Part shown: positions 1 to 61,109 of the stretch, piece after piece
Position numbering within the stretch: position 1 is the first letter of the stretch
How the letters are laid out: every line of letters starts with the position of its first letter
Source: a virus
Length of the DNA stretch: 61,109 bases
Virus record (IMG/VR): IMGVR_UViG_3300005608_000006
Location: 1 to 61,109 of that record
Reading direction: 5' to 3' (one strand)
Made by a program: the position numbers and the translations under genes
The notes under the pieces: generated by a model
Database searches by the model: none
What the model saw: the letters and a program-made list of their open reading frames with translations, nothing else
Told to the model about the DNA's origin: nothing

Positions 1-344
1 CTAGCAACTGTAAAGTTTTCAGCATAACCTTGAATACTTGATGCCCATTTTTCAAATGCTGCTCTGAGTTTGAACTTACTGTCGTTCATAACAGTAATAG
101 TCCAAGGTTCAAAGGTTCTATCACCTGCAATTTTAAGTGTTCTACCTCTAAATGGAACTTCAATAACACCAATCTGAGAAGAAGGAAGATTTGCTGCACG
201 AACAGTAAACTTACCTAGTCTAACTAAGGATGCGTTGTTAATTATTCCAGAGGGGAAAGCGAGATCTACTTGAAATAGATTAGGACGTGCAAAGTCTGAG
301 GCGACATTCGCTTTAAAATCGTCAATTCTTCCTCTTCTTGCCAT
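1..344 (-). CDS. gp19: Tail tube protein gp19 (3' end beyond window)
   Basis: About 114 codons are visible, beginning with ATG at 344 (MARRGRIDDFKANVASDF) and running off the left edge. The sequence resembles the T4 gp19 family, whose hexameric rings stack into the inner tail tube through which DNA passes. Recognisable segments are LFQVDLAFPSG, an IEVPFRGRTLKIAGDR stretch and a WTITVMNDSKFKLR segment, all typical of cyanophage gp19. It directly follows the sheath gene gp18, as in T4. A hairpin terminator and a CTAAATA late-promoter motif lie between gp18 and this gene, so it probably has its own late transcript. Identification is from family resemblance and gene order. Confidence 0.93.
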   Translation of the reverse strand, partial: MARRGRIDDFKANVASDFARPNLFQVDLAFPSGIINNASLVRLGKFTVRAANLPSSQIGVIEVPFRGRTLKIAGDRTFEPWTITVMNDSKFKLRAAFEKWASSIQGYAENFTVA

Positions 345-371
345 GGTTTTTAAAAATAACTCCGTCTTTTA

Positions 372-378
372 TATTTAG
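372..378 (-). promoter_or_regulatory. Late promoter motif CTAAATA upstream of gp19
   Basis: CTAAATA on the minus strand, extended to CTAAATATAA, lies 27 nt before the gp19 ATG. T4-like cyanophages use NATAAATA/CTAAATA motifs in place of the T4 TATAAATA late promoter, recognised by the gp55-type late sigma factor. The spacing fits a short leader. Confidence 0.6.
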
Positions 379-383
379 ATAAA

Positions 384-419
384 TGAAAAATTTCAGAGCC
401 TCTTGCGGAGACTCTGAAA
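384..419 (-). terminator. Factor-independent terminator after gp18
   Basis: On the minus strand an 8-bp stem (TTTCAGAG paired with CTCTGAAA) continues through CTCC/AAGAG pairing to a short loop and is followed by ATTTTTC. It lies 25 nt downstream of the gp18 stop, just before the gp19 late promoter, so it would separate the two transcripts or attenuate readthrough. Confidence 0.6.
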
Positions 420-443
420 CTCATTTGGATTGTTTAGTTGTAA

Positions 444-2699
444 TTAATTAGCGATCTCTGAGAATGCAACTCCAGTTCTGGTAGCAACAAAGGTTAGAGT
501 GATAAAGTTAATTGTTCGTGTTGGTTTCACAAATATCTCTGCGAAAAATTCACCACGATCGATTGACTCAGCAGGGTTATTAGTTCCATCACACTTAACC
601 AAGAAGTCGATTACACCTCTACGACCTTGAACGTCGCGGAGATATGGTTCAACAATGTTGACGAATAGACTTCTTTGTGCATCGTCGTTTTGCTCGAAGA
701 GTTGTGATCTTGCAGCACCTGCAATAACTCTTTCGATTGTTAGGAATAGACGACGAATGTTGATTCTATCAAATGCGGATGACTGTGCTAATGCAGTCTT
801 GTCACCGAACAATACCACACCTTGACCAGGGAATGATACGATTGGGTTAATCCTATTTGCGTATAGAGTGTCTCTCTGTGTCTTTGTAGGTGTGTATGCT
901 AGTTTAATAGCATTTCTTAAGATACCTCGTTGGAAACCTGCTGGTGAGAACCATGGTTCAGCAACTTCAGTAGTCTGTAAGCAAAGACCTGCAACGTCAC
1001 CATTACAAGGGATGTAACGATAAACATCATTATACTTGTCGTAGATGTACTTGTATCCAGAATCAAATACTAAGTAAGAAGAACTAGGAAGTTTCTTGAA
1101 GAAAGAAACCATGTTAGTTGTAATTGTAGCAGCACTACTGATTCCAATTACGTTTCCTCTACGAGGTGAACAGAATACAATACAGTCTCTTCTCTCTTCA
1201 GCGATATTTACAAGAGTTGAAATCTTGGAAACAGCAGCTGCATCATCAGCACCAGAAGGACCTGCAAGTATAAAGTCGATTGTTTGTGACTCAGGATCTT
1301 CGATTAGTTCATATGCAGTTGTAATGTCTACTTGACCTACTGAATATGTTCCACCAGATAAACCATAATCAACACCACCACTTAATCTGTAGTAGTATGA
1401 TGAGTTGTTTACAGAACCTATAGTCTTGAATGTGCCAGGATAATCTGTAGTACCTGCACTAGAGCGTAGTAAGTTAAACTGTCTAGCAGCAGCTGTTTGA
1501 CCCCAGTTACCATCAGATGCTGATGAAGTTGCATTAAAGAATCCTGTCTCGTGCTCTGCCCAGTATATGTAAGCTGATTTTGCTTTTAATACGTTTGGAT
1601 AGTAGTTAGTCTCTCCAACAGATGTTTTTGCATCAGATGCTTTAGAAAGTCCAACAAATCTCTCAAGTAAAGCACCAGGTGTTCCACTGACTTTACCGTC
1701 AACATCAAGAACTAAAACGTGCATCTCGTCTCTATGTCCACCTTGTTGTGTAGCATATAGAGAAGTGCCAGGTCTAGGAGCAACGTTGATCCATTTTACG
1801 CCAGGTAGATACTCACGCTCTGAATACTCATCTCTTACTGAACTGACTGAAGCAGCAGTTGAGTTAGTATCTGAGATTGAATCAGAAGCAGCAAAGTCAA
1901 TGCTACCTTTGTTTAATCCGACATACACACGACGCTCAATACCAGCAGTTGAGATAACAGCAGTATTAGTTGTGCTTTGAGTCATTGTCTGACCGTCAGC
2001 AATAATACCTGTGATACCACCAGAAGGCATTCCGATTTCTATTTTCTTATTCTCTTCATCTACTGCGAGGACATTAACTGTTTGTGCTGATCCAGAGATG
2101 GAGATCGTTGCAGTTGAACCTGCAGTGATTGTTCCAACAAATGCATCAACTGTTAATACGATACTATACTTGAAGACTTTACCAGCAGCACCTGATGTTG
2201 CACTTACTGCTTCATCAGCCACATATTCGTGATCGTTACCAGATCCAGGTGCAGGAACGACCAAGATTTGATCAGGTCCAGCGTCTGTAGTGAATACAGC
2301 GATTGAGTTACCTTTAGTACCTGCTGTGCGAGAAACCCATTTGAATGAGTTACTTGCTGATTCGTAACTTGTTTCGTATTCTAATAAATTCTTGATTAAT
2401 GGTGGAGTTCCAGAATCTGTAGCGTTTTTTAGGGATGAAGATGTTACGCGAATTGCTTTTAAAGTTCCACCGTAAGACAAGAACTGAGCAGCTGAATACC
2501 AGTACTCGTAGTTATAATCGTTTGGTTTTCCAAAAACGTCTGCTAATTCTCTTTCTGAAGCGATGTCAACGATCTCTTCAACGGGTCCCAATTCAAACGG
2601 TGCTGCAAGAACACCAATGTTCGCACTCGCTACGGTTGTTACTGTAGTTAAATCTCTTTCTTGAAAAACTACACCAGGCGAGGATTGATTGACTGCCAT
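444..2699 (-). CDS. gp18: Contractile tail sheath protein gp18
   Basis: 751 residues; T4 gp18 has 659. The N-terminus (PGVVFQERDLTTVT, then NIGVLAAPFELGPVEEI) and the C-terminal region (VSFPGQGVVLFGDKTAL, then INIRRLFLTIERVI, then LRDVQGRRGVIDF) are hallmarks of myovirus sheath proteins, the part that contracts to drive the tube through the envelope. Residues around 140-260 carry an insertion (GAAGKV followed by a beta-rich GSTATISISGS stretch) that resembles modules in the neighbouring baseplate proteins. The start is ATG at 2699, with AGGAGA 8 nt upstream. A TATAAATA late promoter lies 43 nt upstream, just past the gp17 stop, and a hairpin follows the stop codon. Confidence 0.97.
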   Translation of the reverse strand: MAVNQSSPGVVFQERDLTTVTTVASANIGVLAAPFELGPVEEIVDIASERELADVFGKPNDYNYEYWYSAAQFLSYGGTLKAIRVTSSSLKNATDSGTPPLIKNLLEYETSYESASNSFKWVSRTAGTKGNSIAVFTTDAGPDQILVVPAPGSGNDHEYVADEAVSATSGAAGKVFKYSIVLTVDAFVGTITAGSTATISISGSAQTVNVLAVDEENKKIEIGMPSGGITGIIADGQTMTQSTTNTAVISTAGIERRVYVGLNKGSIDFAASDSISDTNSTAASVSSVRDEYSEREYLPGVKWINVAPRPGTSLYATQQGGHRDEMHVLVLDVDGKVSGTPGALLERFVGLSKASDAKTSVGETNYYPNVLKAKSAYIYWAEHETGFFNATSSASDGNWGQTAAARQFNLLRSSAGTTDYPGTFKTIGSVNNSSYYYRLSGGVDYGLSGGTYSVGQVDITTAYELIEDPESQTIDFILAGPSGADDAAAVSKISTLVNIAEERRDCIVFCSPRRGNVIGISSAATITTNMVSFFKKLPSSSYLVFDSGYKYIYDKYNDVYRYIPCNGDVAGLCLQTTEVAEPWFSPAGFQRGILRNAIKLAYTPTKTQRDTLYANRINPIVSFPGQGVVLFGDKTALAQSSAFDRINIRRLFLTIERVIAGAARSQLFEQNDDAQRSLFVNIVEPYLRDVQGRRGVIDFLVKCDGTNNPAESIDRGEFFAEIFVKPTRTINFITLTFVATRTGVAFSEIAN

Positions 2700-2742
2700 G
2701 TTTAATGTCTCCTAGTATGTGCCAGTATCGGTTGTCTAAGAT

Positions 2743-2750
2743 TATTTATA
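2743..2750 (-). promoter_or_regulatory. Late promoter TATAAATA upstream of gp18
   Basis: An exact match to the T4 late promoter octamer on the minus strand. It lies between the gp17 stop (2762) and the gp18 start (2699). High-level late expression of the sheath protein is expected, so the placement makes sense. Confidence 0.75.
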
Positions 2751-2761
2751 TTTTTGAAACG

Positions 2762-4411
2762 TCACCTAAACTCCCACATATATGACTTGTCTCCATATTC
2801 CGCGACTTTCCAGACATCTCCCTGTGCATCTTTGAACTGATCCTCTTCAAAACCATCAGAAACAAATCCAAATGGAGCCATGTCTTGTTCTATAGCATCT
2901 CGTTGATCATCATATATTCTTTGTCTTACATCATTATCATGCATCTCTTTAAAGTAAGGTTGCATTGCCATCCATGAGAAAATAACCAAACACATTGCTA
3001 GGTCATCATTACACCCTTCTTCTGCAGCAAATGATTGACCTTTCTGAATGAATGTAGTTAGTTCCGCAATGGTATCGTAATCATTGATTGATAACTTATC
3101 TTCTTCTATTAATGCTTTTAGATTAGAACATCCAACTTGTTTTGCTGCTGTAGACATTTTTAAACCAAGTTGTGTCTTCTTACCAGAGAATCCTTGACCA
3201 AGTTGTTGACCTGCACGTCCTCTCATTGAACACATGAGAAGGTTCTCGTACTCTAAGTCATATTGAATGATGTCTGCAACCTGTCCACCTATATCATTTA
3301 CCTCACATAATATGTAAGCACCATTATAGTTCTTGGCTACATCAACAACTATATTAGGAAGAACAATAGGTTTCACTTCATTGTTTCTATACCTTGCTAC
3401 CATTTTATATGGTAATGTCGTTGTATCAAACACCACGAATGCAGAATAATCATTACCAATACCACGAGATACGTCCACAGTAACAATGTAATTATGTTCT
3501 TCTATCTTGTTTTCATATATTGCTAGACCTCTATTTTCCTTTATTGGATCATGATAAGGCATTGTTCTTAGTTTACTTGGTGCTATTAACGTATCTACAG
3601 ATCCCAAGAACTCACATTCAAACTCAACTCTAAACTGTTGTTCTGATGTGTTTTTAATTGTTTGTTCTTTCCATACCTCATCACGACCTGGCACTTCAGA
3701 CCAATGAACTTCAGTTGGGACGTATTCATTAGTTCCACGCTCTGCATCATGCCAGAGTTTGTAGAACATGTTCATTCCGTGAGGAGTAGATATGATAATA
3801 ACTTTTGTAGACTTACCTGAGGAGATAGTTGGATAAACAGAACTAAAAAACTGATCAGCGATATGATTTGGAATGAACGCGAATTCATCCAAAAATATAA
3901 TGTTAAACGACATACCCCTAACAGCAGAAGCAGAAGTAGATGCAGCCATGATCTTACTTCCATTCTCCAATTCCAATGATCCTCTGTTCCATTGGAGGAT
4001 TCCTTGTTGGAGGTATTTGGGGAGACTTTCATAACTTAGTTGTAAACGTTGTAGCATTTCACGAGCAGTCGCTGCTTTGTTTGCAAGGATTGCTACGTTA
4101 ACATTAGGATTGAATAGAACATACCATAAAAGATATGAGGTAACAATAGTTGATTTACCAGACTGTCTTGGTAGTTTTGCTATATTAAATCTATAGTCAT
4201 GGAACTTTGATACCATCTCTTCTTGGAAATGATACATGTCAAACGGAATCAAACCTTTGTCTAGAGATACTATCTTAATATAATTCCTGATAAAATACAC
4301 AGGATCTTCAGAACACTTCAGTACTTCCTTAACTTGTTTCTTAGTAAATTTCTGAGAAACATTTGCTTTTTTTAAATTAGGATTACCTAAGTATTGCTCA
4401 GTGCTTGCCAT
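2762..4411 (-). CDS. gp17: Terminase large subunit gp17 (packaging ATPase/nuclease)
   Basis: 549 residues; T4 gp17 has 610. The N-terminal ATPase has a Walker A (PRQSGKST, K86), a Walker B with catalytic carboxylate (IIFLDEFAF, D175-E176) and a coupling motif (IISTPHG, near 207-212). The C-terminal RNase H-like nuclease has VDVSRG (D313), ILCEVND (E370) and GCNDDLAM (D469/D470). The D313-E370 spacing of 57 equals D401-E458 in T4. The protein pumps DNA into the prohead and cuts the concatemer. Its first 25 nt overlap the end of pcyA, so expression may be coupled to that metabolic gene. Its partner gp16 is about 5.7 kb upstream, separated by an accessory block. Confidence 0.98.
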   Translation of the reverse strand: MASTEQYLGNPNLKKANVSQKFTKKQVKEVLKCSEDPVYFIRNYIKIVSLDKGLIPFDMYHFQEEMVSKFHDYRFNIAKLPRQSGKSTIVTSYLLWYVLFNPNVNVAILANKAATAREMLQRLQLSYESLPKYLQQGILQWNRGSLELENGSKIMAASTSASAVRGMSFNIIFLDEFAFIPNHIADQFFSSVYPTISSGKSTKVIIISTPHGMNMFYKLWHDAERGTNEYVPTEVHWSEVPGRDEVWKEQTIKNTSEQQFRVEFECEFLGSVDTLIAPSKLRTMPYHDPIKENRGLAIYENKIEEHNYIVTVDVSRGIGNDYSAFVVFDTTTLPYKMVARYRNNEVKPIVLPNIVVDVAKNYNGAYILCEVNDIGGQVADIIQYDLEYENLLMCSMRGRAGQQLGQGFSGKKTQLGLKMSTAAKQVGCSNLKALIEEDKLSINDYDTIAELTTFIQKGQSFAAEEGCNDDLAMCLVIFSWMAMQPYFKEMHDNDVRQRIYDDQRDAIEQDMAPFGFVSDGFEEDQFKDAQGDVWKVAEYGDKSYMWEFR

Positions 4412-5085
4412 TTTGGTTTGTCAAATAAAACGTCATTGATGTATTCGTCTGCCCATTCGGGATCGAACCATTGACTAAGGACTGCTTTAGTCTTTGTATT
4501 CTTCCTTTGGGAAGTGCAATACCAACACTGGTCATCAATCCTTTTCATAGTATTTATCCATTGCATATCGAAGACAGCGTTTTCTACTATACCTCTATAG
4601 AGGTTAAGGGTATCTTTAATCATATCCAAATACATTTGTTTTTCCTTTTCAGTCTTGATACGAACGAACTTACACCCTTCTGAAAATATCTCTTCACCCC
4701 ATTGTGGTAAAATTCTATCCTCTTCAAAATTATACTTAAATGATATATCTTTGAATAGTTCCATTAATCTCTCCGTGCCACACACAGGTGATAAATCTAT
4801 GATTGCAGCAGTAATTACTTTTGGTGTTTCTACAATATCGGCACCAAAAATGGGTATAGGATAATCTACTGAAGGATACAATACACAATGCATCACTTCT
4901 ATATTATCCGTATACCCAGTTTCTAAATGCATCTTTCTCAGTTTTTTACTCTGATGCATTTCATTCATTATGAATACTTTATCGTTCTCAACAATAGGAT
5001 ATTTGTTCTCCATAGACTTGACATCTGGAAAACTCCTTAATTCTTTTCTAATATAATTAGATACTTCAGCCGTCAGACTTGTCAC
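4387..5085 (-). CDS. pcyA: Ferredoxin-dependent bilin reductase, PcyA type
   Basis: 232 residues from a GTG start (no earlier in-frame alternative seen). The sequence matches the HY2/FDBR family and is closest to PcyA, which reduces biliverdin IX-alpha to phycocyanobilin using ferredoxin. Recognisable blocks are LRKMHLE (50-55), MHCVLYPSVDYPIPIFGADIV (65-85), ITAAIIDLSPV, LPQWGEEIFSEGC and the C-terminal WADEYINDVLFDKP. By alignment from memory to Synechocystis PcyA, E55, H66 and D83 correspond to catalytic E76, H88 and D105; all three are kept. Phage PcyX (makes phycoerythrobilin) has Asp for that Glu, and PebS is more divergent. It overlaps the upstream 74-residue gene by 20 nt and gp17 by 25 nt. 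An auxiliary metabolic gene of cyanobacterial origin. Confidence 0.93.
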   Translation of the reverse strand: MTSLTAEVSNYIRKELRSFPDVKSMENKYPIVENDKVFIMNEMHQSKKLRKMHLETGYTDNIEVMHCVLYPSVDYPIPIFGADIVETPKVITAAIIDLSPVCGTERLMELFKDISFKYNFEEDRILPQWGEEIFSEGCKFVRIKTEKEKQMYLDMIKDTLNLYRGIVENAVFDMQWINTMKRIDDQCWYCTSQRKNTKTKAVLSQWFDPEWADEYINDVLFDKPKWQALSNT

Positions 5086-5290
5086 TTTTTCTCATAAAGT
5101 ATTTTTGAATAACTTCAATTTGATCTTGATACTTAGCGATCATGTTTAGTTCTTCTTCGATTGCTTCTACAACGTTTGAGTGCTCACCAATACCAACAGG
5201 GTTTGTAAGATAAACTTCAACATTTGCTTTGTGTTTTGCAATATCTCCTTGTGCATGTGCTAGTAGTGCTTTAAGTAGTTGTTCTCTCAT
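5066..5290 (-). CDS. Conserved cyanophage small protein (74 aa)
   Basis: 74 residues beginning MREQLLKALLAHAQGDIAKH. The composition is helical, with a predicted coiled-coil stretch near 40-66 (EAIEEELNMIAKYQDQIEVIQ). I recognise this as a small protein common in T4-like cyanophage genomes, but no function is known to me. Its ATG overlaps the stop of the 46-residue gene upstream (TAATG), and its own end overlaps pcyA by 20 nt. This gives a coupled chain from the nuclease gene to terminase. Confidence 0.85.
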   Translation of the reverse strand: MREQLLKALLAHAQGDIAKHKANVEVYLTNPVGIGEHSNVVEAIEEELNMIAKYQDQIEVIQKYFMRKSDKSDG

Positions 5291-5430
5291 TACAGTAAAA
5301 TTGCTCCAATAATAAATCCTTTAGCGAATGAAATACACAGCATTTTGTAATCTGATAATTCAAACCTGTCTTGAAACTTTTTGATAAGTCTCTTATCCCA
5401 TTCAACAAATTTGTCGAAATACTTTTTCAT
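5290..5430 (-). CDS. Small membrane protein (46 aa)
   Basis: 46 codons: MKKYFDKFVEWDKRLIKKFQ, then DRFELSDYKMLCISFAKG and a hydrophobic C-terminus (FIIGAILL). The basic amphipathic N-terminus and short hydrophobic tail suggest a membrane-associated peptide. Support for a real gene is positional: its ATG directly follows the stop of the nuclease gene (TAA-ATG), and its TAA overlaps the next ATG (TAATG). I recall similar short ORFs in other cyanophages. Function unknown. Confidence 0.72.
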   Translation of the reverse strand: MKKYFDKFVEWDKRLIKKFQDRFELSDYKMLCISFAKGFIIGAILL

Positions 5431-5895
5431 TTAACCCTCGTTTAGTGTTCCAAATGATCTTCTTATTTCACGGAGTGCTTCAAGATTCATATCTTTCGTA
5501 CCTCCATCATAAGCATGAGCATACCCCTCGGTAATCATTTGCTCATTAAGGGACACATTTGAGTCCCCGACGTAAAGCCAACCGAGTAAGCGACCATACT
5601 TACCGACACCACCAACAAGTTCAGTCCTAATAGACAACTCATCATCACCAGCGATAGTTGACTCCAACTTCTCTTTGAGCCAGTTTGTTGCATCAATTCC
5701 AAGAGCTTTCTCCTCTAAATTTCGAGTTCTTTTCTCAGGTGTATCAACACCAGCGACACGTACCCGTTCCTTTTTATATAGATCAAATCCTAGATCGATT
5801 GTAACATCTATTGTGTCACCATCAAGTACTCGGTTGATCTCTGTTATTCGGAAGTTGTAACAACTCTTTCTGTTCGGGGGTATCATTGCTCCCAT
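5431..5895 (-). CDS. Staphylococcal-nuclease-like endonuclease
   Basis: 154 residues of the SNase/thermonuclease fold, a Ca-dependent DNA/RNA endonuclease. The calcium site signature VLDGDTIDVTIDLGF (D25, D27) is present. The catalytic trio maps to R46 and E54 (RVRVAGVDTPE, the 8-residue spacing of R35-E43 in the S. aureus enzyme) and R102 (GKYGRLLGWLY). No signal peptide is visible, so it probably acts inside the host, for example in host DNA breakdown. Two ATGs are possible (5895 or 5886); the first has GGAG about 7 nt upstream. The first 74 nt overlap the upstream 57-residue ORF. SNase genes are frequent in cyanophages. Confidence 0.9.
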   Translation of the reverse strand: MGAMIPPNRKSCYNFRITEINRVLDGDTIDVTIDLGFDLYKKERVRVAGVDTPEKRTRNLEEKALGIDATNWLKEKLESTIAGDDELSIRTELVGGVGKYGRLLGWLYVGDSNVSLNEQMITEGYAHAYDGGTKDMNLEALREIRRSFGTLNEG

Positions 5896-5995
5896 CGCTC
5901 ATCTCCAAAAATGACATACGAAGTATATAGTAGATATACCACGACACTATTATTACAAGTATCGCAACCATCCATACTACTCCCCAGACAACCAT
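5822..5995 (-). CDS. Small N-terminally anchored membrane protein (57 aa)
   Basis: 57 residues: a hydrophobic N-terminal segment (MVVWGVVWMVAILVIIVSWY, continuing IYYIL) that reads as a single membrane anchor, then a polar tail ending NNRDQPST. Its ATG overlaps the stop of the 52-residue gene (TAATG at 5995-5999), which argues for real translation. The last 74 nt overlap the nuclease gene in another frame. No function recognised; placement beside a nuclease is suggestive at most. Confidence 0.62.
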   Translation of the reverse strand: MVVWGVVWMVAILVIIVSWYIYYILRMSFLEMSDGSNDTPEQKELLQLPNNRDQPST

Positions 5996-6153
5996 TATTC
6001 TTCTTTAATAACGTATTCTGATGAATGTTCCGTCAGAAGTCCTGGTAGATCTTCTTTTGCTTGCTTAATAGCATTGTATGCATCATCTGCATACTCACAA
6101 ATTTCATAATGATTATTGAGGTTATCGTGATAACCTACGGTATAATGGGACAT
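5995..6153 (-). CDS. Small conserved-looking hypothetical protein (52 aa)
   Basis: 52 residues, MSHYTVGYHDNLNNHYEICE followed by an acidic helical stretch (YADDAYNAIKQAKEDLPGLL). The composition is that of a soluble protein. A GGAG sequence lies 11 nt upstream of the ATG, and the stop overlaps the start of the membrane-protein gene (TAATG). Function unknown; I believe related ORFs occur in other cyanophages. Confidence 0.68.
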   Translation of the reverse strand: MSHYTVGYHDNLNNHYEICEYADDAYNAIKQAKEDLPGLLTEHSSEYVIKEE

Positions 6154-6178
6154 GATAGTTTCAACTCCATTTACCCTA

Positions 6179-6418
6179 TTATTTATTTGGGTTATGGTCT
6201 TTCATACCGCCATGGTTACCATCTCCTGGCAATTTACCGTAAGCAACATATTCGATTGCTTGCATAGAACCTTCGAGTCTAGTTAGATCTCTTTCTAACT
6301 TTACATACTCATCATATGCTGCTTGAAGTTCTTGCTTTCTCTGAGACAACTGTATAGTACGTTTAGTAAAACGTTGAATGAGTTGTTCAGAAGATTCAAC
6401 TGTTTTCATTCCTTTCAT
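6179..6418 (-). CDS. Coiled-coil hypothetical protein (79 aa)
   Basis: 79 residues. Residues 10-55 form a heptad-rich helix (IQRFTKRTIQLSQRKQELQA, then YDEYVKLERDLTRLEGSM), and the C-terminus is polar and Gly/Asn/His-rich. The first residues MKGMK offer two starts; the upstream ATG at 6418 lies 2 nt after the preceding stop. No function recognised. Confidence 0.7.
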   Translation of the reverse strand: MKGMKTVESSEQLIQRFTKRTIQLSQRKQELQAAYDEYVKLERDLTRLEGSMQAIEYVAYGKLPGDGNHGGMKDHNPNK

Positions 6419-6420
6419 AA

Positions 6421-6684
6421 TTAATCATCTAGATCTTTTAGTTTTTTCTCGACCCAATGGTCTTCATTGTTTATTCCAGCTGCTTTTACATATCTCATAA
6501 TATGATCATCAATTTGATGAAAGATTGGATGTAAATCCAAATCCATATTAATATCATGAGCAATGTCTGCTACTTGGGATTCTGTTAAACAGTGGTCTGG
6601 ATGTAACAGATCACAAGTTGGAATTCTTTGTTCAATTAATTCATTGAGATTAAGTCTAATCTCATAGTCACGATAGACTGGCAT
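6421..6684 (-). CDS. Hypothetical protein (87 aa)
   Basis: The longest open frame starts at 6732, but the ATG at 6684 (MPVYRDYEIRLNLNELIEQR) has a strong AAGGAG 7 nt upstream and is the better start, giving 87 residues. The protein is acidic and helical, with a His/Cys-containing stretch (CDLLHPDHCLTESQVADIAH) that could bind metal, though there is no clear motif. Its start lies 17 nt inside the 3' end of the 48-residue gene. No function recognised. Confidence 0.75.
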   Translation of the reverse strand: MPVYRDYEIRLNLNELIEQRIPTCDLLHPDHCLTESQVADIAHDINMDLDLHPIFHQIDDHIMRYVKAAGINNEDHWVEKKLKDLDD

Positions 6685-6814
6685 TTTCAAACTCCTTGAT
6701 AAGGGAATCGTATTTTCTAAACATTTTATCACCTGCGATATAGCATCGCTGACGCTTCCATAAAGCCTCTATGATTAATTTATAATCATCTTTGGTGAAT
6801 GTTTCGGTTGTCAT
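6668..6814 (-). CDS. Small hypothetical protein (48 aa)
   Basis: 48 residues, MTTETFTKDDYKLIIEALWK then RQRCYIAGDKMFRKYDSLIK. Its ATG overlaps the PTOX stop codon (ATGA at 6811-6814), a classic translational coupling signal. Its end overlaps the next gene by 17 nt and contains that gene's AAGGAG. Function unknown; the case for a gene is the arrangement. Confidence 0.7.
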   Translation of the reverse strand: MTTETFTKDDYKLIIEALWKRQRCYIAGDKMFRKYDSLIKEFENASLS

Positions 6815-7317
6815 CTGATAAGCTCCATTGCTTGAGATAGTTCTTGAGCGTGTTTGACCTCATCATCTCTTATTCTAATGATGTCTTGATCATCTGGATG
6901 GTTTGTCAGGTATTTCTCATATGTTTCGGCAGCATGCCATTCTACTTTCTCATTTAGATCGTAAGCAGAAATAGGAAATAACCCGTAATAAACCACCATA
7001 ATCCAATAGTAGATAAGGACGAGAGATTTGGCAAAGATGCGGTCGATCCAATAATCAGCACCCCCACGAGACTCCATATGCTCAAGATGTTCCGTTTCGT
7101 TAAGTGTTTGACCAAAATGTTCCTCCATTAGTTTTATATGTACTGGTCCTCTAAGACCCATTGATTCTTTAAAATGTAATACGCTTAAAAACGCAAAATA
7201 GGGTGCACGAGCTATTTCCTCAAGCACCCAAAATCTTTGGAAGTCTCTGTCTTTGTAAAGCCAATCAATAATAGCAACCGTTATAGTTAAAACTATAGTA
7301 TTGAAAGATTTTAACAC
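6811..7317 (-). CDS. ptox: Plastoquinol terminal oxidase (PTOX, alternative oxidase family)
   Basis: 168 residues. A di-iron carboxylate oxidase that takes electrons from plastoquinol and reduces O2 to water; in infected cyanobacteria it would vent electrons from the photosynthetic chain. The ligand motifs are LEEIARAPYF (E33), NETEHLEHM (E74, H77), VEWHAAETY (E126) and RDDEVKHAQ (E153, H156), in the family order. The interfacial membrane-helix segment is SLVLIYYWIMVVYYGLFPIS (98-117). The start is GTG at 7317; an in-frame stop lies just upstream and there is no nearby ATG. At 168 residues it is shorter than plant PTOX, as in other cyanophages. A known cyanophage auxiliary gene. Confidence 0.95.
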   Translation of the reverse strand: MLKSFNTIVLTITVAIIDWLYKDRDFQRFWVLEEIARAPYFAFLSVLHFKESMGLRGPVHIKLMEEHFGQTLNETEHLEHMESRGGADYWIDRIFAKSLVLIYYWIMVVYYGLFPISAYDLNEKVEWHAAETYEKYLTNHPDDQDIIRIRDDEVKHAQELSQAMELIR

Positions 7318-7348
7318 TGATTTTTAATCACATCTGTACTATCTATAC

Positions 7349-7363
7349 AAGTAATGATTACTT
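7349..7363. repeat. 15-bp palindrome between the 72-aa gene and PTOX
   Basis: AAGTAAT-G-ATTACTT is a perfect 7-bp inverted repeat around one base. It straddles the stop codon of the 72-residue gene in the 40-nt gap before PTOX. It could be an operator, a weak hairpin or chance. No T-tract follows it. Confidence 0.3.
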
Positions 7364-7576
7364 AATATTTGCACGACGATGTGCCCATGTTTGACCACTT
7401 GTAGATCCTTTACATGGGTTTATACAACCTTTACTTTGATATCCGTAATCTTCTAATGTATTGCAAACTAAACCTGCTAAATCATGTGGATCTCCTTCTT
7501 GTCCACTTGACCAATATAATTGTCCACCCAACCATTGTGCACCACAGGTGGGACAAGTTGATGTTAGCAGTTCCAT
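7358..7576 (-). CDS. Zinc-ribbon-like conserved cyanophage protein (72 aa)
   Basis: 72 residues. The N-terminus has CPTCGAQW (C8, C11), and further cysteines occur at VCNTLED (38) and CINPCKG (51, 55), a pattern consistent with one four-Cys zinc site. I recognise close relatives in many T4-like cyanophages, with no assigned role. The gene overlaps the end of the 434-residue gene by 13 nt and precedes PTOX by 40 nt. Confidence 0.82.
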   Translation of the reverse strand: MELLTSTCPTCGAQWLGGQLYWSSGQEGDPHDLAGLVCNTLEDYGYQSKGCINPCKGSTSGQTWAHRRANIK

Positions 7577-8868
7577 GCTCTGAGAGACTTAGATAGTCTA
7601 TCGTCGCCTGTATTATTAGATGGTTTCTGTCTCTTTCTCATGCCCTTCATTCTAGCACAGAAGGATGCCCTACGGGGGTTTCCAACTTTCTTGCTAGGTG
7701 CTTTAAGGTCAGATCCAGGATTTTCGCGTTCGTAACTTTTTCTGCCTTTTTCGTTGAGTCCTCCTGACTTATTTTTTCCTTCTTTTTTTGTCCATGCTGC
7801 TCCTTCTTCGACATTTTCAGTCTCCTCCTTCTTTACGCAACGGTTGTATTTCTTACCGAATAAAGTTTGTGAGCCTTTCTTTTCATAACCTTTCCAACAT
7901 TTCATACTTTTTTCTTGAAACTCTTGGAATGAGAGATTACCTTCAAATTCTTCTTTCTTACTTTTGTTTCCCCAATTCTTTGCTCCCACTTTTCGGCATT
8001 TGACAAGTGCACCGCTTGCATAAGCACTTGGCCAAACTGAATAACGAGACTTGACCTTGTGATAACAAGCGTCTTTTTTACCTTCTGTTTGTATTTGTTG
8101 TGTAGATTCGGTTTTCACGTTGATTGCTTTCCCTTTTCTATCAGGATTCGGATCTTTTTTATTTTTACGACGGAAGGCTGCGTCTTCTTCCTTTTTATTT
8201 AGGTTTCTCTTCATTTTAGAGGAACCGCATTTAGGTTTTGTTGTTTGTCCTGGTTGTTTTGCACAGGGTTTTCCTGCATATTTCCCACCCAACTGAACCC
8301 AACCAGGGGTGCCATCAGAAGAGCGACTCTTAGAAAACCAGTCACGCAAAGAACTATCACCACTCTTGGATTTTTCATTAATTGAACCATGTCCCAAGTT
8401 CTTTTCTTTTTCTTTTCCTCTGATTTTTTGAATAGCATTGACTCTCATAATAGTTTCAACGTTGTGTTTGTGAGGTTTTTCTACAGTACTCACTTTTTCT
8501 TTCATAGCAAGTTTAGTTGCTATAGCATATTTAACATTTTTATCACCATACCTTTTCTTCATATCTCTTGAACTTATAGCATCAGCAATTTCATCACGTT
8601 TCTTTATTTGTTTCTTAGTCATTACACCTTCACTCATGCCACCTCCCCCAGAATCACCACCAGAACCACTATTATTACTATTAGAGTCACCGTTACTACC
8701 ATTAGAGATTCCTGATTCTTCTGCTGCATCCTCTTGTTCAGATTTTGTAGCATCCTTTACAGAATATTTATCCCATAACCTACCACCATATGCACATTGT
8801 TTACGACTTTCTTTTTTACAACAAAGTCTACAATATCTTTTTTCTTGACCAGGTGTTTTAACGGTCAT
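7564..8868 (-). CDS. Lysine-rich multidomain protein (DUF5872/DUF6321-like)
   Basis: 434 residues, strongly basic, built from separate modules. Residues 13-25 hold a Cys cluster (CRLCCKKESRKQC). Residues 52-80 are a Gly/Ser/Asn linker. Near 173-250 is a Cys-containing lysine-rich module (SLRDWFSKSRSSDGTPGWV, then GKPCAKQ, PKCGSSK). Near 268-305 is a DUF5872-like module (DACYHKVKSRYSVWPSAYAS, then GALVKCRKVGAKNWG). The last 80 residues look like DUF6321 (AAWTKKEGKNKSGGLNEKGR, then RRASFCARMKG and a terminal WNC). Such modules recur in cyanophages and giant viruses, without known function; nucleic-acid binding is inferred from charge only. The start overlaps the upstream stop (TGATG). Confidence 0.85.
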   Translation of the reverse strand: MTVKTPGQEKRYCRLCCKKESRKQCAYGGRLWDKYSVKDATKSEQEDAAEESGISNGSNGDSNSNNSGSGGDSGGGGMSEGVMTKKQIKKRDEIADAISSRDMKKRYGDKNVKYAIATKLAMKEKVSTVEKPHKHNVETIMRVNAIQKIRGKEKEKNLGHGSINEKSKSGDSSLRDWFSKSRSSDGTPGWVQLGGKYAGKPCAKQPGQTTKPKCGSSKMKRNLNKKEEDAAFRRKNKKDPNPDRKGKAINVKTESTQQIQTEGKKDACYHKVKSRYSVWPSAYASGALVKCRKVGAKNWGNKSKKEEFEGNLSFQEFQEKSMKCWKGYEKKGSQTLFGKKYNRCVKKEETENVEEGAAWTKKEGKNKSGGLNEKGRKSYERENPGSDLKAPSKKVGNPRRASFCARMKGMRKRQKPSNNTGDDRLSKSLRAWNC

Positions 8869-9596
8869 CAGTTATAATGATAGGATGGTTTTGTAGTTTT
8901 CTTTGGTAACTTGCCACTTCTGACTTTACTACCCGAAGTTGAGCCAGCACCCGTAGGGTGTGAACCTGCTCTGGATTTACCGAGAGAGATGGACTTATCT
9001 TTACTTCCTTTTTCAGTTGTGTGGAGTTTTGCAGGTTTGTTTTTATCTTTTGTAATGACAGACTCTTGACCATGCTTTCTGCCAAGACGACGCATGACCT
9101 TGCCGAAACGACGCTTGGACATTTTATCGGGTTTTGAGGTTTGATAAGAGACTTCACGACCTGTTCCTTCACCTGATGAATATTTATATTCTCCTACTCC
9201 TTTTTTATATCCTATTCCTTTTTTCTTTAAATCTTTTTCTAACCCTTTACGAGATGAACGATTCTTTGATTCATCACTACCTCTGTCTGCAGAGATGTGA
9301 CCAGTTACATTCTTTTTAGACTTAGAAAGCATCCTAGCAGTAGGATTACCTTCGACTAAATTGATAAAATCTTTATAGTACATAACCTTTAATTGATCTT
9401 GTAAAGCAAGTTTATTAGCAGTAAGTGTCATAACTTCTTTATCACGCTTACCATATAGTCTTTTGAATCTATGACTACTCTTATTCTTCATACCACGGAT
9501 AATTCTTTCTGCCTCTTGATTGACAGGACCAAGTTGAGAAGCCCCAAATCCTTGAGGCTTTTCTCTACCTAAATCTTTTTTCCGTTCGTTTAACAT
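8868..9596 (-). CDS. Basic hypothetical protein (242 aa), possibly DUF3293-like at the C-terminus
   Basis: 242 residues, very Lys/Arg-rich. Residues 38-85 are helical. Around 98 there is a GHISADRGSDESK stretch, followed by GLEKDLKKKGIGYKKGVGEY and then RFGKVMRRLGRKHGQESVIT. The order 'basic helix, GIGYKK, EY, then RKHGQESVI' resembles the DUF3293 pattern, where a (H/F)GQ(E/D)S(V/A) motif ends the domain; this assignment is tentative. The C-terminus is a low-complexity Ser/Gly/Lys tail. It is coupled on both sides (TAATG upstream, TGATG downstream), so it and the 434-residue protein are probably co-translated. Confidence 0.8.
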   Translation of the reverse strand: MLNERKKDLGREKPQGFGASQLGPVNQEAERIIRGMKNKSSHRFKRLYGKRDKEVMTLTANKLALQDQLKVMYYKDFINLVEGNPTARMLSKSKKNVTGHISADRGSDESKNRSSRKGLEKDLKKKGIGYKKGVGEYKYSSGEGTGREVSYQTSKPDKMSKRRFGKVMRRLGRKHGQESVITKDKNKPAKLHTTEKGSKDKSISLGKSRAGSHPTGAGSTSGSKVRSGKLPKKTTKPSYHYN

Positions 9597-10135
9597 TAGC
9601 CACCGACGACTTGAATTTCTTCAACGACGATTGCTCCAGAACCTGCAGTGATTTTAACTGCACGCTTTACTACTGCTTGACTACCAGAGTATGCATAAGT
9701 GTAATCAGCAGGTGCACTAGATGAATCGATATCAGTACTAATAGTACTACCTGTTACAGCAGTAACTTTTTTACCTGCTGTTCCTGCAGATAAGAAGTTA
9801 GAGTTTATGGCAGGTGATGTAGAATCATCTTCTACAGCAATGAAATCATCAACTGAGAATGGGTGTGTATCTGCTCTTTGTCCTAGATGAACTCCGAGTG
9901 TATAATCAGCAGTGCTATCATCTACTGCTTTTACAATTCTTGCTTGACCAGGTTTTGCTCCTGATTTAAGGAGGAGTGCTTCATTCTGAACTAATGTGAT
10001 AGCAGGTCCACCATTAAATGATACTGTAGATGCTGCTGCTGTTGCAAGAACTCTATAATATCCTGTTTGTACTACTTGATATTCTGTTGCTGATCCAGAG
10101 ATAGCATTAGTACTTAATACTTTTAATACGGGCAT
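9596..10135 (-). CDS. Hypothetical protein, possibly a virion component (179 aa)
   Basis: 179 residues with a Ser/Thr/Ala/Val-rich, beta-rich composition like the fibre and baseplate proteins in this window (VSFNGGPAITLVQNEALLLK). It lacks charged clusters and has no catalytic motif. A GATAAATA late-promoter motif about 30 nt upstream, inside the end of gp16, suggests late expression and fits a structural role. It ends in a TAATG overlap with the 242-residue gene. I recognise it only as a cyanophage-type hypothetical protein. Confidence 0.82.
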   Translation of the reverse strand: MPVLKVLSTNAISGSATEYQVVQTGYYRVLATAAASTVSFNGGPAITLVQNEALLLKSGAKPGQARIVKAVDDSTADYTLGVHLGQRADTHPFSVDDFIAVEDDSTSPAINSNFLSAGTAGKKVTAVTGSTISTDIDSSSAPADYTYAYSGSQAVVKRAVKITAGSGAIVVEEIQVVGG

Positions 10136-10147
10136 TGTCGTGTCGTG

Positions 10148-10579
10148 TTATTTCGTGTCCTTTTTATTTATCTCTTTTTGTTGCTTTAACATCTTTTGTA
10201 AATCTGCAGTGCTACCAATGAACATTGTATTGTTTACAGTAGATGGTGAATTCTTCTTTTCATCTTCATCTAGATCTTTCATTTTTTTCTGAAGATCAAT
10301 AAGTTTATCTGCTACATCTCCAACGTTTTTAATTAATTGACCTGCAACTTCATATGCACGAGGATGATCTGATGCTTGTGCTACTTCTAATATACCATCT
10401 ACTGCCTCTTGTCCTTTCATTACTAAATTATGTAACTGAGCACGAGACATCTCATAATCCTGTTGTATATCAGGACTATCAGTTTTCTTTAATTTTGGTT
10501 TAACGCTTTCAACGTGCTTTGCTAGTTCTGAAGGTTCATTACCAAAAGCATCATTTAAACCATCGTAAGGATTTGCCAT
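10148..10579 (-). CDS. gp16: Terminase small subunit gp16
   Basis: 143 residues; T4 gp16 has 164. The central helical core (DYEMSRAQLHNLVMKGQEAV, then EVAQASDHPRAYEVAGQLIK) matches the T4 gp16 family, which forms a ring that recognises DNA and stimulates the gp17 ATPase. The C-terminus (STADLQKMLKQQ) is also typical. Its ATG overlaps the gp15 stop (TAATG). Unlike in T4, gp17 is not adjacent; an accessory block of about 5.7 kb separates them. Confidence 0.93.
   Translation of the reverse strand: MANPYDGLNDAFGNEPSELAKHVESVKPKLKKTDSPDIQQDYEMSRAQLHNLVMKGQEAVDGILEVAQASDHPRAYEVAGQLIKNVGDVADKLIDLQKKMKDLDEDEKKNSPSTVNNTMFIGSTADLQKMLKQQKEINKKDTK
10165..10172 (-). promoter_or_regulatory. Probable late promoter GATAAATA inside the gp16 3' end
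   Basis: GATAAATA on the minus strand, 29 nt before the ATG of the 179-residue gene. It fits the NATAAATA cyanophage late motif and would start transcription of the block between gp16 and gp17. It lies within coding sequence, so chance is possible. Confidence 0.45.
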
Positions 10580-11610
10580 TAGATTGCGTCATCGTTACCT
10601 GATACAGGATTACGTTTCTTTTGATCTGTGAACTCAGAATATAATTCACCAAATCCAAAGTCATCATCAGATTCTAGTAGATCATCATCTGCACTATCGA
10701 TCAATAATACGTTAGCACCTGCAGCAGCTGCTGCTTTAGTAGTTGAATTATATCCTCTAGTAACTGTAAGATTATTACCATTTATATTAGTTACATGCAT
10801 AACCTCAGATCCAATTTGAATCTCTTGCCATTGTGCAATACCTGATGCACTAGCAACTGTTATTAGTCTATCATTATCATCAATAAGATTCGCTAATGTA
10901 GTTACTGCAACACCATCTCTATCAACAAGTGATTTTGGAGTTGCTTGATAACGAACATTTCTTGGTGCTGATACTGTATTTGTATCTGCGTATATATCTG
11001 TGATTGCCTTCTTGATAACTTTCTGTTCTGTAACAGGACCGTATAGGAAGGTTTTAGTTGAGAATCTTAGGGTGTATATTATTGCTCTTCTAGTAGCAAA
11101 GTCTCCTTCGTAACTATCTTCGTAATCAATATTTTGTAAGACAACAGGAACATCCTTTGTCTCATTCATTGTAGGTAATAACTTAACTGATAGATTATAA
11201 TGAGGTTGAAAGAATGGTAAAATCTGTTCTAAAATTTGAAGACCATCTTCTTGGTTTTTAGAAATTATTGCTAATTCAAAATCAATATTATAAGGAACTG
11301 GCATGAATACATTAGAGTTCTTAGTACCTGATTTTGGTATTTTTATTTTTTGAGTAGGAGCAACTTTTCTAGTAGAATCATATGTAATACTTACAATCTC
11401 AAAACCAATTCTAGGTAAAGTAATCTGAACTCTTTTATTGGTTGGATCTGGAACAGCATCTAGTCTTGCTAAGAATTTTTGTTTAGGACCATATGCCAAA
11501 GGCACTTTCATAACCTCGTCATTACGACGAAGCTCAATATTATTAAACAACGTTCCAAAAGCAACGATTGTTTTTCTAAAAATTTCGTGATAAGAATAAG
11601 TGCCTAACAT
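10579..11610 (-). CDS. gp15: Tail completion and sheath stabiliser protein gp15
   Basis: 343 residues; T4 gp15 has 272. Residues 1-200 are the conserved core (YSYHEIFRKTIVAFGTLFNN, VPLAYGPKQKFLARLDAVPD, ITLPRIGFEI, MPVPYNIDFELAIISKNQED). In T4 the hexamer caps the tail and connects to the neck. Residues of about 235-305 are an extra module (QEIQIGSEVMHVTNINGNNL, then TVTRGYNST) also seen in the fibre and baseplate proteins of this window, which accounts for the extra length. The C-terminus is acidic. It lies between gp14 (3-bp gap) and gp16 (1-nt overlap). Confidence 0.95.
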   Translation of the reverse strand: MLGTYSYHEIFRKTIVAFGTLFNNIELRRNDEVMKVPLAYGPKQKFLARLDAVPDPTNKRVQITLPRIGFEIVSITYDSTRKVAPTQKIKIPKSGTKNSNVFMPVPYNIDFELAIISKNQEDGLQILEQILPFFQPHYNLSVKLLPTMNETKDVPVVLQNIDYEDSYEGDFATRRAIIYTLRFSTKTFLYGPVTEQKVIKKAITDIYADTNTVSAPRNVRYQATPKSLVDRDGVAVTTLANLIDDNDRLITVASASGIAQWQEIQIGSEVMHVTNINGNNLTVTRGYNSTTKAAAAAGANVLLIDSADDDLLESDDDFGFGELYSEFTDQKKRNPVSGNDDAI

Positions 11611-11612
11611 GC

Positions 11613-12545
11613 TTAAATTGTAGTATCATTAGTAGAACCAACAGTTCCAAATGGATTTGATTCAGTGAAGTCAATAATATCATCATCAGCAGTCTCAAAG
11701 ACAAAGTTCTGATCGATAGTATCTTCTGTATTAACGTTATTTAGGGTATTATATGATGCAGATGTCCAAGCAGCACCTGAGGTCTGTCCTGTGACCGTCT
11801 CAGGGATCGTAAAGATGCCACTCCTATTGAATACCTGTAACTGTCTATTAGAGGAATCCCATGCCTTAACCTCTGCAGTTACATTAGATGCTCCACCTGC
11901 AACTATCTCACCAACTGTGAAATCACCAGTGCCTCCAGTAGCAAAGTTAACTGTAATAGCATTAGCAAAGGCAACTTCAACTGCATCGATCTCTGCGATT
12001 CCTGTGTCGATGTCTTCGTCGCTGTACTCGAATAGTTCACATTGAACTTCCCAAACATAACCTTTTCCTAATTGATAAAATGGTCTTTCTGCTTCTACAA
12101 ATTTAATTTCAAACAAATGCTTTGTTACAGGAAACCAAATTAGATCCCCTTCATTGGGTCGTCCTTCGACATTAAGGACTTCAAGATCATCAACCTTTTC
12201 TTTAAATTTTTCACGGGAGAAAATAAAAGTTGTCTTGTCTTCGATACGGACTCCAAATTTGCTAAGTAACTCACCTTGTCCTTCCCATCCTTCAACATTA
12301 TTGACATATGCTCTAATCGCTCTCGCACTATCGAATTGCGAATCCGAGTCCTCCCCAAAGACCGTATCTTTGTTGACAATCGTTCTCGGAACATAGTAAA
12401 TGTCTTGCCCATAAATTTCAATAGTTTCAACTAATAAGTTTTCAAAAAATTTTTGTTCTTGAGCAGAACCGTTTAATTGTAAACGTGAACTACTACTATA
12501 GTTAGACTGGTTGTAGTCTTGTGCTGGTGAGTTGGATATAGCCAT
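11613..12545 (-). CDS. gp14: Neck protein gp14
   Basis: 310 residues; T4 gp14 has 256. The conserved core is 30-180 (FFENLLVETIEIYGQDIYYV, then PRTIVNKDTVFGED, RPNEGDLIWFPV, PFYQLGKGYVWEVQCELFEY), followed by the usual EDIDTGI segment. With gp13 it forms the head-tail connector. Residues of about 205-265 hold an inserted module (GEIVAGGASNVTAEVKAW up to PETVTGQTSGAAW) related to modules in gp8, the fibres and the giant protein. The C-terminal FETADDDIIDFTESNPFG segment is conserved in phage gp14. Confidence 0.95.
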   Translation of the reverse strand: MAISNSPAQDYNQSNYSSSSRLQLNGSAQEQKFFENLLVETIEIYGQDIYYVPRTIVNKDTVFGEDSDSQFDSARAIRAYVNNVEGWEGQGELLSKFGVRIEDKTTFIFSREKFKEKVDDLEVLNVEGRPNEGDLIWFPVTKHLFEIKFVEAERPFYQLGKGYVWEVQCELFEYSDEDIDTGIAEIDAVEVAFANAITVNFATGGTGDFTVGEIVAGGASNVTAEVKAWDSSNRQLQVFNRSGIFTIPETVTGQTSGAAWTSASYNTLNNVNTEDTIDQNFVFETADDDIIDFTESNPFGTVGSTNDTTI

Positions 12546-12551
12546 TAGTGA

Positions 12552-13358
12552 TTACCCCACTAAGTCTAAAGGAGGAAGTTCGTAGGTCTTACGAAGTGTC
12601 TCTTCAAGATCTTTTTTAAATTGACTAGCATCTTCTAGAATTCTACGACCGTTAAGTGTAACACCACCTAACATTTGAATCCCATCATACTTACTTAGGT
12701 TCCTTCCCCATTGCTGCATGAATAATGCTTCAACATAATCCTTTAACCAATTATCATTAAACATACTTGTAAATGTAACTGGATCTTGTCTTAAAGACAT
12801 TTCAACTAATAAGAAATCACCTGCTGTTAAATCTGCCCAATCCATATCAAGATATAATCTACCTTGATGTTCATTAAATCTTACTCTACGATCTCTTTGT
12901 GAGTTAGTAACCCAATCAAGAGTTTCAAGATACTGTGAAGTTAAGAAGTAATGTAAAATATGTCCATGCGTCATAGCATAGATATCATTTAAAAATATTT
13001 GATATTTAATATTGAAAATATTACCTGGCACAATACTAGATGCACCAATCTGTGAATACACATGATTGACTCCTAAAGTACCTGGTGGTAAATCAACATA
13101 ATTATTTGCTTCATACCATGCTGAAGAACCTGCTTGAGTAGTTCCTTGTGCAGCAGTCTTGATAGCGTCTGTAACCTCTATCTTCATAAAGGTTTTGTAA
13201 CTACCATTGTAATGATACTCTTGGTAGTAATCTATTGCTTCTTCAATTAGATCATCTAATTGTTCTGTAGCAACGTTAATGTCTATCGTAGGATATCCTA
13301 ATCTACGAAGAGCATAGTCTTTTAGTTCTGTTTTAGAAGCTGGTTTAGTAGCAGACAT
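12552..13358 (-). CDS. gp13: Neck protein gp13
   Basis: 268 residues; T4 gp13 has 309. The opening (KTELKDYALRRLGYPTIDIN, then EQLDDLIEEAIDYYQEYHYN) and the C-terminal YVEALFMQQWGRNLSKYDGI segment are the standard signature of cyanophage gp13. The protein acts with gp14 at the neck to let heads join tails. It lies 6 bp after the fibre gene and 6 bp before gp14, so all are probably read from one late transcript. Confidence 0.95.
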   Translation of the reverse strand: MSATKPASKTELKDYALRRLGYPTIDINVATEQLDDLIEEAIDYYQEYHYNGSYKTFMKIEVTDAIKTAAQGTTQAGSSAWYEANNYVDLPPGTLGVNHVYSQIGASSIVPGNIFNIKYQIFLNDIYAMTHGHILHYFLTSQYLETLDWVTNSQRDRRVRFNEHQGRLYLDMDWADLTAGDFLLVEMSLRQDPVTFTSMFNDNWLKDYVEALFMQQWGRNLSKYDGIQMLGGVTLNGRRILEDASQFKKDLEETLRKTYELPPLDLVG

Positions 13359-13364
13359 TTGTTA

Positions 13365-16300
13365 TTAACTGAATGAATTAATAGTCAAGGCAGAAACATC
13401 ATTAGCAGCGACAGTTTCTCCTTTTTTGAAGAATCCATCAACATTATCAACGGTAATTTGATTAGTTCCAAGAGCAGTGATAGTTCCAGTAGTTCCACTG
13501 GTTGCTCCTGTGACAGTTGATCCGACTTCCATTGTTGTAATGTCAGAGAGTGCTAATGTTGCATTAGTTGCAACGGTAGCGATATCAACTGTTGCACCAT
13601 TACCATGAATTGCAGAAACAGGTATAGTAGCACTGTTTCCATGTATAGCGGATACTGGAAGTTGTGCTCCATTTCCATGAATTGCTGTTACATCAAATGT
13701 AAGAGCAGCAGCACCGCCACCACCAAGTTGTGCATCTAAAACAGTGACTGTTTCATTGACAATGAATCCAGATCCATCATCTGTGACGGTAACAGAATCA
13801 ACAGTTCCACCAGTGCCAATCACAACGGTGAATGTTGCGTTAGCACCAGATGCTTGAGTAGAATAATTAGATGTTCCTAAGTTATAAGTGCCAGGAGTTC
13901 TTGCTGCATCAGTTGCACCAAAGTTACCTACAGTCTTAATTCCAGAAGCATTAGCATTAACAATAGTTATAACTTCAGATGCTGCATATCCAGATCCATC
14001 GTTATTAATCGTTGCTCCTGTTATAACACCATTTGAAGTTGTAATATCAAGAGTTAATCCAGTTCCTGATCCAGATGATTGTGTAGTAATAGCAGTTCCG
14101 TTTGCATATCCTGTACCTGCATCACTGAACGAACCAAGAGTATTAACACCAGTTGCGTTTGCATTTGTGATAGTTAGAACTTCACTAGCAGCATATCCAG
14201 ATCCTGCAGCATTAAGAGCGACAGCTGTAAGTTGACCATCTGCATTAACAGTAAGATCAACGGTTGCACCAGTTCCAGATCCACTTGAAGAAGTGGCGAC
14301 TCCTGTCAATGCTGAGTATCCAGTACCAGCAGCACTAATAGAACCTAAAGTCTTAATATTGGTTGCGTTTGCGTTAACAATAGTTACTGTGTCACTAGCA
14401 GAGAATCCAGTTCCACCAGCATTGATAACAATGTTTGTAAGGACACCAGCATTTGCTGTAATATCAGCAGTCATTCCAGATCCATTTCCTCCAGTAACTG
14501 CAATTCCAGTTCCACTAACATATCCAGTTCCACCAACGATAGATGCTAAGTTAAGTGTTAGTGCTTTACCTGCATTTGCGTTCGTAATTGTAACTGTATC
14601 TGTAATTAGATAATCAGATCCACCTGAGGATACTGCAGCATCAGTAATGTTTCCATTGCCATCAACTGTAGTTGTTACAGTTAATCCAGATCCACCACTA
14701 GCAGCACCAGAAGTTGCAACTCCACTAGCAGCAGAGAATCCTCCTCCACCACCATTAGAAACAGATGTTAAAACAACAGCACCTGGTGTAGGATCTCCAG
14801 AAAGATTAAGTGTAAGAGTTGTAGATGTTGCAAGGTTATTAAGCATTGCACTTAACTGTTCAAATGCATGGTCAAGTTTTGTCTGAACTCTTGCTTCTGT
14901 AAAGTATAATTGTGCTGATCCTTCAGCTAAATCATCTGTAGTATGATTAGCAAGATTTGCTGCTTGAGTTGCAGTTCCAGTAACATTACCTTGAACATTA
15001 CCAACAAGAGTATTAGTGAGGGCTATATCGTCAACGTAAAGAGCTGACCATTTCTTACTACTTTGACCAAGATTTCTAGTTGAATCTGTATCAGGATTTA
15101 TATTTCTTGCTACAGTAATAGATGATAAAAGATTACCTGTGAGATCTCCTACTACATTACCAGTCATGGTATCAATAGCTGCAGCATCAGCATGGATATT
15201 AGACCATTGTTTGCTTGAAGTTCCTAAAGTACTTGCTGAATCTACAGCAGGTTGGATATTATTTGAAACAGTAATAGATGCTGTCAAATTACCGTCTACG
15301 TTTCCAACTAGGTTACCTGTAGTAGTAGTAATAGCTGCAGCGTCAGCGTAAATGTTTGACCATTTACTGCTTGAAGATCCTAAAGTGCTAGCTGAATCTA
15401 CAGAAGGTCGGATATTATTTGAAAGAGTGATGCTAGCTGTTAAGTTACCATCTACGTTTCCAACTAGGTTACCTGTAGTAGTAGTAATAGCTGCAGCATC
15501 AGCATGGATATTAGACCATTTTTTACTTGAAGATCCTAAAGTGCTTGCAGAATCATTAACAGGTCGGATATTATTTGAAGTAGTAATAGATGCTGTTAAG
15601 TTACCTTCTACATTACCAATTACATTACCAGTCATGGTATCAATGGCAGCAGCGTCAGCGTGAATGTTTGACCATTGTTTACTTGAAGATCCTAAAGTGC
15701 TAGTTGAATTTAAAGCAGGTTGGATGTTATTAGAAACAGTAATAGATGCTGTTAAATTACCTTCCACGTTTCCAATTACATTACCAGTCATGGTATCAAT
15801 AGCTGCAGCATCAGCATGGATATTAGACCATTGTTTACTTGAAGATCCTAATACACTTGCTGAATCTGAAGCAGGTTCTATATTATTTGAAACAGTAGTG
15901 GTTGCTGTTAAATTACCTTCTACGTTTCCAACGAGGTTACCTGTAACAACGTCAATAGCAGCAGCGTCAGCATGAATATTAGCCCATTGTTTACTTGAAG
16001 ATCCTAATACACTTGTTGAATCTGCAGCAGGTTGGATATTATTTGAAACAGTAGTGGTTGCTGAAAGATTACCTGTTAAAGAAGTAGCAGTAATTACATT
16101 TGCAGAAAAATCACCAGATGCGTCTCTTAAGACGAGGTTGTTTGCAGCACTAGAAGATGCACTAGCAACGTTAATTGTAGTATTACCAGAAACACCATCA
16201 GCATTAGTAAGAGTAATTCCAGACGATGCGGTGACTTCGAGAGTTCTTTGGGCATAAGTTCCAGTTCCTGTTCTTACAACATAACCAGTTCCAGACATAG

Positions 16301-19300
16301 CAGCAAGACCAGTGCTATCAGCATCAACGAATGTTGTTGTAATTGTTGGAGCAGAACTACCATCTACAGATACAGAACCTTGAACAACACCATCAAGGGT
16401 GAATGTTCTAGCAGTTTTCCATGCATCAGCAGTAGATGCGTTACCTAAGAAACCTGCACTAGATCCTGTGCCACTGGCAGCAGTGATTTGATTAGCAGAG
16501 AAATCACCAGATGATCTAACTACAACACTATTACCAGTTGTGTCTGTGGCACTTGTGTTTAATCCATCAAGTAAATCTGCGTTTAGATTATTAATTTTGT
16601 CAGTTGTAGGTATAACAAGAGCAGGTCCAGATGATACCTGAGATATAATTTGTCCGTCTACTGTTAATGTTCCATCAATATTAGCATTAGCATCAACATC
16701 AAGTGTAGTTCCAGAACCAGTAAGATTTAAAGAACCAGCTCTTAGAGCACCATCAGTTCCTCCGAATACTTCAGAAGTATTAGTTGCACCTGTTATAAAA
16801 GCAAATTGATTTGCTGATTTATCATATCCAAAAAATCCAAGTCTTGCTTGTGTATCATAATATCTAAATTCTATACCCTTATCTTTACCATCATTAGATG
16901 CTGGTGCAGTGTCTCCACCAACAGTAATTACAGGATCATCGACTGTCATTACAGTAGAATTAACTGTAGTCGTAGTTCCATTTACAACTAGATTTCCAGA
17001 AACAGTATAATCACCTTGAGTTACGATATCTCCAACAACTGTTAATGATCCTTGTGTTTCTACGTCACCTGTATTTGTAGCTATTACAAACTTATCAACT
17101 CCCGATCCGTTTTGTACTTTAAATGTTTTATTGTCAGCAGTTATAGTAACATTGTCATGAGTTACTAAAGCACCAGAAATATCAGCACTACTATTAAGAT
17201 CAAGAGCACCAGTAAGTTCTGTGCCACCATAAACTCTTAATCCTTCACCGATAGCAAGGTTCTTACCGATACCTGCACCACCAGTTAGTTTGAATGCACC
17301 ATCAGCAGCATAAGATCCAGTCAGAGTTTGCTGAGTGTTTCTAGTAATTGTAGTGACATTAGAAACACCTAATGTGTTATTAATTTGAGTAGCACCACCA
17401 ACGGTTACCTCACCAATAATATTTGTATTACCATTATCAGTATCTACTGTGAACTTATCAACTGAAGATCCATTTTGAATCTTGAAGTTTTCATTGGAAG
17501 CATCAACAATTAAAGAATCATTGATAGTTGTCTGACCTTGAACAACTAAAGTTCCATCAGTTGCTACGTTACCTGTAGAAGAAGCAACAGTAAACTTATC
17601 AGTTGTACCTGATCTAACTGCAAAGTTATTATCAACATCTACAGTTCCGTTAAACTCGGAGTTGTTTGTAACAGTTAGAGTTCCACCAAGTGTTGTATTA
17701 CTATCAACATTAAGAGTGCTATTTAATTCTGTGTGACCATCAGCAGTTAGCGTTCCTTCAATATTAGTATTACCAGTTACGTTGTCAACGAAGAACTTAT
17801 CAGTAGTTCCGTTTCTAACAGCGAAGTCTGCATCAATATCAGTTACACCATTTACATTAAGTGTGCCTTCGATTACTGTATTACCAGTAGCATTAGCAAC
17901 TGTAAACTTATCTGTTGTTCCATTTCTAACTGCAAACGCTGCATCAACATCTACAGTTCCGTTAAATTCTGTATTACCTGCAACGTCAAGAGTTCCTTGA
18001 ATATCTGTATTACCACTAGCACCTAAAACACTAAACTTAACTGTATCACCAGAGTTTTTCTTACCAACAAACAAACCTTGACCAGATGAAGTTCCACCAA
18101 CATGTAAAGTTGTTCCAATACCTGCACCACCAAATACCTTTAAGTTTGCATTAGCGTGTGAAGCATAAGAAGGTGTATATACAAAACTAGAACCAACGAA
18201 GTGTTTATATCTTATGTTTAGGAAGTTTCTAAATCCAAAGTTCTCAGTCGCATCATCTTTCTGGTTAAGATCACCGTTGATATAAACATCACTATTGAAT
18301 ACTGTATCACCTTCAACATATCCACCACCATCAAATCTGAATGCACCATAATCATTTGACTGAATATCATAAAGACCAGTTCCATTATTCAATGAAACAG
18401 TTGGTTCATCTGTGTCTTCAAAACGAACTGTAGATGCAACATTTAAAGTGCTATTAGCATCAATAGCACCTGTATTAGTTAAGATACCTGTGATATTAAC
18501 GTTACCTGTTGTAGATTGTAACTCAATTTTAGTAGTTCCAGATCCATTATTAAGTTGAAGTGTCTTAGAAGCACCTTGCAACACGATGTTATCGTCAAAT
18601 CTAGATGTGCTATTTGCTCTAAATGTGCCATCTACATCTAATAGTCCACCAATATTAACGTCTTGTGCAATACCAACACCACCTAATACTACCAAATCTC
18701 CAGTAGAATTAGATGTTGAATTAGTATTTGTTGTAAGTTTTAAGTTACCTGCAGTTATACCTGATGCAGTTCCAGTAAAAACTTCAGAATTATTTGTAGC
18801 AGCATGAAGGAAATTAAATCCACCACCGTGTCCTCCAAGGTCAGTGTAGTTTGTATCCCAACCGAAGAATCCTAATCTTGCTTGTGTATCATAATATCTG
18901 AATTCAACACCACGATCTTTGTTATCATCAGATGCTGGTGCAGTATCTCCACCAAGAGTGATGATAGGATCATCTAAAGTTGTAATAGTTGAATTTACTG
19001 TAGTTGTTGTGCCATCAACTTGAAGATTACCACGAATCGTTACCTTACCACTAACATCTCTGTCATCATTAGGGTCAATTAATATATCTCCTGTAGCACC
19101 AATGTGATCCGCTTGGAATCTCATTGTTTCAATATGAACTTTACCAGCTGAATCTGTTGCTTGAATATCAACTACATTCTCAGCACTAACTGTAACTTGA
19201 CTAGATCCAGATCCACCATTTTGTGCAGAGATGGATAAAGTTCTAGGGGATGTAGTATTCTGTTGAAGTAAGAATTGTAAATCACCATCGCCAGTTTTGT

Positions 19301-20660
19301 ATATTGCTTGTGCAGTAGAACCATCTAATATGATATCTGGAGTACTAATATTTGTCTTTACATTAATATCAACTTCACCAGACCCACCATCACCTGTATT
19401 ATTAGCAGAGAATAATAAACTACCTGATGTATTCTTTACATTTAGATAGTTTACTCCAGTAAGTCCTCTGTATCCAGTTGTTGCGGTTAATTCTTGATCT
19501 AAATCAAAATGCTCAACGGAGTTACCATCAGCAAAAGAAATACGACTGTTTTGTAATTGTGGATTATCAACACCTGCTGTAGCGATAGTAACGTGACCAG
19601 ATGCTACATCAAAATCTTCTTGTGCGAATGAGGCAAGACCTTTCTGTTCTGTACTCTCGGCAGCGAGATATCTCCACCCACCGTTATCCCCAGAACTATG
19701 AGTAGGAGCACCTGCACCTGCAGAAATGTCTTGATATGCTTGATATACTTTTGAAGCATTCTTGATAATATCATACCTAGAGTATGAAGTCGCTGCATTA
19801 TAATCTAGTGCTGTAGTTCCTTCTACTGCAGTAGCGATAGGCACAGTTGTAGCACTTGTCAAACGACCGTAGTCGTCAACAGTAAATTTTGTAGCGTTTA
19901 CTGTCTGAGAACCCGATACAGATGTCAGGGATTCCGTATTATAGTCAGCAGCAGTTACAGCTGTGGTAATCAAATCGATTGAAGGGTTACCTGCAATACC
20001 ACCACCATTATTAACAGCAATTCTAGTTGATGTTCCAGTAATAGTTCTGGTTGCCATCGTACCACCAGAGGTTCTAGAAAGCATACCAGTGGTAGTAAGA
20101 CCTGAAATAGCAGCAAGGTCTAAATCATATGGTTGTGCGGACGAACCTTCTACAGTTCCATTCAGTCCGTAATCTGCAAGAGTTGTTGGGTTTGAAGCAT
20201 TTATAATTCTACCTTTAGAGTCTACTGTAACTTTTGTGTAAGTTGCAGTAGGAGAAGCAGTTCCATCATAGTGTGGTAGAGTTGATATTAAAGCTAGTTC
20301 AGCACTTAAGTTAAGGTTTTGTGATCCATCAAATACACCAGAAGCAGATAAGTCATTAGAGAGTTGAATTTGACGTGTTGATGATAATCGAGCAGCAGTA
20401 GAGGAACTACCGATTAACGTTGCAGTTATAGTACCTGCAGCAAAATTACCGTCCGCATCTCTTTGGACGAGTGTGTTTGCAGTATTTGAGATAGATTCTA
20501 CAGGTCTTTCATAACGTAGGGTGTTCCATGCAGTTACACCATCACCTATTTTAATTCTACCTGTATCAAGTTCAACCCCTAACTCACCTTGAGCAAGTGT
20601 AGGGTTTGAGTTTGCCCATTCTTGGGCACCACCTCTTCTTAATTGAATTCTATTTGCCAT
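13365..20660 (-). CDS. Giant tail-fibre-like virion protein (2,431 aa) with tandem repeats
   Basis: 2,431 residues. Residues 1-55 (IQLRRGGAQEWANSNPTLAQ, then GELGVELDTGRIKIGDGVTA) match the N-terminal domain of phage fibres and the Bordetella phage major tropism determinant. Then come long Asn/Thr/Gly-rich beta repeats. A TTTVNST... YYDTQARLGFFG block occurs twice, and FAVRNGTTDKF-type units recur in the middle. Seven 52-residue tandem units (14976-16070) follow, then a run of Gly-rich AGTGY-type units of about 55-60 residues, a thrice-repeated AIHGN motif and a TSGTTG module at the C-terminus. Probably a host-recognition fibre. It occupies the place of T4 genes 11/12/wac, just before gp13. 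CATAAATA and a terminator precede it. Confidence 0.9.
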   Translation of the reverse strand: MANRIQLRRGGAQEWANSNPTLAQGELGVELDTGRIKIGDGVTAWNTLRYERPVESISNTANTLVQRDADGNFAAGTITATLIGSSSTAARLSSTRQIQLSNDLSASGVFDGSQNLNLSAELALISTLPHYDGTASPTATYTKVTVDSKGRIINASNPTTLADYGLNGTVEGSSAQPYDLDLAAISGLTTTGMLSRTSGGTMATRTITGTSTRIAVNNGGGIAGNPSIDLITTAVTAADYNTESLTSVSGSQTVNATKFTVDDYGRLTSATTVPIATAVEGTTALDYNAATSYSRYDIIKNASKVYQAYQDISAGAGAPTHSSGDNGGWRYLAAESTEQKGLASFAQEDFDVASGHVTIATAGVDNPQLQNSRISFADGNSVEHFDLDQELTATTGYRGLTGVNYLNVKNTSGSLLFSANNTGDGGSGEVDINVKTNISTPDIILDGSTAQAIYKTGDGDLQFLLQQNTTSPRTLSISAQNGGSGSSQVTVSAENVVDIQATDSAGKVHIETMRFQADHIGATGDILIDPNDDRDVSGKVTIRGNLQVDGTTTTVNSTITTLDDPIITLGGDTAPASDDNKDRGVEFRYYDTQARLGFFGWDTNYTDLGGHGGGFNFLHAATNNSEVFTGTASGITAGNLKLTTNTNSTSNSTGDLVVLGGVGIAQDVNIGGLLDVDGTFRANSTSRFDDNIVLQGASKTLQLNNGSGTTKIELQSTTGNVNITGILTNTGAIDANSTLNVASTVRFEDTDEPTVSLNNGTGLYDIQSNDYGAFRFDGGGYVEGDTVFNSDVYINGDLNQKDDATENFGFRNFLNIRYKHFVGSSFVYTPSYASHANANLKVFGGAGIGTTLHVGGTSSGQGLFVGKKNSGDTVKFSVLGASGNTDIQGTLDVAGNTEFNGTVDVDAAFAVRNGTTDKFTVANATGNTVIEGTLNVNGVTDIDADFAVRNGTTDKFFVDNVTGNTNIEGTLTADGHTELNSTLNVDSNTTLGGTLTVTNNSEFNGTVDVDNNFAVRSGTTDKFTVASSTGNVATDGTLVVQGQTTINDSLIVDASNENFKIQNGSSVDKFTVDTDNGNTNIIGEVTVGGATQINNTLGVSNVTTITRNTQQTLTGSYAADGAFKLTGGAGIGKNLAIGEGLRVYGGTELTGALDLNSSADISGALVTHDNVTITADNKTFKVQNGSGVDKFVIATNTGDVETQGSLTVVGDIVTQGDYTVSGNLVVNGTTTTVNSTVMTVDDPVITVGGDTAPASNDGKDKGIEFRYYDTQARLGFFGYDKSANQFAFITGATNTSEVFGGTDGALRAGSLNLTGSGTTLDVDANANIDGTLTVDGQIISQVSSGPALVIPTTDKINNLNADLLDGLNTSATDTTGNSVVVRSSGDFSANQITAASGTGSSAGFLGNASTADAWKTARTFTLDGVVQGSVSVDGSSAPTITTTFVDADSTGLAAMSGTGYVVRTGTGTYAQRTLEVTASSGITLTNADGVSGNTTINVASASSSAANNLVLRDASGDFSANVITATSLTGNLSATTTVSNNIQPAADSTSVLGSSSKQWANIHADAAAIDVVTGNLVGNVEGNLTATTTVSNNIEPASDSASVLGSSSKQWSNIHADAAAIDTMTGNVIGNVEGNLTASITVSNNIQPALNSTSTLGSSSKQWSNIHADAAAIDTMTGNVIGNVEGNLTASITTSNNIRPVNDSASTLGSSSKKWSNIHADAAAITTTTGNLVGNVDGNLTASITLSNNIRPSVDSASTLGSSSSKWSNIYADAAAITTTTGNLVGNVDGNLTASITVSNNIQPAVDSASTLGTSSKQWSNIHADAAAIDTMTGNVVGDLTGNLLSSITVARNINPDTDSTRNLGQSSKKWSALYVDDIALTNTLVGNVQGNVTGTATQAANLANHTTDDLAEGSAQLYFTEARVQTKLDHAFEQLSAMLNNLATSTTLTLNLSGDPTPGAVVLTSVSNGGGGGFSAASGVATSGAASGGSGLTVTTTVDGNGNITDAAVSSGGSDYLITDTVTITNANAGKALTLNLASIVGGTGYVSGTGIAVTGGNGSGMTADITANAGVLTNIVINAGGTGFSASDTVTIVNANATNIKTLGSISAAGTGYSALTGVATSSSGSGTGATVDLTVNADGQLTAVALNAAGSGYAASEVLTITNANATGVNTLGSFSDAGTGYANGTAITTQSSGSGTGLTLDITTSNGVITGATINNDGSGYAASEVITIVNANASGIKTVGNFGATDAARTPGTYNLGTSNYSTQASGANATFTVVIGTGGTVDSVTVTDDGSGFIVNETVTVLDAQLGGGGAAALTFDVTAIHGNGAQLPVSAIHGNSATIPVSAIHGNGATVDIATVATNATLALSDITTMEVGSTVTGATSGTTGTITALGTNQITVDNVDGFFKKGETVAANDVSALTINSFS
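14976..16070 (-). repeat. Seven tandem 156-bp (52-aa) repeats in the fibre gene
   Basis: Each unit encodes a variant of SNNIxPxxDSxSxLGSSSKxW followed by SNIHADAAAIDTMTGNVxGN and ending V(E/D)GNLTAS. Six units are exactly 156 bp and the seventh (nearest the C-terminus, most diverged) is 159 bp, giving 1,095 bp in all. Units 4 and 5 share AITTTTGNLVGNVDG, and 2 and 3 share AIDTMTGNVIGNVEG, which indicates recent local duplication or gene conversion. These look like stacked trimeric beta-fibre segments. Confidence 0.93.
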
Positions 20661-20701
20661 TTTATTAAGACAACTCTATGAATAAGGATATGCTTCCAAG
20701 T

Positions 20702-20709
20702 TATTTATG
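20702..20709 (-). promoter_or_regulatory. Late promoter CATAAATA upstream of the 2,431-aa fibre gene
   Basis: CATAAATA on the minus strand, 41 nt before the ATG at 20660 and immediately after the terminator that ends the upstream unit. The terminator/promoter pair marks a clean transcript boundary. Confidence 0.65.
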
Positions 20710-20710
20710 C

Positions 20711-20737
20711 TAAAAAAAGAGGGGGATCTTTTCCCCC
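20711..20737 (-). terminator. Factor-independent terminator after the 74-aa gene
   Basis: On the minus strand GGGGGAAAAGATCCCCC folds into a 6-bp stem (GGGGGA/TCCCCC) with a 5-nt loop and is followed by TCTTTTTTTA. It lies 5 nt past the stop of the 74-residue gene. A textbook intrinsic terminator. Confidence 0.85.
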
Positions 20738-20742
20738 ATCAA

Positions 20743-20967
20743 TTAATCTTTACCATCATCATCGGGATCAAGAGTTCCGTCTGGTCTAGGCTCAGGTTCT
20801 TCTTGCTTGAAATATTCTAAAGTCTCGATAGCACCTTGTAATTTTAGTGCTCTGACTTCGTTTTCTTTTATTTTACTTGCCATTTTTTGATTCTCATCAA
20901 CCAGTGTGGCAAGTTGCTCTTGAAATTGTTTGAGCATGTCTGGTTGGGAGATTTTTTCAATCGCCAT
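20743..20967 (-). CDS. Coiled-coil hypothetical protein (74 aa)
   Basis: 74 residues, MAIEKISQPDMLKQFQEQLA followed by a continuous predicted coiled coil (to about residue 52) and an acidic Pro-rich tail (EEPEPRPDGTLDPDDDGKD). Two nt separate it from the preceding gene, and the terminator follows directly. Small coiled-coil proteins at this place are common in cyanophages; chaperone or scaffold use for the fibres is a guess from position. Confidence 0.75.
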   Translation of the reverse strand: MAIEKISQPDMLKQFQEQLATLVDENQKMASKIKENEVRALKLQGAIETLEYFKQEEPEPRPDGTLDPDDDGKD

Positions 20968-20969
20968 AA

Positions 20970-21200
20970 TTAATTACTTTTTTGGACTAACGTTAGTAAA
21001 AGTGATTTGATTTCACTCATATCAGATTTTAACTCAGAAACTTCAGTTTGTAAAGTCTCAAAGTCTTTTTCTTTTTTTTGTCTGCCCTTATACGCTTTCA
21101 TATACTTTTCGTATTCTGACGTATTAGTGCAATCTATAGCACCTGATTTAATATTTTTAGACCACCCATCGTGATCTTCGATTGGTAATACTACTTTCAT
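20970..21200 (-). CDS. Coiled-coil hypothetical protein (76 aa)
   Basis: 76 residues. A small N-terminal region (MKVVLPIEDHDGWSKNIKSG) precedes a basic, then heptad-rich helix (FETLQTEVSELKSDMSEIKS, then LLLTLVQ). The ATG overlaps the stop of the 2,405-residue gene (TAATG). It is probably translated in stoichiometric coupling with that virion protein. Function not recognised. Confidence 0.75.
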   Translation of the reverse strand: MKVVLPIEDHDGWSKNIKSGAIDCTNTSEYEKYMKAYKGRQKKEKDFETLQTEVSELKSDMSEIKSLLLTLVQKSN

Positions 21201-24200
21201 TAAACAGCGAGTGCGATAGCTCTGAAGTCCTTGAGTAGAGGTACTAATGCTTGGTTTGGAGAAACCAAAACAAGTTTAATTTGGTATGCTGAGAAGTTTA
21301 ACCCAGATACCTCGTATTCATAATCAAAGAATTCTTCAGTTTCTGTTGTATCAGGAATACTTGCATCTCCTGTTGGGAAGAATTGGTATCCTTGAGTATC
21401 AATAGAATCAGTAGAACCTACTGGTAACACTCTATATAGAGGTTTTATAAAGGTGTTTGGTGGACGGAAACCAGCAAACATTACTTTTATAGAACTGGAT
21501 GGGTTAGTTAGATCTGCAACTTTAGTAATGTAAACTGCTTCATGCTCATCACCAAATGCTAGTTTAGCAGTATTTGGATCGGCAGGATTATTAATTCTAG
21601 AAGAAATTAATGTTGCAGACATTCTATCAGTATCAATAACAGGTGATATATTGTTTATTTCACTTGTTAAAGTTAGGTCTAATCTAAATGATTTTTCACC
21701 ACTTAATTCAGATGATTCGTTAATTTCAGAACAAATCAACTGAGGAGTATTAAAGTAATTGTTATCATTTAAGTTAACATCAAAGAATTCACCAGTATTA
21801 CTAAATGAATTCTGTGATAGTGTAATACTATCATTAATTGATGTTCCAGTAATAGTATTAACCCTTGCAGTAACTGAAGTTCTGGGAAGAATAAGTCTTT
21901 GAATGTTAGGATCAATAACTTCATACTGAATATTTTGTGTCGCATACATTCTACTTCCTCCACTTCTAATACCTAATCTTGCAATAGAGTTAGTTGAAAT
22001 ATCGTATGTGTCTATTGTTGGACTTAAAACACCAGTATGAGTTTTGTTAATCTCTGTTAAAGGTATACCATCAAGGTTATAACATTCAACTAAAGCACCT
22101 TCACCAAATGTTCTTGCTGTAGTCCCTCCCAATCCTCTTTCATGTATGGTAATTGTTTTACCATTTGAAGAGATTGCAGAGTAAGACATAATCTCACCTA
22201 CAGAGAACAATACAAATTCACCATCTCCAGATGTGATATTCTTAACATAAATGTAACCAGGATTAGCACTACCTATTCCAGAACCGTTAATAGTTTTATG
22301 GAATGCAGTTGCATCGTTTACATTTAAAGTTGTGTCTGTAGCAGATATTGATGCTGTAAGAGTTGTTGGAGCAATTTCAGATTTAACATTAGAAATAGTA
22401 ACGTTATTATCTGAATCGTGCATAGCATGATTAGAATGAGATACTCTAACTTTTCTTTGAGCAGTTGTATATGTTGGAGTTGTAGATACAAATGCATTAC
22501 TTATCGCACCTGTTTCAACAGCGTCACCAGTTGGAGTAAATGTAGATCCTACAGTCGCTGTAGTTCCAGAATCTCCACCAGTGATTCCTTCAGAAGTTGT
22601 TGCAAAATCATCAGATACAAATTTCAATGTGAGTGTATTTGTACCAGCAGTCCATGTTACAACTTCAGCAGTTGGTGCACCAGATGAGTTACCAGTAATT
22701 GTTTCACCTACGGTAAAGTCACCACTAGCACTTGTAACTACCATTGTGGCAAGAGTTTTAGATGATACAACTCTGTTAGTAATAACACCACCAGTGTTAG
22801 AACCTGCTGTCCAAGCACCAGATATATCATTAATAGTTAATATTTTTCCACCAGCATTTGGAGTTACCGCAGTAATAGTTCCTTCTGCAAGAGTAGTTTT
22901 TTGTTTTAATCTAGCACCAACTGTATATGGTAGTGATGTAGAGTTCATCACTAACTGTAATTCTGGTTTAAATGTTTGAATTGCATCGGTAGATAAATTA
23001 ATTTCACCACCATTTCCTCTCTTCAAAGCATTATTATTCAATGTTACTCTGCTAGTAGCAGTTGTAGTAAAGTTTGCACGATTGATTATGAATTTTAAAT
23101 CTTCATATTGGTCAGCAGTCCATGTAGTTGCGTTCTGTGATTTGAATAACACACCTGCATATGGTTGTTCAGATATCGTTCTATCACCTGTAATATCAAT
23201 CTCACCCATTCTAGAGATCCAAACCTTATATTCATTTGAGTCTGAGAATAGAACAAAACAATGTTCTTCAGATTGTGGAATATAAACAGGTGCTCTGAAT
23301 GTAAATCTAGTTGCTACTGCACCAGTTTCAGAAATTTGAACATCGGCAGGATTAACTGTAACATCAGAGAATGGAAGAATATTGATAGTTGGATATCCAT
23401 TTTCCATTGTTCTAATCTGCATTGAGATTGGAATTGCACTATCCTTTGTATTAAAGTAAACATCTACAGATGTTAAGAAACATCCACCCTCTTCATCTAC
23501 TAAGAATGATTGTGCAAGTGGATCCCACCAACCAACTTGTCTTCTTTCTGTTCTAGTTGAGTTTCTTGTTCTTCTTTGTGTTCTTGTATCTCTAACAATC
23601 TCAGCATTTCTAATTGCAAGAACGTTTTCTTGTAAAGTATTCTGAGTTCCAGAAGCAGAGTATTCTGCCTGTGCAGAAGAATCAACAGCACCAGGTAAAC
23701 GAGAATCAGTTTCACTTGTAGTAAATCTGATAGTTCTTTCTCCAGTTGCCCAACGAGGATTAGTATCAACACTAGGATCAGGAATAAAGAATGAACCTTT
23801 CCATTGTCCTAGTCTATCTGTAACAAGTCTTCTTTGTCTAACAACTGCTTTTGCACCAGAAGCACCAACTAAAACTTCACCTACTTGGAAATTACCGTAG
23901 TAATCACCAACTGCTTGAGCAGCAAGTTTATCAGTATCGATATTGATAAAGTTTGTAGTTGAAGAATATGATGTTGGCATTGCTGTATCATCATATGGAT
24001 TATATGCATAGAAATTATCTGCAGGATCTACTTCAAATTTACATCCACTTGTTTCACCAGTTACAATTTCACCAGGTACAAATGGTGTAGCATTAGTTCT
24101 ATTGTCAACAGATGGATCTTTAATAACTTCAATAATCTTAGGAATTAAATATTCATCAATTTTTTGTCCATCAAAGAAACCAAAGAAGTTAGTTCTTGGT

Positions 24201-27200
24201 TTCATTCTGAATACAGAAACTTCAACGTTTCTAGAACGAATCCATGGCACTACTGTGCTTGAAACCATCCTATCTCCAACAGATCTACGATCAATCCTTG
24301 GAACAACTCTTGTACGTATTCCTCTTCTTACCTGTCTTCTTCTTGTTGTAATTCTTGTGATTCTATCTACAGCACGACCTCTACCCCAGTCAGAACGACG
24401 ACCAGATCTAACGGTTCTAGTGCTACGTCTTACAACACCTCTCCATGTTGTCTGCCATGAGTTCCACTGTATAGGAGCAAAACCATTTTGATCAACTCTA
24501 AGGCGTAATCTAGTTGCTTGGAAATCACCTTCAATATCAATCACATTAACAGGAAGTCTACGAGTATCAATCCAGTTATCTGATTGTGGTAGTAAATCTA
24601 TACGTCCGATATATGCAAAAACGTTGAACGGGTTAACATTTTCAACACGAGAGGCGTATGGTTGTTCAATTAAAACTTCTTCTTGATATGGAAGAGTAAT
24701 TAACGGACCTGTTTGTTGATAATTTGTAGAAAGAGATGAATTTAATATTAATGAAATATTAGTTGTATAATGAGAAGCATGACAAGTTCCATCAGTAAAG
24801 TCTAAAGATACTGAATAATCCTCTTCATTAGTAGCAGATTTAGAATGATCGGAGAAATCGTCAACGATAAATCCATTCTTCAAACGATTTTGACCATTAG
24901 CATCTGTAATTTCAGTATTGAATGTATCTGCCTCCAACATATTAAGTGAAGTATAATATTCAACACGATTTACTCTATCTTCGATATTACCAATGTCACG
25001 CATGGTATATCTTCTATTTTCAGACTTAATAATGAATACATCTTTAGCAGGATCAAAACCATATGGTGAATGATATAAGGTTGCTAATAGCATACCATCA
25101 CTAAGATTATCTGGTTCTGTAGGTTCTTCTTCAGATTTACCTTTAACTATTTGGAATTCACCCTCAGGAGTAATGAATAATTTATCAATTCTCTTGAGAT
25201 ACCAGTCAAAGTCACAACGGAAATTACTATTAATCTTAGGAATATCAAATATTGTTGCAGCAGGTGTAGAAGATGTTGGGAATATTCTTCGTTTAAAATC
25301 AAATGTTCCAACGTTTACATATGCTGGTGATGCGACAGTACCTGTTCCCGCATATAGGTTCTTACAACCTGGTCTAAAATCAAGGAAGTCTGGTAAATAT
25401 GCTCCATCAAAAATAGGAATATCTTCGTAAGATGTTGAAAGATATGATTGACCACCAAAGTAATCTCCAGTAGCAGAATGGTTGTAGTAGTCTAATACAA
25501 TTTTTAACTTTCTAATTGGTTCAGCAACACCCTTTCTTCTAACTAATTTAGAAATACCATACAAGAATTCAGTTTGACCAGAAACTAAATCATAACGATC
25601 TGTAATTACTTTAGATCCTACAACAATAGAACCTGCTGAGTCATTGATAATTCCATTGATTGCAGTTCCACCACTATCGGTTCCACTTACAGTTTCACCA
25701 GATACAAATGTACCATCAAGATACACAATGGTAAGTTTCAAACTACTTGAGTTGAAATCAACAACTCTTGCTCTTGCTTTTGATGTTTTACCTGTAACTA
25801 TAGTTCCATTAGCAAAGAAAGTTGGTTCAACTAATGTTATAGATGGAATGATTGGGTCGCTATCATCTAAAGATTCGTATACAGCATGAACTGTATAAGC
25901 ATCAGCAAGACCTAATGAAATATCTCTATCTTCAATTCTTGTTCCATATAGATTAGAATAAGTTAACTGATAATTTTGAACATCTAAATTCTTAATTGTT
26001 TGATTTACCTTCATCACAAACATCTTGGTTGGTGATTTAGTCTTTCTTTGAGTTACGTTCTTAGAAATCGTTGCATTAATTTTAACAGATGTAATATTAG
26101 TTAAGTTATCAATCTGAAGGGTAGTTCTATCAGCAGATGTAAACGCACTATATCCTAATGCAGCAGTGTTACTGGTATCAATAGGAATTTGTTTACCTGG
26201 TGTATAAGTTGAGTTTGAACCTGCTAAAGCAGTAATAGTATAGTTTTCATTCGATATTGCTTCAAACTGTTCATTTTCTGGAAGAGTAATAGATACAGAG
26301 TTTGCAGCAACTGTTTGACCATCAAAAGTTCTTCTGACAACCATTGATTCATCAGAAATACTCTTAACATAAGGTTTTGGTAATGGTTGTAGTAGAGAAG
26401 CACCTAAAGTATCAAGTAGAGTTGCTCTATATCTTACAAGATTAGTATATTCACCTGCACTAGGAGCAGCACTACCAGCACCAGGTGTTACATCAACTTC
26501 AAATTGTGCAAAATCAAAGATTGTTGATATCTGATTTGCAGTTAAAGATGTAGGATTAACTTTATCTACGTCAACAAATTTAGTACTTGAGAAAAATATT
26601 CTATCTCCTGGTCTTAAGTCTGCAGCAAAGTTAGAGTTTAAACCAGTAATCTTCTCATTACTACTTGTAGCATCATATGTGAAATTATCACCTTGAATTG
26701 CAGTAAAGTCACTAAGAACTAAATCAGCAGTAAATTCAACTGAAGTTGTAGATTCATCACGAGTGACAACTTGACGTGAATCAGAATATGCATAAGTATG
26801 AACAACTTCAACAGTATCTTTATCTAATCCATCAACAGTCAACATTTCACCAACTTGGAATTCACCTTCAACTTGATATAAGTTCATGTGATCTGCAGAT
26901 GATATAGCAGCTTCAATATATCCTCTAGCACCTGATGTTTTACCTACAACTAATGAACCATATGTAATGGTTTGTGCTGTTGCCATCTCAATGGCAGTAA
27001 ACATCTGAACATCATAAAGGTATAATTTATATTCATCATTTGCATCACCAAACGTTGAGTTTGAATCGCTAAGAAACTCCATTGATGCACATCTTGCATA
27101 TCCAATAACATTACCTGCAGCAGTACCTGCTGATGCTGAAAATGTATCTCTTAATTCAACAGTTTGATATGCATTAGTAATTGTAGATCCTGATGTATTT

Positions 27201-28417
27201 GGGAATCCAAAAACATTATTGATCTTACTATAATTACCCATATTGAATGGGATAGTTATATTCTGAGCAGCATTAGTATCTCTTGGTTTTACCAAGTCAA
27301 CATATGCAGGTGCTAAGTTTTTAACTCTAAATCCTTTAACATATGCAGTACCAGGACCAAACTCTACAGCATAGAAACTTTCTGCAGCACTATTACCTTG
27401 TGCTGTAGTATCTCCTGATACATAAACACCATTATTAAATCCATCGTCAAGGTTTTCTCTAATAGTGATTTGAAAATCTTTAACAACATAATCACCAGAC
27501 TCTTCATAAGTTCTAAGAGCCATAGATTTTTCTAGTTCATCATATGCACTACGATCAACAATTTTTTCTATCTTATTACCATTAATACGAAGTAATTCGA
27601 TGAAGTCTTTATCTGCATCATCATCAATTAACTTCTTAATTAGATTAGTTGTTATTCTGAATCTATGAGCACCAGGAGCAGCATAATTAGATGTGCCTGC
27701 AGCGTTATCATTAAGGGATAAGTCATCTTCTGGGGTGATGATTGACTCAAGGATTTCGAGTCCGACCCTGTATTTGGGGTTGGTTGCATATTGTTCAAGA
27801 AGAATGTATTGATAAGGAACATCTACGAAGAATCCTCTAATGAAGTATACACCTTCTTGGACGTATGCTACAGATCCTCTTTGAATAGCAGATGTTGGAA
27901 GTAACTGTGCAAATGGAGATCCAACTTCAATAAGAGTGGTTCCAAATGTAATTTCAGTATCAGTAACTAACTGTTCATTGTTAGTAAAAGTTGTCTGGTC
28001 GTTACCTGTACCACCAGATTCAATGTATTTAAGGTAAAGTGTGATATATCCTTTCGTCGAAACTGTCTCTGAGATAGAGAATAATACTTTTGCTTTTACA
28101 CCAGAGGTCAAACCAGTTATGATTTTACCTTCTAATTGAGTTCTATACAATTCAACGTCAGCACCCAAGAAAGATTCTTGAAGCATGATCGCATCGGTTT
28201 CTAGGTCATATCCAACTTGACCAGGAATAACCATTGCACCATCTTTAAACAGATGAGAACCTACATTCTCGATCTGATTCTGCATGACGCTTTGCATCGA
28301 TGTCAGTTCTCGTGCCTGTATTGGAAAACCAGGACGGAACAGCACTCGATAAAAGTTTTTCGCTTTATCGAAATCGTCGTAGTATGGGGTGACGTTTAGA
28401 TTGGTATTTTGTGCCAT
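21200..28417 (-). CDS. Large virion protein with DUF4815 (2,405 aa)
   Basis: 2,405 residues. The N-terminus (TPYYDDFDKAKNFYRVLFRP, then GFPIQARELTSMQSVMQNQI) is the DUF4815 signature of large cyanophage baseplate/virion proteins. Near 1320-1400 is an Arg-rich segment (about 22 Arg in 62 residues) next to VVPWIRSRNVEVSV and FFGFFDGQ. Near 1610 is the family's WWDPLAQSFLVDEEGGCFLT block, followed by a YFNTKD...IRTMENGYPTINILPF stretch. The C-terminal half holds shared beta modules (GETITGNSSGA) and ends in a conserved SAYQIKLVLVSPNQALVPLL region. It occupies the gp9/gp10 position after gp8, so it is probably a peripheral baseplate or fibre-attachment protein. The start overlaps the gp8 stop (TAATG). 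Confidence 0.92.
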   Translation of the reverse strand: MAQNTNLNVTPYYDDFDKAKNFYRVLFRPGFPIQARELTSMQSVMQNQIENVGSHLFKDGAMVIPGQVGYDLETDAIMLQESFLGADVELYRTQLEGKIITGLTSGVKAKVLFSISETVSTKGYITLYLKYIESGGTGNDQTTFTNNEQLVTDTEITFGTTLIEVGSPFAQLLPTSAIQRGSVAYVQEGVYFIRGFFVDVPYQYILLEQYATNPKYRVGLEILESIITPEDDLSLNDNAAGTSNYAAPGAHRFRITTNLIKKLIDDDADKDFIELLRINGNKIEKIVDRSAYDELEKSMALRTYEESGDYVVKDFQITIRENLDDGFNNGVYVSGDTTAQGNSAAESFYAVEFGPGTAYVKGFRVKNLAPAYVDLVKPRDTNAAQNITIPFNMGNYSKINNVFGFPNTSGSTITNAYQTVELRDTFSASAGTAAGNVIGYARCASMEFLSDSNSTFGDANDEYKLYLYDVQMFTAIEMATAQTITYGSLVVGKTSGARGYIEAAISSADHMNLYQVEGEFQVGEMLTVDGLDKDTVEVVHTYAYSDSRQVVTRDESTTSVEFTADLVLSDFTAIQGDNFTYDATSSNEKITGLNSNFAADLRPGDRIFFSSTKFVDVDKVNPTSLTANQISTIFDFAQFEVDVTPGAGSAAPSAGEYTNLVRYRATLLDTLGASLLQPLPKPYVKSISDESMVVRRTFDGQTVAANSVSITLPENEQFEAISNENYTITALAGSNSTYTPGKQIPIDTSNTAALGYSAFTSADRTTLQIDNLTNITSVKINATISKNVTQRKTKSPTKMFVMKVNQTIKNLDVQNYQLTYSNLYGTRIEDRDISLGLADAYTVHAVYESLDDSDPIIPSITLVEPTFFANGTIVTGKTSKARARVVDFNSSSLKLTIVYLDGTFVSGETVSGTDSGGTAINGIINDSAGSIVVGSKVITDRYDLVSGQTEFLYGISKLVRRKGVAEPIRKLKIVLDYYNHSATGDYFGGQSYLSTSYEDIPIFDGAYLPDFLDFRPGCKNLYAGTGTVASPAYVNVGTFDFKRRIFPTSSTPAATIFDIPKINSNFRCDFDWYLKRIDKLFITPEGEFQIVKGKSEEEPTEPDNLSDGMLLATLYHSPYGFDPAKDVFIIKSENRRYTMRDIGNIEDRVNRVEYYTSLNMLEADTFNTEITDANGQNRLKNGFIVDDFSDHSKSATNEEDYSVSLDFTDGTCHASHYTTNISLILNSSLSTNYQQTGPLITLPYQEEVLIEQPYASRVENVNPFNVFAYIGRIDLLPQSDNWIDTRRLPVNVIDIEGDFQATRLRLRVDQNGFAPIQWNSWQTTWRGVVRRSTRTVRSGRRSDWGRGRAVDRITRITTRRRQVRRGIRTRVVPRIDRRSVGDRMVSSTVVPWIRSRNVEVSVFRMKPRTNFFGFFDGQKIDEYLIPKIIEVIKDPSVDNRTNATPFVPGEIVTGETSGCKFEVDPADNFYAYNPYDDTAMPTSYSSTTNFINIDTDKLAAQAVGDYYGNFQVGEVLVGASGAKAVVRQRRLVTDRLGQWKGSFFIPDPSVDTNPRWATGERTIRFTTSETDSRLPGAVDSSAQAEYSASGTQNTLQENVLAIRNAEIVRDTRTQRRTRNSTRTERRQVGWWDPLAQSFLVDEEGGCFLTSVDVYFNTKDSAIPISMQIRTMENGYPTINILPFSDVTVNPADVQISETGAVATRFTFRAPVYIPQSEEHCFVLFSDSNEYKVWISRMGEIDITGDRTISEQPYAGVLFKSQNATTWTADQYEDLKFIINRANFTTTATSRVTLNNNALKRGNGGEINLSTDAIQTFKPELQLVMNSTSLPYTVGARLKQKTTLAEGTITAVTPNAGGKILTINDISGAWTAGSNTGGVITNRVVSSKTLATMVVTSASGDFTVGETITGNSSGAPTAEVVTWTAGTNTLTLKFVSDDFATTSEGITGGDSGTTATVGSTFTPTGDAVETGAISNAFVSTTPTYTTAQRKVRVSHSNHAMHDSDNNVTISNVKSEIAPTTLTASISATDTTLNVNDATAFHKTINGSGIGSANPGYIYVKNITSGDGEFVLFSVGEIMSYSAISSNGKTITIHERGLGGTTARTFGEGALVECYNLDGIPLTEINKTHTGVLSPTIDTYDISTNSIARLGIRSGGSRMYATQNIQYEVIDPNIQRLILPRTSVTARVNTITGTSINDSITLSQNSFSNTGEFFDVNLNDNNYFNTPQLICSEINESSELSGEKSFRLDLTLTSEINNISPVIDTDRMSATLISSRINNPADPNTAKLAFGDEHEAVYITKVADLTNPSSSIKVMFAGFRPPNTFIKPLYRVLPVGSTDSIDTQGYQFFPTGDASIPDTTETEEFFDYEYEVSGLNFSAYQIKLVLVSPNQALVPLLKDFRAIALAV

Positions 28418-29949
28418 TAGAACTCGATTACGATTTTGATATCTTCTACCTGGTCGTTTGCACGACTAATAGATCTCCTATTATCTATGTAAACAACCTG
28501 ACCGCTATTTGATTTAACTTCGGGTTTTGCATATCCAGAGTTAAATTTCATACCTAAGTCGTATTCTGTGTTGTTAATAGTTCTTGAAGAAGTATTAGGG
28601 ACTGCAGGAAAGTTAACATCAGGTTGACCAGCAGCACCAGATGTTACACCATTAATAACGTTTGATCCATCAAATTCATTTTGTGTACCAGTAACTTCTG
28701 GGAAGATACCGTCTACAGAGTTTTGATAGTATTTCAAAACTTTTGTTGTTGCGTTCCAAGAAATAACACGAGCACGAGCAGTAACAGTCGTTCCACCGAC
28801 AACTCTACTCTGTGTCATGATTTCATCAGGAACATAATTACCTTGGAATGTAGGTGAGAAGATAACTGCTTTAGTAGCAGAAACTGTTAAATCAGAAATT
28901 AATTCAGTAGTTCCAAATTTTAAAGGGTTAGTAATTAGACCAATACGACGATAGTCGTTATCAATCGGGAAGTCACCAGCACCTTCATCATAAGATAGTT
29001 TTGCATTGATCATAACTCGGAAAGCACCAAGTTCTACAACTGAATCTTCACCATGTCCACCTGGAGGAGGAATGATAACATCAACTTGTCCACCAGAACC
29101 AGTTCCGATACCTGCTATACTATCAACACTAATTTTACCGAATGTATATCCAGTTCCACCAGATGTAACAGTAGCAGAGATAATTTTACCACCATCTACA
29201 ACAATAGAAACTCTACCACCAGTTCCATCTCCATTTATAGAGACGTTATCATAAGTTCCGTTGTTATAACCAGAACCAGCAGCATTGATTACAACAGTGT
29301 CTATTTCACCTGCAACTGCGTTCGTTTGAACAGCATCGTTAGTGAACACTGGCATATAATCATTTGAAAAGAATTTAAGAACCGATGCTACGGGGATGGT
29401 ATACATGTATTTCCAACGATAACCATCACCAGTAGTAATGATTGAAGTAGAAGTACCTGTAGGTTCCACTGTAGAAGGTTTTCCATTAGGATCGCTTGGC
29501 GATGTTCCATTGTAAATTACTTTATAAACTTGATATTGAGAGTTTACAACATAGAAGTCGGAATCATATAGTTTGGTAGCACCTGAGGAAGCAGTTTTAG
29601 TTGGAGAATAGTCATGACGATACATGTCATAAGTAAATCCCAAACCACCAGTAGTTTGTTCTGGAGAAACCCAGTCAATTCTACGACAAACTTGAACAGT
29701 ATCAGAAGCTAGGACTCTCTTCATGGATACCATATCATCATATGAATCAGCAAACTCTGAGAATGAATCAACTGCCTGTGGAGGCGAGTTTTCATTATCC
29801 CATGATTGTGGTCTACCAATAAAAAGGTAGAGCCTATCCCTCGACGTGCCTGCTGCATCATCACTTTGAGATGCTACAGGACCTTCGAGTGCTTTAATGA
29901 ATTTTTTCGCTGAAAAAATCCTAAATTGATCAGTTAATAGAGCTGCCAT
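28417..29949 (-). CDS. gp8: Baseplate wedge protein gp8
   Basis: 510 residues; T4 gp8 has 334. The N-terminus (LTDQFRIFSAKKFIKALEGP, then DRLYLFIGRPQSWDNENSPP) and TGDGYRWKYMYTIPVASVLK are typical of the cyanophage gp8 family, a wedge component linking gp7/gp10 and gp6. Near 215-295 there are inserted Gly-rich repeats (INAAGSGYNNGTYDNVSING, then TSGGTGYTFGKISV) of the kind found in the giant protein, and near 370-430 a RVISWNATTKVL...TSGAAG module. These insertions explain the extra length. A TATAAATA late promoter lies 26 nt upstream. Confidence 0.93.
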   Translation of the reverse strand: MAALLTDQFRIFSAKKFIKALEGPVASQSDDAAGTSRDRLYLFIGRPQSWDNENSPPQAVDSFSEFADSYDDMVSMKRVLASDTVQVCRRIDWVSPEQTTGGLGFTYDMYRHDYSPTKTASSGATKLYDSDFYVVNSQYQVYKVIYNGTSPSDPNGKPSTVEPTGTSTSIITTGDGYRWKYMYTIPVASVLKFFSNDYMPVFTNDAVQTNAVAGEIDTVVINAAGSGYNNGTYDNVSINGDGTGGRVSIVVDGGKIISATVTSGGTGYTFGKISVDSIAGIGTGSGGQVDVIIPPPGGHGEDSVVELGAFRVMINAKLSYDEGAGDFPIDNDYRRIGLITNPLKFGTTELISDLTVSATKAVIFSPTFQGNYVPDEIMTQSRVVGGTTVTARARVISWNATTKVLKYYQNSVDGIFPEVTGTQNEFDGSNVINGVTSGAAGQPDVNFPAVPNTSSRTINNTEYDLGMKFNSGYAKPEVKSNSGQVVYIDNRRSISRANDQVEDIKIVIEF

Positions 29950-29975
29950 GTCCTAAGGTGTTTGTTCCTCTTGTT

Positions 29976-29983
29976 TATTTATA
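29976..29983 (-). promoter_or_regulatory. Late promoter TATAAATA upstream of gp8
   Basis: An exact late-promoter octamer on the minus strand in the 38-nt gap between the 1,391-residue gene and gp8. It lies 26 nt before the gp8 ATG. Confidence 0.75.
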
Positions 29984-29987
29984 GTGC

Positions 29988-32900
29988 TTACGAGCGAAGG
30001 ATTGTTTGATATTCAATTCGTTTTATTCTATAACGTGCACCACCGTTACCAATTAGGTCTTCGCCACCTAAAATTGCCTGTGCAACAGCACCACTACCAG
30101 TAGTGTCGCCAGTCGCATTTGTGAATGTCACGGTAGGATGTATGTTGTATGTCCCGTCAACTGTCTGAGGGATACCATATCCACCATTAACAACACTGAT
30201 AGATGCTACTTGGTCACCTGCTGCTGTCATGACAGCAGTTGCAGTTGATTGTATATCACCAGTATTTTCAATAGCTATAGTTGGAGGTGCGGTATAGTTC
30301 GTTCCTGGTGCTTGAACGTAGTAATCAACAATAGTTCCCTTAGATGAGAACTCATATAAGAATCCACCTATTCCAACATTAATATTAGTTGTGTTATAAG
30401 GAACAATATTATTTACAACTAATAATGAAGTTGATGGATCCCAAGAAACAACCGTTCCTTGAACAGATGACACAGATCCAGTTACAACGTCATTAACACT
30501 GTAGTTTTGTCCGTTTCCATTATTAGCATCTAGATATATGTTTAAAATACCATTATGCTCAACACCATCTGCTAAAGTACCTGCTGCTGTGATACTAGCA
30601 TACTTGAATGGTATAGTAGCATCTTTTATGTTATCACCAACTTGGAATAGGGTTGTGTTAGTTCCACCCTGAGTTTCTTCAATACCATATAATGAATTAT
30701 ATAGTCCACCATCTAAACTAATTTGGTTAGCATATTCAGTAGAAGTATTTACCAAATCAGGAATGCCATCACCAGCACCAGCATTTTCAGCAATATCTTG
30801 AAACTTTCTATTATTGAAAGTGGAGATTGGTTCTGTTAATAATGTAATAGTATCTCCATTTGAAACCAAAACAATATGAGGTTCTTTTCCAGATGGAGCA
30901 CTTGCAGCAGTACCTGCATCAAATTGAACGATAGCATCTAAAGTAGATGGAATACCACCATCAATAAATGCTAATTCGTCAACTTCAAATGTAACTAGAA
31001 GTTCTCTAGTATTAGGATTCCAGTCATATACCTTTGCAACTTTGTTATTTGCATTTTCAACTCTACGAATAACTCTATCACCAACATTAAATTTATATGT
31101 TGATATACCACTTTGATCATTCTGAGAAGTATCAAGAATAACTCTTTGATCATAATTAAAGTTTACACCTCTGGTTAATCCAGTAAATCTACCTTCACCT
31201 TTACCAGTATATGATACTGTTTCTGTATCAATGATTAGATTACCAGAACCAGGAAAACCATCTGTGGAATCAACATATACAGTTGTCTCAGAAGCAGTTA
31301 AGTTTTTAACTAGACCAGTAAGATATATCTGTTCAGAGTTATTTGCTTGTCTAGCATCTGTCTTTCGTTTTAAGTTTACAAGTTTTGTAAAGATAATATT
31401 TGGAGGATTTACATACCCAGAACCAGGATCTGTTACTGTAATACCAGTTATTTGTCCTTGACTAATTTGTGCAGTTGCTTTTGCACCAATTCCACCACCA
31501 CCTGTAATTAAAACAAATGGAGGTTCTTGATAGAATTCACCTGGATTTGCAACACTAATTGATGTAACCTTACCTAAAACATCAATTTCTGCAGCACCTT
31601 GAGCACCAGTACCTCCACCACCACCTTCAAATATAAGAGTTGGAGGAGTTGCATAAGATCTACCCGAATTAAGAAGCGATAAACCAGTAACAGTTTGAAC
31701 AACAGGAGTTCCTAAAGCACCAGTTCCTTCTCCACCAAGTATTTTTGCTTTTGCAGGACCAAAGTAATTATCACCTTTCTTTGTCATCTTGATATATGAA
31801 ACACTACCATTAGAAGCAAGAACTACATCACCCTCTGCAATAGTTGGGAATGTAGATTCTTGAGTAGGTAATAGATCTCCTTCATCAACAGGAGTGCTAT
31901 ACATTTTAGGACCGATAGCATAAGGATAAACAGGTTCACCACTACTATTTTCGGTCATAAAGTAAGCGTAAGTTCCATTTGGATACTCTGGAGTCGGAGC
32001 AAATTTACCGTTATATTCATCTAAAGTTCCTACAGATGAATCGTAAATATAATCACTTGTTAAATCACCGATTAAATATCCTTCATTAACAGTTCTAATC
32101 CAAAGACCAGAAGTTGAATATCCAAAGAGATATAAAATACGGGGAGAATTTACAGGAATTGTAAATCTTACTTCACGACTTGTTGCTCCTTGGAATGCAG
32201 AAAGATAACCTTGATATGTTACTTCAGATCCATTGATAAAATATTGAATCCCTTGACCTGCATAAAGATATGTTGTGTTTCCTATTTCAGAAGCACCTAC
32301 ACTATGCCAACCATCTTGAGTTTCTGAAATAAACAAACCATTAAAAGCAGATGCTGAGTTACTAGCATCATTTTGATTAAAGATATATTGTTTTCCTCTA
32401 TCTAAATCTAAAAATGCAGGTCTACTACCATCAAAATAGAATTGTCCATTGGAAATAGTAACTGCGTATGTAACAGTTCCTGTAGTAGTTACAGGTTGTC
32501 TAGCACCTTGAATTTCTGCAGTAACTCTAGTTCTATAACTAGATACTTCTCTAGCAACTGCACCACTAGAATTATATCCATAAGGTCCGTAAATTGGATA
32601 TCCATCATATGACATACCCAAAATTTTTGAATGACCATCAACATGTCTTGAACGATCTATTGTTGATGTATCATTAGCATCAGATTGATAGTAATTTTCA
32701 ACGTAATATGTATTTTGATTACCAGTTCTCGGAGATGATACCGTTTTTATCATGTAAGATTCATCACCAGCATATCCACCCATATACCTGTGATTAGCAC
32801 AATGAATGTAAACTTTGTTTACCTCATCGGTATTCATTATGAATATTGGTTGATATATGTTTTCGTAATCTGCAGATATTGCTGCAGAAGAACCAGTACT

Positions 32901-34163
32901 ATTATAATAAAGAGTTCCACCATTTAAAGTTCCATCAGGAGTTGTGCTGAATCTGATAGAATGATTACCACTTTGATTACTAGAATCTGACTGATCAAAA
33001 ATAATTAATTGATTTGCTTGAACTTTTATATCTTCGGGTGCAAAGTAAAAAGTATTTGGTGCGAAAGGACCAAACTTGTTTGCACTAGGACCAAATTCTA
33101 TGTAATAAGGATTAACTGTAATTGGAGTTCCACTTACTTTGAATGTAAATCCATTTGCACCAATACATAAATCATTTTCTAAAAACGGATCACCAGTAAG
33201 ATCACGAAGATATATTCTTGTAACTGCTCCACCAGAATCTTTTACAACTTTTGTTACTTCACCTTTTGCAGTTCCACCTATCTCATCAACAACTCTACCA
33301 ACTTCAACAAATCCTAAAGTTTCATCTACATTAGTAACATTTAACATTACGTTACCAGTTTCTACTTTAACAGTCCAAGTAAATACTTCTAAATCACCAT
33401 TTTCAAATACACCATTTGTAAGTGCAAATTCATCAACAACTTTACTTGAATGATAATAGTAAGTATTATTATCCAATACAGCATCATATACATTTGATGA
33501 TTTTACATAATCATATTTTACAGTATCAATAGGTAAATTTACATCTGCATTACCTATAGTTCCCCAATCTGGTGTATGTAATAAACCACCATTTGCCAAA
33601 ATACCATTTACTGTATTTGGTCTGAATACTCTTGTAGTAGGATTTGGAACATCTTTACCACCACGGTAGATATATGCTTGATTGAACGTTCTATCAACAA
33701 TGTCACCAGACCCACCTGGTTGCCTCTCAGAGAGGTATAACTGAGATGGTTTAGGGTGATTATCGGATGTTATTGTTAATCTATCAACTTTCTGTCCATT
33801 ACTATCTGTAGCAAAGACTCCTGATGTAGGAGAATTTGGATGACCTTGCCAAACTCTATTAATATCAAATGAAGTTATAACGCCTGGTGTATCTTGCTCT
33901 GGAGTAATTTGAAGTCTTAAAGGATCATATCCTCTACCTCTTTCTAATACACGAACGTGTGTAATTCTACCAGAGTCTGTGTCAATAATTGGATATAAAA
34001 TTGCCTCTACGTCTGGAGTTCCACATCCATCCACGGTAAGTCTAGGAGGATCAGTAGGATCGTAAGATGATCCTCCATTGATAACCTCCACTGCTCGAAC
34101 ACCAAACAATTCGTCAAAAATTGGTTTGATCTCTGCACCAGAACCAGGAACTGTTCTTGCCAT
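29988..34163 (-). CDS. Virion protein with cupredoxin-like and YHYH domains (1,391 aa)
   Basis: 1,391 residues. The N-terminus (VPGSGAEIKPIFDELFGVRA) is followed by Gly-rich beta units. Near 372-475 is a cupredoxin-like domain with GNHSIRFS (His near 402) and a late IHCANHRYMGGYAGD motif (C-x2-H-x2-M). Near 513-535 is the first half of a YHYH domain (SYDGYPIYGPYGYNSSG), and near 708-756 its second half (LDEYNGKFAPTPEYPNGTYA, then YPYAIGPKMYS). Between them, near 556-705, lies a second cupredoxin-like segment without the metal ligands. Residues 790-945 are GGGGxGA repeats, and the rest is Gly-rich beta modules. Late virion protein by position; likely baseplate or fibre periphery. Confidence 0.88.
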   Translation of the reverse strand: MARTVPGSGAEIKPIFDELFGVRAVEVINGGSSYDPTDPPRLTVDGCGTPDVEAILYPIIDTDSGRITHVRVLERGRGYDPLRLQITPEQDTPGVITSFDINRVWQGHPNSPTSGVFATDSNGQKVDRLTITSDNHPKPSQLYLSERQPGGSGDIVDRTFNQAYIYRGGKDVPNPTTRVFRPNTVNGILANGGLLHTPDWGTIGNADVNLPIDTVKYDYVKSSNVYDAVLDNNTYYYHSSKVVDEFALTNGVFENGDLEVFTWTVKVETGNVMLNVTNVDETLGFVEVGRVVDEIGGTAKGEVTKVVKDSGGAVTRIYLRDLTGDPFLENDLCIGANGFTFKVSGTPITVNPYYIEFGPSANKFGPFAPNTFYFAPEDIKVQANQLIIFDQSDSSNQSGNHSIRFSTTPDGTLNGGTLYYNSTGSSAAISADYENIYQPIFIMNTDEVNKVYIHCANHRYMGGYAGDESYMIKTVSSPRTGNQNTYYVENYYQSDANDTSTIDRSRHVDGHSKILGMSYDGYPIYGPYGYNSSGAVAREVSSYRTRVTAEIQGARQPVTTTGTVTYAVTISNGQFYFDGSRPAFLDLDRGKQYIFNQNDASNSASAFNGLFISETQDGWHSVGASEIGNTTYLYAGQGIQYFINGSEVTYQGYLSAFQGATSREVRFTIPVNSPRILYLFGYSTSGLWIRTVNEGYLIGDLTSDYIYDSSVGTLDEYNGKFAPTPEYPNGTYAYFMTENSSGEPVYPYAIGPKMYSTPVDEGDLLPTQESTFPTIAEGDVVLASNGSVSYIKMTKKGDNYFGPAKAKILGGEGTGALGTPVVQTVTGLSLLNSGRSYATPPTLIFEGGGGGTGAQGAAEIDVLGKVTSISVANPGEFYQEPPFVLITGGGGIGAKATAQISQGQITGITVTDPGSGYVNPPNIIFTKLVNLKRKTDARQANNSEQIYLTGLVKNLTASETTVYVDSTDGFPGSGNLIIDTETVSYTGKGEGRFTGLTRGVNFNYDQRVILDTSQNDQSGISTYKFNVGDRVIRRVENANNKVAKVYDWNPNTRELLVTFEVDELAFIDGGIPSTLDAIVQFDAGTAASAPSGKEPHIVLVSNGDTITLLTEPISTFNNRKFQDIAENAGAGDGIPDLVNTSTEYANQISLDGGLYNSLYGIEETQGGTNTTLFQVGDNIKDATIPFKYASITAAGTLADGVEHNGILNIYLDANNGNGQNYSVNDVVTGSVSSVQGTVVSWDPSTSLLVVNNIVPYNTTNINVGIGGFLYEFSSKGTIVDYYVQAPGTNYTAPPTIAIENTGDIQSTATAVMTAAGDQVASISVVNGGYGIPQTVDGTYNIHPTVTFTNATGDTTGSGAVAQAILGGEDLIGNGGARYRIKRIEYQTILRS

Positions 34164-34169
34164 TTAATC

Positions 34170-35393
34170 TTAACTTACTACGTTGATTGTTCCTTGCATT
34201 GAAGCATGGATTGTACATTGATAATAAAGTGTAGTTGGAGAATCCAAAGGAACTGTCCAATACAAGATAGAAGATCCACTACCACTTTGACCAGCAGTAT
34301 ATGGAGTTCCAGTCAAACCTTGTGTGCTTTGAATTCTAAAGGGGTGTGCACCACCAACAGAGTTATCAAAAGCATATGTAAACCCTCTATAAACATAAAG
34401 AGTTGGATCATTGACTGTTCCTGAGAAACCAGGACCAGAGAAAGTATAATCAGAAGATCCATTAGCACCTACTTCCCACCAAGTCATTGGACTTCTGCTT
34501 ATTGACCAACTAGAACCATTCCAATAAAGTGAATCACCTTGAACAACGCCTGCTACGTTTGTATCAGTCAAAGCAGCCAATGTTGTAGAAAGAGATCCTG
34601 AGAAGTTAACTGTAAGAGTATCACCCGAAACTGCAGTGGTTATGTTACTTCCACCAGCGATTGTCAATGTATCTGCTGTAGCATTAGCAGTTGTTGATCC
34701 ACTATCACCAGCTACAGTTGCAAATAAGTTTTGTGTTGCTCCTCCACCTGCACCCTCATCATCGGCTGGTGCCCAGTTACTTCCATTCCACTTCAATATT
34801 TGGTTTGTTGTAGGTGCAGCAGTAGTTGTATCTACATCAGCTAACTTATCAATACTTGAATATTGAGTTATTATCTGTGCTCTTGTATCACCAACACCAC
34901 CAGCTGTTATGTTGATGTTAACATATGGATTATCATCACCATCAACAGTAAAAAAGTATCCAGTGTAAGTTGCAGCAGCTGGTGCATTTCCTAACGCTGA
35001 ATATTCATTTTTATATTGAATTGATGTAGGAAAGTCTATAGTTCCTGTTGCACCATCAAATGTTGATGTAACACTACCAGCTGTCAGGAGAACATCTCCA
35101 GTTCCGTTTGGTGCTACAGTAATATTTCCATTTGAAGATGAAATAATTGAGTTACCAGAAACATCTAAGGCAGATGTTAAGGTAGTATAATCTGAAGGTA
35201 AAAATGTAGATCCATTGTACCTTAAGATCTGTCCCGTTGCAGGGTTAGTGGTATCAACGGATAATGTTGATCCATTCCCCAAAGCGGTATATATTTCGTT
35301 AAAATTATCGTTAATCTTATCACCGCCAACTCTAAGAGTATCACCTGTATTATCATTAGCTGCGGATCCAAGACCTAGAGTTTGTTTAGCCAT
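34170..35393 (-). CDS. Fibre-like virion protein with C-terminal cupredoxin domain (407 aa)
   Basis: 407 residues. The N-terminus (GSAANDNTGDTLRVGGDKIN, then DNFNEIYTALG) is the common adaptor start of phage fibre proteins. The middle is Thr/Asn/Gly-rich with an ATTNQILKWNGSNWAP unit typical of such proteins. The last 75 residues look like a cupredoxin: YVYRGFTYAFDN, GGAHPFRI (H350), then TLYYQCTIHASMQG (C393, H396, M399). H/C/H/M is the type 1 copper ligand set of plastocyanin. Whether copper is bound is unknown. CATAAATA lies 18 nt upstream and overlaps the giant gene's stop codon. Confidence 0.86.
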   Translation of the reverse strand: MAKQTLGLGSAANDNTGDTLRVGGDKINDNFNEIYTALGNGSTLSVDTTNPATGQILRYNGSTFLPSDYTTLTSALDVSGNSIISSSNGNITVAPNGTGDVLLTAGSVTSTFDGATGTIDFPTSIQYKNEYSALGNAPAAATYTGYFFTVDGDDNPYVNINITAGGVGDTRAQIITQYSSIDKLADVDTTTAAPTTNQILKWNGSNWAPADDEGAGGGATQNLFATVAGDSGSTTANATADTLTIAGGSNITTAVSGDTLTVNFSGSLSTTLAALTDTNVAGVVQGDSLYWNGSSWSISRSPMTWWEVGANGSSDYTFSGPGFSGTVNDPTLYVYRGFTYAFDNSVGGAHPFRIQSTQGLTGTPYTAGQSGSGSSILYWTVPLDSPTTLYYQCTIHASMQGTINVVS

Positions 35394-35411
35394 TGGTAAA
35401 AGATTTTTAGT

Positions 35412-35419
35412 TATTTATG
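35412..35419 (-). promoter_or_regulatory. Late promoter CATAAATA overlapping the giant gene's stop codon
   Basis: CATAAATA on the minus strand contains the TAA stop of the 6,706-residue ORF and lies 18 nt before the ATG of the 407-residue gene. It would let the downstream fibre genes be transcribed independently of the 20-kb gene. Confidence 0.65.
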
Positions 35420-38400
35420 GGGTTTCGGGGTCTACTAACTCTTCACCGTATTGTGAAAGGTCAGGAGCTGTCCAATCATCAGGAACTGATGTTGCAACAC
35501 CGACAGATGGATTTTGATATCCACTTCCTGTTGCACTTATTTCAACTGCAGCAACACCGACTAATGCCTTAATGTTGCCTTCAAATCCACTGATAGAGTC
35601 GATTCTAACAGTAGGTCTAGAAGTATATCCAGAACCACCAGATGTGATCTGAACTTTATCAATTTGACCAGTAGTTAATACTGCGGTTCCTTGTCCTTTG
35701 TTTCCAAATACAGAACCAAGATAATCAAATGTAATTAGAGAGTTAGAAGATTCAATAACAGCAACTTCTCTATCTAATGTCTCACCTTGTATATCAATAA
35801 AGTCACCAGGTTCAACTGGAGGAACAACTTCAGCAGCATCAACGTCTGCTTCAGATCCAACGTAGGAGAACGCAACAAATGTAGATCCAAATCTAGGTAT
35901 CTCAGAGAAGATAATTCTAGAACCAACAATTTCAAAACCAACGCCTGGTTCCTGTAGAACACCATTGAGTGATACAATGATATTGTTCTCAGGTCTAATT
36001 GTTGTGGACTGAACACCATCAGTAAGAGTCAATGAGTAGAATACATCATCACGTTTCAAGTTAAATGATTGACGTAATGAATCAAACTCGAATGATATGT
36101 CATCTAACTGTCTTAACTTACCAATATAGAATCCTGAGAAACCTGCTCCAAGATCAGGTGCTTCTGTAAATGCTATTTCATCAGAGAATGCTGTAAACGC
36201 AAATGTAGCACCAGGAGGTTGTAGCACACCATTAATAAAGATGAGCATGTGACCTGCAGGATCTGGGAAGTACGGAGTTCCGTTTGCAGTTGTAAGTTTA
36301 AAGTTAGTTTGAGTTCCATCAAAACCTCTGAAGGAACGTTTAACTCTTGCTTTAAGATTGACTAAAGTATTAATAGATCCCTTATAATTATCAGGACCGA
36401 TAATACCATCTCTACTACTAAATGTTCCTTTAATTTCAGCAAGATAAAGTCTCTTATTGATACCTACAGTTTCAATATCTTGAATGATACCACTTGCAGC
36501 ACCAGCAACTTGAACAACAGTTGAAACTTGTGCATAACCGATAGGATTGAATGGATCATTAGCAGCACCATAAGCACCAACAAATTGACCGATTGTGAAA
36601 TCAGCACCTACAACTTGCTTATAGTAGATGTAATTATTATCAAGATCAACTTCAGTAATGTAACCATAAACATTAGCGTTCTGGAAATTAGAATCAACTC
36701 TATGAATCTTATCTCCAACTTGGAATGTGTTAACACCACCTTGAATTGAAATACCAATTCTAGTATGACCAGCAGAGTTAATTCTATCACCAACTGAAAC
36801 ATCTAGTCCATCATACTTAACAACTTCTGTGAATATTTCAGAAGCACTTGGGAATAGAGTAGCAGTAGTTTCAAAGGTTCCAGTGAATGTCTCAGTATCA
36901 ATAGTTAATCTACCACCAGTATTTCTAAGAACAGCACCTGACTGAACTAAGAATCCTGTAGGAGATGCTGTGACACCTGATGTATAACCCTTGAATATAA
37001 TATCATTAGTAAATGTTCCTTGAAGTTTATTAATTTGAATTCTATTTTCAATAGCACTGATTTGTGCAGAAGTACTGTTAGCAGCACCAACCATTATATC
37101 TGTAATACCCCAAACTCCACCAGTTACTTGAACATCAAGATACTTATAGTTTGCATCCTGATGGAATCCGTAAACAACACCAGTAATTGAAGTATCACCT
37201 TGTTTTGCTAATGTCTCACCCATTGTGAAAGGACCATTAGTGATGTCACCATCAATTCTCATTCTCTTAAATATCTGAACAATCTTACCTTCATTTAAGG
37301 TTAATTTTTCTACTTCAGCATAATTATCACTTTGAGTTCCATAGAAGTAATCTGTATTATTCAATCCACCAGAAATACCTGTTGGAATAGTTCTAGTTCC
37401 ATATGTCGGAGTAGGAACTGTAATACCATTAAGTGTTGAAAGATTTGTATAGTAAGAATCTTGTAAGAACTGATTACGGATAATATCAAAATTATTTCTA
37501 ATAACTCTCTTAACAGAACTTAAATTATAAGTTGCTGCTGCAGTAGCATCATAATATGCAAAGAAACCTGCATTTGTAGAAGGAGATGTAAGAGTTCCAG
37601 AAAGAGCACTAAACATAAACTCTTCAAGTCTATCTAATGTGAAGTTCTTAATATTAAACTCATTATCGGAGTAGAATAGTTCTCCAGATTGAGCAGTGTA
37701 AGGATCTAATGCACCTTTATTAAGTTTGTAACCCCATGCATATAATCCACTAGAAGCATCACCTGTGTATGATGAAGAACCATCAATAAATATTTGATTC
37801 CTAATCTCTGAGAAACCGAAGGAGAATGTAATTGTAATAAATGCTCTGAACCAACCATCACCATAAGGAATTACACCAGAAGCATCTACAGTAATACCAC
37901 CTTGAGGTTGGAATATAGATCCACCTGCACCTGTAAGAAGATTAATATCAAAGAATGCTTGCTGTTTATTAGATGTTCCTTCATCCAATGAAATCATAAC
38001 TCTTGCATTATCACCATAAGTTCCATTCTGTTTTAAGAATACAGAGAATGTAAATTGCTGATCTTCAGCAGTACCTACGTTACCAGTATCAAATGTTTCT
38101 GATCCAGAGTCAAATTTAACTGTTCCACTATCAAAGGTTTCAAATGCACTGATTAAATAGTTCTTATAAACAAAGTGTTGACCTGCAACTGCTGTAGGAA
38201 CTAGAGCATCAGCAGTTAAAGTTCCATCAGGACCATTTGCTTGATCTACAGTTGTTGTTACTAAGTTGTTAACCCAACCTGCTGCAGCAAAGTTTTCTGG
38301 ATATGGGAATAAGTTAGCAGTAGAAACTTGTCCTTGAACATTTGAAGTAATCTGTCTAGCACTATCAATTACCTCAATGTTAGTTACATTATTATACCAG

Positions 38401-41400
38401 TCAAATACAGTTCCTACACCACCAGAAGCAACTGTTCCAGAACCTGCGTTAGTACCAGCTATTGTATCGCCAGCAAGGAATGCACTGCCATTAAATGAAC
38501 CAACATAAAGTTTAGAGAACTCTACATCCCATTCGAGAATTGTTGCTCTTCCACCACCACTTGAAACAGCAGTTTCACCAACAACATAACTTCCTGTCAC
38601 ACTTGTTAAAGTAATTTCATAAGCACTTTGCTTATCGGTCACATCAGTTGTAACAAAATCATGAATAACATTATTAATCATTTCATCAACAAAAGTATTA
38701 TATTGCCATGAACCAGTTCCAAACTGAGTAGTAACAATATTAGTTAACTCATTCTTATAGTAATTTAAGTTGTAAAGAATATTTTTACTTGCATTTCTAG
38801 CAACTAATTTGCCAGGTGAGAATATGTTTATAGCAATATCAAATAACTCACGCATTCTCCAAATAACTTGATTAATATTAGTTGGAGTAATTGAATCTCT
38901 AAATGCTTCTTGATCGGTATAGGCAGCAGCGTATTGTGAACCTGTTACAGAATTACCTTTTGTATAAAGTAAATTACCTATTGCTTTTTCAGCAAGTAGT
39001 TTCACTCTTTCAAGAGAATATATCCAAGAAGTTAATTCTTCGTTAACTGTTAATACTACGTTGTTTGTATCTAAGAAAGTCTGTGCTGCTAGGATAGTAG
39101 AATTGCTACCACCAGTTTGTAAATCAGATATTACACCAATCATAATATCTTCAAGACTCTGACGACGTGCTGCTAAATTATTTCCATAACTAAATGCTTG
39201 GAATGGAGTTCCATTTAGATCATATGTAAAGAATGCTTGAGTTAAAGAAGTTGCTTCCTCTCTGATGTATTCACGGTTGAAGTAGAATCTATCTCCACCA
39301 GTGTTAAAGTCCAATCCAGTAGGAGCAATTATATCATTGATAGTTGTAACTAAAGTATCAATCGCTGCCTTAACATTTGCACATTGACCTACAGTGCTAA
39401 TTCCATTTGTAGTTGCACTTACAAATGTATGGGCGTATTGATCTGATGCAGAAGATACGCCAACGTTAAATGTAATAGTTGTTGATGTAGTTGCAAGAAT
39501 TGGTAAGTTAGCACCCGATGCAGGATCAGTTGATCTTGGGTATGAATGGTTTGAACCATTACCATCTTGTGTGCAAGTAAATGTTAGAGAGTTATCTGCG
39601 ATATTAATTAATACACCAACATTAAGTGTATGAGATCCAATAGTTGCTACAATAAGACCAGTTGCAGGATCATATGTTGCTCCTGTTGCTGTAAACTGTT
39701 GAACAGCATCATCTGTAATACCCCAATCTCCGACAATTAAATTATCTGTATTATCTGCAGTTAGATCACCTGTAATTGCTTGTTTTGCATAGAAAGCTAA
39801 ACGTTCGTGTGCATAAACAGATTGCCAAACTTGTAATCTAATATGTAATAATTCACCTTTATTGTCAACGTAGAACTTAGCAGCAGTAGTTGTTTCTAAA
39901 TTTCCACCTTGTTCAACATCAGTTGCAAGACCATCTAATATAAGACCTAAGTCAGTCTTACAACGTAGAGTTCCATCAGTACTACCACCACTCTGGTTTC
40001 TTGGCATATCCTGTGCTAATGCAGGATATCTTGTAAGCATATCATATGCTGCTTTATCTACAATCGCACCACGATTTAAACGTATAAGACTTGCAGCATC
40101 TCTATATCTTCCTCTTGCATCAGTATCAACTTGATTGGTATAAATCTCATCATCACCAGAACTATGATAATCAACAGCAAATGGAGTTTGAAGATAAGCA
40201 TCAACAGTTGCACCAAGATATTCATATGCAGGTGAAACTTTAGTAACACTAGCAAGATGATCTACAGGAGTTGATGCAGATGCCTGAGTTATTGTATCTG
40301 TAAGGATATCAATTAAATTGCCAATAGTTGTAAATACATCTGCACAATCTGCAGTCGAGTAATCAAGTTCAGTGACTGCATTTGTTAGAGCAGAAACAAA
40401 TGAATGTGTATACTGATCATTTACACCAGATGCACCTACGTTAACTGTGATAGATGTGTTTGCAACAACAGCAGTAACAGCTAAGACTGCATTTTCGGCA
40501 GGATCACCAACACGAGGATATGAATGTTGACTTTCATTACCATCCTTGGTGCATGTAAATGTCACACCACCAGTTGCGATCTTAACTCTACTTGAAGTTG
40601 TTAGAGAATGAGTTCCGATAGTTAGAACTAAATCACCAGTTGCAGCATTATATGTCGCACCTGTTGGAGTAAATGATGTTAGAGATGCAGTTGTAGAATC
40701 GGTGATTCTCGCATCAGTTGTTTGAGTTAATCCATGATCACCTTGAATTGTCCAAAGAGTATTTGTGATAATATACTGAAGCATATCATCAACTTTCTCA
40801 TAAGCAAATAGTGTTTCTTTGACTGCAGGTTCAATCTGTGCAATTTGAACTGGATTAGTTGTTCTATCGACATAGTAAGATGCAGCATCCCAAATATGAT
40901 TATTAGAACCATTACGAAGATCTTGAACGATTGCATTCAGTGTATCGCGAATATCATCTTCACAATTAAGAGGTGTGTCAGATATAACACTGTTAGCAAC
41001 AGCAGATACAAATGTATGGACATAATTTCCTCCAGTAACAACTGCGTTTGCTGCAGCAGAAACAAATGTATGAGCATATTGATCTGCCTGTGCAGAAACT
41101 CCAACGTTGATAGTTACAGTTCCAGTTTGTTTAATTAAAGCACCAGCAGTTGCAGATACAAATGAGTGAGTAGAAGTATCACTAGATGTTCCAATATCGA
41201 TTGTAAATGTATCACTATCAACTACAGTTACCTCAACCCATTCTCCTCTAATAGGATCAGTCTGTCTTGGATATGTGTGATTTGTAGCATTGCTGTCATA
41301 AGCACATGTAAATGTTAGGGAATTATCTGCAATTTGAATTCTATTACCAGTAGATAATCCATGAGCACTAGAAGTATTAACTGTTAGAACACCTGATGTA

Positions 41401-44400
41401 GGAACATATGATGCACTACTAATATCTTGTGTAGTTGTACCGACTGCAGTCACATCTAGAGCAGTGTTGTATGCAGGATCAGGAGATCCATCGCCTGCAG
41501 TTGCACGAGGATATGTTTTCTGTGCACTATTACCATCTTGTGTGCAAGTAAATGTGAATGAATCTGCAGTCAGTCTAATTTGTGTTCCAACATTGATTGT
41601 ATGATTAGCAATCGTCATTACGAACGCACCAGTTGCAGGATCGTAAGTTGCATTAGTTGGTTGGAAATTAACTAAAGGTGAAGGTCCGACGTTAACAGTT
41701 ATATTAGTTGTTGTAGAAGATATAATTGGGAGAGCAACTTGTTTAGATGCAGGATCAGTTGCACGAGGATATGTTTTATTAGAAGTATTGCCATCCATTT
41801 CACAAGTAAATGTTAATGCATTATCTAAAATCTTAATTCTATCTTTTTGGATAGTAATTGCATTTGTAATCGCAGAAGAGAATGTATGAGCATATTGTTG
41901 ACCAGCTTGAGATGCACCAACATTTACTTCAAATGTATTTTGAGTAACATTAGAAACTGTCAACCACTTACCAGCTGCTGGATCTGTGGAACGAGGATAT
42001 GCATGAATCGAACCATTACCATCTTGTGTGCAAGTGAATGAAATACCACCAACTTTTATATTAACTTTTTGTCCATTCTTAACGATGTGATCATAAGAAG
42101 TAATTACCATCGCACCAGTTGCAGCATTATATGTTGCAGTTACAGGAGTAATTTGACCACCATTAGTAAATGTATTATTAGCAACTGTTAATGATAATTC
42201 ACCACTTGCAGCATTATATGTCGCACCAGTTGGTGTAAAACGAGTTCCAAGAATAACAAGTTCTGGATATCTCTGCTTCATTTGATATACAACTTCTTTC
42301 TTGATGAAGTCTGAGTTATTTGCAATTAGATTTGCAGCATCATAATATCTGTGAGATTTATTAGCAAAACCTGCAGGAGTTCCAGTTAATCTTGAGGTTT
42401 CAAGTAAAGCATCATTACTAAACTCTTCACCAAATGTAAACGATTCTCCACCAGACCAATCATCAGTATAAGTTGCTTGATCTACACCTTCAAAGTGGAA
42501 TAGTAATTTTGTATCATTATCACCTTGGAATATACCGTTTCTAGGTGTAAATGGAGCAGTTGGATAACGATCAACTACAGATATTCTTACCTCGTCAATA
42601 TGACCTGCAATTCCATTTGCATTAGCATAATCAGCACCAACTCTAAATGGTTTTGCTGCATAGTTACTACTATCAGTTCCAGTACCTGCAGCAACTCCAC
42701 CAATGAATATTGTTGCTGTAGTTCCAGTCCTCTTGATTGCAATATGATACCATACATCATTATTCAATACTGTAGAACCTGATGTTACTAAGTCTGAATT
42801 ATTAACATTATAACGAACTTGACCAGCTTGTAAGTATAAACGAGCAGCTACTTCATTAGCAGTAGATGCTCTCATATCAAATATAGTTTTAGTTCCTTCA
42901 AGGGAAGATTCTGAAGGTTTGATCCAACATTCAAGTGTATATGCACCAGTTCCAAATGCAAATTCAGCAGAACTAGGAACTGTTATATAATCTGATGTTG
43001 ATGATGCAGCACCAACGTTAACTGTAATAGTTGTTCCAGTTACAGCTGTAATTGATAAGTTTGCACCAGATGCAGGATCAGTTGCACGAGGATATGCATG
43101 AGTCGTTGTGTTATTATCTGCTGTGCATGTAAATACGATTCCATTATCAGCAATCGTTATCGTATTACTTGTGGTCAATCCATGAGTTCCTATGGTAATT
43201 ACCATGACTCCAGTATTAGGATTATATGTGGTTCCACTCTGAGCAGTGAAACTTCCTGATGCACCTCCACCAGCTGTAATAGCATCAGTAACACCACTTG
43301 AGAATGTGTGAGTTGTTTTTGCCTTACCTACTAAAAGAGATGATATACCAAACTTTTTAGTAGATCTATCAATCTGTGCAGAGTTAGTGAAAGTTGCTGT
43401 ATGATAATCTTGACCAGTAGATTGAGATCTACCTATCTTACCAACATAAACAGTTTTTCTTGCTTGGTTATATCCAACAACTTCTGCTTTAGTATCAGTG
43501 GTTCTAATTACTTGACCTGCTTGGAAGAAACCTGCACCAACTGGATTTGTAAATGAAATTTTTCTTACAAATGAATCCTCTAATAAAAACTCACCAGAAT
43601 TGTTTCCATATTCTAGTTTGTAATTACGAACATATTCACCATCTGTAAACGTTCCAGATTCATTATCATAAGGAATTATATTTGTGCTTACAATTTCATT
43701 AGCAGGGAATTTAGAATCAAATGCTGTAGAATTATCTGTAAAATCAACAATATTAATTTGTGATTCTGATATATTATCTAAAACAACGTTAGGATATGTT
43801 TGTGATGTAATTCTGTTGAATAATAGTCCAGAGAATGAAGATCCATCAGATATATTAACCTGTCCAATAAATTCGTTAGTTGTAGGATCTTGATATGCTG
43901 CAGTTGCAGTAACACGAGCAACTACACGAGACTGAGCACCTATAATTACTTCATTTAATTGAATATCATATAGACCTGGTGTAGACTGATAAGTACCAGC
44001 AGTCTTACTTAATGTAAGATTATTTGTAACGTTAATTTCTGTTCCATACACAGGAAGATCTTCAAGATGAGAGATCGCAGTAGTTCCTAACTGCCCTCTA
44101 GTAACAGTTATAGTATGGAAATTATTACTCTCGGTAACATTAGTGCAAGTAACAATTTCAGAACCGAATTGATAGTTTTTAGTAGCAACAAATGTACCTG
44201 TAGGAGGTGCTGCTTCAGCATTTTGACTACCAACAGCAATAATATCAATCGTTTGTGTAGAAGGACCAATACTATAACGAAGTTGTCCTAAAGGTGTTTC
44301 TTGTCCCTTATCAAGGTTGATTGCTTCAACTTTAGCATTATCATTTTGGAAGTTAGTAACATTCTCACCAAATACAAACAATCCTAAGTTAGTAATAGGT

Positions 44401-47400
44401 GTAATAGTTCCTAAATTAGCATTAAATCCAGTAGCACTTACGTTGACTAATTCACCTGCAACGAATGTTCCTTGAGTTACAAATCCTTCGATATTATTAC
44501 CAACAACTAAAGTAACAGTCATTCTTGCTGCAGATTGAGATCCTACAACTTCATTACCAACATTAGGGAAGATACCACTAATATTTGTGAATGTGAATGT
44601 TGATTGAGGAATATTTTGAATCTGAATATTTACATATTTGACACTAGCAGGTGGTTGTGGTGGTTCTGCAAATACAATAGAATCACCTTGAAGTTCAAAA
44701 GATACATCTGGAGTTTGAACAACACCGTTGATAATAATCAATAATTGGTTAGCATTAGCAACAATATTATCACCAAGAATTGTTAGTGGGAATTGAGTTC
44801 TAATACCATCAAATAAAGTAGAAATATCATCCAATCTTTGAACAACAGAAGTTAGAATATTTTCAGAAGATGTTAATCGTTTTTGTCTGAATAGTACTTC
44901 TGTATTATTAAACTCAGAGTAAATTGGTTCAACAAGAGAGAAGTTTTGAATATTAGGAACTATTGCTTCTTGTGCTAATTCAACAGATTTAGTTAATTGG
45001 AAATCTGTTTCTTTATTAGGAACAAATCCATAATCAGACAGATTTAATTCACCAAATACTTTGAATGATGCAGGATGAACGTTCTTGATAAGAATCTCTT
45101 TCCACTCATCAATAGATACAGCAGATTTAATTGCATAAGAGAAGTCTTGATAATAGTAACTATCTTGAATTTTCTGAATGATCTCAGATGGTTTTCCAAT
45201 ATCATCAATAAATTGTCCAGTTGTTTGAGTAATAGAACCAATCTCAAGAACACCTTTAGCGATGTTTAGATCACTAATAATACCAGAAGATTTAGAAATA
45301 ACACCAGTTAATTTTTGACCTTCAATAAAGTCTCCTGTGTAGTCAACAACTTTAAGAACTCTAGGTCCAACTTGCCATCCACTATTTGTAGAAACATAAC
45401 CTTGTGCAGTGGCAGTTTCAAAAGTATCACCTTGATATACAAGTTCTCCTTCTAAGAATGTAGATGTAACAACGTTTGCAGTAGCACCACCACCAAATGA
45501 TTCAGTTAATACCTGTTGACGACCAGTACCAGCATTCACGAAGGTAAGAGCGTCGCCTAATGCAGCGTTTGCTGCAGTGATTGCAAGTTTTAACTGATCA
45601 TTCTCAAGAGAATTACCAGCACCTGCAATAGCATAATATGTGTTAGTAGAGTTCAAACGACCAGTAGCACCAGATGCTAATGGGAACTCAGTTCCTTCTC
45701 CAGTATCAACAACATTCAAATTAACAGCAGCACCATTTGGAATACCATGTGGGAAAGCAAACTGTAGTAATCCTAAGTCAACGTTAATAACATAGTTGAA
45801 TGAAGATCTTAAATTAATTGTTGGAGTTGAAGAATATCCAGAACCAGGATCTTTAACAGCAATTTGATCTAAACGACCATTTTTAATTGTTGCTTCTGCA
45901 GTCGCACCAGAACCTCCACCACCAGTTATAACAACAGTTGGAGGTTGAGAGTATCCAGAACCAGGATCAGTTACAGTAATACTTTCTAGTATACTTGTAG
46001 AAGTTAACTGTGCGTTGATTGGGAATGTAATCTCAGGACGTAAAGTATAGTCATGTGGATAATCATAACCAAAGTTATTATTCTTAAGTTTCTTAATCTT
46101 ACCAACTTTATCACCCTTAGTGAAGATTGATGCTCCAGATCCAAATGGAGGTATAACAACAACCAATTCAGCACCAGATCCAGTTAGTCCAGATCCAAGA
46201 ATACCAGATATTGATTCAATATCAATACTTGCAGTAGTATATCCTTTACCTGGTGATGTAACTAAAACTGATTGAATTTGACCAGGAATCGATACACCTT
46301 CAGAATCAGTTCCATCTGCAACTGTAATTTGAACAAATCCACCTTCACCATCACCTGCAATAGGAACACTATTATAAGTTCCTACAGCGTATTCTGTACC
46401 TGGTGCATTGATTTGAATTCTTTCAATTTGTCTTGTAGATTGAATACCAGTTACAACAGGTAATCTAGTATAGAAACCGCCAGGATTGACAATACGAACT
46501 CCACCAATAGATCCAACTGCTCTTACAGAACTTGTTGTATATGATGCTTGTGCTACTGTAGCAGAACCTTCTGGTTCATTTTCTAATGGGAATCTTATAA
46601 CATCTGCACCACGAGTAATTGTTGCACCACTAATTCCTTGAATAGTAAATGTTCCAAGATAAGGAGAATCAGTTACATCTAAGTAACTACCAGTAGTAAT
46701 TGGTGAAGTATCACCAGTTCTTGAAGGATCAAAGTAATATGAAATATTAGTAACTACATTTCTATCTACTTTTAGTTTTACTGTAGGTGTAGGAACACCT
46801 TGACCAGTTATACCAGGAGTTCCAACTCTTTCGATAGAGTTGAATGAATATTCCAGTTTGTTGAGATTATCTTTAGAGAATGATAAGTTTCCACCTGCAA
46901 GTGAAGAATGACTGACATCAAAAAGATATTGATGACCATAATACATTTTTAAAACAGGAGACTTAACAAATACACTTACAGAACCTGCACTTGTAGCTGG
47001 TGAAGTTAATGCTGCAGATGGTAATTTATATGTAAATTCTAACGGACTTACTATTGTGTTTACAGCAAATGCACCATCATATTCATCGTATGTAACACCA
47101 CCAGATTCTTGAGATGGATTACCATCAACAAATATCATTTCTCCTACAGAAAGGTAATGACGAGTTCCTGTAATTACATAAACTAAATCGCTATTTGCAA
47201 CTGCAGTTGCTTGTAATGTCTTAGATAGATTTGCTACAAGAGTAATCTTTAAAACACCAGTTAGGTTAGTAATTTGTGTAGTTGTATATGCTGTGTTAAA
47301 ACTTATATCTCCAGAGTTGATATTAATAACAGATCCAACAATATATGAAGATGATCCAGATACTTCGTCAATTCTAACAGAGTAATCATCATCAGAATAT

Positions 47401-50400
47401 GGTTTGAACTTAGCAAGTTCGTCTAAGTTATTAGAACCACCCTCAGGATGATTATAACTGTTTAGATCTATATCAAATGTACCAGGTGTTGTATTATTAA
47501 TTTGTGGGAAACTAAATCCTTTAATTTCATTAACATCGGCTGGTATAGGTCCGACAATACCATATGTGCTTTGCTCACTAAACTGTGCTGTAGAAAGAAG
47601 ACCAAGGTTTAAATCATTTGACCAAGCATTATTGTTTACAGCAAGATATACTTTATTATTAACAGTATCAGTAGAAATAATGTAACCACTATTAACGAAA
47701 CTAGAACCATTATTCAATACAAGTTTACTACCAACAGTAAATGTAAATGATTGGTTAATAGTTAATTCTTGAACATTATCAATCTTAATAGTTGGTGAAA
47801 CTTTGAAATAATATTTGTCTTTTACTGTTGCAGTAGCAATAAGTTTTTGAGAACCTGGTGAAGGAATAGTTGCGGTTCTTGATCCCCAAACATCTTGTTT
47901 ATATGTTAATGGTTCAGTATCTTGTCCTAATGCTATTGTTGCATCATCAAAGTCTAAGTTTTGGAAACCTGCTTCAGCAAATACCATACCTGCAGTGGTC
48001 ATTGTAAGTGCAGATCCTGTTACAGGAGTTACTGCAGTTCTTGCAAATCCAACAGATGTATTTGTTTGTGCTGCTGTAGTTCCAAGTCTTGTTGCTGCAG
48101 CATCCTTATCAACTTTAAGACCAAAACCATTATGAACAACATAATCATATTTGTTTTGATTAGTTGTAAACCATGCAGTATCAGTCCAACTGTATGCAAG
48201 GGCAAATGCACCAGTTGTAGGATATGCAGTTACATCAGAAGGAACAGTTGGGGTAACTGCTCTATTTCTCAATCTTACGTTATCAACAAAGAATGTTCCT
48301 TGCTCATTTGAACGGAAGTTGCCAGCAACACCACTTCTACCAGGAATCTGACCAATATAAAGATCTTTACTACCTAACGATGTGCTAGTAACACTTCCTG
48401 TAAATACTTGTAAACCATTGACATAACCAGTATATTGATTACCTTCTTTCTTTAATCCTATAAACTGCCATGTATTATCAGCAAACATATTAGTCAATGT
48501 AGACTGTAATGCAGAACCTGCAGAGTTAAGGGCAGTTGAACTATTTGTAACAACTAATTCCAATCTTCCACTACTTACATCATAATACAACCAGAGACCA
48601 CCAGTTGCTACAGAAGCATCACCAATAGCAAGTAAGGTGTGTTGGGTTTGAGATAAAGATGTTGCTGTAGAATCTTTATAAACCATCATCTCAAATGTCC
48701 AATCACCTGTTAACTTAGTACCAAGTTGAGCAGAAGTAATTTGAAGATTTGCTTGAGTCCAAGAAGTTTGACCAGTTTGATACCCATATATTTTAGCAAC
48801 ATTATCAGCGTATGTGATAGAATTACTTGTTGAAGTAGATGTTAAGGTATAATGTCCAGTAGTATCAACATTTGAACCTGCAGTGAATGGGAATATAAAT
48901 TCATTTCTATTCCAAGATGTTTGACCAAAGGCATAAACGTCACCAGAGTTATCTGAAGTAAGAGATTGAACTGTAATACCTTCAATATTGTTTACATTAA
49001 ATTCGTTAGTTGTCTGATTCTTAATTTTACCATCATAACCAAGTTTAACTGTATCAACAGTTTTTAGTAAGTTAGATGTAGCAGATTTAGTAAATGCGAG
49101 GTTTAAATCACCAAAAATATCAATAGAAGATCTTGGTGCAAGATTAATAGATCCACCAGTTACCAAATAACGATAATTCCAAAGTAATGTTCCACTTGTA
49201 TTGACTTTAGCAACCCAGAAACTATCTTGTGTAGTATCATCAGATTTTAATTGACATGTAGCAGAAATATATGCTTCATTAAAATCATCAACAACCATTG
49301 AGCTGTTAATCATTGAATATAAAGCGTTTGTGTAAATATTAACCCAATCAATAGTAATTGATGCAGTTCCTAAAGTTGCTTTACCAAATGCAACGTTTGT
49401 ATCTGCTTCAGAAACTGTAGATGAAATTTCTAATGTAAAGTATATGTCATCATTAATTTTTGCAAGAGATGTAAGTTTTTCTGAGTTTGCTGATGAAGCA
49501 ATTTTTCTCTTAGTAACAAAACTTCCAGTAGTATCAACAACACCAATGAATGCATCATAAGGATTAGTAGAGTTTGTATTTGTATATCCCCCAATAACAA
49601 CTCTAGTGGAAGAATACTTCATTACTGAAGTAATTTTATCAGATCTAGTAGAACCAGAAATACCTGCATATGCTTTCTGATATGTAATTGCTGCACTTAG
49701 ACCATTTGCTGCTTGAGTATACTTAAGTAAGTAAACATCAGGATTATAGGCATCTAAAATTGATGCATTTGGTTTAATTTCACCAACAACCCAAATATCG
49801 TTTCCATCAACTGCTAATTTTATATTTTCAGTGTAATTTGTTCCAGTATTACTCTCTACAGTTTTTTCCCATTCTTTAAGACCTGTTGCTGATAATTTTG
49901 CAATAAATCCAATGTCATTACCAGAAGCATCTTTAGTTTTACCGCAAATAAAGGTTTCTTTATCGTCATTAACAAAAACATCGTTAATTACGACATTATT
50001 TTGATTTTCTACTAGAGAAACAAAATAATCTGCCTTTTTAAAGATTTGTGGATGTGAAATGATAACTCTAGGATTTACAGTGTACCCAGAACCAGAATTG
50101 ACGATATTTACAGAACTAATTGAACCAACACTTGTTACAACTGCTTCAAGTGAACCAGAAGAACCATCTCCATCAATAGTAATTACTGGAGGAATGTCAG
50201 TATTGTATCCAGAACCATTTTGAGTAATTACAATCTCTTCAATACCTTTAATTTGTCTAACTACGAACGTTTTGTTCGTGCTACTCATAAGAGGTGAATA
50301 TGCAACAGTAACCTGATCACCAACTTGTAAATTATGAGGACTATCAGTTTTTAAAACACCAATATTGTTACCACTCACATTTTCAAAACCATATGTTGAA

Positions 50401-53400
50401 ACTGTTTCACCAACAATCTGCGAAACACGGGCAGAAACACCAGTTCCATCAGTATCAGTGTTGTCAAAGACTAAACGGTCATTTACCTGATAAGATATAC
50501 CTGGATTCTCAATAGTAAATCCAGTTACAGACGCATCTTCAAATTTAGTGATAGTTTCAACTTCAATATCAACTTTTGAGTCAAATTTAACTTTAGGGAA
50601 GTAATCAAAAAGTTGTAAAGGTGATTCTTCAAAGATTTGATCTGGATCGTCAATCTCTACTTGATCAATCACACCACTTCTATCTTCGTCTTCTATCTCA
50701 AATAGGAGTATATCACCATCTTCGGTAGTTAGAGCGTTTGTAGAGGCATTTGGTGCCCTCTCAACGTCAATATCAACGTTCTCATAAGGATCACGATATC
50801 TAACAACACCAGTAGGAATATTTTGTTGTGTTGCACCATCATTTAAGTTCCAAGTGTCAACAACAGAGTTGTAACTAGGACCTAAAACATATGGGAATAC
50901 TGCATTACCTTGTTCTGTATTATCAATAGTAACAAAGTAACAATATCTACCTGTTGGGAAGTCAGGTGTCTTACAGAAGCGACCATTGTATTGATCAAGG
51001 TCTCCTAAGTTAAAGACGTACTCATAATCTTCAACAAATTTACCTGCTGCCTCATCAGTTAACAGAGGACCTGCAGTTCTAACAGGATATGGGTTAGTAA
51101 TCGCATCAAATACTAAATTAGTCTTTAATTTATATGAAGTTCCCAATCTTTTGATCTGTGAACCTTGATCAGTAGGATCTGTGTAACCATAAGGACCGTA
51201 AATTGGGTTTCCATCAAATGCCCAACCAATAATAGGTGAGTGTGTTAAAGAATCATCTTGTTCTAGTGTTTGACCAACAGTATTACCAGTTTGACTGACA
51301 AATAAGTTATCTCCAAGAATAAATCTTAGTTTTTGTGGGTTTGAAAGGTGTGCATACTCTCCACCATACTGACTATTAAATCCTGTCTCAACAATACCTT
51401 TTGCAGAGTCAATAGTTGCAGTTTCTTGTAAGTTATATGTCCATTCAAATACGTTTGCTGTAAATAATGCATCTTGACCAACAGATGTAAGATTAATTAC
51501 TGTAGTTCCTTGAACATATCCGATACCTCTGTTAACAATCTCAATTCCTGTAACTCTACCTGCGTTTTCTCCATCTGTATCAATAGTTGCTCTAGCAACA
51601 GCACCAAAACCATCTCCTTGAATACCAATAGTAGGAGCAGTAGTATATCCAGTACCTGCAGATATGATCGCAATAGAAATGATACGTCCATTCTGAACGA
51701 TTGCTTGAGCCACCGCACCAGAACCAGAACTTAGAGTAACAGAAGGTGTAGTTATATACGATGCACCACCAGTATCAACAGATACGGACTGAATAGGACC
51801 ACGAACCTGTGCAGTCGCGGTAGCACCCGTTCCTCCACCACCAACAATAGTAATAGCGGGTTGAGAAGTATATCCTGTTCCTCCAGAGTTGATTAGTATT
51901 CTTGATACAACACCTTTTGTTATAATAGCAGTCGCAGCAGCACCAGAACCGCCTCCACCAACTATAGAAACAAGCGGAGATGATGTAAATCCAGATCCAC
52001 CAGCAGTTACGGTAACTTCACTAATAGAACCATTAACAACAACAGATGCAGTCGCACCAGTACCTCCACCACCAGTAATACTAATTACGGGAGGAGATGC
52101 AGCATCATATTCTTTACCTGCATTGGTAATAGCAACTGATGTTATAGCACCAAATGTTTTCTTAGTTGTAGACTTATAAGACCAAACTGAGACACCATTA
52201 ATCCAAGTTCCTACAGGACCTGCGTTAATTGTGTTCTTTGTTGATATAGTTGTAGCTGTGCGTGGGAACCTATTTAACTTACGTTGGTTGCCTGGTAATA
52301 GTGCGGAACCAGGAAATGGTCCTATGTTGTAGTTAGGAATACCAGTTGACGCGACATAAACGTAATTATCATTGAAGAATGAGTTTTGAACGTTAGTAGT
52401 ATACGGAGCAATGATATTATTAATTGCGGTTGTATCCGATTTACCTTTATTAAGGTCAACAGATACAAGAATATTACCTTGCGGAACAACTGACGCAGGT
52501 TGTGGTAATGAATATTGGAATACAGTTGTACTATCTCTAGATGTTACCGCAAAAGTTCCGTTATAGATTATTGGGTTCGCACCGTAGATAGTAACCTGAT
52601 CACCAACTAAAAGACCGTGTGGGTTAGAGCAAGTTACTGTAGCGGATTGATTGTTAACACCACCAAAGGTAATTGATGTAACTTCGATTAATTTTTTGAC
52701 ATTATATAACCAAGTATTCAATTCTGGACTTGTTGATGATCCACCTAACTTAGAGATTGTTAATTTATCGCCAGGTAAGTAGTAAGAACCTGTATCAGTA
52801 AGAGTTGTTTGTTGTGCATCAACAATACCAACAACGTTCATCACAACTTCCTGTGCAGTCCCCTTATTAATGAATACAGTAAAGTTTGAAGATACTTCCG
52901 TAGCAGAATCCCAGTCTTCTACGATACCGTTTACGGAACGAGTACACTCAATAAACTGGTTTAGTGATTTTTCCTTATATCTTACAACTTCCGTCCCACC
53001 AATTAGAAACTCTCCGTTTCTTTCTGGCCAACCGATTGTAGAGTCAACAGTAATAATACTATCTTCAGTTCCGAGTGGTTCTCCGAGTTTTGTTTTATAT
53101 GGAACAGTAAAACTACCTTGAATAGTTTCTTCTGAAAGAACTAATTCATAAATATCCGTTTCTGATGTTCTAATTGCAATATAGTTCTCTACAAGTGCAC
53201 TCGCTGCTAAAATATTTGGATCCGCAATATCTGCTTCTTGTTGTAATAGACCATCTTGAATATCAACGGGATTACCTCTTACTAATGTCGCACGGAGAAT
53301 CGTATCAATAGACCATGTTGCAGCAGATGGTTTGATAATTTGGTCTTTAGGGTAAGAAATACTAATTTGCTCACCATAAAGTAACTTAAACAAGTAAGCA

Positions 53401-55535
53401 ATACTAAAACTGGTTCCTTTACTTGAGTAAAAGTCCTTAATAGTTTTAATAGCGGTGCGAACGTTGATTTTCTTGTAATCAAGTTCTGGAACGTTAGGTA
53501 AGAACTGTTCAGTATACTTGTCTAGCAGTCTCTTTACAAATAAAGCATCAAGACACTTAATCTCAGTATTTACAGTCGCTGCAGCAGCAGAGGTGTTATT
53601 AGAGAATACTGCATTACCATCTTCACTATATTCAGTAATACCACTTGCAGCTCTAGCACATCCTGTAAACTGTGCTTTCTGATAGTTCGCACCTGTTAAG
53701 TTTACAGTGAATCCAGTAACTTCATTCAAACCAGTTTCCGCAGATGCTTTCGCTGTTGGAGGATCTTGAATAACAATCGTTGGAGGATTCGCGGAAGAAT
53801 AGTTAGATCCAAAGGTTGTTACGTTAATATCTGTAATTCTTCCGTTAAAGATTGATGCAGTTGCGGTAGCACCAGTTCCACCTGCGTAATTTCCTTGTGC
53901 ATCAGTTCTATTATCTACAATGAATACGGAAGGAACGTCTTCATATCCACTACCACCGTCTAATAAGTCAATATTTGTTACTCTACCGCTACCATCAACA
54001 GTAACGTCAAGCACTTGAGCACCAACAGGATCAATAATAGCAACTCTAGGAACAGAAGTGTATCCTTGACCTGCATTTACAATATTAAGTGCAGTAACTT
54101 GACCATTTGAGATAGTTGTAGTTATCGCTGCTTTAATAGGGTTAGTTCCAGTTGGTTCATCAACATAGACTGATGGTGCAGTCGCATATCCTTGTCCACC
54201 ATCAGTAACTGAGATAGTTCCACTTAAAGAACCATTTAATATCTGTACTGTGCCGATTGTAGCACCACCTGGTTGTCTAAAACTTATTCTAGGAGTAAAA
54301 GTATACCCACTACCAGAACTAAGCACCTCTAGACCGCTTACAGACCCGTTTGTGACCGTTGCACGAAGGGTTGCTTGTTTTGCTCCTGACTTGGTAGGTG
54401 CTTGAATTACAACAGTAGGAGGGTTGGTATCACTATAACCTAATCCACCCTCTAAAAGTTGAACATTCTTGATTCCATTTACAAGTGAAGTTGCAGATCC
54501 ACCACTACCAATACCTGATGGAGAGTTGATAGAAATTTGAGGAGGATATTCATATCTGTAACCTGATCCGTTCTCACTAACAGTAATACCACTTAATTGA
54601 CCTGAGTCATTTATTCTTGCATATCCTTTTGCACCTGCACCGAAAGAAGGAACTGGTGCTTCAATAGAGTACAGAGATAATATCCTACCATTGATAGGAG
54701 CAACTGTAAATATGAAGGTATTGCCATCAATAAAGAAATCTACCTTTGGAACTAAAACTTTATTATCATAAATTGCTATAACATACTCATCAACGATTGG
54801 TTCATATGGTGCACTTGTTCTAGTTAATGCAAATTCTGTTTTTCCGTCTCCAAAAGCACCAGAAATGTTGTCAAGTAAAACTATAGAGTTCTCAACGAAA
54901 CCATTAAGGTAAGTAACGTAAGTATTAACACTGTCATCAGAAGGAGTTCTTGTTCTTGGTGCAGTTGTAAATTGTATATTAGTTCCGTCAACAGTATAAT
55001 CTACATTTGGTATCAGAACCTCTCCATATACAGACACTTGAAGGTGTTGTGCTGAAGGAGGACCTATTGGATTGTCTTGAGATGTTAATTGAAATATTGT
55101 GGTCGTTCCGTCGAAGGAGTCTATCAAATTTTTCAATCCAATAAACTTAAGTTTTACTTCTTCATAAGAAACACCAGGACTAAGTGAGATATTAGGTGAG
55201 TCAGTTGTAGATTCGTAGTATATTACTTCATCGCCAATTAATATTGATCCATTATTGTCTAAAAAGGAATCTACACTCTCAACAACGATTCTATCTGATG
55301 ATGCAGTGATTGATTCTACTAAAGTTGTCTTACCATCTAATATTCCAATGTCTAATTTATCAATATCAAGGTATTGGAGGAAATTATTAAGGATATTTTG
55401 TCCCAATCCAGTTTTTTCCTGAGATTTGTAGTAATACTCAAGAAATTTTGTGAAAAGAGGGTATTCCCCTTTTATAAAATCGGGTGATTGGGATCCAATC
55501 GCCTGCGATACCTTGTTAATCTTGCTAGATGTCAT
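35415..55535 (-). CDS. Giant baseplate-region protein in the gp7 position (6,706 aa)
   Basis: One uninterrupted 20,121-bp frame encoding roughly 0.7 MDa. It follows gp6, where T4 has gp7 (1,032 aa). Approximate layout: 1-300, start (FIKGEYPLFTKFLEYYYKSQ); 305-612, GSGY-type Gly-rich units; 697-725, the conserved KDFYSSKGTSF...YPKDQII block of phage gp7-like proteins; 1132-1332, more GGGGSGA units; 1434-1555, a YHYH domain (AFDGNPIYGPYGY); 1833-2205, a beta-propeller-like region; 2211-2424, a LamG-like jellyroll; 4100-5380, seven Cys/YPR modules with helical modules between; 4182-4351, a second LamG-like domain; 6430-6530, two NGVLQxPG units; the C-terminus ends in Gly-rich units. Probably baseplate wedge plus a long adhesive periphery. 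Gp7 identity rests on position and the 697-725 block. Confidence 0.9.
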   Translation of the reverse strand: MTSSKINKVSQAIGSQSPDFIKGEYPLFTKFLEYYYKSQEKTGLGQNILNNFLQYLDIDKLDIGILDGKTTLVESITASSDRIVVESVDSFLDNNGSILIGDEVIYYESTTDSPNISLSPGVSYEEVKLKFIGLKNLIDSFDGTTTIFQLTSQDNPIGPPSAQHLQVSVYGEVLIPNVDYTVDGTNIQFTTAPRTRTPSDDSVNTYVTYLNGFVENSIVLLDNISGAFGDGKTEFALTRTSAPYEPIVDEYVIAIYDNKVLVPKVDFFIDGNTFIFTVAPINGRILSLYSIEAPVPSFGAGAKGYARINDSGQLSGITVSENGSGYRYEYPPQISINSPSGIGSGGSATSLVNGIKNVQLLEGGLGYSDTNPPTVVIQAPTKSGAKQATLRATVTNGSVSGLEVLSSGSGYTFTPRISFRQPGGATIGTVQILNGSLSGTISVTDGGQGYATAPSVYVDEPTGTNPIKAAITTTISNGQVTALNIVNAGQGYTSVPRVAIIDPVGAQVLDVTVDGSGRVTNIDLLDGGSGYEDVPSVFIVDNRTDAQGNYAGGTGATATASIFNGRITDINVTTFGSNYSSANPPTIVIQDPPTAKASAETGLNEVTGFTVNLTGANYQKAQFTGCARAASGITEYSEDGNAVFSNNTSAAAATVNTEIKCLDALFVKRLLDKYTEQFLPNVPELDYKKINVRTAIKTIKDFYSSKGTSFSIAYLFKLLYGEQISISYPKDQIIKPSAATWSIDTILRATLVRGNPVDIQDGLLQQEADIADPNILAASALVENYIAIRTSETDIYELVLSEETIQGSFTVPYKTKLGEPLGTEDSIITVDSTIGWPERNGEFLIGGTEVVRYKEKSLNQFIECTRSVNGIVEDWDSATEVSSNFTVFINKGTAQEVVMNVVGIVDAQQTTLTDTGSYYLPGDKLTISKLGGSSTSPELNTWLYNVKKLIEVTSITFGGVNNQSATVTCSNPHGLLVGDQVTIYGANPIIYNGTFAVTSRDSTTVFQYSLPQPASVVPQGNILVSVDLNKGKSDTTAINNIIAPYTTNVQNSFFNDNYVYVASTGIPNYNIGPFPGSALLPGNQRKLNRFPRTATTISTKNTINAGPVGTWINGVSVWSYKSTTKKTFGAITSVAITNAGKEYDAASPPVISITGGGGTGATASVVVNGSISEVTVTAGGSGFTSSPLVSIVGGGGSGAAATAIITKGVVSRILINSGGTGYTSQPAITIVGGGGTGATATAQVRGPIQSVSVDTGGASYITTPSVTLSSGSGAVAQAIVQNGRIISIAIISAGTGYTTAPTIGIQGDGFGAVARATIDTDGENAGRVTGIEIVNRGIGYVQGTTVINLTSVGQDALFTANVFEWTYNLQETATIDSAKGIVETGFNSQYGGEYAHLSNPQKLRFILGDNLFVSQTGNTVGQTLEQDDSLTHSPIIGWAFDGNPIYGPYGYTDPTDQGSQIKRLGTSYKLKTNLVFDAITNPYPVRTAGPLLTDEAAGKFVEDYEYVFNLGDLDQYNGRFCKTPDFPTGRYCYFVTIDNTEQGNAVFPYVLGPSYNSVVDTWNLNDGATQQNIPTGVVRYRDPYENVDIDVERAPNASTNALTTEDGDILLFEIEDEDRSGVIDQVEIDDPDQIFEESPLQLFDYFPKVKFDSKVDIEVETITKFEDASVTGFTIENPGISYQVNDRLVFDNTDTDGTGVSARVSQIVGETVSTYGFENVSGNNIGVLKTDSPHNLQVGDQVTVAYSPLMSSTNKTFVVRQIKGIEEIVITQNGSGYNTDIPPVITIDGDGSSGSLEAVVTSVGSISSVNIVNSGSGYTVNPRVIISHPQIFKKADYFVSLVENQNNVVINDVFVNDDKETFICGKTKDASGNDIGFIAKLSATGLKEWEKTVESNTGTNYTENIKLAVDGNDIWVVGEIKPNASILDAYNPDVYLLKYTQAANGLSAAITYQKAYAGISGSTRSDKITSVMKYSSTRVVIGGYTNTNSTNPYDAFIGVVDTTGSFVTKRKIASSANSEKLTSLAKINDDIYFTLEISSTVSEADTNVAFGKATLGTASITIDWVNIYTNALYSMINSSMVVDDFNEAYISATCQLKSDDTTQDSFWVAKVNTSGTLLWNYRYLVTGGSINLAPRSSIDIFGDLNLAFTKSATSNLLKTVDTVKLGYDGKIKNQTTNEFNVNNIEGITVQSLTSDNSGDVYAFGQTSWNRNEFIFPFTAGSNVDTTGHYTLTSTSTSNSITYADNVAKIYGYQTGQTSWTQANLQITSAQLGTKLTGDWTFEMMVYKDSTATSLSQTQHTLLAIGDASVATGGLWLYYDVSSGRLELVVTNSSTALNSAGSALQSTLTNMFADNTWQFIGLKKEGNQYTGYVNGLQVFTGSVTSTSLGSKDLYIGQIPGRSGVAGNFRSNEQGTFFVDNVRLRNRAVTPTVPSDVTAYPTTGAFALAYSWTDTAWFTTNQNKYDYVVHNGFGLKVDKDAAATRLGTTAAQTNTSVGFARTAVTPVTGSALTMTTAGMVFAEAGFQNLDFDDATIALGQDTEPLTYKQDVWGSRTATIPSPGSQKLIATATVKDKYYFKVSPTIKIDNVQELTINQSFTFTVGSKLVLNNGSSFVNSGYIISTDTVNNKVYLAVNNNAWSNDLNLGLLSTAQFSEQSTYGIVGPIPADVNEIKGFSFPQINNTTPGTFDIDLNSYNHPEGGSNNLDELAKFKPYSDDDYSVRIDEVSGSSSYIVGSVININSGDISFNTAYTTTQITNLTGVLKITLVANLSKTLQATAVANSDLVYVITGTRHYLSVGEMIFVDGNPSQESGGVTYDEYDGAFAVNTIVSPLEFTYKLPSAALTSPATSAGSVSVFVKSPVLKMYYGHQYLFDVSHSSLAGGNLSFSKDNLNKLEYSFNSIERVGTPGITGQGVPTPTVKLKVDRNVVTNISYYFDPSRTGDTSPITTGSYLDVTDSPYLGTFTIQGISGATITRGADVIRFPLENEPEGSATVAQASYTTSSVRAVGSIGGVRIVNPGGFYTRLPVVTGIQSTRQIERIQINAPGTEYAVGTYNSVPIAGDGEGGFVQITVADGTDSEGVSIPGQIQSVLVTSPGKGYTTASIDIESISGILGSGLTGSGAELVVVIPPFGSGASIFTKGDKVGKIKKLKNNNFGYDYPHDYTLRPEITFPINAQLTSTSILESITVTDPGSGYSQPPTVVITGGGGSGATAEATIKNGRLDQIAVKDPGSGYSSTPTINLRSSFNYVINVDLGLLQFAFPHGIPNGAAVNLNVVDTGEGTEFPLASGATGRLNSTNTYYAIAGAGNSLENDQLKLAITAANAALGDALTFVNAGTGRQQVLTESFGGGATANVVTSTFLEGELVYQGDTFETATAQGYVSTNSGWQVGPRVLKVVDYTGDFIEGQKLTGVISKSSGIISDLNIAKGVLEIGSITQTTGQFIDDIGKPSEIIQKIQDSYYYQDFSYAIKSAVSIDEWKEILIKNVHPASFKVFGELNLSDYGFVPNKETDFQLTKSVELAQEAIVPNIQNFSLVEPIYSEFNNTEVLFRQKRLTSSENILTSVVQRLDDISTLFDGIRTQFPLTILGDNIVANANQLLIIINGVVQTPDVSFELQGDSIVFAEPPQPPASVKYVNIQIQNIPQSTFTFTNISGIFPNVGNEVVGSQSAARMTVTLVVGNNIEGFVTQGTFVAGELVNVSATGFNANLGTITPITNLGLFVFGENVTNFQNDNAKVEAINLDKGQETPLGQLRYSIGPSTQTIDIIAVGSQNAEAAPPTGTFVATKNYQFGSEIVTCTNVTESNNFHTITVTRGQLGTTAISHLEDLPVYGTEINVTNNLTLSKTAGTYQSTPGLYDIQLNEVIIGAQSRVVARVTATAAYQDPTTNEFIGQVNISDGSSFSGLLFNRITSQTYPNVVLDNISESQINIVDFTDNSTAFDSKFPANEIVSTNIIPYDNESGTFTDGEYVRNYKLEYGNNSGEFLLEDSFVRKISFTNPVGAGFFQAGQVIRTTDTKAEVVGYNQARKTVYVGKIGRSQSTGQDYHTATFTNSAQIDRSTKKFGISSLLVGKAKTTHTFSSGVTDAITAGGGASGSFTAQSGTTYNPNTGVMVITIGTHGLTTSNTITIADNGIVFTCTADNNTTTHAYPRATDPASGANLSITAVTGTTITVNVGAASSTSDYITVPSSAEFAFGTGAYTLECWIKPSESSLEGTKTIFDMRASTANEVAARLYLQAGQVRYNVNNSDLVTSGSTVLNNDVWYHIAIKRTGTTATIFIGGVAAGTGTDSSNYAAKPFRVGADYANANGIAGHIDEVRISVVDRYPTAPFTPRNGIFQGDNDTKLLFHFEGVDQATYTDDWSGGESFTFGEEFSNDALLETSRLTGTPAGFANKSHRYYDAANLIANNSDFIKKEVVYQMKQRYPELVILGTRFTPTGATYNAASGELSLTVANNTFTNGGQITPVTATYNAATGAMVITSYDHIVKNGQKVNIKVGGISFTCTQDGNGSIHAYPRSTDPAAGKWLTVSNVTQNTFEVNVGASQAGQQYAHTFSSAITNAITIQKDRIKILDNALTFTCEMDGNTSNKTYPRATDPASKQVALPIISSTTTNITVNVGPSPLVNFQPTNATYDPATGAFVMTIANHTINVGTQIRLTADSFTFTCTQDGNSAQKTYPRATAGDGSPDPAYNTALDVTAVGTTTQDISSASYVPTSGVLTVNTSSAHGLSTGNRIQIADNSLTFTCAYDSNATNHTYPRQTDPIRGEWVEVTVVDSDTFTIDIGTSSDTSTHSFVSATAGALIKQTGTVTINVGVSAQADQYAHTFVSAAANAVVTGGNYVHTFVSAVANSVISDTPLNCEDDIRDTLNAIVQDLRNGSNNHIWDAASYYVDRTTNPVQIAQIEPAVKETLFAYEKVDDMLQYIITNTLWTIQGDHGLTQTTDARITDSTTASLTSFTPTGATYNAATGDLVLTIGTHSLTTSSRVKIATGGVTFTCTKDGNESQHSYPRVGDPAENAVLAVTAVVANTSITVNVGASGVNDQYTHSFVSALTNAVTELDYSTADCADVFTTIGNLIDILTDTITQASASTPVDHLASVTKVSPAYEYLGATVDAYLQTPFAVDYHSSGDDEIYTNQVDTDARGRYRDAASLIRLNRGAIVDKAAYDMLTRYPALAQDMPRNQSGGSTDGTLRCKTDLGLILDGLATDVEQGGNLETTTAAKFYVDNKGELLHIRLQVWQSVYAHERLAFYAKQAITGDLTADNTDNLIVGDWGITDDAVQQFTATGATYDPATGLIVATIGSHTLNVGVLINIADNSLTFTCTQDGNGSNHSYPRSTDPASGANLPILATTSTTITFNVGVSSASDQYAHTFVSATTNGISTVGQCANVKAAIDTLVTTINDIIAPTGLDFNTGGDRFYFNREYIREEATSLTQAFFTYDLNGTPFQAFSYGNNLAARRQSLEDIMIGVISDLQTGGSNSTILAAQTFLDTNNVVLTVNEELTSWIYSLERVKLLAEKAIGNLLYTKGNSVTGSQYAAAYTDQEAFRDSITPTNINQVIWRMRELFDIAINIFSPGKLVARNASKNILYNLNYYKNELTNIVTTQFGTGSWQYNTFVDEMINNVIHDFVTTDVTDKQSAYEITLTSVTGSYVVGETAVSSGGGRATILEWDVEFSKLYVGSFNGSAFLAGDTIAGTNAGSGTVASGGVGTVFDWYNNVTNIEVIDSARQITSNVQGQVSTANLFPYPENFAAAGWVNNLVTTTVDQANGPDGTLTADALVPTAVAGQHFVYKNYLISAFETFDSGTVKFDSGSETFDTGNVGTAEDQQFTFSVFLKQNGTYGDNARVMISLDEGTSNKQQAFFDINLLTGAGGSIFQPQGGITVDASGVIPYGDGWFRAFITITFSFGFSEIRNQIFIDGSSSYTGDASSGLYAWGYKLNKGALDPYTAQSGELFYSDNEFNIKNFTLDRLEEFMFSALSGTLTSPSTNAGFFAYYDATAAATYNLSSVKRVIRNNFDIIRNQFLQDSYYTNLSTLNGITVPTPTYGTRTIPTGISGGLNNTDYFYGTQSDNYAEVEKLTLNEGKIVQIFKRMRIDGDITNGPFTMGETLAKQGDTSITGVVYGFHQDANYKYLDVQVTGGVWGITDIMVGAANSTSAQISAIENRIQINKLQGTFTNDIIFKGYTSGVTASPTGFLVQSGAVLRNTGGRLTIDTETFTGTFETTATLFPSASEIFTEVVKYDGLDVSVGDRINSAGHTRIGISIQGGVNTFQVGDKIHRVDSNFQNANVYGYITEVDLDNNYIYYKQVVGADFTIGQFVGAYGAANDPFNPIGYAQVSTVVQVAGAASGIIQDIETVGINKRLYLAEIKGTFSSRDGIIGPDNYKGSINTLVNLKARVKRSFRGFDGTQTNFKLTTANGTPYFPDPAGHMLIFINGVLQPPGATFAFTAFSDEIAFTEAPDLGAGFSGFYIGKLRQLDDISFEFDSLRQSFNLKRDDVFYSLTLTDGVQSTTIRPENNIIVSLNGVLQEPGVGFEIVGSRIIFSEIPRFGSTFVAFSYVGSEADVDAAEVVPPVEPGDFIDIQGETLDREVAVIESSNSLITFDYLGSVFGNKGQGTAVLTTGQIDKVQITSGGSGYTSRPTVRIDSISGFEGNIKALVGVAAVEISATGSGYQNPSVGVATSVPDDWTAPDLSQYGEELVDPETP
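39390..43270 (-). repeat. Seven dispersed FTC-YPR modules inside the giant gene
   Basis: The giant protein repeats a unit of about 75-100 residues: PTGATYNAATG, an IADN-like turn, FTCTQDGN, then YPR(A/S)TDPAxG and a NVGxS...YAHTFVSA end. YPR motifs fall near 43085, 41988, 41765, 41510, 41268, 40510 and 39535. Four are nearly tandem (41270-41990). The others are separated by LamG or helical modules (DAANLI / AASYYVD / CADV types). This indicates growth by repeated duplication and interleaving. Confidence 0.85.
51500..52140 (-). repeat. Tandem Gly-rich 'GGGGTGATA' repeats in the giant gene
   Basis: Consecutive units of about 35-40 residues read as (T/S)xPxVxIxGGGGxGATAxA, then xVxxGxIxxVxVxxGGxGY. 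At least five occur here, and related clusters are at 53700-54620, 45800-45990, 31400-31750 (1,391-residue protein) and 29080-29290 (gp8). They look like short beta-hairpin units making rod-like stalks. Confidence 0.8.
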
Positions 55536-55539
55536 CTAA

Positions 55540-57567
55540 TTAAAAACAAGTAGATGTGTTTAATGAACCAGAGTTAGATATGTCCGAAACCGTGACTAAA
55601 GTTGGAGTTTGGTCAAATGTAGTTGGTGTCAAACTATTTAGAGGGATTGATGGAGGAGGAGTTGTTCCTACTGCAGCAACTGTAACTTCGGGAAGAACAA
55701 TATTTAAAATTGTACCAGGTGTAGAAGCACTTATACCACCTGAGTTTGCTGGAATGAACTGAACTGGTAATTGTAGTCCTGTTGGAAGTGCACCAGGATC
55801 CGAAACGCTTCCAGCACCTGTTGTGGAGTCTGTAATAGTCACTCCAGAGGATGCTATATTAGTTCCTGTGCCGATTAAGTTAATAGGACCAAAGCAAATC
55901 TCACCAGTCGAGTAATTTACTGTGCCTGCTTGACTACTTGTGTAAACTTTTCGTGTTCCAGTGTTATAAAATGTCTTTAAATTACCATATCCATCATCTT
56001 CAAACTGTTGATTAACGCCTGGTCGGTCTGCAGTCCTAAAAGTTCCTGATAAAAGCACTGGTTCCTTCACTCCATCAGTGGTTAAACTGGTTTTTGAAGG
56101 TGCAGAGTTGTAAAGTGACCCTCCAGTTGCTATACAATAGGTATTTGTTTGTCCAGTAGTCGGTTTTATGTATTTTAAGATGGTTGTTTGAAGCGAAACG
56201 TCTGTTACGCACTTATCAGCAAGGATAATTGCCTTCTCAAACGCTTGTGCTCTGAAAATTGAGTTGAAATTATTGATTTGTGTCTGTGTTGCCCACTGTG
56301 TAATAGCAGTTTGGACGTTTGTTTTGATTGATGAGGTGTCAGAACCGCATCCTGTATCATATTGTACAAAAACTTTGGGGTAAATGTAGATATCATCGGG
56401 ATCTATGACCACTGGATCGATAGATGCCATCGCATAGTTCCTTAAATCGTTCGCAATCGTCTTTTTAGTCTGGTCATTTAGTGATGAACCTGTTTTTGTC
56501 TTGACCGCAATGTAAACTTTTCCGTAAATAGGGGGTGTTAAGGAGTCTCCACCGTATGCAACAACGGAATCTGCGTTATCATAGACCTTTTTAGTCAAAA
56601 TAGCGTAGTCTTGAGCAGTTACAGCACGATATTGAGAGGAATAGAAACGCGGAGCATTGTATTTGATGCTCTCAACAGTCTCCGCAAGTGCACCAAGTTG
56701 TGATTTCTCCTTCATTTCGATAGTTGCACTCACTGCAGTATAGGTTACAGCAGAACTATCAACCATTCTACCTATAAAACTGAACCCTTCTACGTCATTT
56801 GCTGCAGGACCCTTAGTTACAAGGTACTCCATCTCGATAACTTCACCATCTTTAAGTGCTCTACCTACTGAATCATCACCAAAAGTGAGTTCATAACGCT
56901 GATCTTCACCTTCTGATAGGAAAAATACCCTAGATGTGGGTGTTAAGGAGGTTACTGTGTCTACAGCAGTGTATAAATCGGAGGTTGTAGATGATTCATT
57001 TGCCTTTACACGCACTGATAGAGTCGAAATATCAACATTCTCACTAGGAATCTTGTAAACTTGGTTCTCAAACGTGTTAACAACGTAAGAAAACTTAAGC
57101 ATTGTGCCTTCTCTGATGATAAAGTTATCAAAAACTGCCTTTCCAGTGATCGGATCGACCTCTGAAGTGGTATCACTTATGGAAACCCAGTTGTAAATGC
57201 CTCCAGTGAATGTGGTTCCCTTTCTGATAGTCGCATTACTAGGGTATGCACCACTTGATAACTGTGTTTGAAGAGTAATTTTCATACATGCTTTCGATGC
57301 AATGATCGAACGAGGCACATAATTAAGTAATTTTGCTATATTAACGATATTATCTCTCACTGTGGACGAAGGTAGGAACGCTTCGTTCATTGCCATATTA
57401 CCATTAAATGCTGTATAATAGGTATTATAAGCAAGAGTGTCTATTAAGTACGATAATGCACTTCCTTCAAAGTCATAATCAGAGAATTCACTACGAGTTC
57501 TGAGGTATGATTTGATAGATGCTTTAATATCATTAAAGTCTAGTGCTGTTAAATTGTTTGGTTGCAT
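55540..57567 (-). CDS. gp6: Baseplate wedge protein gp6
   Basis: 675 residues; T4 gp6 has 660. The start (TALDFNDIKASIKSYLRTRS, then EFSDYDFEGSALSYLIDTLA) and NMAMNEAFLPSSTVRDNIVN are canonical for gp6/baseplate J family proteins, which form the inner ring that holds the wedges together. The central APRFYSSQYRAVTAQDYAIL block is also conserved. The ATG overlaps the gp25 stop (TAATG), and its own stop is 4 nt before the giant gene, so gp25, gp6 and the giant protein form one coupled unit. Confidence 0.97.
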   Translation of the reverse strand: MQPNNLTALDFNDIKASIKSYLRTRSEFSDYDFEGSALSYLIDTLAYNTYYTAFNGNMAMNEAFLPSSTVRDNIVNIAKLLNYVPRSIIASKACMKITLQTQLSSGAYPSNATIRKGTTFTGGIYNWVSISDTTSEVDPITGKAVFDNFIIREGTMLKFSYVVNTFENQVYKIPSENVDISTLSVRVKANESSTTSDLYTAVDTVTSLTPTSRVFFLSEGEDQRYELTFGDDSVGRALKDGEVIEMEYLVTKGPAANDVEGFSFIGRMVDSSAVTYTAVSATIEMKEKSQLGALAETVESIKYNAPRFYSSQYRAVTAQDYAILTKKVYDNADSVVAYGGDSLTPPIYGKVYIAVKTKTGSSLNDQTKKTIANDLRNYAMASIDPVVIDPDDIYIYPKVFVQYDTGCGSDTSSIKTNVQTAITQWATQTQINNFNSIFRAQAFEKAIILADKCVTDVSLQTTILKYIKPTTGQTNTYCIATGGSLYNSAPSKTSLTTDGVKEPVLLSGTFRTADRPGVNQQFEDDGYGNLKTFYNTGTRKVYTSSQAGTVNYSTGEICFGPINLIGTGTNIASSGVTITDSTTGAGSVSDPGALPTGLQLPVQFIPANSGGISASTPGTILNIVLPEVTVAAVGTTPPPSIPLNSLTPTTFDQTPTLVTVSDISNSGSLNTSTCF

Positions 57568-57986
57568 TATACAGGTCTCTGTAATACGAAGGTTATTTGT
57601 TCAACCAGTGGAATACCGACAATACGATACTCTACTTCGACTTGAAATCCGTTCTTCTCGGAATCGACTTCTACATCGACTCTTACTAAGCTCACTCTAT
57701 CTTCATTACCATTAATAGTATTTATTATCTCATCTTGGATTGTCTCAGCAGTAAAGTCATCTAGTGGTTCAAAGAGTAGGTTATACACTTCAGAACCCAT
57801 TTCGGGTTGAAAATGCTTTTCACCTGGTCGAGTTAAGACAAGATTCTTGATTGCTTGTTTAATTGCCATCTCGTTCTTGACTACTGCTGTATCTTTTGTT
57901 ACAGGATTCTTCGCAAACGAAATATTCACGTCCTTAAAAGAACGCGAGATATTAAACTCGTCAGGTCCAATCTTCTTTAAAACCAT
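57567..57986 (-). CDS. gp25: Baseplate wedge protein gp25
   Basis: 139 residues; T4 gp25 has 132. It matches the GPW/gp25 family: an ISRSFKDVNISFAKNPVT start, then KNEMAIKQAIKNLVLTRPGE, the core motif near NLLFEPLDDFTAETIQDEI (EPR-type loop), and a closing beta region. Gp25 plugs the wedge next to gp6 and gp53 and is the sheath assembly initiator. The ATG directly follows the TAA of the upstream 51-residue gene. Confidence 0.96.
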   Translation of the reverse strand: MVLKKIGPDEFNISRSFKDVNISFAKNPVTKDTAVVKNEMAIKQAIKNLVLTRPGEKHFQPEMGSEVYNLLFEPLDDFTAETIQDEIINTINGNEDRVSLVRVDVEVDSEKNGFQVEVEYRIVGIPLVEQITFVLQRPV

Positions 57987-58142
57987 TTAACTCTCAGCGA
58001 GGTTCCTTACCAGTATCTCCTCTTGCATTCGCTTATCCTTTTCCCACTTTCTTATAGTAGATTTCGCATTATAATCTGTGACGAGTGCCACAGTTCCATG
58101 CTCTTTCCACATAATTTCAGATACGAAGTCAGGGTTAACCAT
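57987..58142 (-). CDS. Small hypothetical protein (51 aa) upstream of gp25
   Basis: 51 residues, MVNPDFVSEIMWKEHGTVAL then VTDYNAKSTIRKWEKDKRMQ. It is a charged, helical, soluble-looking protein. Its TAA is immediately followed by the gp25 ATG, and it is the first ORF after the CTAAATA motif at 58165-58171. That position makes it the leader gene of the baseplate transcript. Function unknown. Confidence 0.65.
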   Translation of the reverse strand: MVNPDFVSEIMWKEHGTVALVTDYNAKSTIRKWEKDKRMQEEILVRNLAES

Positions 58143-58164
58143 AATAGAGATATTAGTTCCCTAG

Positions 58165-58171
58165 TATTTAG
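58165..58171 (-). promoter_or_regulatory. Late promoter motif CTAAATA at the head of the gp25-gp6 unit
   Basis: CTAAATA on the minus strand, 22 nt before the ATG of the 51-residue gene. It marks where the virion module starts. No other candidate lies in the 69-nt gap after the 89-residue gene. Confidence 0.55.
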
Positions 58172-58211
58172 ACACGTTTCTCCTATTTGTGGACGCTCGC
58201 GGCACGAATTT

Positions 58212-58481
58212 TTACTCTACATGGAATATTCCATCCATTTTAGAGATTTTCTCATATATTAAGTCTAAATTTTGTGAGTACGATAGATATTCTTCTCTTC
58301 CTTTCGGTTTATAATAGGTTTTATCAGGAGTAGGTATCTCTTCTATTCTCGTTTCTAATTCTTCTATTCTCTTACTTAATGCTTGCAAGCATTCATTAAT
58401 AGCGTTGAATGCAGCAGCTATGTTTTCTTCTTGGGAAAATGCCTCACGGCTATTTAGCGTAGAATCTTCTTCAGTTGACAT
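58212..58481 (-). CDS. Coiled-coil hypothetical protein (89 aa)
   Basis: 89 residues, MSTEEDSTLNSREAFSQEEN, then a heptad-rich helix (FNAINECLQALSKRIEELET, then RIEEIPTP) and a Tyr/Lys-rich second half. Nine nt follow the preceding stop. A CTAAATA sequence occurs inside its first codons, but in a coding context. No function recognised. Confidence 0.72.
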   Translation of the reverse strand: MSTEEDSTLNSREAFSQEENIAAAFNAINECLQALSKRIEELETRIEEIPTPDKTYYKPKGREEYLSYSQNLDLIYEKISKMDGIFHVE

Positions 58482-58490
58482 AAGATAAGT

Positions 58491-58715
58491 TTATTTAATA
58501 TGTTGAGGACATTTGATAATAGCAATCGCTATAGCACCTGTCTTGAATCCAGTTGACTCTTCTACTACTGTTCTTACTTCTTGCACTCCATACTTTTCAC
58601 TTGCATCGCTATATGCTAAGAGAAGTGACTTATAAGTATCATGTCCTTGATCTTTATATTCACAGAATCCTGTTCCAACAAAGTTTAGTAGTGTCAATAA
58701 TGTAAGTTCAATCAT
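58491..58715 (-). CDS. Hypothetical protein with hydrophobic N-terminus (74 aa)
   Basis: 74 residues. The first 18 (MIELTLLTLLNFVGTGFC) are hydrophobic and could be a weak signal or membrane anchor. The rest is soluble-looking and ends in a hydrophobic GAIAIAIIKCPQHIK. The start overlaps the AbrB-like gene by 8 nt (ATGATTGA). Function unknown. Confidence 0.72.
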   Translation of the reverse strand: MIELTLLTLLNFVGTGFCEYKDQGHDTYKSLLLAYSDASEKYGVQEVRTVVEESTGFKTGAIAIAIIKCPQHIK

Positions 58716-58878
58716 CTTTTAGAGGTTTTAGGTTGATGGATTGACCATCATCACTTAGTTCAAATTGTAATTCCGTTTCTACATTCCACCCAAGTTCTTC
58801 ACAAATCTCGTAAGGTATAGTGAGTATTAAATCACCATAATCATCTTCATCGAGTTTAGTGGTAAATCTATGGGACAT
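58708..58878 (-). CDS. AbrB/SpoVT-like small protein (56 aa)
   Basis: The frame is open to 59001, but the ATG at 58878 (MSHRFTTKLDEDDYGDLILT) gives the recognisable protein. Its order, 'KLDEDDYGDLILTIP, EICEELGWNVETELQFE, then a beta hairpin', matches the swapped-hairpin AbrB DNA-binding fold, and similar proteins are common in cyanophages. It is likely a DNA-binding or antitoxin-like regulator, though no target is visible. The start lies 7 nt after the upstream gene's stop. Confidence 0.72.
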   Translation of the reverse strand: MSHRFTTKLDEDDYGDLILTIPYEICEELGWNVETELQFELSDDGQSINLKPLKDD

Positions 58879-58885
58879 AAGGTTA

Positions 58886-59110
58886 TTACATACGGTTATT
58901 GGTGGGGTATTTTGAAGGATGGTTAGACTTCCAATCACTCCACAACGTATATAGCGTTTCCTTATTCCTAACTCTGTAGATAGACGCTGCATGATCTGCA
59001 CATTCGTACATACGATTATCTAATCCACCTTCCAAACGGATTAACTGTTCAATACACCATACTCTAAGGTCTTGGCGATTATAAGAATCATCTGATTGTG
59101 GAGTAGTCAT
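58886..59110 (-). CDS. Hypothetical protein (74 aa)
   Basis: A TTG-initiated extension to 59149 is possible, but the ATG at 59110 (MTTPQSDDSYNRQDLRVWCI) is preferred, giving 74 residues. The protein is polar, with Cys at two places, and ends SDWKSNHPSKYPTNNRM. The 250-nt region upstream is AT-rich and probably holds the promoter, though no convincing -35/-10 pair was found. No function recognised. Confidence 0.65.
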   Translation of the reverse strand: MTTPQSDDSYNRQDLRVWCIEQLIRLEGGLDNRMYECADHAASIYRVRNKETLYTLWSDWKSNHPSKYPTNNRM

Positions 59111-59286
59111 TTTTTTACTGGAAAAATTTTTTATATAAGAAGGAAACAAAAAGGCGAATAATATTTAACTCGCTCTTGGGAACCTTTGTAGGTTAGGGTA
59201 GTGGCTGCTTTTTAATTAACGGGGGGCTAAATAACTGCCTTTCCCGTTATGAGACTGTAATAAGACTGTGAGACTTTAAATAAGCA
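59111..59286. other. Non-coding gap between the terminator and the 74-aa gene
   Basis: An AT-rich stretch with no gene I can support. It must contain the promoter for the unit starting at 59110. TTATAT and TATTAT boxes are present, but no good -35 lies at 16-18 nt. A CTAAATA on the plus strand (59227-59233) faces the wrong way for any gene here. Confidence 0.5.
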
Positions 59287-59317
59287 TAAAAAAAGAGGGG
59301 TTTCCCTAGACCCCTCC
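59287..59317 (-). terminator. Factor-independent terminator after the 106-aa gene
   Basis: On the minus strand GAGGGG and CCCCTC form a 6-bp stem around a 10-nt loop, followed by TTTTTTTATGC. It lies about 70 nt past the stop of the 106-residue gene and ends the right-hand transcript. Confidence 0.85.
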
Positions 59318-59388
59318 ATTATGACATATTTGTGTGAGTTTGTCAACTGGTCTTACGTCTCCATTCCCCAAAGACCGCCAGCAAGTTG

Positions 59389-59709
59389 TTAGTCGATCGC
59401 TAACTCCATACCGCTAACGAAATCTTCTTTAACGTTCTTATAAGATACGAACCACTCGTAATTTTTCTGAAATACTCGCATACCGTAAGAGAATTCATCA
59501 AGTAGAGCGTTTAATCTGCTTTTAGTGGTGTTAGACTGCCAACCGCCATCTTTAATAATGATTGAGTGATCTTTAACTGTAGCGATGTGATTCCCGTGTA
59601 GATAAACGTCCGCTTCATTATCCCAACCGTGCTTAACTGTAGTGTTAGAACTAGAGAAGTTTCTGCCTGTTCTGATTGCTCTGTTCATGTCTCTTTCAAT
59701 TTTTCTCAT
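59389..59709 (-). CDS. Conserved cyanophage hypothetical protein (106 aa)
   Basis: 106 residues, MRKIERDMNRAIRTGRNFSS, then a KHGWDNEADVYLHGNHIATV beta region, an IKDGGWQSNTTKSRLNALLD stretch and FQKNYEWFVSYKN. I recognise this family as widespread in T4-like cyanophages, with no known function. The ATG at 59709 follows an AGAGGG box. It has a good sigma70 promoter upstream and a terminator downstream, so it can be a one-gene early unit. Confidence 0.88.
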   Translation of the reverse strand: MRKIERDMNRAIRTGRNFSSSNTTVKHGWDNEADVYLHGNHIATVKDHSIIIKDGGWQSNTTKSRLNALLDEFSYGMRVFQKNYEWFVSYKNVKEDFVSGMELAID

Positions 59710-59735
59710 TTGGGTTTCCCTCTGTTGTTATTCTA

Positions 59736-59763
59736 ATTATAGCAACTAGGCACCCAGTTACAA
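59736..59763 (-). promoter_or_regulatory. Sigma70-type promoter with extended -10 for the 106-aa gene
   Basis: On the minus strand TTGTAA (-35), a 16-nt spacer, and TATAAT (-10) preceded by TGC, that is TGCTATAAT, an extended -10. Predicted start is near 59729, leaving a leader of about 20 nt. The -35 overlaps the stop codon of the 70-residue gene. It should be read by host RNA polymerase early in infection. Confidence 0.75.
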
Positions 59764-59970
59764 CTCCTCCTGTGACACTTGTTGTACTGGCACAACGTCC
59801 CAACTATATCCAATAGATTTGATATAATCGAATACACTAACGTCTTTATTTTTTCTTATTCTCCACTCGTCTCTATTCACTCTAAAATCATGTATAAAAG
59901 TCTGTAATTCATATATGCTTTTGAACTGTCCTATTAGTTCATGCTTTTCGTTATAGAGTGAATAGACCAT
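59758..59970 (-). CDS. Hypothetical protein (70 aa)
   Basis: The ORF is open to an ATG at 60003, but that codon sits inside the -10 region of a near-consensus promoter, so the transcript would start downstream of it. The next ATG, 59970 (MVYSLYNEKHELIGQFKSIY), has GAGAGG 10 nt upstream and is chosen. The 70-residue protein has a beta-strand start, basic middle (DFRVNRDEWRIRKNKDV) and a polar end. No function recognised. Confidence 0.7.
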   Translation of the reverse strand: MVYSLYNEKHELIGQFKSIYELQTFIHDFRVNRDEWRIRKNKDVSVFDYIKSIGYSWDVVPVQQVSQEEL

Positions 59971-59993
59971 TTCTTTGAAACCTCTCAAGGTTA

Positions 59994-60022
59994 ATTTTAC
60001 CATAATCTGAGAATTCTGTCAA
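59994..60022 (-). promoter_or_regulatory. Near-consensus sigma70 promoter for the 70-aa gene
   Basis: On the minus strand TTGACA (perfect -35), a 17-nt spacer and TAAAAT (5 of 6 for -10). The predicted start is near 59987, leaving a short leader with GAGAGG before the ATG at 59970. This is the strongest host-type promoter I see in the window. Confidence 0.78.
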
Positions 60023-60140
60023 GAATGTTCTGATATGCTGAAAGACTTGACAACCGATAAGATGCGTGCTAAGAGTGAATTAAATAGAACACTTATATAC
60101 ATTTATTTGTATATTTAATAAAATTCCGTATAGTACAAAA

Positions 60141-60272
60141 TTACTCCTTAGTGTTCCATCTTTTATGCTTTCTGACGTTAACCCATATTACTATTGTGAT
60201 CTCCTTCAGAATGCTCCAAATATATTGCAATTCCTGTGATCTTGTAACTGAGTCATCTTTTTTATTATCCAT
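60141..60272 (-). CDS. Possible small protein (43 aa)
   Basis: 43 residues, MDNKKDDSVTRSQELQYIWS, then a hydrophobic ILKEITIVIWVNV stretch and a basic end (RKHKRWNTKE). Its ATG overlaps the stop of the 76-residue gene by 8 nt (ATGGATAA). Short length and weak ribosome site leave doubt. The region 60023-60140 after it holds nothing I can support beyond the promoter. Confidence 0.4.
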   Translation of the reverse strand: MDNKKDDSVTRSQELQYIWSILKEITIVIWVNVRKHKRWNTKE

Positions 60273-60495
60273 TTTTCCAACTTGCGTGAATGCTCCGCAC
60301 TTCTTCAATATTAGTTATATGTTTTAATTGTTTCCACTCTGTTGGATAAATTAAAATCTTAACTTGTCTTAATCCGTTCATGCTCTCTTTATCCTCCTTT
60401 TCATTAACTACCATAACAACATATTGGTCACATACAAAACTAATATATCCCGATTCATTCGGTTTATAATGGTAGTAATGTTTAAGTTTAGGCAT
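60265..60495 (-). CDS. Hypothetical protein (76 aa)
   Basis: 76 residues, MPKLKHYYHYKPNESGYISF then VCDQYVVMVVNEKEDKES and a mixed alpha/beta end. The ATG overlaps the upstream stop (TAATG at 60493-60497). No function recognised; part of the coupled small-gene chain at the right end. Confidence 0.72.
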   Translation of the reverse strand: MPKLKHYYHYKPNESGYISFVCDQYVVMVVNEKEDKESMNGLRQVKILIYPTEWKQLKHITNIEEVRSIHASWKNG

Positions 60496-60722
60496 TAACT
60501 TAGGTTGGTTTTTTTGAGTCTGTTTTCAAAAATTGATTGAATATCCTGGAATTGTTGCTCTAATTCCTTTTGGATTATATGACTATGTTGCAATAGTTCC
60601 CTATTGTCGCTATTATAAAGAATTGAGTTAATTTCTTTTACTAACTCAATTCCCTTTTCTAATTTGGTTAATCTCTGGTCAATTTCCACTAATTCTGACC
60701 ATTCGTAAAGAACATGATGCAA
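60495..60722 (-). CDS. Coiled-coil hypothetical protein (75 aa)
   Basis: 75 residues, almost entirely helical (IDQRLTKLEKGIELVKEINS, then IIQKELEQQFQDIQSIFENR). It lies 4 nt after the preceding stop and overlaps the next start by 1 nt. Function unknown. Confidence 0.7.
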   Translation of the reverse strand: MHHVLYEWSELVEIDQRLTKLEKGIELVKEINSILYNSDNRELLQHSHIIQKELEQQFQDIQSIFENRLKKTNLS

Positions 60723-60726
60723 TTTT

Positions 60727-60927
60727 TTAATCCCATTCGGGTGTTGGTTTTTTTGCTCTGTTTATATCTATCTTATCTTGCAAGTCATTAAATTGCTTTA
60801 TCTCATGTTCGATTAATCTGCATATGCTAGAATTAATCTCAAGATAATGCTCTTTATGGTCACTTTCTGAATAATGAAAGTTTAAGCAAGTGCGGACGTA
60901 TTCAAGTTGTTTTTTAGTTAATTCCAT
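60727..60927 (-). CDS. Hypothetical protein (66 aa)
   Basis: The frame opens at 60936, but the ATG at 60927 (MELTKKQLEYVRTCLNFHYS) overlaps the upstream stop as TAATG and is the likely start, giving 66 residues. It is helical and acidic, with several His/Cys residues and no clear motif. Function unknown. Confidence 0.68.
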   Translation of the reverse strand: MELTKKQLEYVRTCLNFHYSESDHKEHYLEINSSICRLIEHEIKQFNDLQDKIDINRAKKPTPEWD

Positions 60928-61109
60928 TATCTGCAAAGTTCCTCAAAACGTCTATTTGCTTCATTTGCAATTACTGGTAAATAACCAAGTTCAGAATTTT
61001 GGTCAAGTGCATCAAGTTGGTCTGAAGTCAAATTGTTTTCAATTCGATACTCCTCCCATACCTCATCATACAAATTTTCAAGAATTGTCTCGTTATGTAT
61101 GCAACTCAT
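60927..61109 (-). CDS. Hypothetical protein at the window edge (60 aa or longer)
   Basis: 60 residues, MSCIHNETILENLYDEVWEE, acidic and helical, ending NRRFEELCR. Its first ATG is exactly the last three bases of the window, so the gene may begin there or extend beyond. The stop overlaps the next ATG (TAATG). Function unknown. Confidence 0.6.
   Translation of the reverse strand: MSCIHNETILENLYDEVWEEYRIENNLTSDQLDALDQNSELGYLPVIANEANRRFEELCR

Follow-up and report, generated by a model that had tools for sequence, protein, structure and literature searches.

In bacteriophage T4, gp9 is present as six trimers; its C-terminal domain receives the long tail fibres, and gp9 then touches gp10 (PMC3004832, available part). 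Iron-binding HxH tail fibres such as T4 gp37 and that of the alterophage R22Y have also been described (PMC11705849, available part). The domains treated here would likewise place a metal in a phage tail protein, but in the HxH fibres the metal is iron, held by His pairs in another fold (PMC11705849). Among cellular cupredoxins, amicyanin (TIGR02657) has the same fold and an identical C-x2-H-x2-M loop spacing, although here the module belongs to a predicted virion protein. Plastocyanin PetE (PF00127) shares the cupredoxin fold and the same four kinds of ligand. The DNA analysed here, called the window, is the whole stretch of 61,109 nucleotides at positions 1 to 61,109 of the IMG/VR virus record IMGVR_UViG_3300005608_000006, and all features given below lie on its minus strand.

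Two baseplate proteins and their ligand motifs

The first of the two proteins (407 aa, 34170..35393) comes from a T4-like cyanophage, in which it is the gp9-type fibre connector. It matches the baseplate wedge / tail-fibre connector family phrog_677 over residues 1-406 (E 1.1e-195), and its T4 gp9/gp10-like N-terminal domain (residues 3-101, 35091..35387) is found by PF07880 (E 1.1e-10; 42.3 bits, above the cut-off of 25). In phmmer searches, T4 gp10 (E 3.4e-6) was matched slightly better than gp9 (E 2.3e-5), the alignments spanning some 55-60 residues at the N-terminus. The common PF07880 domain and the baseplate gene context are shared with T4 gp9, but the likeness is limited to the N-terminal 55-100 residues. 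The neighbouring baseplate wedge protein (1,391 aa, 29988..34163) matches phrog_708 over residues 1-1391 with E 0, and the corresponding neighbour in syn9 is annotated as "putative fiber"; a gp8-type baseplate wedge protein (28417..29949; PF09215 at 69.2 bits, phrog_438) gives further context. An assignment of the 1,391-aa protein to T4 gp10 was rejected, no gp9/gp10 profile match being found in it, and phmmer with the whole protein against PDB gave nothing useful.

The C-terminal domain of the 407-aa protein (residues 301-407, 34173..34493) carries the proposed ligands His350, Cys393, His396 and the axial Met399 (codons at 34344..34346, 34215..34217, 34206..34208 and 34197..34199, respectively), exactly as listed in the preliminary description. 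The two His and the Cys are the only ones in the protein, and all four ligands are invariant in alignment A2, which holds 37 rows out of a 52-row list and omits the phage loci L081-L089 and the D1 rows. The 1,391-aa protein has the same set in a first cupredoxin-like domain, D1 (residues 375-464, 32772..33041), at H401, C455, H458 and M461; the set had been correctly noticed there, and its positions need correction by one residue for the His (given as about 402) and by three for the motif C455-ANHRY-M461 (given as 458-464). Both domains thus have an upstream His and, within their last loop, the type-1 arrangement Cys-x(2-4)-His-x(2-4)-Met. Among the 49 window ORFs (stop-to-stop, at least 100 aa), the pattern H-x(25-65)-C-x2-H-x2-M occurs in these two proteins only, and it appeared in 0 and 3 of 20,000 shuffles of the 407-aa and 1,391-aa proteins, respectively.

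Fold and kinship of the domains

Structure prediction, which had been proposed as a check, was run on the C-terminal domain of the 407-aa protein and gave a cupredoxin fold with blue-copper proteins as the top PDB matches. The AlphaFold2 model of the last 107 residues is confident (pLDDT 94.8, pTM 0.87), and 12 of the 13 Foldseek matches in PDB with E <= 0.001 are entries whose titles name copper nitrite reductase, rusticyanin, pseudoazurin or plastocyanin, amicyanin being the next match (E 1.1e-3). The title of the thirteenth match, 3cvd, contains no protein name. The best fold match comes from three-domain copper nitrite reductase, namely its N-terminal cupredoxin domain (part of an enzyme there, of a virion protein here): the top VIA row is 2dv6_A residues 24-132 (Z 10.7, rmsd 2.2, 93 aligned, 23% identity), and 6tfo gives Z 10.6, rmsd 2.1 and 22% identity. 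In the VIA rows for rusticyanin, residue 106 of the model lies opposite residue 155, so that Met99 of the model would fall on rusticyanin Met148 if the last seven residues are ungapped; Met148 is the Met mentioned in PDB entry titles. Copper nitrite reductases were also matched by the gp9-type profile, with E values of 0.0017 and 0.016. Going by the model, the gp9-type C-terminal domain almost certainly has the cupredoxin fold. In Pfam the window domain reaches no family cut-off, including those of the cupredoxin families, and in NCBIfam the window domain pieces have no match; the domain is a cupredoxin subfamily whose window copy lies below every Pfam cut-off.

Profile comparison of D1 with the gp9-type domain (hhalign, A2 against A5) gave a probability of 89.9 and E 1.7e-6 with the ligand columns in register. 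Searching the D1 profile against PDB returned antibody chains at E > 1 and no match worth naming; in a model of residues 350-760 (mean pLDDT 65), the structural matches listed fall on the second domain, D2, which alone is well modelled. Judged from these alignments, D1 very probably has the cupredoxin fold, and by its profile it appears to be a diverged copy of the gp9-type domain with the same ligands. The reading of these neighbouring baseplate proteins as bearers of cupredoxin-type domains, each with the full set of type-1 copper ligands, is supported by strict conservation, by the model and, for D1, by profile homology.

D2 (residues 571-685, 32109..32453), recognized by jackhmmer and VIA, resembles two-domain laccase (VIA Z 8.3, rmsd 3.2, 112 aligned) and is ligand-less, with 0 of 33 non-redundant rows carrying any of the four ligands. 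It is inserted within a YHYH domain (PF14240, 54.8 bits against a cut-off of 25), whose first matched piece, found on a fragment, covers residues 511-566 (32466..32633, profile 93-145) and whose second, found with the whole protein, covers residues 698-739 (31947..32072, profile 142-183), together profile positions 93-183 of 193. As domain names, the At5g54830-like domain PF25489 (16.1 and 19.5 bits against a cut-off of 27) and glycosyl hydrolase family 62 (under its cut-off) were rejected.

The preliminary description had likened the site to that of plastocyanin, and here it has to be revised. True phage plastocyanin has the loop C-x2-H-x4-M (CGPHKGAGM in petE of syn9, Bellamy and S-SCSM2R), whereas the spacing C-x2-H-x2-M is that of amicyanin. 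The window domain has no PF00127 match, nor has the rest of the window record; the S-SCSM2R stand-alone version of the domain reaches 13.1 bits against a cut-off of 21.2. A true petE is present as a separate gene in all three phage records searched, and hhalign of the domain with phage plastocyanins was weak (probability 7.8 over 19 columns). Membership in plastocyanin was rejected on the basis of the spacing, PF00127 and the weak hhalign result. For amicyanin, the phmmer alignment with the S-SCSM2R version runs through the loop (best E 0.08); TIGR02657 does not match the window domain and gives S-SCSM2R 21.2 bits against a cut-off of 110.2.

Conservation, loss and distribution of the ligands

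Among the 107 columns of the domain, only H50, Y91, C93, H96 and M99 are invariant in 28 phage and bacterial rows (non-redundant at 80%, rows with more than 25 gaps omitted), a set from which the S-B43-like group, D1 and D2 were omitted by group and not by ligand, and the ligand columns are not invariant once these are added. The four ligands (HCHM) are kept in 82/82 gp9-type rows, 79/81 rows of P-GSP1-like fibres and 25/26 cellular rows, the misses in the latter two classes being rows that lack those columns, and also in all six diverged gp9-type proteins of other genera. A single Cys, the ligand, is found in 37 of 38 distinct full gp9-type proteins (from the 60 of 82 rows with a MAKQ start). 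For D1 the count is 74 of 77 rows, including an extra copy in locus L003, and is somewhat circular because the ligand pattern was used in part for classing D1 and D2; in alignment A3 (26 rows), which is a cleaner test, H, C and H are invariant and M is present in at least 90%. Rows were otherwise classed by locus and position, and the counts quoted come from the later of two rules, the earlier having given class sizes of 83 and 76.

In S-B43-like fibres, H, C and H are absent and M is kept in 46 of 49 rows; of the 14 non-redundant rows, 12-14 retain each of the eleven remaining positions that are invariant in A2. S-B43 itself has a single match to the A2 profile, without three of the ligands. 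In a tree whose deep forks are unsure, with few columns and long branches, the rows without ligands branch from within the ligand-bearing ones. From these alignments, this one fibre clade is seen to have lost H, C and H jointly while retaining the fold.

By tblastn, 334 of 344 records matching the cupredoxin domain are cyanophages and the organism tally contains no coliphage record, whereas the N-terminal part matched 1,746 records from T4-like phages at large (596 of Escherichia), a comparison that hinges on tblastn sensitivity. Judged by these searches, the cupredoxin domain is nearly confined to cyanophages, and the N-terminal part is common to T4-like phages generally. The module occurs in fibre and baseplate proteins of varied architecture. 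Stand-alone relatives with the same domain and all four ligands are found in Lysobacterales (Dokdonella, Tahibacter), but these are single-domain proteins and not virion parts; their N-terminal stretch is signal-peptide-like as judged by eye, and their best segment shares 44-57% identity with the Bellamy phage copy at nine of ten loci and 36% at the tenth.

Possible roles and significance

The conservation of the ligands suggests that each copy probably binds a metal, and it is fairly likely that this metal is copper specifically. We lean, with some reserve, towards a structural or adhesive role rather than one in redox or delivery. That the gp9-type C-terminal domain and D1 hold an intact type-1 copper ligand set with a structural metal role at the fibre socket is the reading that we favour, with the caution due to sequences and a model. 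Each domain would bind a single ion of copper, or perhaps of some other soft metal, acquired in the host during assembly or from seawater. By analogy with T4, the metal may serve as a staple that stiffens a module lying exposed at the fibre socket, and the stiff unit could act in fibre attachment or host contact.

The domain may instead be an adhesin or structural beta-sandwich whose site holds another metal (e.g., zinc) or none, the residues being kept for folding or loop packing. We regard this as possible but rather unlikely. The use of the fold merely as an adhesin, which the preliminary description had allowed, is a real option because the S-B43-like clade and D2 keep the fold without ligands, and the presence of the module in proteins of varied architecture also speaks for it. 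Against it stand the strict conservation of four residues across phages and free-living bacteria while most columns vary, and the fact that one clade has lost just H, C and H together. Moreover, type-1 copper sites use the set His/Cys/His/Met, which is a poor fit for zinc.

Copper might also have an active part in entry. Tail firing or host recognition could be gated at the cell surface by whether copper occupies the sites, or by its redox state, through the two baseplate proteins encoded by neighbouring genes, and the two copper-bearing proteins would then meet during the fibre-triggered switch; we consider such gating improbable. Slightly more doubtful still is a copper version of the "Ferrojan horse", in which baseplate copper would serve for docking to, or uptake via, a metal-handling surface protein of the host. 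The near-restriction of the domain to cyanophages, set beside the broad N-terminal part, counts in its favour, as do the Trojan-horse hypothesis and the iron-bearing tail fibres already published (PMC11705849, available part). Against such docking stand the lack of a known receptor and the nature of a type-1 site, which buries its copper and binds it tightly.

Mimicry of a redox partner, also raised in the preliminary description, found no support. The type-1 ligand set is intact and the hosts of the relatives are photosynthetic, as would suit electron-transfer partners or redox sensors imitating plastocyanin. However, baseplate proteins work outside the cell, family scans found no second redox centre in the 407-aa or the 1,391-aa protein, the phages searched encode true plastocyanin separately, and the spacing and sequence are unlike those of plastocyanin; electron transfer by the baseplate cupredoxin domains is unlikely, and we give this explanation very little credence. 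That C-x2-H-x2-M is a chance or convergent motif without cupredoxin kinship is hardly believable, for although the motif is short and no Pfam cupredoxin family is above its cut-off, the shuffles, the fold model and the conservation contradict it.

No description of a copper-site cupredoxin module on a cyanophage baseplate was found in the literature searched, in which subscription papers were little covered. For annotation, at least one phage "PetE" can now be recognized as this cupredoxin module and not plastocyanin, and the natural ligand loss in S-B43-like fibres is a ready control. If six trimers are present as in T4 (PMC3004832, available part), the gp9-type protein alone could carry up to 18 copper ions per particle. 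If copper is bound, a widespread marine virus group would carry a copper protein among the parts that meet the host, and phage entry would be tied to the chemistry of trace metals, a link already proposed for iron. If the gating by copper were true, a copper-dependent entry step would be linked to photosynthetic, copper-handling hosts.

Gene order and identity of the 407-residue protein

The middle part of the window, a virus record of 61,109 bases, resembles T4-like cyanophages, and all of the 275 matching phage records (275/275) are named Synechococcus, Cyanophage or Prochlorococcus by the first word of the name. On the minus strand, proteins of 6,706, 407 (34170-35393), 1,391 (29988-34163), 510 (gp8-type, PF09215) and 2,405 (DUF4815) residues are encoded in this order, and the same gene order is found in syn9. 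The 407-residue protein has been assigned to phrog_677, baseplate wedge tail fibre connector (E 1.1e-195). Its N-terminal domain is T4 gp9/gp10-like, scoring 42.3 bits for PF07880 (cut-off 25), and a phmmer search of PDB aligned the first 55-60 residues with T4 gp10 (E 3.4e-6) and with gp9 (E 2.3e-5). Since this match covers both T4 proteins, "gp9" is used here as a PHROG and record name, not as a settled identity. In the adjoining 6,706-residue ORF (35415-55535), a YHYH-like stretch (AFDGNPIYGPYGY) was noticed by eye.

Predicted cupredoxin fold and conservation of the putative ligands

The four putative copper ligands named in the preliminary description, H350, C393, H396 and M399, are all present in the sequence; C393 is the sole Cys of the protein, and H350 and H396 are its sole His. 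Residues 301-407 are predicted to fold as the cupredoxin proposed there, with blue-copper proteins among the best PDB matches. The AlphaFold2 model, built from a 37-row alignment of this domain, has a mean pLDDT of 94.8 and a pTM of 0.87, with nine strands and zero helices. Foldseek gave 13 PDB matches at E <= 0.001, of which 12 are titled three-domain copper nitrite reductase, rusticyanin, pseudoazurin or plastocyanin, while the protein is not named in the entry title of the remaining one, 3cvd. Amicyanin is next in the list (E 1.1e-3), and unrelated names, e.g., aspartic peptidase, are also found further down. The top row of VIA-align was nitrite reductase 2dv6_A 24-132 (Z 10.7, rmsd 2.2, 93 aligned, 23% identity), and the rusticyanin rows had Z of 8.3 to 9.6. 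In the latter, chain residue 155 is paired with model residue 106, and seven residues before this pair, model M99 (protein numbering minus 300) lies opposite Met148, given as mutated in entry titles (Met148Leu and Met148Gln). M399 as the predicted axial ligand agrees with the rusticyanin register, provided that the end of the alignment is ungapped. Copper nitrite reductases were found in PDB also by the sequence profile of the domain (E 0.0017 and 0.016).

The ligand loop is C-x2-H-x2-M. A plastocyanin-type site had been claimed, but the plastocyanins of phages syn9, Bellamy and S-SCSM2R have CGPHKGAGM, i.e., C-x2-H-x4-M, and the claim does not hold for the spacing. Amicyanin chains (CTPHPFM and similar) have a spacing identical to that of the 407-residue protein, and the domain seems to have the construction of a blue-copper protein with a short loop. 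It falls outside both the plastocyanin and the amicyanin family under the Pfam or NCBI definitions; a stand-alone copy in S-SCSM2R scored 21.2 bits against the NCBI amicyanin family, below the cut-off of 110.2.

The set of His, Cys, His and Met (HCHM) is kept in 82/82 gp9-type rows, 79/81 P-GSP1-like fibre rows and 25/26 cellular rows, the misses being without those columns, and in all six gp9-type proteins sampled from other genera (ACG-2014d, P-TIM40, S-WAM1, S-RIM14, S-N03 and S-SZBM1). Among 28 rows non-redundant at 80%, composed of gp9-type, fibre, other-phage and cellular groups and excluding S-B43-like and 1,391-residue-protein rows, the 107 columns include just five without any variation, namely H50, Y91, C93, H96 and M99 in domain numbering. 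Exactly one Cys is present in 37 of 38 distinct full-length gp9-type proteins.

In the S-B43-like tail fibre clade (loci L214-L262), which serves as a natural control, HCHM is replaced by FATM, FAVM, FSTM or FAIM in 46/49 rows; the other three are L261, with HCHM, and two truncated rows. Each of H, C and H is present in one of 14 non-redundant rows, and the eleven other positions invariant in the domain alignment are kept in 12 to 14 of them. His, Cys and His have been lost jointly, with Met and the rest of the fold retained, and in the tree the ligand-less rows are nested within ligand-bearing ones, beside L261 and Bellamy. This is the pattern expected of a metal site abandoned once. Because the clade keeps the fold after losing three ligands, it shows that the fold is independent of the ligand residues.

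The 1,391-residue protein

This protein belongs to phrog_708, baseplate wedge subunit, and is labelled "putative fiber" in syn9. The ligand set claimed for it was also recovered: its first cupredoxin-like domain (D1) has H401, C455, H458 and M461. When D1 was compared with the profile of the 407-residue protein's domain, His, Cys, His and Met fell into register within a 76-column match (probability 89.9, E 1.7e-6). No row of a 26-row D1 alignment deviates at H, C or H, and M is present in at least 90%. Profile and fold comparisons identify a second cupredoxin domain at about residues 571-685 (D2), with a modest Z of 8.3; in 33 non-redundant rows it has none of the four ligand residues. The model of the D1/D2 region is only fair (pLDDT 65) and is no test of D1, which rests on the profile comparison. 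D2 is inserted between the two pieces of a YHYH domain (residues 511-739; 31947-32633), which PMC7824862 presents as a predicted zinc-binding, tail-associated hydrolase; the protein may therefore hold two different metal sites. At locus L003 (4519-4878), an extra cupredoxin copy precedes D1; it has H, C and H, and Q takes the aligned position of Met. C-x2-H-x2-M motifs occur in a D2-resembling stretch of the large protein downstream of the gp9-type gene in ACG-2014d and S-RIM14, so D2 may bear ligands in these phages.

Distribution and proposed role

The gp9-type C-terminal domain was detected by tblastn in 344 of 50,697 phage records, 334 of which are Synechococcus, Cyanophage or Prochlorococcus by name; the other ten are six Marine, two Pelagibacter, one Actinomycetia and one uncultured. 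The N-terminal 114 residues matched 1,746 records, among them 596 of Escherichia and 272 of Klebsiella. Since the N-terminal part matches far beyond cyanophages, the cupredoxin domain is, within the reach of tblastn, the portion of this widespread protein that is specific to cyanophages. The 222 records matched by D1 bear no other names than Synechococcus, Cyanophage or Prochlorococcus. The module is also found at the N-terminus of a tail fibre protein of podovirus P-GSP1 (residues 20-120, phrog_892), within a Bellamy protein matching baseplate wedge families, and alone in S-SCSM2R. This stand-alone copy (XQU50115.1, 168 residues, 3794-4300 of its record) is annotated "PetE", yet the true plastocyanin gene lies at 79-321 of the same record.

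In BFVD, 64 predicted viral structures match the domain model at E <= 0.001, and fold matches include beta-sandwich proteins of Pithovirus and Marseillevirus. Ten bacterial loci were found, the best segment being 44-57% identical to the Bellamy copy in nine and 36% in one. The bacterial proteins inspected are small, with an N-terminus that by eye resembles a signal peptide; in the taxonomic order to which one of them belongs, a match is present in 9 of the 151 genomes. In Lysobacterales genomes (L174, L175 and L176), the exported-looking cupredoxin-like protein is encoded by two neighbouring genes.

According to PMC3004832, the T4 baseplate carries six gp9 trimers; the gp9 N-terminal domain binds gp7, the long tail fibre joins its C-terminal domain coaxially, and gp9 contacts gp10 once the fibres go down. 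If the cyanophage protein is used as T4 gp9 is, the cupredoxin would be an exposed fibre-socket or host-facing module. Each domain copy would probably hold one copper ion, making the module stiffer. The fold of the gp9-type domain, the ligand set, its conservation and its joint loss have been shown by computation; a bound metal, its identity as copper, the position in the virion and the role are inferred. A redox role is unlikely, because family scans of the two proteins revealed no second redox centre and the true petE is a separate gene in 3/3 phage records searched. Our literature search, which covered few subscription papers, gave no account of such domains in phage baseplates. The fold and the protein families are already known; the subfamily, its presumed virion location and the strict ligand retention appear to be undescribed. 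A delivery or docking role would, if true, be the most interesting.

Follow-up and report, generated by a model that had tools for sequence, protein, structure and literature searches.

The window, the 61,109-base IMG/VR record analysed here as a whole, encodes on its minus strand a protein of 6,706 residues that is probably the baseplate wedge gp7 of a T4-like cyanophage, enlarged by module accretion and bearing built-in adhesin arms. The open reading frame starts with ATG, runs from position 55535 to 35415 through 6,706 codons with no internal stops, and has a predicted product of 715 kDa and pI 4.6. It is a genuine gene, neither a chance frame nor an assembly error, and its product is a member of the known Kyanoviridae family phrog_701, sited between gp6 and gp9. 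Three short segments, N, M and C, would represent the ancestral gp7 core, and in each of the six wedges this core would be paired with two chains of gp6. YHYH, beta-propeller and lectin-like domains would be presented on a loop between M and C; beyond C the chain would continue for 3,200 residues as an arm built of lectin and repeat modules and closed by an invariant cap. We infer six copies of a single uncleaved chain, with outward-facing arms and loops that most likely bind the cyanobacterial surface, one chain doing part of the job of separate fibre genes in other T4-like phages.

Gene neighbourhood

The gene order gp25 - gp6 - giant ORF - gp9 - GC399 - gp8 - VrlC is shared with P-RSM4, P-SSM4 and S-SM1, and the initial annotation was right to place the frame in the gp7 slot. 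The giant gene lies between the gp6 and the gp8/gp9 genes (Table 1), as in T4, where gp7 comes after gp6 and ahead of gp8 and gp9. A tape measure identity was rejected, as it fits neither this position nor the beta-rich modules. The GC399 slot holds a 1,391-aa YHYH protein (29988-34163), whose YHYH and Gly-rich stretches are akin to residues 1432-1471, 1498-1564 and 3175-3240 of the giant, so that baseplate genes have modules in common. Residues 215-357 of gp8 form a Gly-rich stretch with 36% identity to residues 3036-3189 of the giant. Further along the window, an ORF of 2,431 aa (13365-20660) contains a tandem array at 15147-16074 with a 156-base unit in about 5.8 copies. Its position makes it the probable counterpart of the YadA protein of S-TIM4 (2,235 aa; ORF108), for which recombination among internal repeats has been proposed (PMC6224464).

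Table 1. Features of the giant gp7-slot gene and its neighbours, in window coordinates
Feature	Residues (aa)	Position	Strand	Evidence
gp25 baseplate wedge		57567..57986	-	phrog_261, E=3e-61
gp6 baseplate wedge		55540..57567	-	phrog_219, E=2e-221
Giant gp7-slot ORF (phrog_701 family)	6,706 in all	35415..55535	-	
Putative gp7 core segment N	4-62	55350..55526	-	profile match 94 bits; PF23786 positions 5-53
Gly-rich beta repeats	300-620	53676..54638	-	self comparison
Putative gp7 core segment M	651-749	53289..53585	-	T4 gp7 (5hx2) residues 732-759, E=2e-5; PF23786 158-221
M-C insert	2,680 in all	45249..53288	-	against 105 aa in T4 gp7 and ~230 aa in gp7s of 482-503 aa
YHYH domain	1365-1539	50919..51443	-	PF14240, E=4.4e-31
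Predicted beta-propeller	~1849-2216	48888..49991	-	AlphaFold2 pLDDT 83; CylK propeller Z 38, 351 residues, rmsd 3.2
LamG/ConA-like domain 1	~2235-2430	48246..48833	-	only Pfam Laminin_G_2, E=0.06
Putative gp7 core segment C	3430-3501	45033..45248	-	best PDB match T4 gp7 865-889, E=0.063; PF23786 235-280
Hypervariable repeat zone (FTC-YPR modules, helical segments)	4080-5380	39396..43298	-	
LamG/ConA-like domain 2	4179-4318	42582..43001	-	PF13385 (LamG_3), E=3.8e-19
One YPR unit	5280-5383	39387..39698	-	occupancy 0.18; clean gap in relatives L108, L111, L114
Arm module	5400-6000	37536..39338	-	also in S-PM2 gene S-PM2d088; profile matches down to E=3e-20
C-terminal cap	6380-6706	35418..36398	-	length and identity across relatives
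gp9 baseplate wedge tail-fibre connector		34170..35393	-	phrog_677, E=1e-195
gp8 baseplate wedge		28417..29949	-	phrog_438, E=4e-231

A probable split gp7 core

Profiles of the three segments were made from segment alignments of ten phages, with T4 left out. Against 177,635 PDB sequences, the segment M profile places T4 gp7 first and as its sole significant match (E=2e-5), and the segment C profile also ranks T4 gp7 first, at a level not significant alone (E=0.063). Segment N, a probable N-terminal helix-turn-helix, finds no gp7 match in the PDB and gives T4 gp7 a weak 4-bit score; it is conserved in all relatives tested, from 482 to 7,312 residues. Within the core, segment M and, weakly, C thus carry the homology to T4 gp7, and the PF23786 baseplate-wedge model follows the giant as three collinear pieces in a single frame, its 24.3 bits falling below the curated cut-off of 27. 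No control ORF exceeds 3.3 bits with the N, M and C profiles, T4 gp7 itself excepted.

The order N-M-C is kept in 21 of 21 gp7-slot proteins, including forms of 482, 503, 896, 1,006, 1,942, 3,048 and 3,274 residues. The segments lie close together in phage gp7s of 482-503 residues (at 1-54, 56-138 and 370-438 in the 482-aa protein of ACP17) and are separated by insertions in the giant; in T4 gp7, a weak N match, M and C fall at 649-689, 732-759 and 865-889. The minimal gp7 of Ps15 has T4 gp7 as its top PDB match, with E values of only 0.04-0.07. The constant order and the series of spacings suggest that a small gp7 was pulled apart by insertions and acquired a long tail. On sequence grounds, the three segments appear to constitute the T4 gp7-type core of the giant. 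The gp7-like block of the initial annotation is thereby recovered, in three pieces of PF23786, and a core split in this way has seemingly not been described before in the open-access papers covered.

Modules of the insert and the arm

The initial annotation had listed a set of modules, of which the YHYH domain, LamG_3, the beta-propeller (by structure prediction), the Gly-rich blocks and the FTC-YPR repeats hold up; the first LamG domain is weak by Pfam (E=0.06). The AlphaFold2 model clearly predicts the propeller, and Foldseek likens it, together with LamG domain 1, to sialidases that combine a propeller with a lectin, at low TM. Self comparison finds five Gly-rich blocks, the further ones at residues 1125-1360, 1750-1830, 3030-3290 and 6600-6690. 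Past segment C the arm spans about 3,200 residues. Its FTC-YPR modules number seven by motif, and the unit at 5280-5383 is missing from most relatives. Fold names for the FTC-YPR region were discarded: AlphaFold2 pLDDT is 68.5, Foldseek returns two weak matches below E=0.001 with low probability, and the VIA-align scores (Z 8-9 over about 78 residues to an E1 enzyme half-domain, Z 8.1 to the phi92 endosialidase) are too middling. The giant also matches the tail fibre family phrog_5342 (E=3e-105), which together with PF13385 and PF14240 provides the lectin-like and fibre modules of a receptor-binding or tail-fibre protein.

The YHYH domain is present in shorter gp7s as well (S-PM2, Syn1, MA01), the propeller and LamG domains occur in the giants only among the gp7-slot proteins tested, and arm modules are found in S-PM2d088. 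This distribution suggests that the giant gp7 grew stepwise by module uptake, and it is from the distribution that the order of steps is read. In the series from 482 to 7,312 residues a baseplate core would be seen to gain adhesin modules, and the module borders are precise enough to be used for constructs and cryo-EM model building.

Conserved and variable zones

Relatives mostly share 70-90% identity in the cap and in the blocks around segments M and C. Mean identity amounts to 78-89% over residues 6401-6600, and the cap is exactly 327 residues long in 56 of 56 distinct relatives. Conservation is lower and indels occur at residues 3700-6400, with 4000-5400 differing in both repeat number and sequence; the distal part is hypervariable, as would be expected of a receptor-binding protein. 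The arm stretch 4430-5130 comprises 701 residues in the giant and from 412 to 1,645 across 21 relatives. Its 1,645-aa version (L160 1247-6181, an interval set by end anchors only) represents a large arm expansion.

Function of the added modules

The added modules most likely act as adhesin arms, a view to which three observations on other phages lead. The internal loop and C-terminal tail of the T4-gp7-like gp17 of phage XM1 hold its tail spikes (PMC10457771), and these are the same kinds of place that are enlarged in the giant. Long tail fibres are not visible in S-SZBM1, which also lacks long-fibre gene products (PMC9146016). During coevolution with the host, S-PM2d088 and the gp7-slot gene S-PM2d081 both gained non-synonymous mutations (PMC9910659). 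S-PM2d088 is a gene of its own, lying between VrlC and gp13 in the host-recognition region of S-PM2; its product, a hypothetical protein, shares helical and arm modules with the giant. The built-in receptor-binding arms suggested in the initial annotation are plausible in this light. Besides the PF23786 score below cut-off and the weak T4 matches of segments C and N, two points count against the preferred reading: the account of S-TIM4 adaptation names the YadA protein, and not the gp7-slot gene, as the main target (PMC6224464), and GenBank labels S-PM2d081 hypothetical, which may mean that it went undetected in virions of S-PM2.

The arms could serve as scaffold instead of adhesin. The protein would then be the same gp7 with added modules that are structural, forming the outer baseplate in the role that gp10, gp11 and gp12 have in T4, and YadA-type or fibre genes would bind the host. 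Conservation is good over most of the M-C insert, unlike in a receptor-binding tip, and other candidates for host binding lie downstream, such as the 2,431-aa ORF; the YadA protein ORF108, its probable counterpart in S-TIM4, acquires mutations as the phage adapts to its host (PMC6224464). We consider this reading doubtful, though of some weight, given the strong variability of residues 4000-5400 in repeat number and sequence among relatives, the lectin-like modules and the kinship with S-PM2d088.

Returning to the adhesin arms, we tentatively raise a broader proposal, in which we have somewhat less than even confidence: in marine T4-like phages the wedge gp7 itself might be the host-recognition device, with a propeller-lectin loop in its core, a variable adhesin arm and a fixed cap. 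If true, receptor contact would be relayed along one covalent chain to the contraction-triggering gp6 ring, without a separate long-fibre relay.

Virion presence and processing

Absence of the protein from particles is contradicted in relatives, as homologues were found in purified virions of S-SZBM1 and S-SM1. S-SZBM1_208 (6,619 aa, 724 kDa) yielded 71 peptides and 13.5% coverage in CsCl-purified virions (PMC9146016). GC969 was detected in virions of S-SM1 (PMC3037559); by its record it is SSM1_102, the gp7-slot protein of 6,180 aa. ORF122 of S-CREM2, in the same slot, yielded 91 peptides (PMC10665884). By analogy with these orthologues, the giant is presumably a virion structural protein. 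The T4 baseplate has six gp7 copies (PMC3004832), and six copies of the giant would weigh 4.3 MDa.

The published mass spectrometry of orthologues is equally compatible with one chain or with pieces. A polyprotein from which post-translational cleavage releases a gp7 part and at least one fibre part would accord with the modules being separate genes in other phages and with the cost of a 715-kDa chain. Such processing is nevertheless improbable: neither a protease domain nor a prohead-protease motif cluster was found in the giant, and the papers covered contain no report of cleavage. LPxE sites, of the T4 prohead-protease type, are absent from the giant, and for the looser pattern [LI][PAGNS]xE it has 6 sites, where shuffled sequence has about 12.

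The gp7 slot and VrlC

Cyano- and pelagimyophages have been stated to lack gp7 and to have VrlC in its place (PMC7029224), in which case the giant would be an unrelated structural protein. This is very unlikely in view of the location of the giant between gp6 and gp9/gp8, the position of T4 gp7 as best PDB match of two core profiles, and the small collinear gp7s that occupy the same slot in phages also carrying VrlC. The core results speak against the absence of gp7 and its replacement as put forward in 2020, and locate gp7 in phages where it was called absent.

Integrity of the reading frame and its relatives

Chance and assembly error are dismissed because a second IMG/VR record, IMGVR_UViG_3300026189_000009 (45,688 bases), carries the same 6,706-aa open frame; it is 99.99% identical to the window across the 20,076 bases compared, which include residues 3056 to the end of the giant, and may or may not be an independent sample. 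In the isolate phage P-RSM4, a single blastp HSP spans residues 6-6704 at 66.7% identity, in collinear order. The uninterrupted frame reported in the initial annotation therefore stands. Across related loci, codon position 3 is the most variable and position 2 the least in every 300-codon block of residues 1-4200, and the same pattern holds beyond residue 4200 with P-RSM4 as the sole comparison. An artefact fusing several genes has next to no likelihood, being refuted by the many isolate genomes in which, as in the second contig, the gene is intact, against three ORFs in the metagenome-derived metaG-MbCM1. The split there (L019 29-19795) likely reflects sequence errors.

The gp14-gp18 DNA of the window is closest to the phages S-TIM4 and P-RSM4 (about 79.5%), and the source is therefore a Kyanoviridae cyanophage. 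Four overlapping pieces of the giant cover positions 2-1990, 1592-3597, 3198-4070 (best stretch) and 5135-6134 of the 6136 in the phrog_701 profile. Full-length relatives number 13 with the window ORF included (6,167-7,312 aa), and in 283 phage records the match extends to at least 80% of the first 3,000 residues. The initial annotation had surmised an undescribed form of baseplate, a claim that these matches and the homologues known from virions overturn; several GenBank records already name relatives gp7 or baseplate wedge initiator. It had also ranked the protein among the largest of phages, which is correct yet not new: the P-SSM4 homologue (7,312 aa, 800 kDa) was already listed in a 2021 survey, as the largest bacterial-virus protein in its set (PMC8553790). 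The protein as such is ordinary among these abundant marine viruses, to which the window adds one member with its own repeat set.

Comparison with known systems

The Kyanoviridae giants (P-RSM4 ADO98490.1, P-SSM4 gp7 YP_214641.1, S-SM1 SSM1_102 and S-SZBM1_208) share with the window protein the position, length class, collinear sequence, core and cap. They differ from it in the YPR modules, of which the window giant has its own set, including the unit that most relatives lack. T4 gp7 (PDB 5hx2, 5iv5; 1,032 aa) is likewise adjacent to gp6 and keeps the order of M and C; some 650 residues precede its core and 105 separate M from C, whereas the giant has nothing of note before N, 2,680 residues between M and C and 3,200 after C. 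The short gp7s of ACP17 (Acidovorax, 482 aa), Ps15 (Stenotrophomonas, 503 aa), phiM7 (Sinorhizobium, 1,006 aa) and Melnitz-2 (896 aa) combine N, M and C with Gly-rich repeats and lie between gp6 and gp8/VrlC, but YHYH, propeller, LamG and YPR modules were not detected in them. S-PM2d081 (3,048 aa) and Syn1_094 (3,274 aa) have the core and, inserted between M and C as in the giant, a YHYH module; neither showed a propeller or LamG domain, and the arm-type modules of S-PM2 reside in the separate S-PM2d088. Gp17 of Vibrio phage XM1 (242 aa), likened here from the publication and not from sequence, is a published counterpart of T4 gp7 with the core bundle at its start (PMC10457771); it is tiny, and the spikes of XM1 are a separate protein.
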